Positions 1-64,000 of a DNA stretch of 64,000 nucleotides are shown one piece after another. This stretch comes from Gautieria morchelliformis (Eukaryota > Basidiomycota > Agaricomycetes > Gomphales > Gomphaceae). The number at the start of each line of letters is the position of its first letter. The first letter of the stretch is position 1. The translations under genes were made by a program, and so were the position numbers. The notes below the pieces were generated by a model. It was not told where the DNA came from and searched no databases. It saw only the letters and a program-made list of their open reading frames with translations. The DNA lies in the NCBI GenBank assembly GCA_015179125.1, contig WHVA01000088.1:1-64000 (forward strand), written 5' to 3'.

Positions 1-188
1 GCATGGGTTCAGCCTCAGTGCCGATTGTGATGTCCCACAGTAGGCGGTGGCACCATGCGGCCTAGTTATCCTCGTTTAGGGGTTCGATCTTGTAATTGTT
101 ATTTGGGGTGGCAAGGACATTGTAGATCAATTGTTACTGATATGGAAGGTTGGTTGGTCAGATATTAGTTATGGCCGGGGCCCATAAC
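1..188 (-). pseudogene. Copia primer site and gag start, left arm
   Basis: This is the mirror copy of 23064-23255. On the minus strand it reads primer-binding site (ggttatgggcccc), leader, and the start of a copia gag ORF that is interrupted by an in-frame TAG at the same place as the other copies of this family. The rest of the element lies outside the window. Confidence 0.75.
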
Positions 189-526
189 CTATGGGTTGAA
201 GCGCTCACAGTGTAAGGGGCGACTCTAACAGGTGCTCTACTCCCTAGAGCGGCACCTGAGGTAGAGGAGATCCAAAACAGTATATAATGAGTCAACAGTG
301 AGCAGGTAAATACAAGACAGCGCACCTGAGGTAGAGGAGATCCAAAGAGCATGGAGTGAGGATCTCCTTACCTCAGCGATGAACTATATAGCTGCTACAC
401 CAATGACATAAGCGACCCAACATAACTGGCAGTGACACAGGAAGGAATAGGGGAGGATACAATGAAGGAGATCTGAGGAATGGAAATACAAGGAAATAAA
501 AGGCAGGACAGGTGGTCCCTGACATC
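189..526 (-). mobile_element. Copia LTR-like block, left arm
   Basis: On the minus strand this begins TGATGTCAGGGGACC directly after a G-rich tract that resembles a polypurine tract (agaggggggg), and it ends at the copia primer-binding site. It contains two direct copies of a block that reads cacctgaggtagaggagatc on the plus strand (about 251 and 323). It is the mirror of 22727-23063. The LTR ends are inferred from the flanking polypurine-like and primer sites, because no second LTR of this type is present. Confidence 0.5.
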
Positions 527-1398
527 ACCCCCCTCTAGGGAGGATGTTTATAACTGTCATATATATGTATATATAGCTTAGCTCATCTATATTTCATACA
601 ATATATCACAATTGAGGCAGTTGCCAGCATCTGTAAGACATGCTTAATCCTAGCCCTAAAGTTCTTTCTCACAGTCTGCTGCTCCCCCAGGAAAGGGTGT
701 ATACCCCATTGTCTAAACATCAATAGTTACACATCTTTGTACTATACATGCATATTATTTTAAACATACCTTCTAATCAGATCTCTCAACCATATATAAT
801 AATATAGTACAGGTATTGTCCATACTTGCTTCTATATTCTGTGATTGTACATCTAACATGTTTCATATATGCTTCTAACATATACTCATATAGTCCATAC
901 TCGCCTCTACATTCTATCATCATACATGTAACAAGCGTCATATATACTTTTAATATATAGTCATCCACATCCTCTCTGAAATTTCTCTGTTATCTCAATA
1001 CACACCATGCCTTAGCACATACAACCATATTTGTAAAATATCAGAACATTCAAAAAATTTAGGATGTCCACAATATACAAGTTGCTCAAAATGATGGATT
1101 ATGAATTTGGTTAGGGTTGATATTTTACACCCGTTTGCAGTACCTAAGGCGCGCGTCGGATTTGCTTCCGTTTTAGCGCGCAAACTTCGAACAACGATAT
1201 CTTGCTTGATATCGCTCCGATTCGCTTGAAATTTCATATCTGAAGCTATGTGGACCATAGCTAGGGCATAGAACTAAAAAATCCGAATAAAACAAGCATT
1301 TTTTATTTTGCATTTTGGGTGCTGAGGGGGGAACAATGTCAAGCTTAGCTTACTGTATGTAGTTCAATGCAGGTTTTAATCTTGTTTGCTACTTTGTA
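527..1398. other. AT-rich stretch, no gene recognised
   Basis: This is mirrored at 21857-22726. It has AT-rich sequence with TATA runs and, at about 1140-1260, a more GC-rich island with short palindromes around gatatc. Short ORFs at 786-968 and 995-1258 (minus) have no recognisable domain. I see no RNA gene or clear promoter. Confidence 0.5.
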
Positions 1399-2168
1399 CT
1401 AATGGTGAGAACCCACTACAGGAGAATCTCCAGAAGAGGGTGTCATGGGATTGGAGAGGAAGGGCTTAGCTTCTTCTGACATTGGATCAGTGAGATCTGA
1501 CGGTAGGCGTTCATTCTCAATGTCGGATTTCCTCCTGTGTAGCATAAGCCCCGAAATCTTTGATCCCTTCCGCACCGAGTGCCAATGCACCATAAGGCAA
1601 CTTCGCCGATCCTGACACGTTCTTGAGCTCAGAAACCGCGGGGGCGCACGCGTATGCGGTGGGGTGAGGGGCGCGGAGGTGCTGGGGTGGGCGAGCTGGT
1701 ATAGGAGGACGGGGTGGTGGGGGAGCAGGCGGCGGCGGGTGCAGGTGCGGGTGCAGGTGCAGGTGCGGGTGCGGGTGTGGGTGCAGGTGTGGGTGCGGGT
1801 GCAGGTGCGGGTGCGGGTGCAGGTGCGGGTGCGGGTGCGGGTGCAGGTGCAGGTGCGGGTGCGGGTGTGGGTGCAGGTGCGGGTGCGGGTGCGGGTGCAG
1901 GTGCGGGTGCGATTGCAGCACGGACGACACGGAGCTCATCGTGAGGAGACTGGGCATACGGTTAGCAGGGTGCAGGGGCGTCGACACACCTTGACACCCA
2001 GGGGACTCCACCCAGGGGACATGGGGGATACCGGCCCAAACGGCAGCCGGTAGAGGGACGGGAGCGCAGACGTGACATGACTGGGCTGGCGGCCCTCGAG
2101 GCGTGCGAGGGCGTCGCCGCGGTTGGTGTTGCGGTAGCGCTTGGGGCGCGGGACGTGGCGGTGGTCAT
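1399..2168 (-). CDS. Low-complexity Ala/Pro or His/Pro ORF, left arm
   Basis: The minus-strand frames are open through a GC-rich hexanucleotide repeat and would encode long Ala-Pro or His-Pro-His-Leu runs depending on frame. The upstream part (start near 2168) is rich in Ser, Thr, Ala and Pro. The downstream part (1399-1593) is less biased and contains KGSKISG and SDLTDPMSEEAKP. A 40-nt candidate intron with a GCTAAC branch point could join the parts. I do not recognise the protein. The base composition differs strongly from the flanks. A repeat-derived spurious ORF is equally possible. Confidence 0.3.
1738..1917 (+). repeat. GGTGCA/GGTGCG hexanucleotide array, left arm
   Basis: About thirty tandem copies of the hexamer ggtgcg/ggtgca/ggtgtg. 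The mirror copy at about 21338-21517 differs at one site, where cacctg has become cactg, which shifts the encoded repeat frame. Confidence 0.9.
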
Positions 2169-2532
2169 CGCGAGGGTGTTGACGGTAGGAGTGATGGAGC
2201 CGCGGTCGGTTGGGGTGAGGGTGGACGACAGGAAGGAACTGCTTGTGCTTGTACGAGTAGAAGGGGCGCTTCAAGTCACAATGGTGGACTTGTAGTTGGG
2301 ACGCGTGACAGCCCTTTCAGCGAGGATGTAAAGTAAGCATAAGTAGCAAACTCACCAATAAAAACGGGATAGTGGCCATTCGACACCTGAAAATTACACT
2401 TGAGTTGGGGTTCAGCATTGGGAGTAAGGGTGCAAATGCTGTCGCACGATTCATGTCATAGAATTCTTGGTCAGGGTGTGTGTTTCGGGAACTTCCATTC
2501 TCCTTGAGTGTACTACCCACACCATCGCTCAT
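2169..2532. other. Region upstream of DDE gene, unassigned
   Basis: This is mirrored at about 20723-21085. Two overlapping minus-strand frames are open; one reads through NGHYPVFIGEFATYAYF and another through LPMLNPNSSVIF. This suggests a coding relic, but no family is recognised. The stretch also contains the presumed promoter of the DDE gene. Confidence 0.3.
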
Positions 2533-3737
2533 ATGCCTCGCCCTGGCAACCCTAAACCTGTTCGTCACATGTACAGCAAGGATCTGCGGGATCGCGTTAT
2601 ACACCAAAAATTCAAGCTCAACAAGAAATCAACCGATATTGCAATTGACCTCGATATGTCACCACATGTAGTTCAACGCACAATCAAACTCTGGCGGGAT
2701 GTTGGAGACGTCGTGGCAGAGCCAAAGCGGCTATCTCATGGGTCAAAAATGACCTCAGCTCAGAGTGAAGTAAGTAATTCATGTCTGTGTTTAGCTGTAG
2801 CTTATTTTATTTTATAACAGTTTCTTCTTGCGCTTCTTGAACGCTCGCCCGATCTTTACCTCGATGAGCTTGTCAAGAGCTAGAGGTGCAGCATGGTATT
2901 TTAGTAAGTTTATCAACTGTCTGGAGGACGCTTCGACATCTTGGCTTGCAAAGAAAGAAAGTGAGTCATTAAATCCTCGAAGAATGACAACCTTTATATT
3001 TGTCTCCAACCCAGCTTTCACGGGCAGCCGCAGAGCGCTGTGAAGCCTCGCGGACTGCTTTCCAGTTTCGTATTGGTAGTGAACCACCGGACCGTTTGGT
3101 TTTCACAGATGAAAGCGCAATTGACCTTCGCACAACGTATAGACTAATGGGATGGGCTTACAAGGGATGTAGGCCACGAGTGCGAGCACGTTTCCAAAGG
3201 GGCGAAAGGTAACGATTTGTGCACGGGCCTCCATTATTGTATCGCTAATATCCACTCAGATTTTCAATCCTTCCGGCGCTCTCACAAGATGGAATCATCT
3301 ATAGCCATATCAAATTAGGGGCATACGACGGTCCAGAGTTCCTTGGGTTTCTGAAGGGCCTTTTAGAGGTAATGAACCCTTACCCAGCACCACAGAGCGT
3401 TCTTGTTATGGATAACTGTGCCATTCACCACATACCTGAGGTCTCACTCTTATGTGCCCAAAGGTTTTTACCATTATAAACTGTTTTCACTAGTGTCTAA
3501 TCTTGCATTTGCAGAGGAAACAAACTGATGTATCTTCCGCCGTACTCGCCCGACCTCAACCCAATCGAAGAATCATTCTCCTTCATCAAAGCTCACCTCA
3601 GACGTCATGGTGCCGAATTCCGTGCATGTGTTGCAAGTAAGGAGAGGGCTGAGCTATTCATGTTTCTCTACGAGGCACTGGATCAGATTACACGCAGACA
3701 TGCGCGAGGGTGGATGAAGGACTGTGGCTATCTGTAG
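2533..3737 (+). pseudogene. Spliced DDE transposase (IS630/Tc1-mariner type), left arm
   Basis: This is a five-exon gene for a DDE-superfamily endonuclease, the enzyme that cuts and joins transposon ends in the nucleus. Exons are 2533-2769, 2821-2960, 3015-3208, 3260-3463 and 3515-3737, all with GT-AG introns of 51-54 nt. The N-terminal helix-turn-helix reads YSKDLRDRVIHQKFKLN and STDIAIDLDMSPHVVQRTIK. The catalytic block shows FTDESAID, LVMDNCAIHH and YSPDLNPIEESFSFIK, giving a D-D-E triad with roughly 34-residue spacing. The exons total 998 nt; one base is missing at about 2878-2880 (after ELVK), and the frame is otherwise open for about 332 residues. The right-arm copy has the same lesion, so it predates the duplication. 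No terminal inverted repeats were found close by. Confidence 0.85.
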
Positions 3738-3948
3738 TGCAGTTGTACTACTGTAATGTAATTTTTTTGTTGTCAGAATGTTGAAAATTATCTGCAATGT
3801 GATGGATGATATTGGTAAACAACACTTAGTAGTGCAAAAAGTACTCATTGGCCAATTACGTGCGTCGAGTATCGTAGTATTGTGATAATTCCTACAGTGG
3901 CTACAGGATCTCATAATATTATATGCGTTACATGCGGTCTTTCCCAGC

Positions 3949-5366
3949 TCATCCTCTCTCTTCACCTGTCATTTCCCCCTCATTAACATAATCCCAACTC
4001 TCTGGCAGGTCTGAAAGAGATTCAAGCCCAATCGTTACATACTGCTTGTATGGCTTGGTGGCCTGTAAAGTGTACTCATCGGCGTTCACCTTAACGAAGT
4101 CTGGTGTCAGCCATTCCAGAGCAGTCTCCCGAGAAAGCGTTAACCATTGAATCAAGAGTTCGGAGAATGGCTTGAAGCCCTTGGAGAAGTCTTTCGCGGC
4201 ATCCTGTTGCTTTAACCTATCAAGGAAACTTCCCCTAGCTTGTAACACAGGTAACTCGTCGGAGAGCATTGTTTGACGGTAATTCTGTTCTAGTCGCCCG
4301 AGTGCCCCCTTGGTCTCCAGAATCTCCAGAATCGACCAAAATAAAACCCATATAAATGACTCCAGGTCATCAATTACTTGGTGCACAACTTGCGTTCCAG
4401 AGTCCCAAGCAACAATCAGCGCCTGAGACATGAAAGGCAGCGTACCCTAGAACCATGTAAATCACAAGCCGCACACAGCAACTAAAGACCCACCGAGCGA
4501 TGCTTTGCTAATTCCCGCTTCTGATCCATCCAACGAATCGCCTGGTCCCCATCACATATGAATCCCACACATCTAGTAACTTCTCGAGTCACGGCAAAAC
4601 TGAAGCAAACATAAAAAAACGAAAGGACTGATGTGAAAGACGGTACGTACTCTGCCACAGGCGGCCGCTCAGCTTCATCCATCAGCATGACGTTCCCGAC
4701 GCTTACGTCGCGGTGCAACCAGCCGTTCTTAAACAGCCCAAAATGCCCTGTCGATCACCATTATAGGTAAATCATGTCCGATGCCCTCTTCGTTCACATA
4801 CCCAACATGGCGTGCACTATAGAACGCACGAGCAATCGAGGAATTTGTGCAGCTCGCAGTGACGTCCCTCGGGTCTCAAAAACAGATCGCATATGTACTC
4901 GTTCGTCAGGCCTAACCCCGGCATATGGCTCTGGCGCACACACGGGCCAATACGTTGCGTCATCAGGTATGAGCTTATCCATTCCATCCTCGACAGGGCA
5001 TGAGACAAGGATGTCTGGCAGTCCAAATCCGCCCGATAACGCTCCAAACATTGTGCCTTCTTCGTTATGGGTTTTCAATGGCCATGAATCTTTCAGAATG
5101 ACAGTGTCCAGCAAGAGAAAAGATATGCCTCCCTTCAACCTCAAGGGTTCTCGACCGTCAGTCTCTTTTCCAGGCTGAGAACGCGGGGGTTGGTGACTTC
5201 GTAAGTTATACCGGTGAGTGGACGAAGGTTGAGCGGGAGAACCATCGGTGGCGGTTTCATCGTCAAACCCAATTGTTAACTACTGGCCCAGATCTCTAAA
5301 CATCAAAATGCACCCTTCTTGACCAAAAGATACACACGCGTTGCTCGTCCGCGAACGCAACGTCGG
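3949..5366 (-). pseudogene. FunK1 protein kinase, 3' part, cut by gypsy LTR
   Basis: This is the C-terminal lobe of a fungal-type protein kinase (FunK1 family, serine/threonine kinase-like). On the minus strand, the catalytic loop M-HRDVSVGN lies at about 4703-4718 and is followed by the C-lobe signature DDLESFIWVLFWSILEI in the ORF 3949-4431, with an intron between. Upstream, 4794-5144 encodes the segment before the catalytic loop (LPDILVSCPVEDG, AYAGVRPDERV), broken by frameshifts. The N-terminal half is missing because the gypsy LTR starts at 5367. The right-arm copy (17050-19306) retains that half. It lies tail to tail with the DDE gene. Confidence 0.8.
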
Positions 5367-5730
5367 TGTTTTGGAACCCGTTGAACTAAACGTAAAACTG
5401 TGGTGTTAAACACAATTCTAAAGTTCAATCAGAGATTTGACTTTACAAGCACACGCAAGCTTCGAAACTATTTTAACGGAGAACCCAATTAAGAAATTAT
5501 ACTCCGGTGAACAATCAGAATCAGTATTGGTACAGGAAGTGTAGCAATAGAGATTTAACTGAACACGTGTAGTTCTTAGATTGTGCAATACTTTGTGAGG
5601 TCAAAGAATGTTATTAGGCGTCCAAGGGTCCAGATACTTTAAGGGGGAAAGCTACCTAGAGTCTTAGGACCGCGGGTCGAGTGAATTAAAGACAACAATA
5701 ATCCCCAAGACGTGAAAAGATAGTTCTGCG

Positions 5731-6170
5731 CTTGAACTCTTCCTCAGTTCAAGTATGTCACTATTCTTGTGGCTTTTCTGGTTTTCCAACTCAACAAACG
5801 TAGGATATTAACTCACTTACCCTGAGTTAGGTTAATATCTGCAGTGCGTTGATTGATCAAGAAAGATCAATTACTCAAAAGGCTATTAACCCACTTAACT
5901 CAGAGTTAAGTTAATAATCTATTGCGTGAATTGAATAACTAATAACCAAGTCTATTAGATCACTGCTCAGAGTGGCGTCTAATGTACAGGATTACTAATC
6001 AGTTACTCTTAGTAATGTTGCTGTTCGCAGCGCGATTATTCAGAGCCTGCTGCAATTAAAATAGAGCACTCTTGTACTTCTCAGAGCCAATCAGAGTTGC
6101 TGCAATCTTAGACTGTAGCCAAGTCAGTGAGCCAGTACTTCGGTACAAGGCTGTGTTGAAGTCACACTTC
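5731..6170. promoter_or_regulatory. String of seven hairpins in LTR R/U5
   Basis: Seven consecutive inverted repeats lie in 440 bp: 5731-5753 (cttgaact/agttcaag), 5805-5838 (atattaac/gttaatat), 5852-5871 (attgatc/gatcaat), 5885-5915 (attaac/gttaat with an inner ttaactc-a-gagttaa), 5954-5983 (attaga/tctaat), 5991-6016 (attactaa/ttagtaat), 6130-6152 (agcc-a-gtac-ttcg-gtac-aa-ggct), plus a short eighth at 6158-6170 (gaagt/acttc). They sit downstream of the TATA box on the element strand, so they would be in the RNA leader. The same stems are present in the two other LTR copies. Confidence 0.75.
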
Positions 6171-6235
6171 AGTTACTCAAGGTATGAGTGGTTTGGTTAA
6201 AGATGATTGATTTCTTCACTGCTAAAACTGCAGGC

Positions 6236-6243
6236 TATTTATA
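6236..6243 (-). promoter_or_regulatory. LTR TATA box
   Basis: TATAAATA on the minus strand inside CAGTATAAATAGCC. It lies about 560 bp into the LTR and is kept in the inverted copy (about 13155) and in the solo LTR. It sets the probable start of R about 30 bp downstream. Confidence 0.65.
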
Positions 6244-6444
6244 CTGCATCTATCTAGCTTATGTAACTATTGCCAGGAACCTTGTAGAGGCTTCTACTAC
6301 TGTGAAGAACCTTGTGGAAGCTTAGAGAAGCTTCAGGAAAGGTTTGGAAACTATTGGAAGGCTGTGGAAGGTTCTATTGCTATATTGGGTTAAAGTCACA
6401 GCTCTGTGACAGTAAAGCTAAGAGTATGTAAGAAACTCCCACGC

Positions 6445-6631
6445 TCATGTGATTGTCATGTGATGAAGGAAAGTCATGTGACTTCAAGCTGGATTGAGGT
6501 CATGTGACTGTGTCATGTGATAGTCAGGTGACCGTAGATAATCAAGTGACTTTGAGGTCAGGTGATTGTCAGGTGACTGTGGATGATCAGGTGACTTTGA
6601 GCTGTTTTGAGGTCATGTGATAGTCATGTGA
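6445..6631. promoter_or_regulatory. Array of TCA-N-GTGA boxes in LTR U3
   Basis: There are twelve copies of an 8-bp near-palindrome in 187 bp: seven TCATGTGA, four TCAGGTGA and one TCAAGTGA. They lie about 200-390 bp upstream of the LTR TATA box. The core CANNTG is an E-box, the kind of site bound by bHLH regulators. The solo LTR at 37116-37345 has fifteen copies, so the array changes in length by whole units. Enhancer function is inferred. Confidence 0.7.
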
Positions 6632-6799
6632 CCGTGGGGAACTCTTAGCTAAACTATCAAGAGATTGTTGTATCTTGTGGACCCAATGTGAGTGTAGCAT
6701 AGAAATATTAATACAACCTTCCTTGAGGACATTTGAAACTAATTAACTACCTAGTAAATGTTCATAAATAGGTAGCTACTTTGTGGACGATCCCTAACA

Positions 6800-6813
6800 C
6801 TATCCCCCCTTTC
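6800..6813 (-). other. Gypsy polypurine tract
   Basis: The minus strand reads aaaggggggatag immediately before the LTR start TGTTAGGG. This fixes the strand of the element and identifies 5367-6799 as its 3' LTR. Confidence 0.85.
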
Positions 6814-6824
6814 AAATGTTCGCT

Positions 6825-7910
6825 TTAGACCAATTCTACATCTTCAAAATTCACTGAAGAATTCCTGGAAGGTGCTGGTGTCGCAGGGTACTGGTCAGAG
6901 TAGATGCGAGTATTGAAAGATGGTTTTGGAGACAAGTAGTCGATAGTAGAAGGATGAATAAAATAGGGATAACCGAGGGCGGCCTGTTCTTCGAATAGCT
7001 GCGCAAAGGAAGGCTGCCATTTAATGACTTGCTTGTTATGGTCGTTATGCTCGGTGTCGATGATAGGATGGATAGAGGAACGGTGAGCTTTGTTAGAAGA
7101 TTCTCCATTAAGAGTCGAATTGCTAGGAGATGAGTCGCGAGTTCTCTTGCGGCTCTGTCGCTCCGTACGGACTCCAAGAGTGTAAGCTTTTGGTTCAAGC
7201 CAATGCTCACGTTCGGCTTCATTGGAAATAGTCGTAGTATAACGAGTACGAGTGTTGAAACTCATATCTTCGCTGTAACGACGTCTGAGGGCCTCATAGA
7301 AGGGAAACTTTGTGGTGAGGTCCATGTATGCGTCATCTTCATCGTCCTTGATGCTGAGCAAGGTCTTGCCAGGTTCGAGAGGCCACTTCCAGGTGCAGTC
7401 CTCGAGATCGACGCAGTTTTCTTTTGCTTTAGCAGTCCACGCGGTGAGTTGATGGCTCGTCTGCTGCCACCTTTCAATCCACGACTCTATTTCGCTTTTC
7501 TCTCCAGGGATTTTCAAGAAATTGAAAGCGAGGTAATTGTCAGGTGGAATGGGAGCGCGTATCATGCTGATTTCGTGATATTTTTCGTCAGGAATGGTGA
7601 GCGGGAGTGTATTGGAATCAACATCTCCTTTCCAGCCTGCGGCGGCGGCAAGGATGTATCGACACTTCATGCGCACGGCTTCCCAAATGCTGTCTGCTAG
7701 TTCAGGACGGAGGTAGACGTAAGTCTTTCCGAATAGGAAGACAGTCGTCCAGTCGTGATGTCCAGGTTTGTAGTATTCAAAGTTGTCGGTGTGCTGGAAC
7801 TCAAACTGAGGCATGGACACCGCGGCTTGAACAACTTTGTTTCCATCGTGTGAGAGTTGGTAGTCGATTGATGTTACAGGTGGAAAAGAGACATGGAGAG
7901 AGATGGACAA
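6825..7910 (-). CDS. Extra 3' ORF of gypsy element, 361 aa, unknown function
   Basis: This is an uninterrupted ORF between the integrase/chromodomain ORF (ends 8076) and the polypurine tract. Its stop lies only about 12 bp from that tract, the place where retroviruses carry env. I see no signal peptide or membrane segment, so an envelope protein is unlikely. The N-terminal 150 residues look globular, with aromatic motifs such as FEYYKPGHHDWTTVFLFGK. A basic cluster at about residue 252 (RQSRKRTRDSSPS) resembles a nuclear localisation signal and is followed by a Ser/Asn-rich, probably disordered tail. I do not recognise the family. It is open while the neighbouring pol frames are broken, which hints at recent selection or a separate origin. 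Confidence 0.7.
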   Translation of the reverse strand: MSISLHVSFPPVTSIDYQLSHDGNKVVQAAVSMPQFEFQHTDNFEYYKPGHHDWTTVFLFGKTYVYLRPELADSIWEAVRMKCRYILAAAAGWKGDVDSNTLPLTIPDEKYHEISMIRAPIPPDNYLAFNFLKIPGEKSEIESWIERWQQTSHQLTAWTAKAKENCVDLEDCTWKWPLEPGKTLLSIKDDEDDAYMDLTTKFPFYEALRRRYSEDMSFNTRTRYTTTISNEAEREHWLEPKAYTLGVRTERQSRKRTRDSSPSNSTLNGESSNKAHRSSIHPIIDTEHNDHNKQVIKWQPSFAQLFEEQAALGYPYFIHPSTIDYLSPKPSFNTRIYSDQYPATPAPSRNSSVNFEDVELV

Positions 7911-8075
7911 GATTTCGATTGAGCGACGCTAGGTAAGTTGAGAGACTGTTTTTTTTGGATTTTTCAAGAGTTCTTTCTGATTTTTATGCGTTTTCTTGGA
8001 CTAGATAATTATATTCGTACACTGTTTTTCAAGACACGAAAACTGAGAGAAGGTTCTAGGTGAGTCTGATCAGCT

Positions 8076-8978
8076 CTAGAGTCTTCGTTTCCTTCCTTGA
8101 CTTTCGTCCCATTCTCGCACAACGTCCGGTGCGTTTTTCAAATGTTTTCGTGTTAACCATTCATCGAATTGAGGTCCATATCCAACGAATCTGGTCAATA
8201 ATTCTTCGGTACGTCTTCCGTTTCTCGCAGCTCTCCAGCGAGACTTGATGATTTTCTCAACTTCATACTCAGGTACTTCGGAGAAATCAGCCCTATCGAG
8301 ATGCTTCCTGGGACGATCTCCAAATTCTACCGGTGAGTCATTGTATTTCTCAAGGTGTGCCACATTTAGCACAGGATGTAGTCCGTATGATGCGGGCATC
8401 CTCAGCCGGTACGTGATAGGACTAATTTTTTCTAGAACTTCGAAAGGTCCATCATAGCGCATCTGGAGCTTTCGTCCTAGCCCACGCTTATTTTTCAATA
8501 AGGCTAAGGTGTGTGGATTTATTACAACTTGATCTCCAACTTCAAATTCGCTGATAAGCCGGTTTCGGTTGTAATTCTTTTGCTGCGCAACTTGAGAAAA
8601 TTGTATAGCCTCCTTGGCTTGTGACCTGTGAGTATCAAATTTTTCCATGAATTCCTTGGCTTTCTCGCTCTCAAACATCTCTGTTTCAGACGAGGGGTCC
8701 TGTTCGCTAAACTCTGGACGTGCGACTGCTTCGATCGGCTGGTGCAACAAGGTCGACTCAGTCAGGGGCTGGTATCCGTAGAGTAGGAATGCAGGTGAGA
8801 AATTTGTTGCTGAATGTGGAGTGGTGTTGTATGCAAGGCTAAATCCGTTAAGTAGGGTAGACCAGTCGTTCAAGCTGGAATTGACATATGTTCGCAACCC
8901 AACTTCAAGGATTTGGTTCATAACCTCAGTTTGTCCGTCCGCCTGGGGATGGTGAGCCGTAGTGAGTGCCCTTTTCAT
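8076..8978 (-). pseudogene. Gypsy integrase C-terminal half with chromodomain
   Basis: This minus-strand ORF of 300 residues starts in the integrase core (TTAHHPQADGQTEVMNQ, containing the catalytic Glu), continues through the GPFEVLEKI-type C-terminal domain (VNPH..., YRLRMPASYGLHPVLNVAHLEKY), and ends in a chromodomain (EYEVEKIIKSRW, FVGYGPQFDEWL). Chromodomains on integrase are the hallmark of chromoviruses, where they direct insertion to modified chromatin. A frameshift near 9110 separates it from the upstream integrase part; the middle catalytic Asp (ITDRDSKW) lies in the gap between the two ORFs. Confidence 0.85.
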
Positions 8979-9070
8979 TTGTAATTTCTCACAGATGACC
9001 TTCCAGAATGATCCGGTCCATTTGGAATCACGATCAGTTATGATCTGTCTAGGTAAGCCATACTTGGTGA

Positions 9071-10036
9071 CTACATGTGTGAAAAATAATTGGGCAGTTT
9101 GCTCTTCATTGACCGTACTTTGTGTGGGATAAAGATGGTGTATTTGGTGAGTTTATCCACTACTACAAGTATGTTATCGAAACCGTCACTCAGGGGGAGC
9201 TCAGGAATAAAGTCCATGCTCACGACTTCAAAGGGTCGTTCCGGAATCGGTATTGGTTGGAGCAGTCCTACGGGTGCGTGTTTCCGTGGTTTAGCCTTCT
9301 GACAGATATCACAGCTAACAATGAATCGTTTCAAGTGTCTACTCATTTTAGGCCAGTAGTACACACTTGCTAATCGATTGTAGGTCTTGTGATACCCAGC
9401 ATGCGCCGCTTCAGTAAGTTTGTCATGTGTTTCACTCATGATTTCCACTTGCTGATTTTTTGGTACACATAGCCTTCGATTTCCATTCCAATCTTCGAAG
9501 AATAACAGTCCATTGTCGTCTTCTGAAAATAATGGCTGGCAAGGTGTGTTCCAGTTCTCTGTTCCGCGCAATTCCTTTCTGATCCTACTGAAGTAAGGAT
9601 CGGAATCATATCCTGTTGTGAACTTACTGATCTCTTCTGATGCCAGAGCAGCTTGTAAGTTGAAAGATCGTGAGCCTGTGTAGCTGATGTTTAGATTTTT
9701 ATTTTTTACAGGTTCGGCCGATTGCAAGCTGACTTCTGTCTCGAAAATTGAAGGTAAGGCTCGTGCATTTTCATCTTCAAATTCTGTTACTAATCGAAGT
9801 GTTCTGGCTTCGAAATCAGGAGCTATTTCCGAGTAGAGATCGGTGAGTGAGTCTTGTTCTGGACTCAAGACTGTGTGCGTTGATTTATCTACCACAGGAC
9901 CATCTTGATGTGGTACGTTTCGTCGAAGTCGTGAAATAGGGTCTACGTTTGAGTGTACTCGTCCGGCACGATGTACAATCTTGAGGTCAGGGTAGGCTGC
10001 GAATACAGTTCCCCATGTGAGTAGTCTTCTATTCAC
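9071..10036 (-). pseudogene. Gypsy RNase H end and integrase N-terminal half
   Basis: The minus-strand ORF of 321 residues begins with the end of the RNase H domain (VFAAYPDLKIVHRAGRVHSNVDPISRL), followed by a linker and the HHCC zinc-binding domain of integrase (HDKLTEAAHAGYHKTYNRL, CDICQKAKPR). The first catalytic Asp is in VVSMDFIPELP. The stop at 9071 follows a one-base frameshift near 9110, after which the integrase continues in another frame. Confidence 0.85.
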
Positions 10037-10039
10037 ATT

Positions 10040-11264
10040 TTGAAATGTTCGACTCCAAACTAATGCTGCGTGGTCTGTGATAGCCGTAATCTTTCTCCTT
10101 CAATGTAGGGCTGGAACTTCACTAATCCATCTCTTAGTGCCAATGCTTCTCGTTCTGTTGGTGAGTAGTTTCGTTCTGCTGGTTTAAGTGTTCTAGACCA
10201 GTAGGCTATCACTCTTTCTACATTGACCACTGTATCTTCAAAGTTCTGATTCCAATTTCGTTAGGTACCAGTTCTTCTGTATTAGAGACAGAGATTACGA
10301 GTTGTGGGACAGGTTTCTTAGACATGAATGCCGCTTGTAATTTATCATAGGCCTTGGTGCCCTTTAAATCACTGATTTTTATTGGCTGGACTTGCTGCAG
10401 AATAGCTGCAATTCCGACATCACACGCGTCTGAATAAACTCTATATCCCAACCCAGGAATAGCATAGCTCTAACGGGGAGCTCACTAGTGCAAGTTTTGC
10501 AAGTTCAAATGCTTCTTGCTGAGTTTGAGTCCATTCCCAGTGAGCTTCCTTTTTCATAGTTCAAATAAGGGAGCTACTATCCATGCATAGAAGGGATGTA
10601 TGCAGAAAAATAAACCATCATTCCAAGGAAGGTTTGTAATTCATGCAAATTTTTCGGTTCTGCTAGTTCTAATATTGCATCCACCTTTTCTTTATGAGTG
10701 GAAAGCCTAACTTGACACTTTTTGTCCCAATAGCATTAGAGACTGAATGCTATATACATTTGGCAGTGCTAAGGTGAGTCCTGACTTTGAAATAGCTCTA
10801 AAACTTGATCCAAATGCTGGAGGTGATCATCAAAGGTTTTAGAGTAGATTACAATGTCATCAATATAGACTAGTGAAAATATCCATAGAAATGGTGCAAG
10901 GACATTCTGCATCACACGTTGGAAGGCACTCGGGCCTTTCTGTACCAAAAGGCAAACGTCTGAATTGGTACAGCCTCGGTGTGTTCTGAAAGCAGTTTTC
11001 TCCTTGGCATCATCAGCTAATTTTAGCTGGGTGAACCCTGATAAGGCATCTAAGGTGGTAAGCCATTGCGAACCAGTAAGGGCTTGCAAGAGGGCATCCT
11101 GTCTGGGCAATGGAAACCATCTGGTATGCTTTCTCATTCAGCTTTCTGTAGTCAATACACATACGAGGCTTCCCATGGCGATAGGAAATCAGAGCAGGAA
11201 ATCCCCAAGACTTTGGATGGTTCAATGACTTCAAGTTGGAGCCACGTATCCATTTGTTTGTCAA
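10040..11264 (-). pseudogene. Gypsy reverse transcriptase and RNase H, broken
   Basis: The RT is spread over several minus-strand frames. RT fingers and palm are at 10769-11264 (FPALISYRHGKPRMCIDYRKLN, LDALSGFTQLKLADDAKEKT, FQRVMQNVLAPF, and the catalytic VYIDDIVIYSKT). The RNase H start is at 10218-10451 (YRVYSDACDVGIAAIL). At least four frame changes are needed to read through. The Tyr-Ile-Asp-Asp motif itself is intact. Confidence 0.8.
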
Positions 11265-11858
11265 TTACTTCCCGCTTGGCAGGTGAAGCATTGTATGGAG
11301 GAAGAGAGACCTCCTTGCTCCCGGTCGTAGGGAATTTCTACCTTAGCATCATAATTTCCAAGCCTTCCATCCAAGCCAAATGCATTGTGATGCTTTTTGA
11401 CAAGTTTTTTCAAGTAAGAAGTTGTGAGCTATTGAGATCAGGTGAGAAATCAACTTCGTCAAGTAATTTAGACTTTGGGACTTCCTCTGCAGGATGTTCT
11501 TGGTTTTAGGTCCACCGTTTGATAATCTTCAATTTCAGGACTGGAGTCTGAGGTATCCTCAGTGTAGCTCTGAAAATTGATGTGCTACTGCTCTGATCAG
11601 CTTAGAGTGCTGGTCAAGCATGTAAGCTTGTCAAAATCAAGCTTTGAAGGGCAGTCTAACCATGAGTTAGGATTCCTGGCATGTCCAAGTAGTTGCCCTT
11701 GATGAACGGTAACTGAACTCTGGAGAAGTTATTCACATGCAACTGAGGTTGTGCCTGGAAACAATTGCATCTGAGATTCCATAGAAATCTTCTACACTCT
11801 GTTGGAGTGTAAAACTTTTCTACATATACTTCATTGGAGTTGCCAGGAAAGTAGACAG
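11265..11858 (-). pseudogene. Gypsy protease-RT linker, degraded
   Basis: No long frame is open here. By position between the protease ORF and RT, this should be the start of pol; short stretches such as VPIHFNRELFLP-like patches are too broken for a confident reading. Confidence 0.4.
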
Positions 11859-13088
11859 CTACGGAACTGCGGCAGCACTTTCAGGTGGAATTGTAACAGA
11901 TTCTAGTGCGCGTACGTTTGAGTCGGCAATCCGAGCTCTAATCTGTTTCTTGGTTTTCTTAAGACGTCGATGAGCTTTGAACTTAGCTAATAAGGATGGC
12001 AAATTAGGTAAAGTTCTAATTTTAAATGTGTGCCCATTTTCATCTTGCAAAGATGTTCCAACTGAATTCTGGATGATGTGTGGATGACCAGAAGTTCCAA
12101 ATGTAAGGTAGCTTTCTGTTCCTTCTCTCATGATTGAGATGGAGTATTGATCCGCAAAGTCATTCCCAAGGATTACTGGTGTAGTCATTCCTTTTACAAC
12201 ATATGCCTCAACTTCAATCTGGACAGGACCAGAATCAGTGTCAAAGAATATTGGTAAGGTGACAAAGCCTGATATTTTGGAAGTACCAGTAACCTGAATA
12301 AGGTTGACTTTTTGGCCTGTTTTAACTTTTGGAGGATTGGTCATTGAGGACAAAGCTTTCTGGGATATAAGTGTGATGTCTGAGCCTGAATCCGCAACTA
12401 GTGTCTGCTGGTTCTTCTCATATTCATTGAGCCACACTTTAGTAGTCGTAGCATTTGATCCCAAGAATGCACATCCTGCTGGCCTGGACATGTACCGTTT
12501 CAATTTCAGCAAAGAGTTAGGAGCCCAACTAGTCAGTTTGGATCCCCCAAGGAAAGTAGAAACATGTTTGGCTTCACGCATGAGCCTGCGATGTTCTTTC
12601 CGGCCTTTGGGAGTGACTTTCAAGTCAGTTGTTGTACTCTTAGACGAAATATCAGGTAATGTTGTTTCCTCTATGTGATTTGATCCCCCCTGACAAGATA
12701 TACCCTTTAAGAGACTCATGTTAGGTCGAACTATGTTGCACTGTGCAGCATCAGGTCGATCAGATTCAGAATCCTCAGGATTTTCTTGATCAGTCGTATT
12801 ACTAGCTTCAGTGGAGGCTGTCATAAAATTGGTACGAGCTTTGTCCAAGTTTTCTTCTTCAGTCTCACTGTCCGTATCATAATACAGGGCATCATAGGCT
12901 TGCTGAGCTTCCATCCCTTCAGGAGTTAGGGCTACGTAATTAGAACGAGCTCTACGAGGTCCTGTCTTGGAATGTTTGCACTCATTGTCCCAATGCTTTC
13001 TGCTACCACAATGTCTACAACCTCTAGCACCTTTCTGTTCAGGTGTGCGTTTCCAAACCTTTCCTGAAGCTTCTCTAAGCTTCCACAA
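11859..13088 (-). pseudogene. Gypsy gag zinc knuckle and protease
   Basis: This minus-strand ORF of 409 residues has a CCHC zinc knuckle near the start (CRHCGSRKHWDNECKH, about residues 23-38) and an aspartic protease (TLVADSGSDITLISQKAL, with VILGNDFADQY downstream). The usual gag capsid region is missing. The first 13 residues (M-W-K-L-R-E-A-S...) are not gag at all but are read from the inverted LTR fragment that starts at 13050. The ORF is therefore a chimera made by a rearrangement that removed the 5' end of the element. Confidence 0.85.
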
Positions 13089-14034
13089 GGTTCTTCACAG
13101 TAGTAGAAGCCTCTACAAGGTTCCTAGCAGTAGTTACATAAGCTAGATAGATACAGTATAAATAGCCTGCAGTTTTAGCAGTGAAGCAATCAATCATCTT
13201 TCACCCAAACCACTCATACCTTGAGTAACTGAAGTGTGACTTCAACACAGCCTTGTACCGAAGTACTGGTCACTGACTTGGCTACAGTCTAAGATTGCAG
13301 CAACTCTGATTGGCTCTGAGAAGTACAAGAGTGCTCTATTTTAATTGCAGCAGGCTCTGACTAATCGTGCTGCGAACAGCAACATTACTAAGAGTAACTG
13401 ATTAGTAATCCTTTACCATTAGACGCCACTCTGAGCAGTGATCTAATAGACTTGGTTATTAGTTATTCAATTCACACAATAGATTATTAACTTAACTCTG
13501 AGTTAAGTGGGTTAATAGCCTTTTGAGTAATTGCTCTTTCTTGATCAATCAACGCACTGCAGATATTAACCTAACTCAGGGTAAGTGAGTTAATATCCTA
13601 CGTTTGTTGAGTTGGAAAACCAGAAAAGCCACAAGAATAGTGACATACTTGAACTGAGGAAGAGTTCAAGTGCAGAACTATCTTTTCACGTCTTGGGGAA
13701 TATTGTTGTCTTTAATTCACTCGGCCCGCAGTCCTAAGACTCTAGGTAGCTTTCCCCCTTAAAGTATCTGGACCCTTGGATGCCTAATAACATTCTTTGA
13801 CCTCACAAAGTATTGCACAATCTAAGAACTACACGTGTTCAGTTAAATCTCTATTGCTACACTTCCTGTACCAATACTGATTCTGATTGTTCACCGGAGT
13901 ATAATTTCTTAATTGGGTTCTCCGTTAAAATAGTTTCGAAGCTTGCGTGTGCTTGTAAAGTCAAATCTCTGATTGAACTTTAGAATTGTGTTTAACACGA
14001 CAGTTTTACATTTAGTTCAACGGGTTCCAAAACA
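13050..14034 (+). mobile_element. Truncated gypsy LTR in opposite orientation
   Basis: This is the reverse complement of about 5367-6350, in the opposite orientation to the 3' LTR. It includes the TATA region and the hairpin chain but lacks the TCA-N-GTGA array and the U3 end. It ends with GGGTTCCAAAACA at 14034, next to LINE sequence. A normal element would have its 5' LTR here in the same orientation as the 3' LTR, so this end is the product of inversion or recombination with a second copy. Confidence 0.9.
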
Positions 14035-15331
14035 CTTTCCGGAGTTCGGCCCAACAAATGAAAACACCTCGACCGACGGCTTGTACCCTCCAGAAGCGTT
14101 CCCGTTTACCCACATCACCGACGACCAGATCCGAAGGGCAATAGCTAAGCTGAACCCCTTTAAAGCTCCGGGCATGAACGGAATACCTAATGTACTAATC
14201 AAGCAGTGCGCAAACACGTTGATCAGCTACTTAGGCCCTCTGTTCAAGGCCACGTTCACTCTCGTGACATACCCTGATCAATGGCGAGACTCGGTCACAC
14301 GGGTACTGCGAAAACCAGCAAAAACAGATTACGCAGCCCCAGGAGCGTATCGCCTGATAGCGCTGCTCGACACAATTGGAAAGGTCCTCTCGTCTTGCAT
14401 GGCAGAAGACCTAGTAAAGATGACAGAACTCAAACACCTGCTGCCCAGCAACCACTTTGGGTGCAGACTGGGCCGCACTGCTACTGACGCGATACACTAC
14501 ACGGTCAGCGCAGCGAAGGACGCGTGGAGACGGGGGAAAGTCCTAGGCCTTCTCTTTCTGGACATCAAAGGCGCGTTCCCTAGTATCACATTAGACAGGC
14601 TGATACACAATATGAGACTGAGAGGGATCCCCCAAGAATATACCAGCTGGATCAGGAGGAAAGTCGAGGGGAGGTGAACCACGATGAGCTTCGACGACTT
14701 CACTACACCAATGATGGAGGTCAGAAGAGGCATGGATCAGGGGTGTCCGCTTTCGGCGATCACGTATCAGTACTACAACGGGGACCTCCTTGAGGTGGTA
14801 CGCACGGCGAGAGGGGAAGATGCGGTCGGGTTTGTAGATGACACCACGATACTAGCGGAAGGGAAGAGCCTGCAAGAAGCGTTTAACAAGCTAGCCGACA
14901 TAATGACGAGAGATGAGGGAGCGCTGACATGGGCACACACGCATAAGTGCCAATTTGCCGTCGACAAGTTTGGACTGATGGGACTCACCAGGAAAAGAGA
15001 GAGGGACCCATCAGCGGACAAAAAGACAAAGCCCATAGCACGACCGTCGATCAAAATAGGCCAGCACACGATCGAGCCAACCACGACGCACAAGTTCTTG
15101 GGAGTGCTACTCGACCAAGAGCTCAGGTTCAAAGACCACACCAACTATGCGCTGGCCAAGGGGGAGAGGTTTATCAACCAGTACAAGAGGTTGGCAAAAC
15201 CGTCCAAAGGAACTGTGGCCAAACACATGCGAAGATACTATCTAGCGGTAGCCGTACCCAGAATGCTTTATGCCGCTGACGGTTTCTTGTCCCAGGCTCG
15301 GAAAGAAGCAAGGGCACGAAAGGTTTCATAA
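14035..15331 (+). pseudogene. Tad1-like LINE reverse transcriptase
   Basis: Two plus-strand ORFs (to 14677 and 14684-15331) encode a non-LTR retrotransposon RT. Visible motifs are LNPFKAPGMNGIPN, FATYPDQW-type region 2, GAYRLIALLDTIGKVLSS, FLDIKGAFPSI and the catalytic FVDDTTILAEG, followed by KFLGVLLDQELRFKDH. A TGA at 14675-14677 interrupts the frame within VEGR-TTMSFDDF; an Arg CGA codon is the likely ancestor. The endonuclease and the 5' part are missing because the sequence starts at the inverted gypsy LTR. Confidence 0.85.
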
Positions 15332-16560
15332 ACAAGCTTGCCAGGGTTCAACGACAAGCTGCGCTATTCATCACCGGCACCATGAGATCTACCGCTAACG
15401 ACCTGCTAGATGCCCACGCGAACCTACTACCGTTCCACCTCCTAGTATCCAAAGTCATCCACAGAACCACCATACGCATGGTATGCCTGCCAGAAGCCCA
15501 CCCGCTCGCACCGAGGATCCGAAGAGCAGCCAAAAGGTACGTCAAGCGGCACCGCGCCCCCCTCCATGAAATACTGCACGCGTATGGACTCGACCCAGAC
15601 CGTATGGAGAAAATACAGCCGGTCGTGCTCGGTCCCAAATGGGAGCCCGCTTTCAAGATCAGGATCCCAAGTGATAAGGAACGGCGATCGAGGAAGTCAG
15701 GATCGACAGCGCAGACATCAAAATATTTTCGGACGGCTCATGTATTGATGGGGGGTCGGCGCGCAGCAATACTATACAACAAGGGTATAGAGACAAAGGT
15801 AGTGCAACTATACCTAGGACCAGAGGAGGAACACACGGTGTTCGAGGCGGAGCTGGTGGGGGCAGCATTAGGAGCAAAACTGCTGAACAAAGAGAGACAA
15901 ACAAGATACATGATCGCGGCCAACAATCAAGCAGTGATACAGACGATGAGGCGAGAGAGTTCAATATCTGGGCAATATCTGGTCAACGCGCTGCATCGAC
16001 AGATAGAGGGAGTGGTTGCCCAATGGGCAAAGACCGAAGTCATAATGAGATGGGTTCCCGGACATGAGGGAGTGCGCGCGGGAACGAAAGGGCGGACGAG
16101 GAGGCCAAAAGAGCGGCGAGGGGAGAGTCCAGCCAGGAGCAATGCATACCCAGAGAGTGCAGGGGGCGATTGCTGGCGAGCAAATCGGCAGAGCTGCAGA
16201 GACATCAGAGGGAGCTCAGAGGACAGGCGAAGGCAACATTTGCTAAGTCCCCGCGCGCAGCTATCGCACACAGAACAGACCCCTCACTACCATCTGCAGC
16301 GTTTGCCAGACTCACAGAAGAATGCCGCGCAAGCACGCGACGCTGCTAGTACAGTCAGGACAGGGCACGTAGCGTTGAACAAGCACTTAGCAAGATCGGC
16401 AAGGCGCCATCCCCAAGTGCCCGGGCATGCAGAAGGGCCAATGAAACGGTACACCACTACCTGTTCAGATGTCCAAGCTATGTAAAACAGAGGGAAGCAC
16501 TCAACGAGGAAGCTACGCAGAAGAAGCAGACTCGACGAGAGTCCTACGGCCAGACCCAAG
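15332..16560 (+). pseudogene. LINE RNase H and C-terminal zinc knuckle
   Basis: This continues the LINE ORF2 after a frameshift near 15331. It carries the thumb-like segment (MRSTANDLLDAHANLLPFHL), RNase H (IFSDGSCIDGG-like region near 15728 in another frame, FEAELVGAALGAKLL, AANNQAVIQTMRR, MRWVPGHEGV) and, after further frameshifts, a C-terminal CPxC...H...C knuckle near 16422-16480. At least three frame changes are needed. No poly(A) tail is evident; the 3' UTR may run to about 16800. Confidence 0.75.
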
Positions 16561-17049
16561 GCGATTGAAAGTCGCTGTTTTCAGTTACATCCAAGCCACG
16601 ATGAGGTTTGAGAGACGTTCGGCGGATCTAACTCTAAGGGAAGAGGACAAGGCGGGAATGGTGAATGACAGGAGACAGAGAAGCACATGGAGGAGCGAAG
16701 AAGGAATTTTTCCTCCCCGCCCACAGGCACGGACAGGCTCAGGGCTTCGCCCAAGAGCGAAGTAGAGATCGAGAAACATAGGACAGTAGAGATAAATTGC
16801 AACCGGCGATATGTATACCTTAGTACCGTCTGGAGCAGCGCACGGCACATTATTTGGTATTTAACCTTGAGGCTGGACCACCGCAAGAATGTAGACTGGT
16901 CACTTGTCACGTGACTTGTCCGCATGTACAACAGCTTCTGCCTCTCAGACTCGCACAACATAGTTCTTTACTTGTTGTCTTGCCTCTTAATTCTCAATAT
17001 TTGGGTATCCAGATCCATCAACACTGCCCATCTCTCAAGCTTCCGTTTG
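16561..17049. other. LINE 3' end and FunK1 upstream region
   Basis: No gene is seen. The first part looks like LINE 3' UTR. The last 150 bp, with pyrimidine-rich runs before the kinase start, is the presumed promoter of the right-arm FunK1. A cacgtgac motif is present at about 16909. Confidence 0.4.
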
Positions 17050-19306
17050 ATGATGAGCACACCATATAGCGTCAGATTCAGTAAGACTCATGAATCACAC
17101 ATTCGGACCCAGGATGATTTGAAAAAGCTGATGAAGGGCGAGTTCTCCGGTGTCGATATTCGAAGTAATTCTCTGCTTGAAGAGCGCTGTGGGCGGATCA
17201 AAAATTTGTCCGACGCTGTCCTATCCAAACTGAACCTGGCATGATTTCTGGGGACAGGCCAAACCGGGACCTTTTCAAGGGAATGCCCAGCCGCACTGGT
17301 CCAGAAGCGCTCATTATGCGCCGTTGGAGTGGTTACTCAACCAGATTCTGTCCATCTGCCCCCAAAAAGCTGCCGAATGGCAATATCCACCGAGGTCTTC
17401 AGTTTTACATGTACAGGTCGGAAATGGCTGGAGGACTCTGACAAAGACTCCCCCTACAACCAGACCTTGTTGGTTGTCAGTCTGTTGGTGAGAGCGAGGC
17501 TCGCAGCCGAAGCTTCTCATGGAACGAGGCTGAAATTTGCGTAGAGGTTTGAAGAATAACTGCCTGGTTTGATCCTGCAGTCAAGCACGATATCATGCAC
17601 TGTATGTTTCACACCACCGTATTGGATAGACTCTCGGTCACTGGTATCCATTTCAACAAACGCAACGATGGGGCTGCGGCTTATTGGATTTTATTCTCGC
17701 ATGGGTCTGGTGTTACGCCGGAACTTGGACCTCTCGAAAAGAGGGAGGCTTTAAAGGACTTTGTCCGCGGATGGTTGGGATTAATTCTTGGACCGACCCA
17801 AACACGCTGGAAACGATACTACTCTTATCATCACAGGACATTGCGATACCCGAGAGGGGTATATTTCAAAGATTTTTAAAACACTTTGTGACCGCATTGC
17901 GTTTTCGCCGGTAGGGAGCAACGGTGTTATTTTTGTCAAGAAGGTGCATTTTGATGTTTAGAGATCTGGGCCAGTAGTAACAATTGGGTTTGAAGGCGAG
18001 AACCGCCACTGATGGTTCTCCCACTCAAACCCATCCACTCACCGGTATAACTTACGAAGTCACCAACCCCCACTTCTCAGCCTGGAAAAGAGACTGCCGG
18101 TTGAAAAAACCCTTGAGGTTGAAGGGAGGCACATAGTCTTTCTTCTTGCCGGACACTGTTCATTCTTGAAAATCATGGCCATTGAAAACCCATAATGAAG
18201 AAGCACAATGTTTGGCGTTATCGGGCGGATTTGGGACTGCCAAGACATCCTGCGCTCATACCTGTGACACAAATGGTATTGGCCCGTGTTGTGCCGCCAG
18301 AGCCATACGCCAGTTAGGCCTGACGAACGAATACATATGATATCTGTTTTTGAGACCCGAGGAGTCACTGCGAGCTGCACAAGAATTCGATTGCTCGTGC
18401 GTTGCATAGTGCCACGCACATGTAGGGTATGTTTAAAAAATGAAAGAGGGATCGACATGATTTTACCTATAATGGTGACTTGAACAGGGCAAAATTTTTT
18501 TTTTTTTGGGGGGGTGGTCTTTAAGAACGGTTGGTTTGCACCACGACGTAAGTGGTCGGGAACATCATACTGATGGATTGAAGCTGAGCGCGGCTGTGGC
18601 AGAGTACGTACTGTCTTTCACCATCAGTCCTTTCTCTTTTTTACTGTTATGCTTCAGTTTTGCCATGGGGACTCTAGAAAGTTTACTGAGATGTGTGGAT
18701 TCATATGTGATGGGGACCAGGCGATTCGTTGGATGGATCAGAAGCGGGAATTAGCAAAGCATCGCTCGTGGGTCTTTAGTTGCTGTGTGCGGCTTGTGAT
18801 TTACATGGTTCTAGGGTACGTGCCTTTCATGTCTCAGGCGCTGATTGTTTGCTTGGGACTCTGGAACGCAAGTTGTGCACCAAGTAATTGATGACCTGGA
18901 GTCATTTATATGGGTTTATTTGTCGATTCTGGAGATTCTGGAGACCAAGGGGGCACTCGGGCGACTAGAACAGAATTACCGTCAAACAATGCTCTCCGAC
19001 GAGTTACCTGTGTTACAAGCTAGGGAAGTTTCCTTGATAGGTTAAAGCAACAGGATGCCGCGAAAGACTTCTCCAAGGGCTTCAAGCCATTCTCCGAACT
19101 CTTGATTCAATGGTTAACGCTTTCTCGGGAGACTGCTCTGGAATGGCTGACACCAGACTTCGTTAAGGTGAACGCCGATGAGTACACTTTACAGGCACCA
19201 AGCCATACAAGCAGTATGTAACGATTGGGCTTGAATCTCTTTCAGACCTGCCAGAGAGTTGGATTATGTTAATGAGGGGGAAATGACAGGTGAAGAGAGA
19301 GGATGA
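17050..19306 (+). pseudogene. FunK1 protein kinase, right arm, longer but frameshifted
   Basis: This is the right-arm copy of the fungal-type kinase, starting at ATG 17050 (MMSTPYSVRFSKTHESH, then EFSGVDIRSNSLLEERCG). It then shows AYWILFSHGSGVTPELGPL (17595-17760), an HRD-loop region near 18537-18560 that is disrupted by a poly-T/poly-G run, and the C-lobe signature DDLESFIWVYLSILEI (18845-19045). The reading frame is broken many times, often in homopolymers. The left-arm copy keeps a better C-lobe but lacks the N-terminal half. Its 3' end faces the 3' end of the DDE gene, as in the left arm. Confidence 0.75.
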
Positions 19307-19517
19307 GCTGGGAAAGACCGCATGTAACGCATATAATATTATGAGATCCTGTAGCCACTGTAGGAATTATCACAATACTACGATACTCGACGCACGTAAT
19401 TGGCCAATGAGTACTTTTTGCACTACTAAGTGTTGTTTACCAATATCATCCATCACATTGCAGATAATTTTCAACATTCTGACAACAAAAAAATTACATT
19501 ACAGTAGTACAACTGCA

Positions 19518-20722
19518 CTACAGATAGCCACAGTCCTTCATCCACCCTCGCGCATGTCTGCGTGTAATCTGATCCAGTGCCTCGTAGAGAAACATGAATA
19601 GCTCAGCCCTCTCCTTACTTGCAACACATGCACGGAATTCGGCACCATGACGTCTGAGGTGAGCTTTGATGAAGGAGAATGATTCTTCGATTGGGTTGAG
19701 GTCGGGCGAGTACGGCGGAAGATACATCAGTTTGTTTCCTCTGCAAATGCAAGATTAGACACTAGTGAAAACAGTTTATAATGGTAAAAACCTTTGGGCA
19801 CATAAGAGTGAGACCTCAGGTATGTGGTGAATGGCACAGTTATCCATAACAAGAACGCTCTGTGGTGCTGGGTAAGGGTTCATTACCTCTAAAAGGCCCT
19901 TCAGAAACCCAAGGAACTCTGGACCGTCGTATGCCCCTAATTTGATATGGCTATAGATGATTCCATCTTGTGAGAGCGCCGGAAGGATTGAAAATCTGAG
20001 TGGATATTAGCGATACAATAATGGAGGCCCGTGCACAAATCGTTACCTTTCGCCCCTTTGGAAACGTGCTCGCACTCGTGGCCTACATCCCTTGTAAGCC
20101 CATCCCATTAGTCTATACGTTGTGCGAAGGTCAATTGCGCTTTCATCTGTGAAAACCAAACGGTCCGGTGGTTCACTACCAATACGAAACTGGAAAGCAG
20201 TCCGCGAGGCTTCACAGCGCTCTGCGGCTGCCCGTGAAAGCTGGGTTGGAGACAAATATAAAGGTTGTCATTCTTCGAGGATTTAATGACTCACTTTCTT
20301 TCTTTGCAAGCCAAGATGTCGAAGCGTCCTCCAGACAGTTGATAAACTTACTAAAATACCATGCTGCACCTCTAGCTCTTGACAAGCTCATCGAGGTAAA
20401 GATCGGGCGAGCGTTCAAGAAGCGCAAGAAGAAACTGTTATAAAATAAAATAAGCTACAGCTAAACACAGACATGAATTACTTACTTCACTCTGAGCTGA
20501 GGTCATTTTTGACCCATGAGATAGCCGCTTTGGCTCTGCCACGACGTCTCCAACATCCCGCCAGAGTTTGATTGTGCGTTGAACTACATGTGGTGACATA
20601 TCGAGGTCAATTGCAATATCGGTTGATTTCTTGTTGAGCTTGAATTTTTGGTGTATAACGCGATCCCGCAGATCCTTGCTGTACATGTGACGAACAGGTT
20701 TAGGGTTGCCAGGGCGAGGCAT
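19518..20722 (-). pseudogene. Spliced DDE transposase, right arm
   Basis: This mirror copy of 2533-3737 has the same five exons, DDE residues and single-base deletion (near 20376). The two copies look identical over the coding part. The upstream flank differs by one base (ctacccac/ctaccac near 20736). Confidence 0.85.
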
Positions 20723-21085
20723 ATGAGCGATGGTGTGGTAGTACACTCAAGGAGAATGGAAGTTCCCGAAACACACACCCTGACCAAGAATTCTATGACA
20801 TGAATCGTGCGACAGCATTTGCACCCTTACTCCCAATGCTGAACCCCAACTCAAGTGTAATTTTCAGGTGTCGAATGGCCACTATCCCGTTTTTATTGGT
20901 GAGTTTGCTACTTATGCTTACTTTACATCCTCGCTGAAAGGGCTGTCACGCGTCCCAACTACAAGTCCACCATTGTGACTTGAAGCGCCCCTTCTACTCG
21001 TACAAGCACAAGCAGTTCCTTCCTGTCGTCCACCCTCACCCCAACCGACCGCGGCTCCATCACTCCTACCGTCAACACCCTCGCG

Positions 21086-21863
21086 ATGACCACCGCCACG
21101 TCCCGCGCCCCAAGCGCTACCGCAACACCAACCGCGGCGACGCCCTCGCACGCCTCGAGGGCCGCCAGCCCAGTCATGTCACGTCTGCGCTCCCGTCCCT
21201 CTACCGGCTGCCGTTTGGGCCGGTATCCCCCATGTCCCCTGGGTGGAGTCCCCTGGGTGTCAAGGTGTGTCGACGCCCCTGCACCCTGCTAACCGTATGC
21301 CCAGTCTCCTCACGATGAGCTCCGTGTCGTCCGTGCTGCAATCGCACCCGCACCTGCACCCGCACCCGCACCCGCACCTGCACCCACACCCGCACCCGCA
21401 CCTGCACCTGCACCCGCACCCGCACCCGCACTGCACCCGCACCCGCACCTGCACCCGCACCCACACCTGCACCCACACCCGCACCCGCACCTGCACCTGC
21501 ACCCGCACCTGCACCCGCCGCCGCCTGCTCCCCCACCACCCCGTCCTCCTATACCAGCTCGCCCACCCCAGCACCTCCGCGCCCCTCACCCCACCGCATA
21601 CGCGTGCGCCCCCGCGGTTTCTGAGCTCAAGAACGTGTCAGGATCGGCGAAGTTGCCTTATGGTGCATTGGCACTCGGTGCGGAAGGGATCAAAGATTTC
21701 GGGGCTTATGCTACACAGGAGGAAATCCGACATTGAGAATGAACGCCTACCGTCAGATCTCACTGATCCAATGTCAGAAGAAGCTAAGCCCTTCCTCTCC
21801 AATCCCATGACACCCTCTTCTGGAGATTCTCCTGTAGTGGTTCTCACCATTAGTACAAAGTAG
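21086..21863 (+). CDS. Low-complexity Ala/Pro or His/Pro ORF, right arm
   Basis: This mirror copy of 1399-2168 shares the Ser/Thr/Ala/Pro-rich start and the KGSKISG-containing end. The hexamer array has a small indel here, so the encoded dipeptide repeat switches frame part-way (His-Pro to Thr-Arg/Cys-Thr). The product is unknown and may not be expressed. Confidence 0.3.
21338..21517 (+). repeat. CACCTG/CACCCG hexanucleotide array, right arm
   Basis: Mirror of 1738-1917, with one unit broken at about 21430 (cactg instead of cacctg). Confidence 0.88.
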
Positions 21864-22726
21864 CAAACAAGATTAAAACCTGCATTGAACTACATACAGT
21901 AAGCTAAGCTTGACATTGTTCCCCCCTCAGCACCCAAAATGCAAAATAAAAAATGCTTGTTTTATTCGGATTTTTTAGTTCTATGCCCTAGCTATGGTCC
22001 ACATAGCTTCAGATATGAAATTTCAAGCGAATCGGAGCGATATCAAGCAAGATATCGTTGTTCGAAGTTTGCGCGCTAAAACGGAAGCAAATCCGACGCG
22101 CGCCTTAGGTACTGCAAACGGGTGTAAAATATCAACCCTAACCAAATTCATAATCCATCATTTTGAGCAACTTGTATATTGTGGACATCCTAAATTTTTT
22201 TGAATGTTCTGATATTTTACAAATATGGTTGTATGTGCTAAGGCATGGTGTGTATTGAGATAACAGAGAAATTTCAGAGAGGATGTGGATGACTATATAT
22301 TAAAAGTATATATGACGCTTGTTACATGTATGATGATAGAATGTAGAGGCGAGTATGGACTATATGAGTATATGTTAGAAGCATATATGAAACATGTTAG
22401 ATGTACAATCACAGAATATAGAAGCAAGTATGGACAATACCTGTACTATATTATTATATATGGTTGAGAGATCTGATTAGAAGGTATGTTTAAAATAATA
22501 TGCATGTATAGTACAAAGATGTGTAACTATTGATGTTTAGACAATGGGGTATACACCCTTTCCTGGGGGAGCAGCAGACTGTGAGAAAGAACTTTAGGGC
22601 TAGGATTAAGCATGTCTTACAGATGCTGGCAACTGCCTCAATTGTGATATATTGTATGAAATATAGATGAGCTAAGCTATATATACATATATATGACAGT
22701 TATAAACATCCTCCCTAGAGGGGGGG

Positions 22727-23063
22727 TGATGTCAGGGGACCACCTGTCCTGCCTTTTATTTCCTTGTATTTCCATTCCTCAGATCTCCTTCATTGTATCC
22801 TCCCCTATTCCTTCCTGTGTCACTGCCAGTTATGTTGGGTCGCTTATGTCATTGTGTAGCAGCTATATAGTTCATCGCTGAGGTAAGGAGATCCTCACTC
22901 CATGCTCTTTGGATCTCCTCTACCTCAGGTGCGCTGTCTTGTATTTACCTGCTCACTGTTGACTCATTATATACTGTTTTGGATCTCCTCTACCTCAGGT
23001 GCCGCTCTAGGGAGTAGAGCACCTGTTAGAGTCGCCCTTACACTGTGAGCGCTTCAACCCATA
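22727..23063 (+). mobile_element. Copia LTR-like block, right arm
   Basis: This begins TGATGTCAGGGGACC after a gaggggggg tract at 22718-22726 and ends at the primer-binding site ggttatggg (23064). The last 22 bp (ctgtgagcgcttcaaccca) match the LTR end of the related copia at 38610-38851, but the rest of the block is unrelated to that LTR. A polypurine-like tract upstream of an LTR that is followed by a primer site would mean that this LTR was once shared by two elements in tandem. Confidence 0.5.
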
Positions 23064-23078
23064 GGTTATGGGCCCCGG
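23064..23078 (+). other. Copia primer-binding site
   Basis: GGTTATGGGCCCCGG follows the LTR end. GGTTATGGGCCC is the primer site type known from copia elements, matching an internal half of initiator tRNA-Met. The same motif follows the other copia LTR at 43018. Confidence 0.7.
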
Positions 23079-23132
23079 CCATAACTAATATCTGACCAAC
23101 CAACCTTCCATATCAGTAACAATTGATCTACA

Positions 23133-24157
23133 ATGTCCCTTGCCACCCCAAATAACAATTACAAGATCGAACCCCTAAACGAGGATAACTAGGCCGCATG
23201 GTGCCACCGCCTACTGTGGGACATCACAATCGGCACTGAGGCTGAACCCATGCCGGCAGACCCGGACAACATAATGTCGGCAGAGAGACAGGCAATCACT
23301 GATTGGAATAAGAAAGACAAGAAGGTGAGAAAGCAGATCCGCTTGCGTATATTTGATGATCACCTCGTTTATATTGACCAATTCATGGGGAGTCATGCCA
23401 TTTGGACTAGATTACAGGAACTATTCGAGTCCCAAGGGGCGGTCGGAATTGTCAACCTCCGCCGCGATTTCTTCCATACTTTTGCAGAGGGCGGAGCCAA
23501 CATGGAAGAACATGTTTGAAGGCTCCAAAAACTCAGCCAGGAATTGAGCGCCCGCGGTCAATTAATCACAGACATCGACTTCTCTAATACATTACTCACA
23601 TCACTGCCACAGTCATGGTCTTTGTTTATTACCGTGGTTAACGCCGGCGGTGCCGCAATCTCGTCAGACATCCTGATAGCCAGGATCTTGGATGAAGATC
23701 GGGTACAACAAGCTGGGTCGACCCGACAAACAGCCCTCAGGACCCAGTCACGTGACGACTCGGGTGCCACGAAAGGAAAATGCCCCAACTGCGGAAAGAA
23801 GGGTCATTACATTAAAGACTGCTGGGCGCCGGGCGGAGGCAAAGAGGGGCAAACGCCATCATGGTACAAACCCAAGAACGATTCAGCTAAGCAAGCAGAC
23901 GAGAATGATTTCGCATTTATGATTAATGAGGGGACACTACATTACATGGAATACCATACACAGATGGTACTGAGCTTGAGGGGGAGCATGGACATGGAAT
24001 GCATGAGCTACAGACAGGGGGAGTAGAGACAGCAGGAACGGCAGTGGAAGAGACAGGGATAGGGATGGTGGCAGAAGAAGTTAGCAGAGATGAGGATGGA
24101 GATGCGGGGAAGACTCCACAGACATCTGTGGCGACAATGTCACCAGACACATGAGCG
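23133..24157 (+). pseudogene. Defective copia gag
   Basis: The ORF starts at ATG 23133 (MSLATPNNNYKIEPL) and is interrupted by TAG after NEDN. It continues through NVMSAE-like and FMGSHAIWTRLQELFESQGA segments, with a stop after NMEEHV (23519), and contains the CCHC knuckle CPNCGKKGHYIKDC at about 23782-23824. It then passes directly into the acidic linker that normally precedes RT, so protease and integrase are absent. The copy at 37590-38540 has the same structure and the same TAG. Confidence 0.85.
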
Positions 24158-25484
24158 CTGGCACCAGAAGTTCGACGCAGCACCAGAACGACCAACAGGC
24201 CAGACTACCGGAAACTGAACGATCCAGACTCAGTGGACCGAGCATTGAGCAGCAATGAGATCGTCATTGAACCCCACAGCTATAACAAGGCAATCAATTG
24301 AGCCGACTCGGAAATCTGGGAACAAGCAATGAAAACAGAAATAGCTCAACACCAGGAAATCGGTAACTGGGAGCTAGTACAATTGCCACCAGATCGAAAC
24401 GTAATTGGTTGCCGGTGGGTATTTGCCATCAAAACAAAGCCGGATGGGGAATTCGACAAAGGGAAAGCCAGAGTGGTAGCCCAGGGATTCACACAAAGGC
24501 CAGGTATGGATTATTATGACATCACTTCACCCATCGTAAAATTCGATTCCTTGCGATTACTACTGGCAATGGCTAATGCACTCAACTGGGAAATCGAGAT
24601 GATGGACGTAATAGGGGTATATCTCAATTCGGAGTTGGAGGAGTAAATCTACATGAAACAACCCGAAGGCTTCAACGATGGATCGGGCCGGGTCCTGAAG
24701 TTACGCCGTGCAATATATGGACTCAAACAGGCAGGGCGCGTGTGGTACAATAGGCTCCGGAACACACTGCTAAACATAGGGTACATTCAAAGCACAGCCG
24801 ATGAATGCATGTATCAGGAAAACCGGATCCAGCATGGACATCATTTCAGTCTACGTCGAGGACCTAGGTCTGGTGTCAAATACAAAAGCACGGATGTCAA
24901 AGGTGAAGGAAGAATTGAATGAAAAACTCCCAATGACAGATTTAGGGGAGATGAAGAAGATATTGGGATTAATAGTTGAGAGAAACAGAGAAGAGGGTAC
25001 TCTATGGATTTCACAAGGTCCTTACATCGACACTATACTCGCGGGTTTCCATATGGAGAACGCGAATCCCATATCAACTCCATTCAATATATCCACCAAA
25101 CTCGATATACCACTCGAACCACACAATGGACCAAAGATCGAAGCCCCTTATGCCCAGGCAATCGGTTCCCTTATTTATAGCCAGCCCTTGGCACCCGTCC
25201 CGATATAGCTTTTGCAGTGCAACACCTCAGTCAATTTACAAATTCATATGACCCAGAACATTGGACGGCGATCAAACACGTCCTACGCTACCTCATAGGC
25301 ACACGGGACGGCGGAATCCTCTTTAGGAAGGAAGCTGGACTTGAACTTCAAATATACGTGGACGCCGATTACACTAATCACAGTGATGCTAGATCAATCA
25401 GTGGGTATGTTGCAATATTAGGAGGGGGATCTATTGCCTGGAGTGCTCGGAAGCAATGGACAGTCTCACTATCTACAACCGAGG
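24158..25484 (+). pseudogene. Defective copia reverse transcriptase and RNase H, truncated
   Basis: RT motifs include VIGCRWVFAIKTKPDGEFDKG, AQGFTQRPGMDYYDITSP, IYGLKQAGRVWYNRL and SVYVEDLGLV; the catalytic YVDD has become YVED. A TAA interrupts LEE-IYMKQPEGF near 24644. The RNase H part ([30 protein letters not shown]) stops at STTEG, where element sequence starting gttgtttaag takes over at 25485. No 3' LTR is present. The shared lesions with 34578-35864 show that both come from one defective source. Confidence 0.88.
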
Positions 25485-25547
25485 GTTGTTTAAGTATATA
25501 AATACTCGAAGTATTTGACAGCTAGACTGCGCATTTTTCTACTATGA
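25485..25547. repeat. Flank copy joined to copia end
   Basis: These 63 bp are the reverse complement of 39770-39832. They form the downstream flank of the Helitron that ends at 25548. The junction with copia RNase H at gttgtttaag coincides with a similar junction at 39831, so this may be the end of a mobile segment. Confidence 0.7.
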
Positions 25548-25558
25548 CTAGGTGGGTA

Positions 25559-25575
25559 CCCGCGCTTCGCGCGGG
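25559..25575 (-). other. Helitron 3' hairpin
   Basis: A perfect 7-bp stem cccgcgc/gcgcggg with a 3-nt loop, 7 bp from the CTAG end. In known Helitrons the 3' hairpin acts as the transposition terminator. Confidence 0.85.
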
Positions 25576-25769
25576 GGTTTAGGTCAAATGCATCAGTAAG
25601 GTCAAACACATCAGTAAATTCACAGGCATTGAGACAATAAAAACTTGCATCAAGAAAAAGTATACTAAGTAAATACTAAGTAAATTGTATCAGGGAAGTT
25701 ACTGCTACAGTTCAAGGAGCTCTAAGCAATACATCTTCATATACAATATTTTTGGTTTGCACACCCTCC

Positions 25770-26285
25770 TCAAGCAACCTTAACCCTGTTCCAGTTGGTC
25801 CCCCTTGATACACCAACATACAATTGACCATGTCCAAACACTGGATATCTCAGGTCCAGCCCAACCATACCTAAAGACTGTCCCTGAGACTTGTTGATAG
25901 TCATTGCAAATGCCAAACACACTGGAAACTGCCTCCTTTGCCGCACAAATGGCAATTCTCCCCCTGATGGCTTAATGATGATCCTGGGGATGAAAGCAAT
26001 ATTTCCTGCACGTGGACCTGAGATGATCCTGACCTCCAACACTCTAATGTTCATCCTCACCAACTGCAGCCTTGTCCCATTGCATAGCCCTTGCCTCTGA
26101 TCCAAATTGCGCAACAGCATCAGAGGCACTCCAGGCTTGACTTCCAAGCGAGCAGGAGGAAGACTGCCCATCTCTATGGAATTCAGATACTCTGCAGGAT
26201 ACCTATCTGCATCATCGGATTCCGTAATGGAATTTGCACAGTGCAAGACCTGAGCATCACCTTGAAACTCCCTAAACACCATATA
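25770..26285 (-). pseudogene. Helitron Pif1-like helicase, C-terminal part
   Basis: Minus-strand frame with the helicase C-terminal block: PGVPLMLLRNLDQRQGLCNGTRL, then FPVCLAFAMTINKSQGQSL (motif V/VI region) and QLYVGVSRGTN. It is the continuation of the helicase at 29644-30420; removal of the LINE and one 9-bp target copy restores the frame at ...NEIN. Helitron helicases unwind DNA during rolling-circle transposition. The stop is at 25770. Confidence 0.88.
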
Positions 26286-26294
26286 ATTGATCTC
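26286..26294. repeat. LINE target-site duplication (low side)
   Basis: attgatctc, repeated exactly at 29635-29643. Confidence 0.9.
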
Positions 26295-26846
26295 TTTTAT
26301 TTTTATTTTTATTTTTTTTATATCATTTTATTCGACCTCAGGCTTAGCCTATGATGGTCGCTACATGCGCTGTACTTAAAATGGGTGGGCCTTTCCCCTC
26401 GCTCCCTGGGACTCCCTAGCCCACTGTGTCCTCGAGTGAGCAGTTGCACCGACGATGGGTCCTGCTCCCCCTGCCGGCCCGGCTCCTTGAACCGTTTACT
26501 GCCCCCCTCTCGTGAGGTAAGTACTCCTCCTGTGCTCTCGGGTGTTCGCTGATGAGGGTGGTCTGACGTCGTAAGTGCTTGGCCACATAAGCAGGCTAGC
26601 ACGACGGGAAGGAGCGCCGCAGTCAAAGAAATACAGATCCGGGGGGTCTTCATGGTCTTGCTGCGCCAAGTTGAATCACGCCGCTGCACGAGCTGAGTGG
26701 GGTTGTGGGAGTGTGGTGGTGTGGTGTGTGATGATTTAGTGTAGGCATGAGCATAGGTTTGTCCCGTGGGTGGGCAGCCAGTAGCATAGTGTTGCTGTGG
26801 TAGTATCATGGTGAAAATCTGTCAAGCCGGTCATTCTGTTCATAAG

Positions 26847-27700
26847 TCAGGAAGGCGGTGTCGAAACATCACCGAATATCCCTCTGAGCCTCCCTGTTGC
26901 AGCGACATAGTCGAGCAGTGCTGTCATGGAATCCGGCTTTCCCAACAAGTCCTTGATAGACGACGCCTTCCTGCCCAACCTTCTCCTCAGCTTGAACCGT
27001 GCATGCTCATGAGTGCGGCAGTCTATGAGGAAATGATGGGTCTTCTCATCCACCTTGTGACAGGCGGGGCACAGTGGGGACAGTGCCTTTTTAATGCGGT
27101 GCATATGTTTGTTGAGTGGCGCGTGTCCGGTCAGTAGCTGTGTGATCAGACTGTGTTGCGCCCTTGTGAGCTCTGCCATGTCACTGAGGTATGTGCGCGA
27201 GGGGAGGCTGTCGTCTATTCTCGACATCTGAGCATAGTGTGGTGATTGTTTCCAGCGCTCCCTCCAGGCGTGTTGTGAGCCCGCTTTGTGCGCCTGTCTC
27301 GCCGCAGCCAGGCTGCATGGCAGTTCGTTAGATCTCAGGAATGGGGGGAGTGTACTCATCGGGCTGCTTTCTCCTGCCGCCGCCTTCTTCGCCTCTAAGT
27401 CAGCTTCCTCGTTACCAGCGACCTCGTCGTGACCTGAGATCCACATCAGCTTCAGCACCACCTTATTTCGCCGTGAGGGTGCCGCAATCTTGTTCGCTAG
27501 GTCGTGAACCTGGCCCAGGATGTACTGCGCCGAGCGGGGTCGTATGTTCCTGAAGGCTTGTATCACCCCCTGATTATCTAACAGGATGGTCGCTGACTTC
27601 ACGTTCCGCTCGCGTCCCAGAAGCTCAAGGGCCAGTGCCACCCCAATTGCCTCGGCTTCATACGTGGTGTGTCTGGTGAGTGGCCCTCACCTGTATCGTA
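26847..27700 (-). pseudogene. LINE RNase H and zinc knuckle
   Basis: The minus-strand ORF holds RNase H motifs (ALALELLGRERN, ILLDNQGVIQAFRNI, MWISGHDEVAGNEEADLEAKKAA) and ends with the C-terminal knuckle CPACHKVDEKTHHFLIDC. A frameshift near 27690 separates it from the upstream ORF, which carries the first RNase H Asp in VYVDGSGIDNSAGAA. Confidence 0.85.
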
Positions 27701-28436
27701 GCGCCGCCGTCCTCCTGCCTTGCCTGTACAGAACTGCTGCCGCCCCGGCGCTGTTGTCAATCCCGGATCCGTCCACGTACACCTGTGCATCTGCCACATC
27801 ACCTCCAGCCATCTCTTTTGATTCCTCTCTGGAGCCCGCAATCTCCGTCGCATAGAGCCCAGGTGCGTCGGGCGCAATCTCGAAGTCGCCCGGGGTCAGG
27901 GGCAACCTGTGGAATAGCTGGTGTAGCAGAGAGGGGTGCCTCTTGACTAGTCGACGAGTGCACGCGCGTGCTGGGCAGTGAAGTGGGTGTGTCTTGGGGA
28001 GGGTTGCTAGCCGGCTGGCCGCTCTGTAGCAGATGCCGGCCAGCAGGAGCTCGATCGGTTGGACATTGGCGTGGGCCTCTAGCACGTCACTAGCAGTGGT
28101 GCGCATGGCCCCCGTGATGGCAATGGTGGCCATCCGCTGTATTGATGTTAGCTTACGTACCACCCCAACAGAGCCAGTCGCTCTTTTCCTGCCTTCCATC
28201 CTCTGAATTGGCGTGAACCATACATCCGCTGCGTAGGCGAACTTGGGAATAGCCACTGCGCAGTACAGCTGCTTCATGTAAACTGCCCTGATGCCTGTGG
28301 AGGGTTTAGTCAATCTACGAGCTAGAAGCGTCCACTTAGCAGCTTTCGCGACAGCCTTCTCCGACTGGGTCTTCCACCGCAGTTCCTCATCCAAGTACAC
28401 TCCAAGGAATTTGGGAGCCGATGACGGTCTTATCAC
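27687..28436 (-). pseudogene. LINE ORF2 middle part (RT thumb to RNase H start)
   Basis: A frame of about 249 residues with KFLGVYLDEELRWKTQSEKA, RAVYMKQLYCAVAIPKFAYAADVW and ITGAMRTTASDVLEAHANVQP, matching the equivalent segment of the other LINE at 15090-15480. It ends at the RNase H start. Confidence 0.85.
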
Positions 28437-28564
28437 TGTGCCCTCGTAAACGAAGTCAGGTCTCTGTTCACGTGAGGTTTTGCCAGGTCGAGTGGGGTCT
28501 GGGACCCGCTTGCGGGAGAAGCCAACTACGGCGAATTTGGATTTCTCAAATCGCGAATGGTGAG

Positions 28565-29634
28565 TTAGTGTCCCCCCCCTACCTTTAGCAACATCTCCCT
28601 CAGCCCATCGTACGCCTCCTCGTACGTGTCGCCCTCGGAGAGGAGGTTGGCGTCGTCCACGTATGCTACCGCCGTCTGGCCCTTTCCCAAGGCGACGTCT
28701 AGTAAGTCAGCATTGTAGAATAGGTATAGAAACATGGACAGGAGGTCACCCTGTCCTATACCGTTGTCTATTGGTACCCATTCCGACGTGAAGTCATCGA
28801 ATTTGATCCTGGTTCGCCTGCCGTCGAGCAGCCGTTCTACGAATAACACGTAGGCTTCCGGGACCTTCCTTTTCCTCATATTGTGAAGCAGGCGGTCCGT
28901 GACTGTGTTCAGGAATGCCCCCTCGATGTCCAGGAATAGCATGACTGCGACCTTCTTCCTGCGCCAAGCGCCTCTGATTTTGTTGACAACGAGATGGATG
29001 GAGTCTGTGGTCATTCTCCCAGGCCTGCCTCCAAAGTGGTTCGCCGGGAGGAGGCCGTGCTTTTCGGTCAGGTAGACCAGGTCCTCTGCCACTATCGCCG
29101 TCAGGAGTTTCCCAATCATGTTGAGGAGCGCAATGGGGCGGTAGGATTTTGGGGTCTCGTAGCTGGCCTTGCCCGGTTTCCGCAGTACCACCGTGATCCA
29201 CGATTTCCAATTGTCACTGTAGGTGCTCAGGGTAAATGTGGCTCTGAATATACACAGGAGATACTCAGCAAGAATGTCCGCCGACTCCTTCAGGACTATA
29301 TTCGGTATCCCATCGTCTCCTGGAGCCTTGTATGGCTTTAGCTTGCAAATCTGGCGTCTGAGCTGGTCTCCATTAAGCTGGAATGCGTGGTTCACCCGCC
29401 TCGGGTACTGATAGCCTGGCGGGACCTGTGACTCATCGGGCCTGGGCGGGAAGAAGGCCGTGGCAAGAGCCCTGCCTTTTTCTTCGTTGGTCTCTGCTGT
29501 GCTGGCGACGCTGTTGCCGTCCACGACGTGCAGTGAGGGTATCCGGGACCTCCCTCCATCAGTGGCTGGGTTGGTAAGGTACTTATTCGCCGTCCAGAGC
29601 AGTCCCTCGTCCAGCCCATCCAGGTAGTCGGCCC
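28565..29634 (-). pseudogene. LINE reverse transcriptase
   Basis: RT core with CKLKPYKAPGDDGIPNIVL, KSYRPIALLNMIGKLLTA, MLFLDIEGAFLNT, IGQGDLLSMFLYLFYNADLL and the catalytic VAYVDDANLLSEG. The frame is lost at a run of eight C/G bases near 28573, which could be either a real frameshift or a base-calling error. It begins at the 5' truncation point (29634), about 35 residues before the first clear motif. Confidence 0.88.
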
Positions 29635-29643
29635 ATTGATCTC
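29635..29643. repeat. LINE target-site duplication (high side)
   Basis: attgatctc, identical to 26286-26294. Confidence 0.9.
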
Positions 29644-30420
29644 ATTGACCTCAGTGTTTCTGGCACAGAGGATGGCCCGCTCCAAAAGTAATCATCCCGG
29701 GCAGGGACTGGATTGCCAATGCCAGGGTATATTTCCTGGATCAGATCTTCAATTCCAGGGCCACAACCCATGTGTTGAGGGAGTGAGATGGTATGATCCA
29801 GTGGGAGATCCTTTCCCTGGCCCACATTCTGCAGCCATTCTGCAAATCTGGCTCTGTCAGGGTCATTTCTCACCCGCATGTTCTCTGTTAGATGGAGGAC
29901 CTTGATCTTTGGCCACAGATATGACTTCTGAAGGGTAGCTCCCACGATATCCTCCTTGGAGCCTTTAGGGACAATTGGGAGAGTCTGCTGAAAGTCACCT
30001 CCAAATGCAACTGTGATGCCACCAAAGGGTCGGTCAGGCTGGTCAAGGAAATCCCTCAGTGTCCTGTCAATGGCCTCTATGGCATGGCGATGCTGCATTG
30101 CAGCCTCATCCCAGATGAGGAGACTGGCCTTTCTCAGCATGTCAGCCTTGTCAGAGTTCTTTCTGATGGAGGAGAGAGAGCGCTCATGGACAGGAATGGG
30201 AATTCCAAGCATGCTATGAGAGGTTGTACCCTTAGTGAGGATAAGTGCAGCCATTGCAGCTGAGGCTACTGCAATCACAATGAGGCTCTCCGCTCTACAG
30301 GAGTGGATTAGAGTGTTCCACATGAACGGTTTCCCTGCACCACCTGAGCCAGTGACGAAAAACATTTGTCTGTCAGGTTTGCCCCGAGCATCTTTGGTCA
30401 GTGCTGACCACATAATATCT
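29644..30420 (-). pseudogene. Helitron Pif1-like helicase, N-terminal part
   Basis: Minus-strand frame with the Walker A region FFVTGSGGAGKPFMWNTL, SHSMLGIPIPV, Walker B LLIWDEAAMQHRHAIEAIDR and GGDFQQTLPIVPKGS, typical of Helitron helicases. Walker A has Pro in place of the Ser/Thr that binds magnesium, so the ATPase is probably dead. It is cut by the LINE after NTEVNEI. Confidence 0.88.
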
Positions 30421-30990
30421 GATCATGCACAGACCTTTGCCCCACATTCAGCTTGGGAACCTCCTCATCAGCCTTTTCCCTCTCTTCAACAGGGTCATAG
30501 TCCCTCTGCTCAGCTATGAACCTGTTTCCAATGAGGGCCTCCCACTCGCCTGCCACCCTAGTCATATCGTCAAAGCTGCTCAAGGACATTCCACCCTGCT
30601 GGAGGATTTTATCCAAGAGAAAGAGGCCAAAATCATAAACCTGATTATCCTGTGGATCATGCATACGGTGTCTGATTTGGAGCTGATGTCTGAGATCATC
30701 ACATATGTGGTCCTTGAAGCCGTCCTATAGTCTGCCAGGCTGCGATGGATTGCAATGGCCAAGGATGGTGGCAAAGAGATGTCTGAGCTGAGCACCTGTT
30801 TTCATGGCACTGGCTTCCTGGAGACACAACCTCAGCTCCTGATCATCATCCAGAAGTCCCCTTGCATGACAGGCCTCCTTGTAAGTAGCATATTGTACGC
30901 CATCCACTGACCTAAGCTCCTCAAAGGATCTAGCCCCCTTGACCAAACGAACACGAAGGTGGGGTGAGAAAATAGGAAAACTGAGCTTCT
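30398..30990 (-). pseudogene. Helitron ORF upstream of helicase
   Basis: Two frames (30398-30664 and 30725-30990) carry the region that precedes the helicase in basidiomycete Helitrons: LRLCLQEASAMKTGAQLRHLFATIL, then YDFGLFLLDKILQQGGMSL and QRSVHDQI. A frameshift near 30720 separates them. The Rep domain expected further upstream is absent. Confidence 0.7.
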
Positions 30991-31019
30991 GAGTATGGGA
31001 AATAAACGCGTCATGACAC

Positions 31020-31350
31020 ATATCACCAATGCATAGTGTGTCCTCAAGTATAGTGTGCATAGCAACTCCCTGAAGTATAGTGCATGCAGCATGTCCCTGG
31101 TTCATGGCATGTCCCATGTGTAGCGTGTCCCCACACATAAAGTATAGTGTGTATAGTGTGTCCCTCAAATATAGTGTGCATAGCATGTCCTTTCTTTGTA
31201 GCCTGTCCCCGAAGTATAGCATGTATAGAATTCTCTTGTTTGAACTGTGTCCCCAAGTGTATCGTGTGTAGCATGTTGCCCTATAGCATGCATAGCAGTC
31301 CCTTGTTTGTAACATGTCCCCCATGTGTAGCATATCCCCAAGAGCCTCAA
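31020..31350. repeat. Degenerate short tandem repeats (catgtccc/tagtgtg)
   Basis: Irregular repeats of about 20-35 bp built from phrases such as tagcatgtccc and tatagtgtg. Minus-strand ORFs here (GDTLHMGH-type repeats) are products of the repeat and not taken as genes. Confidence 0.6.
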
Positions 31351-31459
31351 AGTGAAGCAAGCAGAGGCTATTACTTATCATTAACTTTTAACAAACTCAG
31401 GGACATGTATCAATATCTATTTTGTGACATATACAGACATAAATAAAATAGTAAAGAAA

Positions 31460-31810
31460 ACCATATTTAAGCAGCTGCTGTCATCAATTTTAGCAAAGTC
31501 AGGATTATCTATTTTTCGAAAAATGTCAAAAAAAAAAAAGTCCAGTACATTTAAGCTGAAGTTGTTATTAATTTTAGCAAAGTCAGGATTATCTATTTTT
31601 CGAAAAAGTGTCAAAGAATTGTCCAGTACACGAAGCTGTTATTAATTTTAGCAAAGTTAGGATTATCTATCTTTCGAAAAATGTCAAAAAAATGCACTGT
31701 ACATTTAACCTGGAGCTGTTGTCAATTTCACAAAGTCAGGATAATTTATTGATATCTATTTGCGAAAAAAATGTCAAAAAAGTACAGTACATTGAAGCAG
31801 AAGCTGTTAT
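31460..31810. repeat. 73-84-bp tandem repeat, four copies
   Basis: Units start near 31488, 31572, 31645 and 31724, each with attttagcaaagtcagg, attatctatttttcgaaaa and gtcaaaaaa. A fifth, weaker unit is near 31978. It lies in the non-coding 5' part of the Helitron. Confidence 0.75.
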
Positions 31811-32694
31811 GAATGCCCAGCCAAAGCCATAGAAGCCCAGAGACTGACAGAGAAACCCAGAGCCCAGCCAAAGCCATATAAGCCAGCCACCAGTATAGCC
31901 AGAGAGGAGTGCCTGGTAAGCAACTTTACAGTAAATAAAACAACAAAACAAACCACATTTAAAAGCAGAATCTATTGTCATTAATTTTAGAGGAAACTTT
32001 TTGATGTCTATTTTCGAAAAAACCTGAAAAATATTGATATTAAAATACATTTTTTTCAGCAGTCTTTGGATGTTATTTAAATCTATTTTCGAAAAAAAAT
32101 CACAAAAATATAATGCACATGTGACAATACTATATGATGAAAAAAAAAGGAACCAATAAAATTACCAACACAAATAAAATAAAATACATGGCAATGCATT
32201 AAAAAAAAGATATTACCTACCAATAGAAAGCCAGCCAAGCCGATAGATAGCCAGCCAGCCAAAGCAATAGACAGCCAGCCAGCTAAAGGAGGAGACAGCA
32301 GACAGAGCACACAGCAGAGAGAGGAATCACCAGTTGGGCAAGTTCCTGGTGTTCCCTCCTTACCATTCGGCCTTTATACTGCGTGCGCGTGTCATGCACG
32401 GACCACGCTCACGTATGCGCACGATGGTCGCGAACGCATCACGTGACCGCTGTGCAGCGTTCATAGAGTGCACAGATGCGGCTGCGCAGCGTTCTGCCAG
32501 CGCAGTGCAGGGTTGAGCGCTGGAGCCGGCAGATCGGCGTGACCCGCCAGGGGCTCATGGCTGCGCCGCTCACGTGACCGCTGCGCAGCGTTGGTGCACG
32601 CAGCTGCGCCGCTCACCGCTGACCTAAGGTTTACATAATATTATTTGTCAGTGGCGCCCACAGGCGCCACACATGCTGCTTTCATACAGAGTAA
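31811..32694. other. Helitron 5' non-coding part
   Basis: No gene. It includes agccagcc-rich runs (31820-31890, 32220-32290), a gcgcagcg-rich stretch (32440-32610), and close to the Helitron 5' end a perfect palindrome tggcgcc-cac-aggcgcca at 32653-32669. Confidence 0.5.
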
Positions 32695-33010
32695 TTCATC
32701 TAGCCATAGGAGACTTTTCCCACGGATATGTAAGGCCAGACAATTGACCTGTCACGGAAGCCGCGTCAAAACAAGCCAGGGAACTATTGTCAGCGGACTA
32801 GTATTGTACAATACGGGACTCCGTACGGCCGTTCTTCCCCTGCCTCATGTCCCAAGGACCAAGGTACCGTCCGCTTGCCATTCCCTTCTTTGTCAAATGG
32901 TGTAGTCCACCCTTGCTTCCGCGCATCATAAAAGGACACGAACCAGAATACGGAGGCATTTAGTGAGCATTCATTGCTCTTACAGAATCCATTTATTCTT
33001 CTCTACCAAA
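32695..33010 (-). repeat. Helitron target sequence, copy A
   Basis: Reverse complement of 39458-39769 (about 315 bp). It lies between the 5' end of the Helitron at 32694 and the 3' end of another Helitron at 33011. Its mirror copy is uninterrupted. Confidence 0.85.
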
Positions 33011-33239
33011 CTAGGTGGGTACCCGCACTTTGCGCAGGGGTGTAGGTCACATGCATCGGTAAGGTCAAACACATTGGGGTAAATAAAATGCATCATGTAA
33101 AATATATTCTCTTCTCATGTTTCCCATGTCCCCTTTATGTCATGTGTTCCCTGCATGTATATCCTCAAAAGGTGTGATGATTATAAGCATTTTCACCATA
33201 TGGGATGTTCATATATACCTATCATCTACTGCATAAAGG
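33011..33239 (-). mobile_element. Helitron 3' end, minus orientation
   Basis: CTAG at 33011-33014, 7-bp spacer, then a hairpin at 33022-33038 that on the minus strand pairs as cctgcgc/gtgcggg with two G-T wobbles. About 60 bp match the 3' end at 25548, and the full 229 bp are the reverse complement of 39229-39457. Confidence 0.8.
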
Positions 33240-33942
33240 TCTGGGTCATAGGCTTCATTATCAGCTGGGTTGCCCAAGGTGTGAGGATACCGACTGAAGC
33301 AACTTGAGGTGCTTTTATAAAATGTTTCTGTGCTGCAACCTGCACTGTGGTTCTCCCAGTGCTCCCCAGTATGCATAGTGTGTTCCCCAGTGTGCAGTGT
33401 GTGTACACAGATTTGAACATGCAGACCTCCCTCTTGACATCTGTGATGGTCCTCACAGCAACTCTAGACATGAAAGTGGTAATGGTCTTGACTGAATCAT
33501 CAGAGATTATAAGATTGTGCCTATTGTCATAATCCACAGGTTTCAAAGCTTTGAGAAGGCTTTCATCTCAAAGAACAGAAAAGTGGCTCCATTCCATAGT
33601 TAATATGCCACTTTGGGAGTCACTGCACTGTCTTGGAATCATGCAGGAATTCCATCAGGAAATCCACCATGAAAGGACTCATCCAAATAATGGACTCCAT
33701 GCACACCAGACACATGTCAAAAGTGAACAGTTTACATGTTACATTCCAGTAGCAATTCCTTGCCCTTGTGAGTTGTGAAATAGATCCAATAGTGATCTTG
33801 GGGATCCTTAATGTTGACAATGCTTTTATATAGATATGCCAGCTGATCCACTGGTGACACTGCAGAGAAATAGAAACAATACCAAAATCAGAAATGGGGG
33901 AAGACCCAAAATGCAGTCCGATTTGATGCGCTCTGTCCCTTC
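33240..33942. other. Unassigned Helitron-adjacent sequence
   Basis: No confident gene. A minus-strand ORF at 33226-33546 and short plus-strand ORFs are open but match nothing I recognise. This is the host sequence for the hAT insertion at 33951. Confidence 0.4.
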
Positions 33943-34120
33943 CTTGGTTGTAGTGTTTTCCCTGGCCCGGCTTAGGCCACGATAAAGCCAGAGTCGTGAA
34001 GCCGCCCTAAGAGGCTCGATGGCACCCAAGCACAGCACGCCGGCACCATGCGTGGGAAACTTAGATAAGGCGCTTAACATCCAAATGAGGGACGAAAAGG
34101 GTGTTTTTAACCCTGCAGCC

Positions 34121-34378
34121 TATAGGTCTAAGCGCTCACAGTAGATAGGTTATAGAGATTCGTAGTTCGATGATCTGACAGCAACGAGAGTCGCTGTCCT
34201 AAATACACATTCTATCCTAATTGTATTAAGTTTCCTTGTTCTATGATTCCTTGTACCTTACTGTGTTCCTTTGTCCTTTCTTTCTTTGTGTCCTATACAT
34301 GTCATCGGTACATGCATCATCAGCTTACGTTAGCAGACCGAATTGCCGCATCCATGCCGTTCCGTCCTATACTCAACA
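34121..34378 (-). mobile_element. Copia 3' LTR
   Basis: 258 bp; preceded on the minus strand by a polypurine tract (agtgaggggtg, 34379-34390). It differs from its partner at 38610 by several substitutions and by about 16 extra bp near 34146-34160, so the insertion is not very recent. Confidence 0.85.
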
Positions 34379-34577
34379 CACCCCTCACTTCAGTAAACCC
34401 TAAATTCCCTCATAAATAGTTGAATTGATGTCCCTCCAACCCTTTCATCATTAAGTCTGCGGGGTTCTCCTTCGACCTGACGTAAGTAAGTGCTGCCTCG
34501 TTTGAAGCTACTTTCTCGCAGATGAAGTGGTAAGCAACATTTATATGCTTTGTCCTAGCATGGTAAGTCGCGTCGTG

Positions 34578-35864
34578 TCACAGAGTGATTGCACCGAGAC
34601 TATCACATTGAATGGAGGTTGGTTGGCTCTGATCAAAGCCGAGCTCTTGAATGGCCTTCTGGAGCCAAATGAGTTCCTTGGCGCCTTCAGTAAGCGCGAT
34701 ATACTTTGCCTCGGTTGTAGATAGTGAGACCATCCGTTGCTTCCGAGCACTCCAGGCAATAGATCCCCCTCCTAATATTGCAACATACCCACTGATTGAT
34801 CTAGCATCACTGCGATTAGTGTAATCGGCGTCCACGTATATTTGAAGTTCAAGTCCAGCTTCCTTCCTAAAGAGGATTCCGCCGTCCCGTGTGCCTATGA
34901 GGTAACGTAGGACGTGTTTGATCGCCGTCCAATGTTCTGGGCCATATGAATTTGTAAATTGACTGAGGTGTTGCACTGCAAAAGCTATATCGGGACGGGT
35001 GCCAAGGGCTGGCTATAAATAAGGGAACCGATTGCCTGGGCATAAGGGGCTTCGATCTTTGGTCCATTGTGTGGTTCGAGTGGTATATCGAGTTTGGTGG
35101 ATATATTGAATGGAGTTGATATGGGATTCGCGTTCTCCATATGGAAACCCGCGAGTATAGTGTCGATGTAAGGACCTTGTGAAATCCATAGAGTACCCTC
35201 TTCTCTGTTTCTCTCAACTATTAATCCCAATATCTTCTTCATCTCCCCTAAATCTGTCATTGGGAGTTTTTCATTCAATTCTTCCTTCACCTTTGACATC
35301 CATGCTTTTGTATTTGACACCAGACCTAGGTCCTCGACGTAGACTGAAATGATGTCCATGCTGGATCCGGTTTTCCTGATACATGCATTCATCAGCTGTG
35401 CTTTGAATGTACCCCATGTTTAGCAGTGTGTTCCGGAGCCTATTGTACCACACGCGCCCTGCCTGTTTGAGTCCATATATTGCACGGCGTAACTTCAGGA
35501 CCCGGCCCGATCCATCGTTGAAGCCTTCGGGTTGTTTCATGTAGATTTACTCCTCCAACTCCGAATTGAGATATACCCCTATTACGTCCATCATCTCGAT
35601 TTCCCAGTTGAGTGCATTAGCCATTGCCAGTAGTAATCGCAAGGAATCGAATTTTACGACGGGTGAAGTGATGTCATAATAATCCATTCCTGGCCTTTGT
35701 GTGAATCCCTGGGCTACCACTCTGGCTTTCCCTTTGTCGAAATCCCCATCCGGCTTTGTTTTGGCGGCTAATACCCACCGGCAACCAATTACGTTTCGAT
35801 CTGGTGGCAATTGTACTAGCTCCCAGTTACCGATTTCCTGGTGTTGAGCTATTTCTGTTTTCAT
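34578..35864 (-). pseudogene. Defective copia reverse transcriptase and RNase H
   Basis: Nearly the same as 24329-25484 but with the RNase H end present ([24 protein letters not shown]). It has the same TAA within LEE-IYM (near 35543), the same YVED in place of YVDD and the same frameshift after RPDIAFA-like sequence. The stretch up to 34390 continues RNase H in other frames (ATYHARTKHI-like). Confidence 0.88.
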
Positions 35865-36037
35865 TGCTTGTTCCCAGATTTCCGAGTCGGCTCAATTGAT
35901 TGCCTTGTTATAGCTGTGGGGTTCAATGACGATCTCATTGCTGCTCAATGCTCGGTCCACTGAGTCTGGATCGTTCAGTTTCCGGTAGTCTGGCCTGTTG
36001 GTCGTTCTGGTGCTGCGTCGAACTTCTGGTGCCAGCG

Positions 36038-37513
36038 TGTTTTGGAACCCGTTGAACTAAATGTAAAACTGTGGTGTTAAACACAATTCTAAAGTTCAAT
36101 CAGAGATTTGACTTTACAAGCACACGCAAGCTTCGAAACTATTTTAACGGAGAACCCAATTAAGAAATTATACTCCGGTGAACAATCAGAATCAGTATTG
36201 GTACAGGAAGTGTAGCAATAGAGATTTAACTGAACACATGTAGTTCTTAGATTGTGCAATACTTTGTGAGGTCAAAGAATGTTATTAGGCGTCCAAGGGT
36301 CCAGATACTTTAAGGGGGAAAGCTACCTAGAGTCTTAGGACCGCGGGTCGAGTGAATTAAAGACAACAATAATCCCCAAGACGTGAAAAGATAGTTCTGC
36401 GCTTGAACTCTTCCTCAGTTCAAGTATGTCACTATTCTTGTGGCTTTTCTGGTTTTCCAACTCAACAAACGTAGGATATTAACTCACTTACCCTGAGTTA
36501 GGTTAATATCTGCAGTGCGTTGATTGATCAAGAAAGATCAATTACTCAAAAGGCTATTAACCCACTTAACTCAGAGTTAAGTTAATAATCTATTGCGTGA
36601 ATTGAATAACTAATAACCAAGTCTATTAGATCACTGCTCAGAGTGGCGTCTAATGTACAGGATTACTAATCAGTTACTCTTAGTAATGTTGCTGTTCGCA
36701 GCGCGATTATTCAGAGCCTGCTGCAATTAAAATAGAGCACTCTTGTACTTCTCAGAGCCAATCAGAGTTGCTGCAATCTTAGACTGTAGCCAAGTCAGTG
36801 AGCCAGTACTTCGGTACAAGGCTGTGTTGAAGTCACACTTCAGTTACTCAAGGTATGAGTGGTTTGGTTAAAGATGATTGATTGCTTCACTGCTAAAACT
36901 GCAGGCTATTTATACTGCATCTATCTAGCTTATGTAACTACTGCCAGGAACCTTGTAGAGGCTTCTACTACTGTGAAGAACCTTGTGGAAGCTTAGAGAA
37001 GCTTCAGGAAAGGTTTGGAAACTATTGGAAGGCTGTGGAAGGTTCTATTGCCATATTGGGTTAAAGTCACAGCTCTGTGACAGTAAAGCTAAGAGTATGT
37101 AAGAAACTCCCACGCTCATGTGATTATCATGTGACGAAGGAAAGTCATGTGACTTCACTGGATTGAGGTCATGTGACTGTGTCATGTGATTGTCAGGTGA
37201 CCGTAGATAATCAAGTGACTTTGAGGTCAGGTGATTGTCATGTGACTGTGGATGATCAGGTGACTTTGAGGTCAGGTGATGGTCAGGTGACTGTGGATGA
37301 TCAGGTGACTTTGAGCTGTTTTGAGGTCATGTGATAGTCATGTGACCGTGGGGGATTCTTAGCTAAACTATCAAGAGATTGTTGTATCTTGTGGACCCAA
37401 TGTGAGTGTAGCACAGAAATATTAATACAACCTTCCTTGAGGACATTTGAAACTAATTAACTACCTAGTAAATGTTCATAAATAGGTAGCTACTTTGTGG
37501 ACGATCCCTAACA
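36038..37513 (-). mobile_element. Gypsy solo LTR inside copia
   Basis: A complete 1476-bp LTR, same family as 5367-6799, with flanks cagcg (36033-36037) and cggcg (37514-37518). The uninterrupted site is seen in the related copia at about 24158-24170. No internal region is present, so the two LTRs of a full element recombined. The U3 array has fifteen TCA-N-GTGA boxes. Confidence 0.93.
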
Positions 37514-37518
37514 CGGCG

Positions 37519-38540
37519 CTCAGGTGTCTGGTGACATTGTCGCCACAGATGTCTGTGGAGTCTTCCCCGCATCTCCATCCTCATCTCTGCTAACTTCTTC
37601 TGCCACCATCCCTATCCCTGTCTCTTCCACTGCCGTTCCTGCTGTCTCTACTCCCCTGTCTGTAGCTCATGCATTCCATGTCCATGCTCCCCCTCAAGCT
37701 CAGTACCATCTGTGTATGGTATTCCATGTAATGTAGTGTCCCCTCATTAATCATAAATGCGAAATCATTCTCGTCTGCTTGCTTAGCTGAATCGTTCTTG
37801 GGTTTGTACCATGATGGCGTTTGCCCCTCTTTGCCTCCGCCCGGCGCCCAGCAGTCTTTAATGTAATGACCCTTCTTTCCGCAGTTGGGGCATTTTCCTT
37901 TCGTGGCACCCGAGTCGTCACGTGACTGGGTCCTGAGGGCTGTTTGTCGGGTCGACCCAGCTTGTTGTACCCGATCTTCATCCAAGATCCTGGCTATCAG
38001 GATGTCTGACGAGATTGCGGCACTGCCGGCGTTAACCACGGTAATAAACAAAGACCAAGACTGTGGCAGTGATGTGAGTAATGTATTAGAGAAGTCGATG
38101 TCTGTGATTAATTGACCGCGGGCGCTCAATTCCTGGCTGAGTTTTTGGAGCCTTCAAACATGTTCTTCCATGTTGGCTCCGCCCTCTGCAAAAGTATGGA
38201 AGAAATCGCGGCGGAGGTTGACAATTCCGACCGCCCCTTGGGACTCGAATAGTTCCTGTAATCTAGTCCAAATGGCATGACTCCCCATGAATTGGTCAAT
38301 ATAAACGAGGTGATCATCAAATATACGCAAGCAGATCTGCTTTCTCGCCTTCTTGTCTTTCTTATTCCAATCAGTGATTGCCTGTCTCTCTGCCGACATT
38401 ACGTTGTCCGGGTCTGCCGGCATGGGTTCAGCCTCAGTGCCGATTGTGATGTCCCACAGTAGGCGGTGGCACCATGCGGCCTAGTTATCCTCGTTTAGGG
38501 GTTCGATCTTGTAATTGTTATTTGGGGTGGCAAGGGACAT
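37519..38540 (-). pseudogene. Defective copia gag
   Basis: Gag starts at ATG 38540 on the minus strand, with the shared TAG after NEDN and the zinc knuckle CPNCGKKGHYIKDC in the ORF 37590-38129. It ends in the deletion junction that removes protease and integrase. The ORF 38154-38423 (MPADPDNVMSAERQAI) covers the N-terminal region. Confidence 0.85.
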
Positions 38541-38609
38541 TGTAGATCAATTGTTACTGATATGGAAGGTTGGTTGGTCAGATATTAGTTATGGCCGGGG
38601 CCCATAACC

Positions 38610-38851
38610 TATGGGTTGAAGCGCTCACAGTAGATAGTTTGATGATCTGACAGCGACTCTCGTCGCTGTCCTAAATACACATTCTATCCTAATTGTATTA
38701 AGTTTCCTTGTTCTATGATTCCTTGTACCTTACTGTGTCCCTTTGTCCTTTCTTTCTTTTGTGTCCTATACGTGTCATCGGTACATGCATCATCGGCTTA
38801 CATTGGCAGACCGAAGCCCCGCATCCATGCCATTCTGTCCTTTAGTCAACA
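38610..38851 (-). mobile_element. Copia 5' LTR
   Basis: 242 bp; starts TGTTGACTAAAGG at 38851 and ends at the primer-binding site (aggttatgggcccc, about 38596-38609). Confidence 0.85.
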
Positions 38852-39228
38852 CGGCCATGCTCCAGCAAGCTGGGGCTAAAGCTGAGCTGAGCCGGAGCTG
38901 GGCCTGAGCCATAAAAAAAAGCTTGGCCTGAGTTTTGTGAAGCCCAAGCCATCTCAGGCTGAGCTGTGACCGGGGCTTTTGAGCCCAAGCCGGGCCGGGA
39001 AAACACTACTTGGTTGTTGTTGAGTAAATCCCAAGCATGGGCAGACAGGTGTGATGATAGGCAGGACATTTCCTTCTCTTGTGATGCATGTCCTCATTTT
39101 ACTCTGCACAGCTGCAGTTGGTGCTGTAGGCCACCTATCACTCCCATCCAAGTTGCCTTCATTGATTGGTGTTCCAAACTTGACAATAAAGGCAGTTGAT
39201 CCATCAGGGAGTGGTGAATTGATCCCTT

Positions 39229-39457
39229 TGTATATGGAGTAGATGGTAGGTATATATGAACATCCCATATGGTGAAAATGCTTATAATCATCACACCTCT
39301 TGAGGATATACATGCAGGGAACACATGACATAAAGGGGACATGGGAAACATGAGAAGAGAATATATTTTACATGATGCATTTTATTTACCCCAATGTGTT
39401 TGACCTTACCGATGCATGTGACCTACACCCCCGCGCAAAGCGCGGGTACCCACCTAG
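39229..39457 (+). mobile_element. Helitron 3' end, plus orientation
   Basis: Hairpin cccgcgc-aaa-gcgcggg at 39430-39446, spacer tacccac, CTAG at 39454-39457, followed by T. It is the mirror of 33011-33239. A minus-strand ORF overlapping it (38954-39331, with LPDGSTAFIVKFGTPINEGN) may be a coding relic of unknown family. Confidence 0.82.
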
Positions 39458-39831
39458 TTTGGTAGAGATAAATGGATTATGTAAGAGCAATGAATGCTCA
39501 CTAAATGCCTCCGTATTCTGGTTCGTGTTCTTTTATGATGCGCGGAAGCAAGGGTGGACTAAACCATTTGACAAGGAAGGGAATGGCAAGCGGACGGTAC
39601 CTCGGTCCTCGGGACATGAGGCAGGGGAAGAACGGCCGTACGGAGTCCCGTATTGTACAATACTAGTCCGCTGACAATAGTTCCCTGGCTTGTTTTGACG
39701 CGGCTTCCTTGACAGGTCAATTGTCCGGCCTTACATATCCGTGGGAAAAGTCTCCCACTGCTAGATGAATCATAATAGAAAATTGCGCAGTCTAGCTGTC
39801 AAATACTTCGATTATTTATATACTTAAACAA
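39458..39831 (+). repeat. Helitron target sequence, uninterrupted copy
   Basis: Contains gatgaa|tcataatag at 39764-39778, the empty site that proves the ends of the Helitron at 25548-32694. It ends at cttaaacaa, where unrelated sequence upstream of the next gene begins. Confidence 0.85.
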
Positions 39832-39883
39832 CGCTGCATCTCTTTTTCTCCATTGCTTTAGACACCCAGTCTCCTACACGCTT

Positions 39884-40574
39884 ATGTCCAACTCATCCTC
39901 AGGCTCTACCGTCGTCCGCGATGGCGATATCGTCCACGCAAAAGCGAATCGTATGTTGAACTCCTTCCCTCCTTAGCAAAACATTTATAAAACTTCGTTT
40001 GTAGACATGTCGGCTGATCCAAAGGCCTTTAATAAGGCTGAACCTAACACATCTAAGGTAAGTACTCTCCATTGCTAACTAGGCATGCTGCCTGACCAAA
40101 ACCTCGGATAAGGCTGAACCTGCCAAATCTGAAGTAAGTATTCCATGTGCTCTAACTACGTCCATGTTGCCTGATCCAAAGCTTCGGATAAGGCTAAACC
40201 TACCAAACCTAAGGTAAGTATTCCACACGCTCCAAATAAGTACAGTCATTTGAACGTGAGGACAGAAATTTAATGTGTACAGGCACCCATCCGTCGTTAC
40301 CCATGGCTCTGACGGGAATACACTCACCATTGCCCCCATTTCCACCGAACCGAATCAACCTTGTCGACCTGTCGTTGAGGTGCTCCCCCAAAGTGCTGCT
40401 AAGCTTGGGCTGTGGGGACATATCCACACCAATCCTGTTACGGTCTCAAAGTCGCAAGCAGTAAAAGACGTAGGCGGCAGAAAAGTAACTCCCGACGACC
40501 TCCAGAGAACCCGAGCCTATCAAGCAGCGACCAAGGCTGCAATAGACAAAGAAGCCTTACTGAAATCCAAATAA
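39884..40574 (+). CDS. Small multi-exon gene with duplicated exon-intron units
   Basis: The start ATG 39884 gives MSNSSSGSTVVRDGDIVHAK, then a 54-nt intron (39951-40004) and the exon HMSADPKAFNKAEPNTSK (40005-40057). The next 150 bp contain two more copies of this exon and its following donor (TSDKAEPAKSE, SDKAKPTKPK), each followed by gtaagtattcc. A last intron (40214-40282) leads to a final exon ending at 40574 with KVTPDDLQRTRAYQAATKAAI. The splicing of the middle units is uncertain because one acceptor is missing. I do not recognise the protein; it is small, Lys/Pro/Ala-rich and probably disordered. Confidence 0.5.
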
Positions 40575-41233
40575 GTAGGTTGTGGCTCGAAGTTCTCGTT
40601 GTTTGCTCAACAGATCAATTGATTATGGCGGTGTTCACATTAGTCGTGGTCTTGGGCACGTGTTACTCGATCTTGTATTCCGTTATATGTAGTTTTGAAG
40701 CAAGCGACCTGCCATGACAGTTTGTCGAATGTCAATTCAGCACTGAAGTCAGTGTCGTGGAGGAGAACCACGCTTCGCTTAGACATTAGACTCTAAGACT
40801 GACGTGAAACCCAGCGATCCGCGGTGCCATTCGGCATAAATAGCAAATAGCTTCATTCAAATTCTCGAACCTCGCGTACTTCGTAGTAGCTATGTTAATA
40901 TCTTATTGACAGTATTTGATAAACCAGAAAGGGACTCGAGCAGCTGTTACCACGCCTAGTAGTTGGTGTGCCTCATGTTCGGGTCATTGCCCGGAGAAAC
41001 AAAAATGAGGGTTAAATCACTTAGAGATAGCGTGATGAGATAGAACTTGAAATGTGATTGGGGAAAGATCGTGTGAAGTCCATCCATACGGCTGGCCACA
41101 AGTCCACGCCTTCTTCTTCCAGTTCTGCCGTTGCCGGCAATTGACAGAATAAGTTTCATTCTGCTCACGATACTACCAGCTATCCGGGGCCTAAGTAGAC
41201 AACATTGGCTTGGGCAGGGCTCAGGCCGACGCG
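40575..41233. other. Intergenic region
   Basis: Between the 3' ends of two convergent genes. Short ORFs only; no repeat or RNA gene recognised. Confidence 0.5.
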
Positions 41234-42496
41234 CTAATAATCAACCCCTTCAACAGTTACAAAACGGGACACCTCGGCCAGGTGTTTGTCTTCCACTCCT
41301 GGACACCCACTCACCAATAACTGGAAGTCCCCCACATGCCCTGACAGCTGCCTGGCCTCGATATAAGTGATTAAGGCGTTGCCTGTTATATCTTCACAGT
41401 CTATGAGCTCGAGCCGGTGTAGGCACGGACCAAGCGAACTTGATTGGGTAAACGCTCCGTCTGTCATGGTTGAGCCTTCGATGCGGAGTTCTTCGAGATG
41501 AGCAAAATCAGTCTGGCTGAAAAGCCACTCGCATGTGTCGGCTCGCAGCTCTTCAATGCTATGGAGGTCGAGCCTCTGAATGCGCGGTGCTCGCTGAGGC
41601 AAGCGCTTGAGTGATGCAGACACATTAGTAACGCCTTCGTCATCCCAATCTTCTGCTTGGCCATCCTCCCTTGACCCATCGAGACGTACGGATCGAAGGG
41701 TGGGTGCTTCCAAACACTGCAAGATGTCGAGGCCACAGCCAGGAACTGTGACATCTACCTCCTCGAGATGAGGAAGTACCTCGACGCGAGGATAGTCCAG
41801 GCTGTGGCTGGTTTGGAACGAGAAGGAATGGTACCCGGAGTACTTGAGGTATTTAAGGTGAGGAATAGCCGCAATGGTGTTCAGCGCCCCCTCGACAGGC
41901 GTAACTTGGTCGTCGGGCCCAGAGACGATCATGAAGGCGGAGACGGTGGAAAGCAATTTAGATGATGGAGGGGGCATCCTCAGTGGAGAAATAGTTAGTC
42001 TCCGAAGCCGTGGGGAAGGATAAAATGCGTCTTCAAAATAGTCCCGGTCTTCGTCTGCGCGCCTGTTTGACATCTCGTCAATGGTAATGCACAACTCCTC
42101 TAGAAGTGGTGCGGTATTGCCATTGGATTTGCCTTCAGAGAGTGCAATAGATGAGAGGATTGTGTCCACGATATCAGGCGTGGGTACGGCGATGTTAAGG
42201 ACGCGGAATCGTCTGACCTGGCTATGCAACAGCACCAGCGTCGGCCGCAGATCGGTGACTCCGAGTGGAATCTTGAGGACCACATCCAGTGGACATGAGC
42301 CCGATCTTTCGAGCCATTGCCAGAGACCGGTAGGATCATCAAATTGATGTGTATGGCCAATGTGGAGGTGTGTCCAGAGCTGCGGTGTGGCTTTGGCTAT
42401 GTCCCGCCAGAATTGGCAAACGCGCATAAGTTGCGTTTGAGAGTTATTGGGTAACTGACAGAAAACATGGCTCCACACCTCGAAGGGCAAATACAT
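41234..42496 (-). CDS. F-box protein with leucine-rich C-terminal part
   Basis: An intact single-exon ORF of 420 residues. The N-terminal F-box-like motif reads YLPFEVWSHVFCQLPNNSQTQ, then RVCQFWRDIAKATPQLWTHL, typical of the large mushroom F-box family in which the F-box recruits Skp1 and the C-terminal part selects the target for ubiquitination. The rest shows irregular leucine-rich repeats (LPHLEEVDV, APTLRSVRLDG, RIQRLDLHSIEELRAD, FAHLEELRIEGS, CLHRLELIDCEDITGNAL). It is one of the few undamaged host genes here. The upstream side abuts the minisatellite and copia at 42650. The target is unknown. Confidence 0.88.
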   Translation of the reverse strand: MYLPFEVWSHVFCQLPNNSQTQLMRVCQFWRDIAKATPQLWTHLHIGHTHQFDDPTGLWQWLERSGSCPLDVVLKIPLGVTDLRPTLVLLHSQVRRFRVLNIAVPTPDIVDTILSSIALSEGKSNGNTAPLLEELCITIDEMSNRRADEDRDYFEDAFYPSPRLRRLTISPLRMPPPSSKLLSTVSAFMIVSGPDDQVTPVEGALNTIAAIPHLKYLKYSGYHSFSFQTSHSLDYPRVEVLPHLEEVDVTVPGCGLDILQCLEAPTLRSVRLDGSREDGQAEDWDDEGVTNVSASLKRLPQRAPRIQRLDLHSIEELRADTCEWLFSQTDFAHLEELRIEGSTMTDGAFTQSSSLGPCLHRLELIDCEDITGNALITYIEARQLSGHVGDFQLLVSGCPGVEDKHLAEVSRFVTVEGVDY

Positions 42497-42715
42497 TGAG
42501 GTTTGTGGTGGCTAGAAAGTACTTATGTCGCCAAATTTACTGGCCTTTGCGGCGCCTTGACGCCCGCGGACTATCCCGCGATGCGGGCACGTGACCGCTC
42601 TTTGCCATAGGGGACCTTGCTCACCTCTCGCCGCTCGGAGAAAATTCAAGACACCAAGTGGGGACGCGGCTCGCATGGCGCTGGTGTGGCCAATCTGGGG
42701 GCCACACTAGCGTCG
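42497..42715. other. F-box gene promoter and minisatellite edge
   Basis: Contains the start of the minisatellite-like sequence ggacgcggctcgc...ctggtgtggccaatctggg (42660-42715) that continues on the far side of the copia at 47632. Confidence 0.6.
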
Positions 42716-43017
42716 TGTTGAAAAACCGGTCATACTTGACCGATCACCGAGATCACCGACCCTTTGTCCACTTAGCGCGTTGTCCCTTGCCACAGCCCCT
42801 TTTGTATCTTCACCCCATTGTTCTACCCTATTGTTCTATTCCCCTTTTAGAGTACAAAAGGTCACTCTAGCTAGTATAAGTAGAGCCCCGATTGTACGAC
42901 GACCTCTCAGTTTCTCCTGACGTCGTCTTAGGTATTTAGTCCTTTCTACTAATAGTAACAGCTTCTCCTGACGTCGTCTTAGCCTTAGAGTCTCTGTCTC
43001 AGACCTCTGCGCCTACA
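42716..43017 (+). mobile_element. Copia 5' LTR
   Basis: Starts TGTTGAAAAACC, ends CGCCTACA. Contains a TATA-like tataag at about 42879 and, downstream, two copies of cttctcctgacgtcgtctta (about 42911 and 42961), each with TGACGTC, resembling a CRE/ATF site. Confidence 0.92.
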
Positions 43018-43115
43018 GGTTATGGGCCCCGCGCTCTAAATCGCCCTAACCGATATTACGCACTCTGGCTATCTCGACTACGCACACACTCTTGCTTTTT
43101 ATCTGATCCCTATCC

Positions 43116-46100
43116 ATGACCGACCTTGCCATCTCGCGACCCTCCATAACGGTCGAAAAATTCGACGGTACAAACTGGAGCACCTGGTCCTTCGGTATCC
43201 GTGCCAGTCTACTGTTTACCAACGCACTCGGTATTGCTGACGGCACCGAGACCATCCCGACGAAGTCATCACCGCCGACCGATGAAGAGCTTGCAAAACT
43301 CGAGGATTTTCACAAGCGCTCTCGTCAGGGCCTATCTATAGTTCTGTCGACGTGCCACCCCTTGGTTTACCAATCTCTCGACCTTGCTAAATCCCTACGT
43401 GAAAACTGGGTTTCGCTCTCTGACAGATATGGCACCACCACCGGTCTCAACACTTGGGTCGATTTCAACAAATATATTTCCACCAAGTTCACTACCGACA
43501 CTCCTCTTACCAAACAGATCGACGGCATGTCAGAACTACGCACTCGCATCGTCGCATCTGGACTTGCCATCAGCGACTCTTTCCACTCCCTCTTCGTCAT
43601 CCAAGCCCTTCCCACCTCATACAAAGTTGTCCAGCAAACTATTCTCACCACTGTCACCGACTTCAAGAACATCTCGTGGTCTGACGTACGCACTCAGATC
43701 CTATCCGAAGAGCTTCGTCAGGGCTTACAGGTTGAAGTCAGCGCGATCGCTGTAGGTGGCAAAAAGAAAAAGGACGCTTGCAATTACTGCAAGGGAGCTG
43801 GACATTGGGAAAAGGATTGCCGACGCAAGGCTCGCGGCCTCTCACGAGAGGAGGCCCAGTCCGAGGCACGAAAAGGAAAAGGGAAGAAAAAGGAGAAAAA
43901 GGATAAGGGGACGGCACCCTCTGTGAGCGCCGTTATATCAGACAACCCTGGCTCAGTTGCTCAGGCAGCACCTGTATCTATCACCGTGAACCCAAACGGT
44001 GCTGTTTGCTTTTATATTGCGTGTGAACACGAGTGGATGTTGGACTCAGGTTGCACTGACCACATCACCAACGACATTTCAGATTTCTCGGAATACCGCT
44101 CACTACCCACACCCAAACGCGCATACCTCGCCGATAAGATCACCTTCGTCTCTTTCATCGGCATAGGCACGGTCACTGGATCATCGAGAGTCAACGGCCA
44201 AGAACGAAAAATTACGCTCCATGACGTGCTGCACGCACCTGAGATCGGAGGAAGATTTTTCAGTGTGCGAAAAATCAGTTTAAAAGGTTTTACAACAGCC
44301 TTTTCGGGCTCTAAAGCTACGATATCTAAGGACGGGACAGTCTTTGCGGAAGGACAGGCAAACGGACAGCACTACTGGCTCTCCTTGCGTACCAATGCCC
44401 CATCCATGTCACATATCCACGCCACGCCACTCGACATCCTCCACGCTCGACTCGGACATCTATCTTGGTCATCTTTGCGGCACATCGATGACAAGATTGA
44501 GTCAAGTACGAGGCGCGCACTAGCTACATGTGAAGGCTGTCTACTAGGGAAGTCTACCCGTCAAAAATTCGTTCCCTCCACTCATCACTGCACTGAACCT
44601 TTTGCGCTCATCCACATGGACCTAGCAGGCCCCATGCATACCCGCTCGATCCAAGGCCACTACTACCACTTTATATTAGTTGATGACTATACACGCCACA
44701 AATGGATCTACTTCTTAACGGCAAAGAGTGATACCTTTGCGCAGTTCAAGAATTTCCATGCGTTAGTCGGAAACCATTATAACGGATCGCTCAGAGCTAT
44801 ACGCACCGATCGCGGGGGGGAGTTCCTATCACAGGAATTTACTCAGTACCTGGAAAAACAAGGTATACATCATAGTCTCACTGCGCCGAACACACCTCAG
44901 CAGAACGGAGTTGCCGAACGGGCAAACCGAACAATAGCTGAAGCGGCCCGAGCAATGATGTACAATGCAGGCATATCACAAGGGTTCTGGGAATTCGCAG
45001 TGGGTGCTGCGGTACATGTTCGAAACCGAGCCCCATCTCGCGTTACCTCAAATATCTCCCCATATGAATTTTTGACAGGATGCAAACCCAACTTCTCCTA
45101 TCTCCGTGTCTTTGGATGTCTCGCATATGCCCACATAACGACAAATCGAACAAAATACGATCCTACCTCACAGAAGCTTGTGTTCGTAGGGTATGACAAT
45201 TCCACTAAGGGGTATAAGTTGTGGAATCCATCGTCCAAACGGACTGTCATATCTACTGACGTCGTTTTCGAGGAAACAGTTTTTCCTCTCAAATCTACCC
45301 CAAAGCTCCCACTCAACCCTCCTACGCCTGCTCCACTTCTTCCTCCACAACCATCGTCGCCATCCGCGCAAATCTATCTAGCTCTACCAGAGAGCGACGA
45401 CGAAGATGAGCACCCTTTACCACCAGCGCCACCTGGTACAGCTGACCAGCCTCCCACGGCCCCGTCAGCATCGCCACCACCCAACATTCCTGATGCAGCG
45501 AGTGCTCCACCGGAAATTGACCCAGGTGCAGCTCCTGATCAAATTCCCGCACCACCTGGACCTCCTGAACCCCTCATCCGCCGATCTCAACGCATCCAAC
45601 AGCGTGTCGTAGCCCCACAACCGGACAATGTCAGTCCAGATGCGTACCACAGCCATAGAACCGGCCCATCTATCTTGCACGATTCATCATCAGCATCCGC
45701 AACATGGGACGACTCGATCGTAGCATACCTGGCTTCTGCGCAGACTACTCCTACTGGTGACCCAAACACGTTTGAGTACGCGATGTCATGCCCAGATGCG
45801 GACAAATGGCATCCTGCCATGAAAGAGGAGATCAGATGCCTTCTAGAGAACGGCACCTGGGAATTGTGCGACCTCCCACAAGGTCGCAAGGCAATTAAGT
45901 GTAAGTGGGTATACTTGACAAAGCGTGATACTGCTGGCCATGTCACCCGTTACCGCGCACGTCTCGTCGCCAAAGGTTTTTCACAGACCGCTGCCATCGA
46001 TTTTGAAGAAACCTTTGCACCCGTCGCAAGACTCGACTCCTTGAGGTTGCTGCTCGCGCTCGCAGCCCGGCTGGATTGGGACATCCACCACGTTGATATC

Positions 46101-47330
46101 AAATCAGCATATCTCAATGGAGACTTGGACGAGGAAATTTATATGGATCAACCGAAGGGTTTCACGATCCAAGGCAAGGAAGACAAGGTGTGTCGCCTCA
46201 AAAAGGCCATCTACGGCTTAAAGCAGGCAGGTCGGCAATGGCACATCCACCTGAACGACACACTGGAGGGACTCGGTTTTCAGAAACTCATTTCTGGCGA
46301 TACTTCGATATTTATAAAACCTCACGACGGGGGGGACCCGCTTATAGCACTGGTCTATGTTGACGATATCGCTCTTTTCGGTATTCTACCAACAATCCAG
46401 GACTTCAAACGCGCAATTGCCACGCGCTACAAGGTAACTGATCTAGGGGAGATCAGTCAGTTCCTCGGTCTACATGTGACTCGAAACCGTCCGAAGAGAT
46501 CACTTACCATCAACCAATCACACTATATTGAACGCATGCTGACGCGTTTCGACATGTCTGGCTGCAAACCCAATTACACCCCACTCGCTACAGGGACACA
46601 GCTGGTCGCAAACATCGAGAGGGACTCAGATGCGTCCTTCACCTCCAAGTACCAACAGATCATCGGGTCGCTCATGTACGCCATGCTAGGCTCTGGACCC
46701 AACATCTGTTTCGCTGTCAACCGCCTCTCTCAATTCGGTTCTAAGCCTGCCCAAGAGCATCTCTTTGCTGCACAGCATGTACTCCGTTACCTATCCGCTA
46801 CACAACATGTCATGCTAACATATGGATCGAATGATTCTACCGAATTGGTCGGGTACAGCGACTCTGACTGGGCCTCAGATACCGACAACCACCGCTCAAC
46901 CACCGGCTACACCTTCATCCTCGCTGGGGGCGCCGTTGCTTGGGCCACGCAGAAGCAACGCACACCAGCACTCTCATCCACTGAAGCCGAGTACATGGCT
47001 CTTTGTGAATGTGCAAAACATGCGCAGTGGACACTTTCCCTCTTAAAACAACTCGACTTCACCGTTGACCTCCCACTGGAAATTTTTTGCGATTCCTCTG
47101 GAGCAAAAGAAATTGCAGCTAACAGCGTCTTTCACAAGCGGACCAAGCACATAGATATTCGTTATCACTATATTCGGGAATTGATCAACAGCCGCACAAT
47201 CAATATCCTACCCGTTTCATCAAAGGAAAATATTGCTGATCTTCTAACAAAATCTTTGCCTCAGATGCAACACCAGTACCTCGCGAAGATTTTTGGTCTT
47301 GTTGATAGCTCAAGTACGGGGGAGTGTTGA
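43116..47330 (+). CDS. Copia gag-pol polyprotein, 1404 aa
   Basis: A complete Ty1/copia polyprotein in one frame: gag with the zinc knuckle CNYCKGAGHWEKDC (about residue 222), protease with MLDSGCTDHI (about 308), GAG-pre-integrase and HHCC (HARLGHLSWSSL, CEGCLLGKSTR), integrase D-D-E (HMDLAGPMHT, DRGGEFLSQEF, NGVAERANRTI), RT with VYVDDIALFG (about 1082) and RNase H (DSDWASDTDNHRST, SSTEAEYMALCE). The stop codon TGA lies in the first bases of the 3' LTR (TGTTGA). All catalytic residues seen are intact. A Pro-rich linker (about 725-810) separates integrase and RT. Confidence 0.95.
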   Translation: MTDLAISRPSITVEKFDGTNWSTWSFGIRASLLFTNALGIADGTETIPTKSSPPTDEELAKLEDFHKRSRQGLSIVLSTCHPLVYQSLDLAKSLRENWVSLSDRYGTTTGLNTWVDFNKYISTKFTTDTPLTKQIDGMSELRTRIVASGLAISDSFHSLFVIQALPTSYKVVQQTILTTVTDFKNISWSDVRTQILSEELRQGLQVEVSAIAVGGKKKKDACNYCKGAGHWEKDCRRKARGLSREEAQSEARKGKGKKKEKKDKGTAPSVSAVISDNPGSVAQAAPVSITVNPNGAVCFYIACEHEWMLDSGCTDHITNDISDFSEYRSLPTPKRAYLADKITFVSFIGIGTVTGSSRVNGQERKITLHDVLHAPEIGGRFFSVRKISLKGFTTAFSGSKATISKDGTVFAEGQANGQHYWLSLRTNAPSMSHIHATPLDILHARLGHLSWSSLRHIDDKIESSTRRALATCEGCLLGKSTRQKFVPSTHHCTEPFALIHMDLAGPMHTRSIQGHYYHFILVDDYTRHKWIYFLTAKSDTFAQFKNFHALVGNHYNGSLRAIRTDRGGEFLSQEFTQYLEKQGIHHSLTAPNTPQQNGVAERANRTIAEAARAMMYNAGISQGFWEFAVGAAVHVRNRAPSRVTSNISPYEFLTGCKPNFSYLRVFGCLAYAHITTNRTKYDPTSQKLVFVGYDNSTKGYKLWNPSSKRTVISTDVVFEETVFPLKSTPKLPLNPPTPAPLLPPQPSSPSAQIYLALPESDDEDEHPLPPAPPGTADQPPTAPSASPPPNIPDAASAPPEIDPGAAPDQIPAPPGPPEPLIRRSQRIQQRVVAPQPDNVSPDAYHSHRTGPSILHDSSSASATWDDSIVAYLASAQTTPTGDPNTFEYAMSCPDADKWHPAMKEEIRCLLENGTWELCDLPQGRKAIKCKWVYLTKRDTAGHVTRYRARLVAKGFSQTAAIDFEETFAPVARLDSLRLLLALAARLDWDIHHVDIKSAYLNGDLDEEIYMDQPKGFTIQGKEDKVCRLKKAIYGLKQAGRQWHIHLNDTLEGLGFQKLISGDTSIFIKPHDGGDPLIALVYVDDIALFGILPTIQDFKRAIATRYKVTDLGEISQFLGLHVTRNRPKRSLTINQSHYIERMLTRFDMSGCKPNYTPLATGTQLVANIERDSDASFTSKYQQIIGSLMYAMLGSGPNICFAVNRLSQFGSKPAQEHLFAAQHVLRYLSATQHVMLTYGSNDSTELVGYSDSDWASDTDNHRSTTGYTFILAGGAVAWATQKQRTPALSSTEAEYMALCECAKHAQWTLSLLKQLDFTVDLPLEIFCDSSGAKEIAANSVFHKRTKHIDIRYHYIRELINSRTINILPVSSKENIADLLTKSLPQMQHQYLAKIFGLVDSSSTGEC

Positions 47331-47626
47331 AAAACCGGTCATACTTGACCGATCACCGAGATCACCGACCCTTTGTCCACTTAGCACGTTGTCCCTTGCC
47401 ACAGCCCCTTTTGTATCTTCACCCCATTGTTCTACCCTATTGTTCTATTCCCCTTTTAGAGTACAAAAGGTCACTCTAGCTAGTATAAGTAGAGCCCCGA
47501 TTGTACGACGACCTCTCAGTTTCTCCTGACGTCGTCTTAGGTATTTAGTCCTTTCTACTAATAGTAACAGCTTCTCCTGACGTCGTCTTAGCCTTAGAGT
47601 CTCTGTCTCAGACCTCTGCGCCTACA
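47325..47626 (+). mobile_element. Copia 3' LTR
   Basis: One difference from the 5' LTR over 302 bp. Its first bases contain the polyprotein stop codon. Confidence 0.92.
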
Positions 47627-47631
47627 CGTCT

Positions 47632-47875
47632 TGTGGGACGCGGCTCGCAGCTCGGAGCCACACCAGCGTTGACGCAGGCGCGCAGCTTCCATCCGGCATG
47701 ACGCTGGTGGCCAATCTGGGGCCGCACCAGCGTCGGGTGGGACGCTGGCGCGCAGCTTGCAGCCCGCACGGCGCTGGTGGCCCATCTGGGGCCGCACCAG
47801 CGTCGGGTGGGACGCCGGTGCGCAGCTTGCAGCCCGCACGGCGCTGGTGACCAATCTGGGGCAACGCAGCTCTCA
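47632..47875. repeat. 70-bp GC-rich minisatellite
   Basis: At least three units of 70 bp (gccgcaccag at 47721 and 47791; the variant gcaacgcag near 47861) with the phrases gcgcagcttgcagcccgcac and ctggtggccaatctggggc. A fourth, diverged copy lies at 47632-47700 and another before the copia at 42660-42715. Confidence 0.85.
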
Positions 47876-48252
47876 GCTCTGACTATGTGTGATTCTTCTA
47901 TATCTCAATTGCAATAATACATGCGTATGGGGTCATACCATCGCTTGTTAATTAGTGCCCGCTCCCTGCCTTTGTAAACGCACGTTCTAATCCTTCGCCC
48001 TTTGTGTTGGAGTGCCAAATTTGCTCTTGCGCTGCTTTGAGATTCCATCTGATATACGTCGTTCCTGGATGGCCTTGAACAATGGTGTGAATCCTACGGA
48101 GGCTTCAGGCCATGCTTCGAGAAAGGTGTGATCGTTGCGGCCACTGACACAGTGTCATTCTGACCGAGACTGGAAAGAACTTGAATATGAAACACCCACC
48201 ATTCAATATACTCCAGCGCAACAACTTTTCGTTGATAGTACATCTGAGCAAA
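47876..48252. other. Intergenic region
   Basis: No gene, RNA gene or repeat recognised. Confidence 0.5.
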
Positions 48253-50072
48253 TCAAGGCTTGAACTTGCCAGTTAGCCACTCGGGCCTCCAATCTTTCAG
48301 TGCATTATGTCCTCGCTGCGGGTCGGCTGCTTCCCAATCTCTCACTGCCTGCTTCCACGCTGGCAGACTCTCCACACCTTTCCTGGACCTGACGATCTTT
48401 GGGATACTGAGATTTAGTGGGGCTGAGCTTGTGTTTGTGTATGGGATCAGTGTTCCCTCAGGTTCGCTGTCACTTCTCGAGAGCGAAGGAGGCCGGTCTG
48501 CATTGGCTGGGTCATGCTCGCCGCAACAGCGCAGTTGCTGATCATTTGCACTCAAAGGGACGCTAGAGTTACTTGGGTGATTGCAGTGTTGAGTTCCATT
48601 AATGTGAGACTGAAGTGTCTCAAACTGCACTTCAATAACACATTTCCAAACATCAAATGATGGTGGCTGTCCATCTACATGCTCACCAAGGAATGACCTG
48701 TCACGTTCGGCTTTGACCTGTCTAAGTGCATCACTGTGACCCTCTTCGTAGCGGTAGAGTTCATCCAGCAAGTACCATATGAGCATCTCATGCTTTTGAA
48801 TAGGTGTGAGTAGCTGTAGTCGCTGGAACTAGTAAGTACGTACATGCTCTCCTTCGGCCCATCCTCCCCACCAGCGAATCGTAGCAAGGCTCCAGTGTTT
48901 TCCAACTGGGGCATACATGAAATGATATTGAGCACTGCCACGTCAGAAACAATGAGTTGTTAAGCGTTTCCACCCCATCCTTATCCCAGCTTCATGCACA
49001 AATTCATCCAGCCACTTCTGGATGCGCACTTCCATTTCCACTGATACTAGGGAATATATAGTCATTTGAACGCAGTTCCCGGCCATATACACCATTTCGA
49101 AGGAACAGAAGCCATGGCACATATGGTAGTGCATATTAACTGAGGGCAGCTCAGGTTGTGGATGGATTTGATAGCGATGACCTGAATGCTTTTTTGAGAG
49201 GCAAGTAACGGACATCAAGGAAAAACAACACACTTATTGAGTTAGTTTAATTGCCCACCTTGTCCATAGTGTCCAAGCACTCGTGCAGAATGCTCACATC
49301 AAGAGATGTTTGGTTACTTTGGCTCGGATTCTCGCAAAATCCTCTGAGCGTGCGAGAGATGTTAGTATCTGCTCTGGGAATTCCTTATTAGACCACACAA
49401 GAATCGTATCCATATATTCCTTTGACATTGCAGCTGAGTGCCATTGTTCACCTTCGGCACTGTCCCGTATCTTCACCGCTCGTACCATATCCTCAACTTC
49501 AGGCGAGCTAGCCGGATTCCCTTTCCCAGTACTTCTCTCTACATCCCAATACCAGAGGCCTTGATATAGGCCGTTGGAATCTCTGGGAATCAACAAGTTA
49601 TTAATTATTTCCCAAAAAAAAAAGAAAGAACAAAGAAAAGAGACACGCACTCGTCCTCCCAGAACTTATTGAATGCCACATGTGTCTGTTCAGCTATGCC
49701 CCGCTTCAGATTCCCCTCACCATTGAAATATTTCCAGGCAATGAAAAGCGAGACAGCTGAAGGCGAGGCCCAATTGGGTTTTTTATCAAAAGCATGCTGT
49801 AAGTCATCAAGTGTTCAGTCTTCCGATGGCTGCAGTGTTTCAGGACAGCCAGCAGGATGCTCCAATGCCGCCTCTGATTTTAATTGCTCCTTCAGCCATT
49901 CTCTTGCCTGTCTCAGGCAGCGCTCATAGATCTCTAGTGTCTTCACGGCCCGTCCATGGTTCTGCTTCGAGGCTTGTTTGGTCGACAGAAACTGAGTGAG
50001 ACTAGCAGTTACAGGCAGTGACCTGGAATGATTGAGGCCCTTCCTGCATTTAGGTTGGGAAGTTGAAGGCAT
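48253..50072 (-). pseudogene. Crypton-like tyrosine recombinase, broken
   Basis: The minus strand from ATG 50072 reads LKTLEIYERCLRQAREWLKEQ-type N-terminal sequence, then (via introns) YQGLWYWDVERS and VEDMVRAVKIRDSAEGEQWHS, a Leu-Trp-Thr-Arg patch near 49262 (probable Arg I), YQIHPQPELPSVNM, WLDEFVHEAGIRM and TTHCF followed by RGSAQYHFMYAPVG and IRWWGGWAEGEH, then WYLLDELYRYEEGHSDAL. From memory this matches a family of tyrosine-recombinase-like proteins abundant in mushrooms; HCFR would be the HxxR motif. Here the Arg codon is TGA (near 48938), so the catalytic Arg is lost. Several frames have to be joined. Confidence 0.6.
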
Positions 50073-51039
50073 GATCGACAGAGCATGATTGACTGAAAAA
50101 AATTTCCAAGACGGATGCTATTTCTGCACTCCGCGTCCAACGTGCAAAAGGTAAATACTAGTGCTCCAGTTTGAATGTTGAACAGCGACAGCAACAAAGC
50201 AAGAAGGACACTAGTAGCTATTAGCAATTAAATTAGCAATAGTTTTAGGGAACGTGGTACGCTTGTGCGCGTGGCGTCACTCATCATGTGATCTTCTGGA
50301 ACTTGATTTCCTGCTTCTATCTCCCCGCCATGCCAAACGGCAGAATTTGCACACAGCGAACCATGTGAGTGACCTGTCCTTCTTGCTTCAGAGGAGACTA
50401 AATTGGTGCTGGAGTGGCTGTCAGGTGGGATTTCTGGGCAACGTTGTCCCATGGTATGTGAGCTGGACGAAAATATGCTGCTGAATGGAATCAAAATCAG
50501 CAGCTAGTCCAGGCATTGAAAGCAGGACCCAGGACACACAATGCCATACCTGTGTGAGGGGTAATAACGGGTCAAAATAAGAAAGGTGGCACTCACCAAA
50601 AACGATTGACATCCCGGTACTCCATCACAGACCTGTGCATCTGCACACCATCCACCATCGCGTGTGCTGGGGTACTGAATTGGCAGCACAATCAGGACAC
50701 ACCCGGTTTAGGTGTGATCTCCCATGGCCACACATGCTGCTGCTCATCGTGCTCGACTACAGGGAGTGCGGCCCTGGCGCAGCACGAGCGGGATGCGTGC
50801 CACCAAGTGCAGACCTAGAGTGTGCCCACAGCGCATCGTGTCATCAGCACGCACTCTAGGTCTGCCTCCTGAGGGCCAGTGCGGTGCGTGATGATCAACG
50901 AAGCAGCGGGGGTGTGCACAGACTGTGATGGATGGTCGTGGGAGCAGCAAGGGAGGGGAGGGATAAAGGTGGGCACGCATGTGGGGGGGGTCACGGATAC
51001 AGCGAGGCTTGCGTCCTCATGTCTGACAGTCTAGATAAA
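50073..51039. other. Intergenic region with a 13-bp hairpin
   Basis: No gene recognised; several short ORFs on both strands. A perfect inverted repeat cagacctagagtg/cactctaggtctg lies at 50810-50822 and 50852-50864 with a 29-nt loop. Confidence 0.45.
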
Positions 51040-51238
51040 CAGTGACGTGGAGATCATTTGGCTGCTGCTTGACCATGGAGCAGATGTGAAAAAACAAAGA
51101 GAGAGGTTTTATGGCAATGCACTCCAGGTGGCAGCCCGGAAAGACCACATGGAGATTGTTCAGCTGCTGCTTGGCCTCCTAGAGCATGGTGCCATAGCAC
51201 CCCCAGAGGTGCTGGTCAGCCGCTGCCTCCAGCAGTAG
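51040..51238 (+). pseudogene. Ankyrin-repeat fragment, plus strand
   Basis: About two ankyrin repeats: VEIIWLLLDHGADVKK and GNALQVAARKDHMEIVQLLL. Ankyrin repeats bind proteins; in mushrooms long arrays are often the sensor part of NLR-like proteins. No other domain is attached. It stands head to head with the next fragment. Confidence 0.7.
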
Positions 51239-51520
51239 CAGAACACTCTCTGTGTGACCATTGGATGCTGCCCCCAGCAGTGCAGTGTCATATTCGCCTC
51301 CTACTGCATTCACATCTGCTCCATGGTCAACCAGCAGGCGTACCACCTCCAAGTGGCCGCTTGATGCACATTGCCATAAAAGCCTCCCACAGCATTCATA
51401 TCTCCTCTACGCTCAAGCAGCAGGTGAACAATATCCGTGTGGCCTTTCTGGGCTGCTGCCTGGAGTGCAGTGCAATAAAATCCTCTCTCTTTGTTCACAG
51501 CTGTGTAGAATGTTATTAGG
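51180..51520 (-). pseudogene. Ankyrin-repeat fragment, minus strand
   Basis: Three to four repeats on the opposite strand: CTALQAAAQKGHTDIVHLLLE, GDMNAVGGFYGNVHQAA, then LEVVRLLVDHGADVNAVGGEYD and ALLGAASNGHTESVLLLLEAA in a second frame. A frameshift near 51360 breaks the frame. It probably belonged to the same ankyrin gene as the plus-strand piece before a local inversion. Confidence 0.7.
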
Positions 51521-53248
51521 CGTCCATTTCCTCCTCTATGAAAATGATGGTTTCCTGAATATTTGACAGGGAAACTTTGTAGAATCAGTGCTTCTATAGA
51601 ATTTCCTAACTGGGGAAATTTTATTAAATATTTCATTTCATGGAAGAGGAAATTCAATATTTCCTGAGCATTTCTTTTTTATGTGATACTTTTACAATTT
51701 TGAAGGATAGTCAAAAAACACAGACAAAACATTAAATTTTCATCCAATTTCCTAAACTGGGAATTTTTTCAGAAACGTGGAATATAGGATTTCCAGTAGG
51801 GAGGGTGTTTGGAATTACTATAATATCAGATATTTACTAATAAAAGTGCTGTCCCCATAAAACTCCATCTTTAAATAGTGATATCTTGTCTGAAACTATT
51901 CCATCATTAAAAAGCAATTCTGGGAAATAGTTCTCCATGTTACATGCTAAACAATTAAAGGTCATTTAATAGATATCTGTTAATACTTTTGTTGGTACTC
52001 CATTTTTTAAAAACTAAACTGCAGATCTTTCCATGTAAAATCTGTAAGATATTATTGGAGATTTTTCATGCTACAACCTTCCTAATTAAGCAAACCCACC
52101 CAGGTATTCTTAGTATGTTGAATCAAATAGAAATATATTCTAGTTAACTCATCCATTCCGAGGTAACACATATGTATTTAAAGGTGTCAATGCCATACAT
52201 GTGTATGAAATGTACTATCTAAGGGAGTATACCTTTTAAAATTCTGAAAGTTCTAACTCACCACAGTGTTTCATAATGTATTCAGTTTTGGATTAAGATA
52301 TCAACTAGTGCCTTTAGTAAATAAAATCTATTGCTTAGCGGTTGAAACCGCTATATTCATCCTTCTCCTGTGTGCTGACTAAGCTCCTTGAGACGTGTTG
52401 GGCACTGATGACTGGAAGTCACGTGACTGTGTCGACAAGGAAATGGTGTCGATATAAGGGATAACCAAGTCAAAAGTGTTCGCTTTTGAGGTAGTGTAGA
52501 GTAAACAGTGATAATGAACCCTCAATAAAGATCTGGAGTAAACTATCAAGATTTGAGTCCTGTAGCTATCAAACAAGACTACAGTGGTTTCAGGGGGTAA
52601 AATAATTGATTCTGGATTGTTTCGTTCATACATTTGTAGTAGCTATTTAGACTATATTAGTGGTAACTACTGGTGTTCAAGATAGTGAGCAGATGGGTCG
52701 AAAAACTACTTGTAACTAAGGGGTGACTAATTTATAATCATAAAATCATGGGGTGATGGAGATAGTATCAGGATTATTTAGGCTTTGGAATAGAGATCTG
52801 TACTTAGCATACAAAGCCCCTGTCCACATGGTGTTAGGATAATAGTCAGCCGGTTGTGTCATGGAGTTCAAATAGAAAATGGGAATTAAATCTGCCCTGC
52901 CTAGCATAAATGCCAGGCTTGGTGATGGGGCCGCTGTCTCTGTGCCTTCTCTGTGGGGCAGCTAATTGAGTACATGTATTTTGGATGACATTCTCAAGTT
53001 ACTCCACAATACCCGGTGCTCCTGCGCAGTCTACACTCCTCTGCGGCGTTTGGTGCCCGCACCTCCTCGGTGCCTGTGGCCTGGCACCTGTCGACGTCAT
53101 GGCCGATGCCCTCACTCGATAGGCGCACTGTCTCTGATCGGCCGCATGTGGTTGACGCCCATATGCCTGTATCTTATCTAATCTGTAGATAAGATAGCAA
53201 TTCATAATTTCGTGTGTCCGTCGTCTGTGCCGACATCCGTCATAAGTG
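51521..53248. other. AT-rich stretch, no gene recognised
   Basis: Long AT-rich region with no convincing ORF. One minus-strand ORF at 52379-52633 has ordinary composition (ERNNPESIILPPETTVVLFDSY) and could be a retrotransposon relic, but no motif supports this. Confidence 0.5.
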
Positions 53249-53378
53249 TCATTTCCATCCCTTTTGATCTTTTTCTTTGTTTCCTCTTATTAGTTTCTTT
53301 TGTACATAGATGACTTGAAATGAGATAATTGCGTCTATCATAACACAAGATGTTCTGCATAAGCAAGGAAAGGCCTTG

Positions 53379-54416
53379 TTACAAATAACAATAAGACATG
53401 AGGCGGGAGGATCTGGAGGATTGGGACCACGGGCAAGGTCGATACTGACGACGTGAATGCGGGTATGTGGAGCAGTAACAAACACCTTTGGGGGCCGTAA
53501 CCGCTGAGAAGAGTTGGTAATGAACGGGCCTGTATGTATGTATGCCAAGCAATGACGCAGCCGCTCCTTCCCGCATGCCGGGAAGACGAAGTGTGGCACA
53601 AAGGCAGGGCGACACAGGCGATTCATCCGGACTTACCAAAAGTGTATACCCGGAAGCAGGCGGTGGGAACTGGGGATGCGAGCACGTACGCCCGGTCCGA
53701 GACGAACGCAAAGTCGCCAAGCGCAGCAAGGTTAGTTTGCGACTAGAGATAGCAGTCTGGGTATGCAAGTTGTCACACGAAACCTACGATCTCGTTCACG
53801 ATCTGGATTACGGCCCCAATGACATCGGATGGAAACATTACAGACATGACGAGCTGAATCCGAGGTATAGATATGAGCACAAGGAAACGATGTTAGAAGC
53901 TATGCATGGGGTGCAAATCTACCTTGCGGGTGCGCCTTATTGTCAGATATTGTCCGGAAATGAAGTGTGACATGTGTGAGAAGAGTGCTAGAACAGAGCA
54001 AACATACCGCAGAAGGAGAACATTCGCAAACAACACATGCCTGGATGCGTCAGATAGCTATGCATATACACGATCAAGTCTTGTGTGGGACCCATGGCGA
54101 AGTCGCGAAATGTGGTTCCGACGTCTTCAAACAGAATGAGAGACCCTGGATTATCCCTGGATGGAAGGCTGGCGAACAGGATGCTGCGGGCAGCCAGTAG
54201 ATTGAGAGTCTTGGAGAAAATCCCATCGACTAGTTCGTACGCATTCCATGACCCATCACCTCCCTCCAGGTCTGACGAAGCAATGTCACCGCTCATCCAT
54301 GCCAGGCTCCGCACGCCACTGTGCGATAGCGTCCGACCCAAGATCATCGGATACCTTCCCACCCTCGTAGCGTGAGGTCGTCGTGGTGAGCGTCGTTGGT
54401 GGCTAACAATAGCCAC
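53379..54416 (-). pseudogene. F-box-type beta-propeller-like gene, probably broken
   Basis: The minus strand carries pieces of a mushroom F-box-associated protein: LILFEDVGTTFRDFAMGPTQDLIVYM (53988-54416), then GAVIQIVNEIVGFV near 53800 and GDFAFVSDRAYVLASP with CFRVYTFG near 53640-53730. The order and spacing fit the family, in which this C-terminal part follows an F-box. The frames are separated by stops, so introns or lesions must be assumed; the F-box itself was not found upstream. Confidence 0.5.
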
Positions 54417-54715
54417 AATGTCCTACTGTACGACTAACATTAGGGTTAGGTGGTTCAGTACGTCCGTAGACATTCTTCTTGCGGCCGGGTTGCTCTCAAT
54501 GTGGAACTGGACTTCAATTTGGCGCCGTACCATGGGTGGTTCTGACTTAAAATATTTCCACGCTCACATAACTTTCATCCCGGCCGAATCTGCCGATAAT
54601 TATCATCAAATACACTCAATACACAGTATACAAAAATACTCGGAGCCTATGGTGGCAATAGTCGTCAGCAGCCTTGCAGCAGCCTAAGCCCGAGTCGTGT
54701 TTGACCGCGCCAACT
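54417..54715. other. Intergenic region
   Basis: Nothing recognised between the upstream end of the F-box-type gene and the stop codon of the kinase gene. Confidence 0.5.
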
Positions 54716-57325
54716 TCACCCTCCTTTGGGCTTCACGCGCCGGCCAGCGCTACTACCATCGTCGCCTCCTTCACGACCGGTCTGAGTCAAACGCTTGCCC
54801 AGCGTTTGCAACGTGGAAGTCAAAGGAGTAAGGGTAGAACTTGGGGCCATGTTTGCCGCAAGTTGGAAGGTCTCGATGAACTTCTCGTGGATTCCTTTAA
54901 GTTCATTTTCCACCGGAACATATGCACCTGAGTGGATGGCGTGCGTCTCGCTGAAATCCTTCTCGGCAGACAGGTATGCTTCAAGGAGATCACTCCGCAG
55001 GGTGTTCAATTTGTGTCTGATCTTGGACAACTTTGACCCCTCGAGGAAGCACTTCCGGGTTATTGCATCAAATGAGAATTGAGTCGTTATGATTCTAGAC
55101 CTTGTGGAATTGTTAAGATCCTCCGGGAACATTTTGAAGAAGGCTTGCTCCTGTAAGCTCAGCCGCTCTTCTCGGTCCTCAGTGGTATGATGATCTGTTG
55201 GCGATGAGGAGCTGGAATCATCAGGTGGTAGCGTATAATAGAAAATCTGCCAAACGGCGATCCACCACAGTGACTCCAGGTCATGCAGAGGGTTGTGACG
55301 AAATTCTGTCGGCATGTCTTCGTATGAAGCGCGGGGATTGAACAAATACGCTTCTTCGGCAACCTCACAAGCCATGAAGTTGATTGTTCCCTACAGACAC
55401 TTTGATCAGGGCGAATGACAGAACAGGAATGTAGATGTACCGTTCGAACGTTATGAGCAGGAGTAACGTCGGACTCCTGCTTCATATATTCCAGGTCACT
55501 CAGCAGGCCAACATTTTCACAGACAAGTATGTTTCCTGGGCTGATATCCCTGTGTACCCAACGATATGTCGCCATCAGTTGGAGAGCTGATTGATGAAAA
55601 TGATAAGTATGACGAATCGAATGGACAGTTAGTACGCACCAATGGCGGCATCTCTCATCGCCAAGAAAAACTGGGGCAGAGTACGGATAGAGTATATCGG
55701 CTGTGCAACTTGTGCGAAAATAAGACGATAGTGTGCCTTCGGCCCATATACGCGTCGGAAGAAGGGCATAGTTGGATAGGTTATAGGTAACCCTCCGGTA
55801 CTGACAGAGACGGCTATGCCATTACTTTTATGGACTCTGAGCTTGAGCTCATCCGAGTCAGGTGGAATTTCGTGGCCCCGCTGAATAAAATCGAAGGTGT
55901 CGTCAATTTGGCCATCGATGAGGACGTTGCCGGAAAAAAGTACAGTGACGAAGTGTTTTGCAATCTTGTCTTTGTTCGTCTTATCATTGGAAGCTTGTTC
56001 TTCAAGCATTGTTCGAATGTCACCTTCCCGAACGCGGTCAGCATCAATCCATACGTCTTTAACGACGACGTGCATGTCGGTACCATCCGATTGCCGCAAT
56101 AAAGCTTTCCAGACGCGCGTACCACGTCCACGAACAGCATCGGCACCGAAGTCGGCGATGAGTTCGACTGTCTTGACATATACTACTTTTCCAGTGACTT
56201 TATCCTGAACCTGTATTTTATACTGCTCGGAACTGCCAATGGATAGGCGCTCGATAGTGGGATCCCAACCCATTTGGATTTCTGTTGCGAAGCAGAACGA
56301 GAGTGCAAAATGGATAAACTTCTCATGCTCCTACAAGGGACAGGTGCTCATTAATGGCGATGCCGTGTACCGTATGACTGCTGGCACAACTTACTTGTAT
56401 GAAGTTGAACGACTTTGTAACGTAAACCGTTGACCGACATGCAAACCATATTCTCGTCTGAGTGTTTTCGATCGTGAGCCCATAGGTGAATCTGCGACAC
56501 GGATCTTTTCGCATGATGTGAGCCATAGCGTACAGAACTTTTCGTATATTCTATATGTCATTGTCCAATGAGAAAAGTGTCGTCCTAATAGCTAGTAAGA
56601 CTCACGTCATCCCTATCACTTTCAGAGGCGCCAAGCTTATATTCGCAAGGCAATGCAATGTTGAACCAAGAGTAATTTGGCATGCGTGCCGACTTGGAGG
56701 GATGGGTTTTGGACTTTGACTCTAAATCCTTCCCAGGATCGTCGGAAGCTTTTAAACGCATGAAACAACCGTCTGGACGGATAAGGTAATCGCCAGGGTG
56801 CGCGGGAGACGTTTTGGGGTGATGTACGAGCTTAGAACTTTCCGGGTTTCCAATGCCACCGGGAATAATGACAGCGACCTCGGCTTGAAAAGCTGCAATG
56901 ATATGATCGACGAAAAGTGGCAATTTGCTGAAAACGGTATCTTCATCCTTCTTATTCGTTTCACTTATGTGCGCTGGGTCCTGCTCGAAGCAATTCGGTA
57001 TCGTCCAGGACTGTTCGCCTTCGCCCGGCGGTTCTGGAAAAACTGGTTTTATTGTACCTTCATTCAAAAGTCGTTCTTTGACCTGTGAGACGCTAACTCG
57101 AGGTACCGGCAATGGGGGCAAGATATTCTCCAAAAACCAGTCGATAGGGACCTCTGGAATTTTGTCACCAATGTCCCGTAATAGGGCGGAGCGTTTTCGT
57201 TCCAGGTGACGTTCGCTTATCGGCTCATTATGGTCCGAATGACGGTACTTCGGGCGGGCAGGTGTATTATTGATGTCAGATTGCCGACGATGGGTTGGTG
57301 GAGGGGTTTGTGGAGCTCCAGACAT
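54716..57325 (-). CDS. FunK1 fungal-type protein kinase, intact, 795 aa
   Basis: Five exons on the minus strand: 57325-56606, 56550-56395, 56330-55640, 55586-55441 and 55390-54716. All four introns are 50-64 nt with GT-AG ends, and the exons sum to 2388 nt in one frame. The N-terminal lobe shows DPCRRFTYGLTIENTQTRIWF, VWKALLRQSDGT and the probable ATP-binding Lys in HVVVKDVW. The catalytic loop is WVHRDISPGNILV and the metal-binding motif is the family variant LLSDLEYMK. The C-lobe has TINFMACEVA and NPLHDLESLWWIAVWQIFYY. FunK1 kinases are expanded in multicellular-fruiting fungi; substrates are unknown. It is related to, but distinct from, the broken copies in the palindrome. Confidence 0.93.
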
Positions 57326-57650
57326 GATGTTTAAACAAGCGAATGCACTTATCGAGATATGCAGAGACGGCGAGGTTCACATACAATCGGACTGGATAGA
57401 CCTAAAGGTTCATTATTGGAAGAAGAATGCATCGCCCTCGATCAATAGACATTGAAGACAAATTAGAGGTTATGAAATACTTACCCAGTACTCCTACAAC
57501 CGAACTGAAATATAGGGCATATGAATCGGGAGTTGGAGACGACTCGGACGTGTCAATCGTCGGACTCACAATTTTCAATGCGCGACAGAGAGAGAGATCT
57601 TATAGGGCAGACGTGTCACAACGACCGTGCGAACTATGGAACTTCTTTGC
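57326..57650. other. Shared upstream region of two divergent genes
   Basis: About 325 bp between the start of the FunK1 gene (minus) and the Abp1-like start (plus); a likely bidirectional promoter. No specific element identified. Confidence 0.45.
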
Positions 57651-59404
57651 ATGTCGCCGCTGCAAATCAATTTATCTTCGAAAGAAATTGCAACTGCCTA
57701 CCAATCTGTTCTGGATGGGAGTGATATAGATTGGATGTTGTTAACCTACGACAAGGGTTCAAATGACCTAAAAGTATGTCCTCTCGGATGGCTTTGAAGA
57801 GTCACTAATAGCACGCATGAGGTTCAAAGCCAAGGTTCCGGTGGCCTGGAAGAACTTGAAGAGATTTCAGATAGGAGGTGCATTGTCATCATCTAACCAA
57901 CCTGTTGTAGACTTGGAATTTGTTCCACGATACAGTACGCTTTTGTACGCGTAAAGATCCCAATGTACCCTGGAGGCAGCTGAAGCAAATCTCACAACCT
58001 ATATGCCCTAGACCCAGCTATCGAAATTTGTAAAAGTAAACTGGTGCGGGGATGGTGTACCAGAGGTGAAGAAGGGCCTGTTTCGCACGTTGACCAGCAG
58101 CTCCATCATTTGTATTCTAAATTCGTCCTCACAGGCATCCATTCAAGCGCAGTGGCCCGCTATCTAGAAGGGACGCATGTTGTCAACGCTAGCACCGAGG
58201 TAAATTATTTACAAAAATTATAGTGTTTCTCCTTGCCTTTTACCTGATGCGCACTCATAACCTCATTCCGATGTGTCGCCAGCGCTCATCATGAAACGCG
58301 TAAGGGACGCATCTGGTGCCAAGTATTCAGTGCACAATGAGGCCACCCGTAGTGCAGAACCTATCGCGCCTGTTGGCACGAATTATACACCAGTAGGTAA
58401 AGTCGACATGGGTGGAAAGGTGCACCAAAGGACACTTATCAGTAGTAAAGTGGTAAGTGTGTTTGGTGATGAAAGTTATCGCTTGGAAGCATTTGTGGGT
58501 TAGGGAACGTCTTACACGCCTGCCAGGGAAGAGCTGCTCACTTTTCGTCCAGCACCGGCCCCCCCTTTGGCATTCTAGTCCATTAAATCTACTACTCCAT
58601 CTTGGGATGGTGATGGTTCCCCTCCTGTTATGCCGCCCGCGCCGGCAGCTCCGTGTCCAACCCCTCCGGCTAGAGCACGGCCTCCGGTTCGTTGTCGAAG
58701 GAATACCACGTTCAGTTTTAACCTACTTTGCAGGCTATGGCCCCCGCGTCTTCTCAGTCCGCCAGGCCCACACCACCACCTTCCAAATCTGCCGAGGAGG
58801 ATCGTATTGTGCCTGTCGTGAGTATTATGATGTGCTTGCAATGTCGATATATTGAAGTTGGCCTCTCAGGAGACTGCTTATACCCCGGTGTGTTTACCGG
58901 CTCCCAAAAAGCTGGTAAATCCCTTCGATTCTCATCAACGATCGGGTGCCAGTAATGCATCTGTGGCACGAGAACCCCCTGTCAGCAGCAAGAAGTTGAC
59001 ATGGTCTGAACGCCAGGCTCTGGCAATGAAGCAGCAGGCGGAAGAAGAGGCGAGGTTCGAGGCCGCCAGTGTAACAACTGCGACCGCAGTCGACGTCAAT
59101 CGCGTGGGTTCTGTCGCTGCTGCTGCTGCAGACAGGCAGGCTTGCCAAAGAGGAGGACAAGCCGTGGAGTGACGAAGAAAAGGATGTAGTAGTTCAATAT
59201 GCCGCCACAGCAGCACCGCCGTCACGCCACCACCACCACCTCCGCCGCCGCCGCCGCCCGTTGCTGCAGACCCAGACCCAGACCAGACCCAGAGGTGCCG
59301 CCTTTGCCTCCGCCGCCGCCGCCTCCTCCCGTACGTTCATTGCTTCATCCTATTAGAGGTTACTCATACCCTTACCCCACTCTTTCGCAGCCTATGGCAA
59401 CATA
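57651..59404 (+). pseudogene. Abp1/drebrin-like actin-binding protein, damaged
   Basis: It starts MSPLQINLSSKEIATAY, followed by DGSDIDWMLLTYDKGSND, an intron from 57774, and GLEELEEISD; the ADF-H domain goes on with IQYAFVRVK (near 57935), KFVKVNWCGDGVPEVKKGLF (about 58023-58085), SSAVARYLEGTHVVN and IMKRVRDASGAKYSV. The middle has YTPVGKVDMGG; the later part has ETAYTPV-LPAPKKLVNPF, SKKLTWSERQALAMKQQAEEE and a poly-Pro tract. This is the layout of Abp1, which binds F-actin through ADF-H. A frameshift lies at VRVK (one A too few), and the expected SH3 domain is replaced by Brr2 sequence at about 59430. Confidence 0.75.
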
Positions 59405-59429
59405 GCCTCCAGAGGAGCTGACTGCTACT

Positions 59430-60270
59430 GACCAGCTAACATCGTGTGCACGGCTACTCTCGCGTGGGGAGGGAACCTCCCTGTGCACACAGTCGTCATC
59501 AAAGGAACGCAGATTTACAACCCTGAGAAGGGTCGATGGGTCAAGCTTTCATCTCAAGATGTTCTGCAGATGTTGGGGCGGGCCGGACGACCTCAGTTCG
59601 ATACATACGGCGAAGGGATAATTATCACAAACCATTCGGAATTACACTATTACCTCAGCTTGCTCAATCAATTGAATCTCAATTCGTGTCCCAGCTTGCC
59701 GACAACCTAAATGCTGAGCTTGTTCTAAGGATGATTCGCAATCAGGACGAGGCCGTGCAATGGTTGGGGTACACATATCTGTTCGCGCTTCTTGAGCGCA
59801 CGCGTCATCTAGCGATCAGTTACATCCGCATGTTACGTTCGCCTGCCTTGTACGGTGTCACCGTTGATTATCAAGATGATGGCCCATTGTTAGTGCAGAA
59901 ACGCGCTGATATCGCACATTCTGCAGCCGTTCTCTCCGAGAAATGCAATCTTCTCAAGTACGAACGTCATTCGGGCAAATTCCAGTCTACGGAACTTGGT
60001 CGAATTGCTTCACATTATTATGTCACCTACAATTCGATGTCTACGTACAATCAGCATCTGCCCACCATGTGGACCCTCGAATTAATCAGCGTATTTGCAC
60101 TGTCGAGCGAGTTCAAGCTCATACCTGTGCGACAAGATGTATGTTCCATGAACATACTTTTTCTCTTCAGAGGCCTAATTTGACACGGATTCGATAGGAA
60201 AAGGTCGAGTTTGGCAAGTTGCTAGAGAAAGTCCCCATCCCTGTTGAAGAGTCAGTGGAGAGAGAGAGAG
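59430..60270 (+). pseudogene. Brr2 (U5 snRNP helicase) fragment
   Basis: The frames 59444-59710 and 59536-60183 encode [93 protein letters not shown] and LGRIASHYYVTYNSMSTYNQ, which match the motif V-VI, winged-helix and ratchet region of the spliceosomal helicase Brr2. One frameshift lies near 59690, and a short intron seems to follow LIPVRQ (60140-60198). It ends in a GA repeat after VPIPVEESVE. The ATP-binding half is absent, so it cannot be functional as a helicase. Confidence 0.85.
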
Positions 60271-60278
60271 AGAGATAG
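60255..60278 (+). repeat. (GA)n microsatellite
   Basis: About ten GA units directly at the end of the Brr2 homology. Confidence 0.85.
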
Positions 60279-60334
60279 TCAATTATAGTGCTCGAAGCGC
60301 CGGGCGCTTATGGTGCACTTTACTACTATATGAG

Positions 60335-61270
60335 TAGTGATGGGCACGGCCCGGCTCGGCCCCAAAGCCCGGGCTTGGGCACGGCTTGCTCGGGCTCGGG
60401 CTTGCCAAATCCTGAGCCAGGCCCTTAACAGCCGGCCTGGCTCGGCTCGGGCTAAGCCCGGCTTGGGCCGCGGCCTGTTGGTGGGGAACTAGTAGATATG
60501 TATCGCACCTGTACCAACATGCGCACCCACATCGCCACCGCCCGCAGCGGTCGCGGCCGCCTCCCCTACACCAGCCGGCCCACCCCATGCACCCGCAGCC
60601 CCCATACGCACGTACGCAGCTGCATGTGCGCGCACACGCCCACCCATGCCCACCCGCACACACACCCGCACACACCCGCACACGCACACTGAGGAGCAAG
60701 GCTGCTCTCGCGCTCCTCGCGTGTACCTGCACATGCCACGTGACGTGCGTCAGCCGTGCCATAAGCCACGCGCGGTATTCAACCCTGCGCTGCAGGGCCA
60801 GGGGTGGGCGGCGCGGCCGCGCGGGGGTGCAGGAGGCAGCGAGAAGGGCTCGGTGGGTCCAGGTGTGAAGGAGAAGGAGGGGCTGGAGATGGGGCGGGGC
60901 TCTCGAGGCCCTGGTAGGGGCGATGGTGGGCGGAAGGAAAAGGTGAAGAGCCGGGCGGCGGCGGCGGCGGAAAAAGAGATCCTTTATGTAAGGCCACAAT
61001 AACTACAATAGATGACATTCCATGACTAAAATCCTAAACTGGCAGTTCTAAGCCAGCTTACCGTAAGTAGAAGTATCCTTTCTGGCCACCGAAGATCCTA
61101 TGGTTCGGGCGCCTATGAGGCCGCGGCTTCCGGGCTCGGCTCGGGCTTGTCAAAACCTGAGCCAGGCCCGGAAGCCCGGCGCACCAACGGCTTGGGCCTG
61201 GCCTGGCTCGGGTTTTTGGCGGCTCGGCTCGGGCTAAGCCGCGGCCTGGGCCGGGCCGTGCCCATCACTA
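60335..61270. mobile_element. hAT MITE with perfect target duplication
   Basis: The 936-bp element starts TAGTGATGGGCACGGCCCGG and ends with its inverted copy. It is flanked by the perfect 8-bp duplication tatatgag (60327-60334, 61271-61278). Subterminal regions are GC-rich and full of gggctcgggctaagccc-like palindromes; the centre has a cacaccc-rich stretch. Long ORFs inside (for example 60283-60999) come from biased composition; no transposase is present. Confidence 0.93.
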
Positions 61271-61278
61271 TATATGAG

Positions 61279-61847
61279 ACATAGGTATCTAGCGTAATAT
61301 CAAAGGGAGGCTGCGACAGTTGGATTGCATGATAGAGTGTTAACAACTGGATTTGTGAGAATAGGGAAAAATCGAGACCCGTTATTAGCCGTGACGAGCC
61401 AGCGAATTGCCGGAACGACACGGACATGTCTCACATCCAGTCCAGAGCGGGTGGGTCCGAGTTAGTAGCACGAAGGGTGGTCAGGTCAGTGTGTTTTGCG
61501 TAGGTATCATGCATCAAGGGTGAAGTGGCAGCGTTCAGATTGCAGTGAGTAGTGTAGATCCTGTTGTAGGCCTGACTAGGCCTCGTAGAGAGGACCTGCC
61601 TCAGCGAGTTTGAGTGCATGGCGGCCCAGGGCAGCTTTGTGCTCTGGGCATTCGTTACTGACTGCAGCGTGGGCACCTGAGCAGACAGCACATCTCGGTG
61701 TGACGTGCTGACATGGTACGGGTCTGCCGCATTTTTCCTCATTGGGACACGGGCACTCGCGTGTTGTATGTTTGCCCGAGCAGTGTCCACAAACGGTTGT
61801 CCTCTTGCAGAGCCGTGCAAAGTGCCCATAGCGATGACAGTTGTAGC
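61279..61847 (-). pseudogene. LINE ORF1 (gag-like) zinc-knuckle protein, interrupted
   Basis: The minus-strand ORFs 61431-61857 include YNCHRYGHFARLCKR, VCGHCSGKHTTREC and CAVCSGAHAAVSNECPEHK, three zinc knuckles as in ORF1 of Tad1/I-type LINEs, where the protein binds the element RNA. The upstream end is cut at 61847 by a copia LTR, exactly within the first Cys codon of the first knuckle. The tail (MSVSFRQFAGSSRL, 61279-61427) is cut again by the hAT element at 61278. Confidence 0.82.
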
Positions 61848-62068
61848 TGTAGAACAAAGGAGATATAATAAACTGATATTCTACGATCTGTACAAGATCG
61901 TCTGCCCTTATATACTAATTATGATGTTTCTATATTACCAATCTCTTCGAGCTGCTGTGCCGATGCGGTGCCGGTGCACCAGCAACCCGGGGTCGAGAGC
62001 GATCTCGAACCTCTGGCTAAGTGCGTGCCGGTCCTGCCTCGGCGGTGTCATCGTCCCGATTACTAACA
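61848..62068 (-). mobile_element. Copia 3' LTR
   Basis: 221 bp; starts TGTTAGTAATCGG on the minus strand after the tract gctgagggggag (62069-62080) and ends TTGTTCTACA next to LINE ORF1. The presumed 5-bp target is gtagc (61843-61847); the other copy is outside the window. Confidence 0.85.
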
Positions 62069-64000
62069 CTCCCCCTCAGCGAGAAGTCCCTTCGACAAAA
62101 TCCTAATTTCCCTAATAGATACCTATGTTGGTGCATGTCTAGTCCCTTTGTAAATATGTCCGCTACGTTCTCCTTCGTTGGTACGTATGTAAGTGATGCC
62201 TCGTGAGAGGCCACTTTCTCACGGATAAAATGATATGCGACATTGATATGTTTGGTACGCGCATGATACGTTGCGTCATGCGATAGTGTAATGGCGCCTA
62301 GATTGTCTGATCGAAGTGACGTGGGCTGGGTTTGATCGATTCCAAGTTCCTCGATGAAACGCCTCAGCCAGATTAATTGCTTGGCGCCCTCGGTAAGTGC
62401 CATGTATTCGGCCTCCGTGGTAGATAGTGCGATCGTTCGCTGCTTCTTCGAACTCCATGCAATGGTTCCTCCTCCTAGTATAGCTACGTAGCCACTAATA
62501 GATAGTGCGTCGTTTCTATTAGCATAATCCGAGTCGACAAATATTTCGAGGTCGAGACCAGCGTCTCGTCGGAATGTTATGCCGTCGTCACGTGACCCCT
62601 TGAGGTACCTGAGCGCGTGTTTGATCGCCGTCCAGTGCTCGGGTCCGTAAGTAGTAGTGAATTGGCTCAGATGTTGTACGGTAAAAGCCAAATCAGGTCG
62701 CGTGCTGAGTGCCGCGTACATTAGTGATCCGATCGCTTTAGCATAGGGTACTTCGGCAGTTGGACCTGTTGAGTCCATGGGTGTCGTGAGTTTGATCATT
62801 TTATGCAGAGGTGTAGATACGGAATGTGCCGTAGCCATGTTGAATCGATCGAGTATGATGTCGATGTAATGTCCTTGAGACATGATCAGTGTCCCCTCAT
62901 TCCTATTCCTTTCAACTCTAATTCCCAATATTTTCTTCATTTCTCCTAAATCTGTTAAGGGGAATTTTCCATGAAGCTCCCCCTTGAGCTTAATCATCCC
63001 TCCCTTGGAGTCAGCAAATAGTCCGAAGTCGTCCACATATACTGATATGACTTCGATTGAATCCTTATCTTGTCTGATGTAGACGCATTCATCGGCTGTA
63101 CTTCGATGGAAGCTGAGATCGAGTAGTAATTTGCGTAAGCGCTGATGCCAAGCTCGTCCCGATTGTTTGAGTCCGTAGAGCGCTCTGTATATTCTTAGAA
63201 CGCGTCCAGATCCATCATCAAAGCCGTCGGGCTGGCACATGTAGATCTCCTCATCTATGGTTGAATTGAGGTAGGCGCCTTTGACATCCATCATTTCGAT
63301 TTCCCAATCGAGTGTGTTTGCGATCACTAATAGAACACGTAGTGAATCGAATTTGACCACGGGTGAGGTTATCTCGTAGTAATCCATCCCTGGCCTCTGT
63401 GTGAATCCTTGAGCCACAACCCTTGCTTTAGCCTTATCGAATTGTCCATCCGGTTGCGTTTTGACAGCGTATACCCATCGGCAACCGATAGCTACTCGTC
63501 CGGGTGGTAGTTCTGTTAATTCCCATGTTCCTAATGTCTTGTGTTGATCCATCTCAATTTCCATCGCTTTCTCCCAGATCGGCGCATCATCACGTGATAC
63601 CGCCGCTCTGTAATTCTCAGGTTCAGTGACGATTTCTCTCGTTATGTAAACCTGCTCGGTGCGTCCTGAATTATTCAGTTTCCGGTAATCCGGTCTTTGA
63701 GTGATACGCGCGCTCTGTCGGATCTCTGGAGCTGGCGCTTGTTCAGGTGGATCAGGGACGGGCGTTGTCTGGGGTGATGACGTCTGTGGGGTAGATGTGA
63801 TCGGGTCCGGCACATGCTCGCGCGGTGAGTGCTCCCCCTCGAGCGGTGCCGTGTCGTCATCGTCGTTATCTGGGATATGGTAGAGTCGGTTGTCATATTC
63901 GTCAAATGTAATGTTTCTAGAAATTTGAACATGTTTTGAGGCTTTATTGTAATACCTCCAGGCTTTTGCATGTTCTGCTACTCCGACGAATATATGTTCT
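62017..64000 (-). CDS. Copia pol: integrase end, RT and RNase H (partial)
   Basis: The minus-strand ORF of 598 residues continues beyond the window through another frame (63675-64000, with FVGVAEHAKAWRYYNKASKH-like integrase C-terminal sequence). RT has VAIGCRWVYAVKTQPDGQFD, AQGFTQRPGMDYYEITSPVV, LYGLKQSGRAWHQRL and an intact SVYVDDFGLFADSK; RNase H has EIFVDSDYANRNDALSISGY and STTEAEYMALTEGAKQL. It is the closest relative in this window of the defective copia copies and shows what they lost. A frameshift near 63680-63810 separates it from the integrase end, unless it is a base-calling error. Confidence 0.9.
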   Translation of the reverse strand, partial: EHIFVGVAEHAKAWRYYNKASKHVQISRNITFDEYDNRLYHIPDNDDDDTAPLEGEHSPREHVPDPITSTPQTSSPQTTPVPDPPEQAPAPEIRQSARITQRPDYRKLNNSGRTEQVYITREIVTEPENYRAAVSRDDAPIWEKAMEIEMDQHKTLGTWELTELPPGRVAIGCRWVYAVKTQPDGQFDKAKARVVAQGFTQRPGMDYYEITSPVVKFDSLRVLLVIANTLDWEIEMMDVKGAYLNSTIDEEIYMCQPDGFDDGSGRVLRIYRALYGLKQSGRAWHQRLRKLLLDLSFHRSTADECVYIRQDKDSIEVISVYVDDFGLFADSKGGMIKLKGELHGKFPLTDLGEMKKILGIRVERNRNEGTLIMSQGHYIDIILDRFNMATAHSVSTPLHKMIKLTTPMDSTGPTAEVPYAKAIGSLMYAALSTRPDLAFTVQHLSQFTTTYGPEHWTAIKHALRYLKGSRDDGITFRRDAGLDLEIFVDSDYANRNDALSISGYVAILGGGTIAWSSKKQRTIALSTTEAEYMALTEGAKQLIWLRRFIEELGIDQTQPTSLRSDNLGAITLSHDATYHARTKHINVAYHFIREKVASHEASLTYVPTKENVADIFTKGLDMHQHRYLLGKLGFCRRDFSLRGSVSNRDDDTAEAGPART

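What the first reader, a model, noticed from the sequence alone, without database searches (positions are those of the whole stretch)
6825..7910. Intact 361-aa ORF of unknown function in the env position of a chromovirus
Gypsy elements of fungi usually end with integrase. Here a complete ORF with a nuclear-localisation-like patch (RQSRKRTR) and no membrane segment lies between the chromodomain and the polypurine tract, open while pol is broken. It may be a captured host gene or an accessory factor for nuclear entry or silencing evasion. This is the best candidate for an undescribed protein in the window.
Basis: inference. Interest (0 to 1): 0.75.

Follow-up and report, generated by a model that had tools for sequence, protein, structure and literature searches.

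The report
Third gene of a mushroom retrotransposon
A group of retrotransposons in a truffle-like forest fungus carries, besides its standard genes, a third gene that selection has kept and that makes a soluble protein, possibly nuclear, for which no known relative was found; what it does for the element is unproven.

Summary
The ORF is real and is a third gene of the element, but it is not 'intact': the TTG and first codons are not native, since 12 of 12 other full-length copies start at an ATG that is out of frame here. In the window's own genome (inferred Gautieria morchelliformis) an ORF match lies beside 39 of 44 integrase/chromodomain loci of this clade and beside 0 of 78 integrase matches of other gypsy families. 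Over 13 copies dN/dS is 0.29; integrase/chromodomain gives 0.27 (9 copies), the wrong frames 0.73 and 1.26. Longer copies also have an upstream gag region. The protein has a confidently predicted N-terminal domain (pLDDT 85, pTM 0.82), no significant Pfam or PDB match, no membrane segment in the window protein, and a disordered tail with a conserved K-R-x-R patch. I read it as a sense accessory ORF, most likely a nuclear adaptor; that function is inferred. Two loci may keep it after losing most of pol (coordinates only). 'Captured host gene' is unsupported.

The parts
6825..7889 (-). Body of the third ORF (accessory protein) in the frame shared by the other copies; stop codon 6825-6827
7890..7910 (-). 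TTG and first codons of the listed frame: not native; the ATG used by the other copies (7892-7894 here) is out of frame with the body
7365..7889 (-). Conserved N-terminal domain (residues 1-175 of the shared body), confidently predicted
7125..7148 (-). KRTRDSSP, conserved K-R-x-R patch in the disordered tail (NLS-like)
6990..7034 (-). KQVIKWQPSFAQLFE, second short conserved motif of the tail
7929..7940 (-). 3' splice-site-like sequence in the pol-ORF spacer; exact CAACTTAYCTAG in 11 of 13 copies, TAG end in 13 of 13 (read by eye from the alignment; function not tested)
8076..8978 (-). Integrase C-terminal part with Tf2-1-like SH3 domain and weak chromodomain
9071..10036 (-). End of RNase H and H2C2 zinc domain of integrase (piece of pol)
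10769..11137 (-). Piece of reverse transcriptase (frame; RT by resemblance to the L029 frames that match RVT_1)
11859..13088 (-). 3' end of gag (CX2CX4HX4C pattern; Pfam only E 0.042) and aspartic protease region (Pfam E 0.0046, below cut-off), truncated on the gag side
6800..6813 (-). Polypurine tract
5366..6800 (-). 3' LTR, about 1.43 kb
13049..14035 (+). Part of an LTR in inverted orientation (arm of a large inverted repeat), not the 5' LTR of this element

Best explanation
Shown: the ORF is a third gene (sense, between pol and the polypurine tract) of a clade of gypsy elements with a chromodomain-like integrase end, and it is kept by purifying selection about as strongly as that part of integrase. 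Shown by prediction and conservation: a soluble protein with a conserved N-terminal domain of about 175 residues and a disordered tail with two short conserved motifs, one a K-R-x-R patch. Inferred: it is made separately from gag-pol, perhaps from a spliced message, and works as a nuclear adaptor. On this reading the tail takes it into the nucleus, and the N-terminal domain binds a partner (integrase, Gag, element cDNA, or a host chromatin factor), so that the element's DNA enters or is aimed, or its expression is kept up. I put about 0.95 on 'real accessory gene' and about 0.45 on 'acts in the nucleus'.
For: Coupling: all 13 full-length family-1 ORFs have an integrase/chromodomain match 130-191 bp away, 12 of them upstream on the same strand; 18 of 19 family-1 and 21 of 25 family-2 integrase loci have an ORF match within 3.5 kb; 0 of 78 integrase matches of other gypsy families have one within 5 kb. 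Selection: dN/dS 0.29 over 13 copies (first 180 codons 0.21, rest 0.40), integrase/chromodomain 0.27 over 9 copies, wrong-frame readings 0.73 and 1.26; two-state codons N:S 59:54 against 2.1-3.0 expected without selection. Separate from gag and pol: frames of L029 and L030. Eleven invariant columns in 27 rows, most rows 31-44% identical to the window protein. Nuclear hint: the KRxRDxSP pattern in 20 of 27 rows, a K/R-R-x-R patch in 21 of 27, in a stretch of pLDDT under 50.
Against: Nothing here measures expression, localisation or binding. K-R-x-R patches are common and do not prove import. The published parallel with a nuclear protein (Grande) is an antisense ORF. No sequence or fold match gives a function. 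5 of 44 integrase loci lack an ORF match, one of them (C222) with a nearly complete integrase end. More abundant gypsy families of the same genome have no match to this ORF. Pairs of copies are not independent, and the wrong-frame controls use the same sites.
Confidence: 0.5

Rival explanations
1. Anti-silencing factor: the protein blocks a host genome defence (small RNA, DNA methylation or heterochromatin) so that its element is transcribed.
For: Only one clade carries it. It changes faster than integrase between subfamilies (33-45% against 50-66% identity), as an arms-race protein might. Its tail is disordered with short motifs.
Against: dN/dS is below 1 in both parts. No known suppressor family matches. 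Abundant families without it persist in the same genome.
Confidence: 0.2
2. Particle or replication partner: the protein works in the cytoplasm with Gag or reverse transcriptase (assembly, packaging, chaperone).
For: It moves with gag-pol, and two loci seem to keep gag-protease and this ORF without most of pol, which would fit a link to Gag.
Against: No capsid or nucleic-acid-binding family was matched; the window protein is acidic (pI 5.6); most elements have no such gene, so it is not a general need.
Confidence: 0.15
3. Captured host gene: a host protein picked up by the element and still doing its old job.
For: Position before the 3' LTR is where captured sequence often lies (recalled); 9 of 48 ORF loci have no integrase match nearby.
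Against: No free-standing homologue was identified in this genome; 2 of the 9 lie beside gag-protease. It is present in at least two diverged subfamilies, so any capture is old.
Confidence: 0.1
4. Envelope-like protein for leaving or entering cells.
For: It lies in the env position.
Against: No membrane segment in the window protein (highest 19-residue mean 0.56). Peaks of 1.75 in P0013 and 1.64 in P0016 lie outside the conserved part.
Confidence: 0.02

Closest known systems
Sense additional ORFs (env-like) of plant LTR retrotransposons (PMC7264820, passages)
   Same: Extra sense ORF between pol and the 3' LTR, present in most copies; a spliced message is reported for some (Bagy2)
   Different: Plant elements, discussed as env-like; this protein has no membrane segment and is fungal; no sequence comparison with them was made
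Antisense accessory gene of maize Grande and the Retand lineage (PMC11963269 and PMC7264820, passages)
   Same: Protein of unknown function between pol and 3' LTR; Grande's is reported as nuclear
   Different: Antisense, non-chromovirus plant elements; Retand ones carry a Pfam domain (TRP28)
Antisense ORF of Boty in Botrytis and Sclerotinia (named in PMC7264820, passage)
   Same: Fungal LTR retrotransposon with an extra ORF
   Different: Antisense; sequence not compared here
'Additional ORF with unknown function' in the Figure 3 legend of a survey of fungal Gypsy elements (PMC2864245, section 5 and passages)
   Same: An extra ORF was noted in a gypsy element of that survey
   Different: The figure is not held, so which element has it, where and on which strand was not seen; kinship unknown
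ORF3s of bdelloid rotifer LTR retrotransposons (PMC5408684, abstract)
   Same: Non-envelope third ORFs carried by LTR retrotransposons
   Different: Those named are esterase, exonuclease or envelope; this one matches no family

Membership tests
Sense accessory ORF of LTR retrotransposons | Lies between pol and the 3' LTR in the sense of gag-pol | tested here: met
   12 of 13 full-length family-1 copies on the same strand, 130-191 bp from the integrase match; about 11 bp before the PPT in the window
Sense accessory ORF of LTR retrotransposons | Present in most copies of the family | tested here: met
   39 of 44 integrase loci of the clade
Sense accessory ORF of LTR retrotransposons | Conserved as protein | tested here: met
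   dN/dS 0.29 against 0.27 for integrase/chromodomain
Chromovirus (chromodomain Gypsy) | Chromodomain at the integrase C-terminus | tested here: inconclusive
   Chromo E 5.5e-4 in the window and 0.0082 in L029, both below Pfam's cut-off
Chromovirus (chromodomain Gypsy) | Place in an RT/integrase tree | not tested
   No tree was built
Envelope protein | Membrane segment | tested here: not met
   Highest 19-residue Kyte-Doolittle mean 0.56 in the window protein
Gag/capsid duplicate | Capsid sequence or fold | tested here: inconclusive
   No match listed, which excludes nothing; an upstream gag region exists
Captured host gene | Free-standing host homologue | tested here: inconclusive
   None identified; 7 of 48 ORF loci have neither integrase nor gag-protease listed nearby
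Nuclear protein | Import into the nucleus | not testable with these tools
   Only a conserved K-R-x-R patch

The most novel reading that the evidence does not exclude
A previously undescribed retroelement accessory protein with a new fold, carried by a clade of fungal gypsy elements, that acts in the nucleus (integration targeting or anti-silencing) and is useful enough that derivatives without most of pol keep it.
Probability: 0.25. Interest if true: 0.75.

Novelty: new variant of a known kind. Interest (0 to 1): 0.5.

Why it matters
A survey of fungal Gypsy elements reports that most full-length ones have only Gag-Pol in one or two ORFs (PMC2864245, section 5). Here a clade with at least two diverged subfamilies keeps a third, sense gene under selection similar to that on integrase, with a confidently predicted domain that no search could place. 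If it is nuclear, it gives a tractable case of why a retroelement without an envelope needs an accessory gene: entering the nucleus, aiming integration, or resisting silencing. Families with and without the gene live in one genome, so they can be compared directly.

Tried and rejected

One search counts a stop in 6 of 9 integrase segments; at least some are a shared stop near the end of pol (L030's frame ends a few codons before the window's), so I argue nothing from them. Dropped rows: 44 multi-state codons in the N:S count; 5 of the 32 rows of A2 (P0026, P0028-P0031) left out of A3 and A4 as short, mixed or oddly spliced. In the coordinate scripts I entered 24 of 64 rows and 32 of 69 (leaving out mostly second pieces and family overlap), 140 of 144, and 54 of 81. 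In one search, 4 of the 24 family-1 rows and 12 of the 32 family-2 rows had no integrase match within 1.5 kb. Integrase and H2C2 searches scored 131 of 3912 and 124 of 3586 candidates, so family counts are lower bounds. The last protein search scored only 7995 candidates.

Full report
The observation. The frame at 6825-7910 (minus) is there, 361 codons from TTG. Upstream on the same strand lie the integrase C-terminus with a Tf2-1-like SH3 domain and a weak chromodomain; downstream, about 11 bases after the stop, come a polypurine tract and an LTR of about 1.43 kb. 'Intact' is not right. In 12 of 12 other full-length copies the protein starts at an ATG (MSLF..) that in the window is out of frame with the body because of a length change in the first codons, so the TTG and the first codons are not native. 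The body is open. The window copy is also short at the gag side: the second LTR piece, 13049-14035, is inverted and belongs to a large inverted repeat.

The host. The window is the start of contig C981 in an assembly of 122 Mb. Protein P0015, named as Gautieria morchelliformis, is 100% identical to C463:9187-10224 of this assembly, and P0026's contig length equals that of C456. The genome is therefore inferred to be that of Gautieria morchelliformis, order Gomphales.

The element. Longer copies (L029, L030) show, in order, a gag region, protease, RT, RNase H and integrase; in L029 the enzymes match Pfam models for RT, RNase H, H2C2 and SH3_Tf2-1 above their cut-offs, while protease, integrase core and chromodomain are below, and the gag pieces match none. 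In L029 a spacer of 180 bases follows pol, then this ORF. In the C684 copy the LTRs differ at 8 of 625 aligned positions, so that insertion is young. The ORF is separate from gag and pol.

Coupling to the element. The ORF query gives 64 matches in the genome, 13 of them full-length at 90-100% identity and a second group near 33-45%. All 13 full-length copies have an integrase/chromodomain match 130-191 bp away, 12 upstream on the same strand and one (C349:107050) with the integrase piece inverted. By locus, 18 of 19 family-1 and 21 of 25 family-2 integrase loci (50-66% identical to the window's in the second family) have an ORF match within 3.5 kb, and 39 of 48 ORF loci have an integrase match. 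Of 78 integrase matches from other gypsy families (33-38% identity), 0 have the ORF within 5 kb. As far as these searches see, the gene is a trait of one clade. More subfamilies of the protein appear with P0015 and P0017 as queries.

Selection. Over 13 copies and 352 codons dN/dS is 0.29 (0.21 in the first 180 codons, 0.40 in the rest); integrase/chromodomain in 9 copies gives 0.27; the same alignment read in the two wrong frames gives 0.73 and 1.26. Over 78 pairs the median is 0.29, range 0.10-0.61. In two-state codons N:S is 59:54 (shared 16:19, single-copy 43:35), against 2.1-3.0 expected without selection under four mutation settings, a ratio of roughly 0.36-0.52; so the strength depends on the mutation model, but the direction does not. 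Nine of 13 copies are open from ATG to stop, three carry stops, and the window copy has lost its start. This is the pattern of a gene used while the element moves and decaying after insertion.

Mechanism. Most likely it is an accessory protein acting in the nucleus as an adaptor. The K-R-x-R patch fits the classical import signal (recalled) and is one of two kept motifs in the tail. How it is made is open: a splice-acceptor-like site stands in the spacer (exact CAACTTAYCTAG in 11 of 13 copies, TAG end in 13 of 13, read by eye), compatible with a spliced message such as that reported for some plant elements (PMC7264820, passages). Rivals, in falling order: anti-silencing role, partner of Gag, captured host gene, envelope.

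A lead. Both protease and ORF matches were found on one strand at 24 of 48 ORF loci. Their extrapolated spacing is 3.9-4.7 kb at 17, longer (5.3-12.5 kb) at 5, and 930 and 932 bases at C835 and C559:250600. The integrase and H2C2 lists have nothing at those two places. Two loci with the same shortening suggest a derivative that lost most of pol and kept gag-protease and this ORF. The letters could not be fetched, so this rests on coordinates only, and the pair could be one duplicated locus.

Known or new. Extra ORFs between pol and the 3' LTR are a known kind in plants (PMC7264820, PMC11963269, passages); one antisense case is named in fungi (Boty, PMC7264820); and an 'additional ORF with unknown function' appears in a figure legend of a fungal Gypsy survey (PMC2864245). 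PMC3248453 and PMC3411680, seen in passages only, showed no such ORF. Seven literature searches listed no description of this protein. I rate it a new variant of a known kind.

Noticed in passing
G000 C835:8908-11069 and C559:248796-251398: Protease-to-ORF spacing of 930 and 932 bases instead of about 4 kb: possible derivative without most of pol that keeps this ORF.
   Followed up: partly
window 1-6351 and 13049-23253: Large inverted repeat, arms 95-100% alike, at the very start of contig C981; the right arm has an extra stretch (14036-17960) that reads like a LINE fragment (no domain search run). Assembly artefact or real inverted duplication.
   Followed up: partly
window 36037-37514: A further LTR copy of the same family, 96% identical over 1480 columns, possibly a solo LTR.
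   Followed up: no
G000 C349:107050-108597: The ORF and its chromodomain piece lie on opposite strands: a local inversion inside the element.
   Followed up: no
window 2467-3740, mirrored within 19261-20738: Reads like a Tc1/mariner-type transposase gene with introns; from reading only, no search was made.
   Followed up: no
window 1669-1948, mirrored at 21308-21572: Tandem GGTGCG/GGTGCA-type repeats with 12- and 18-base spacing.
   Followed up: no
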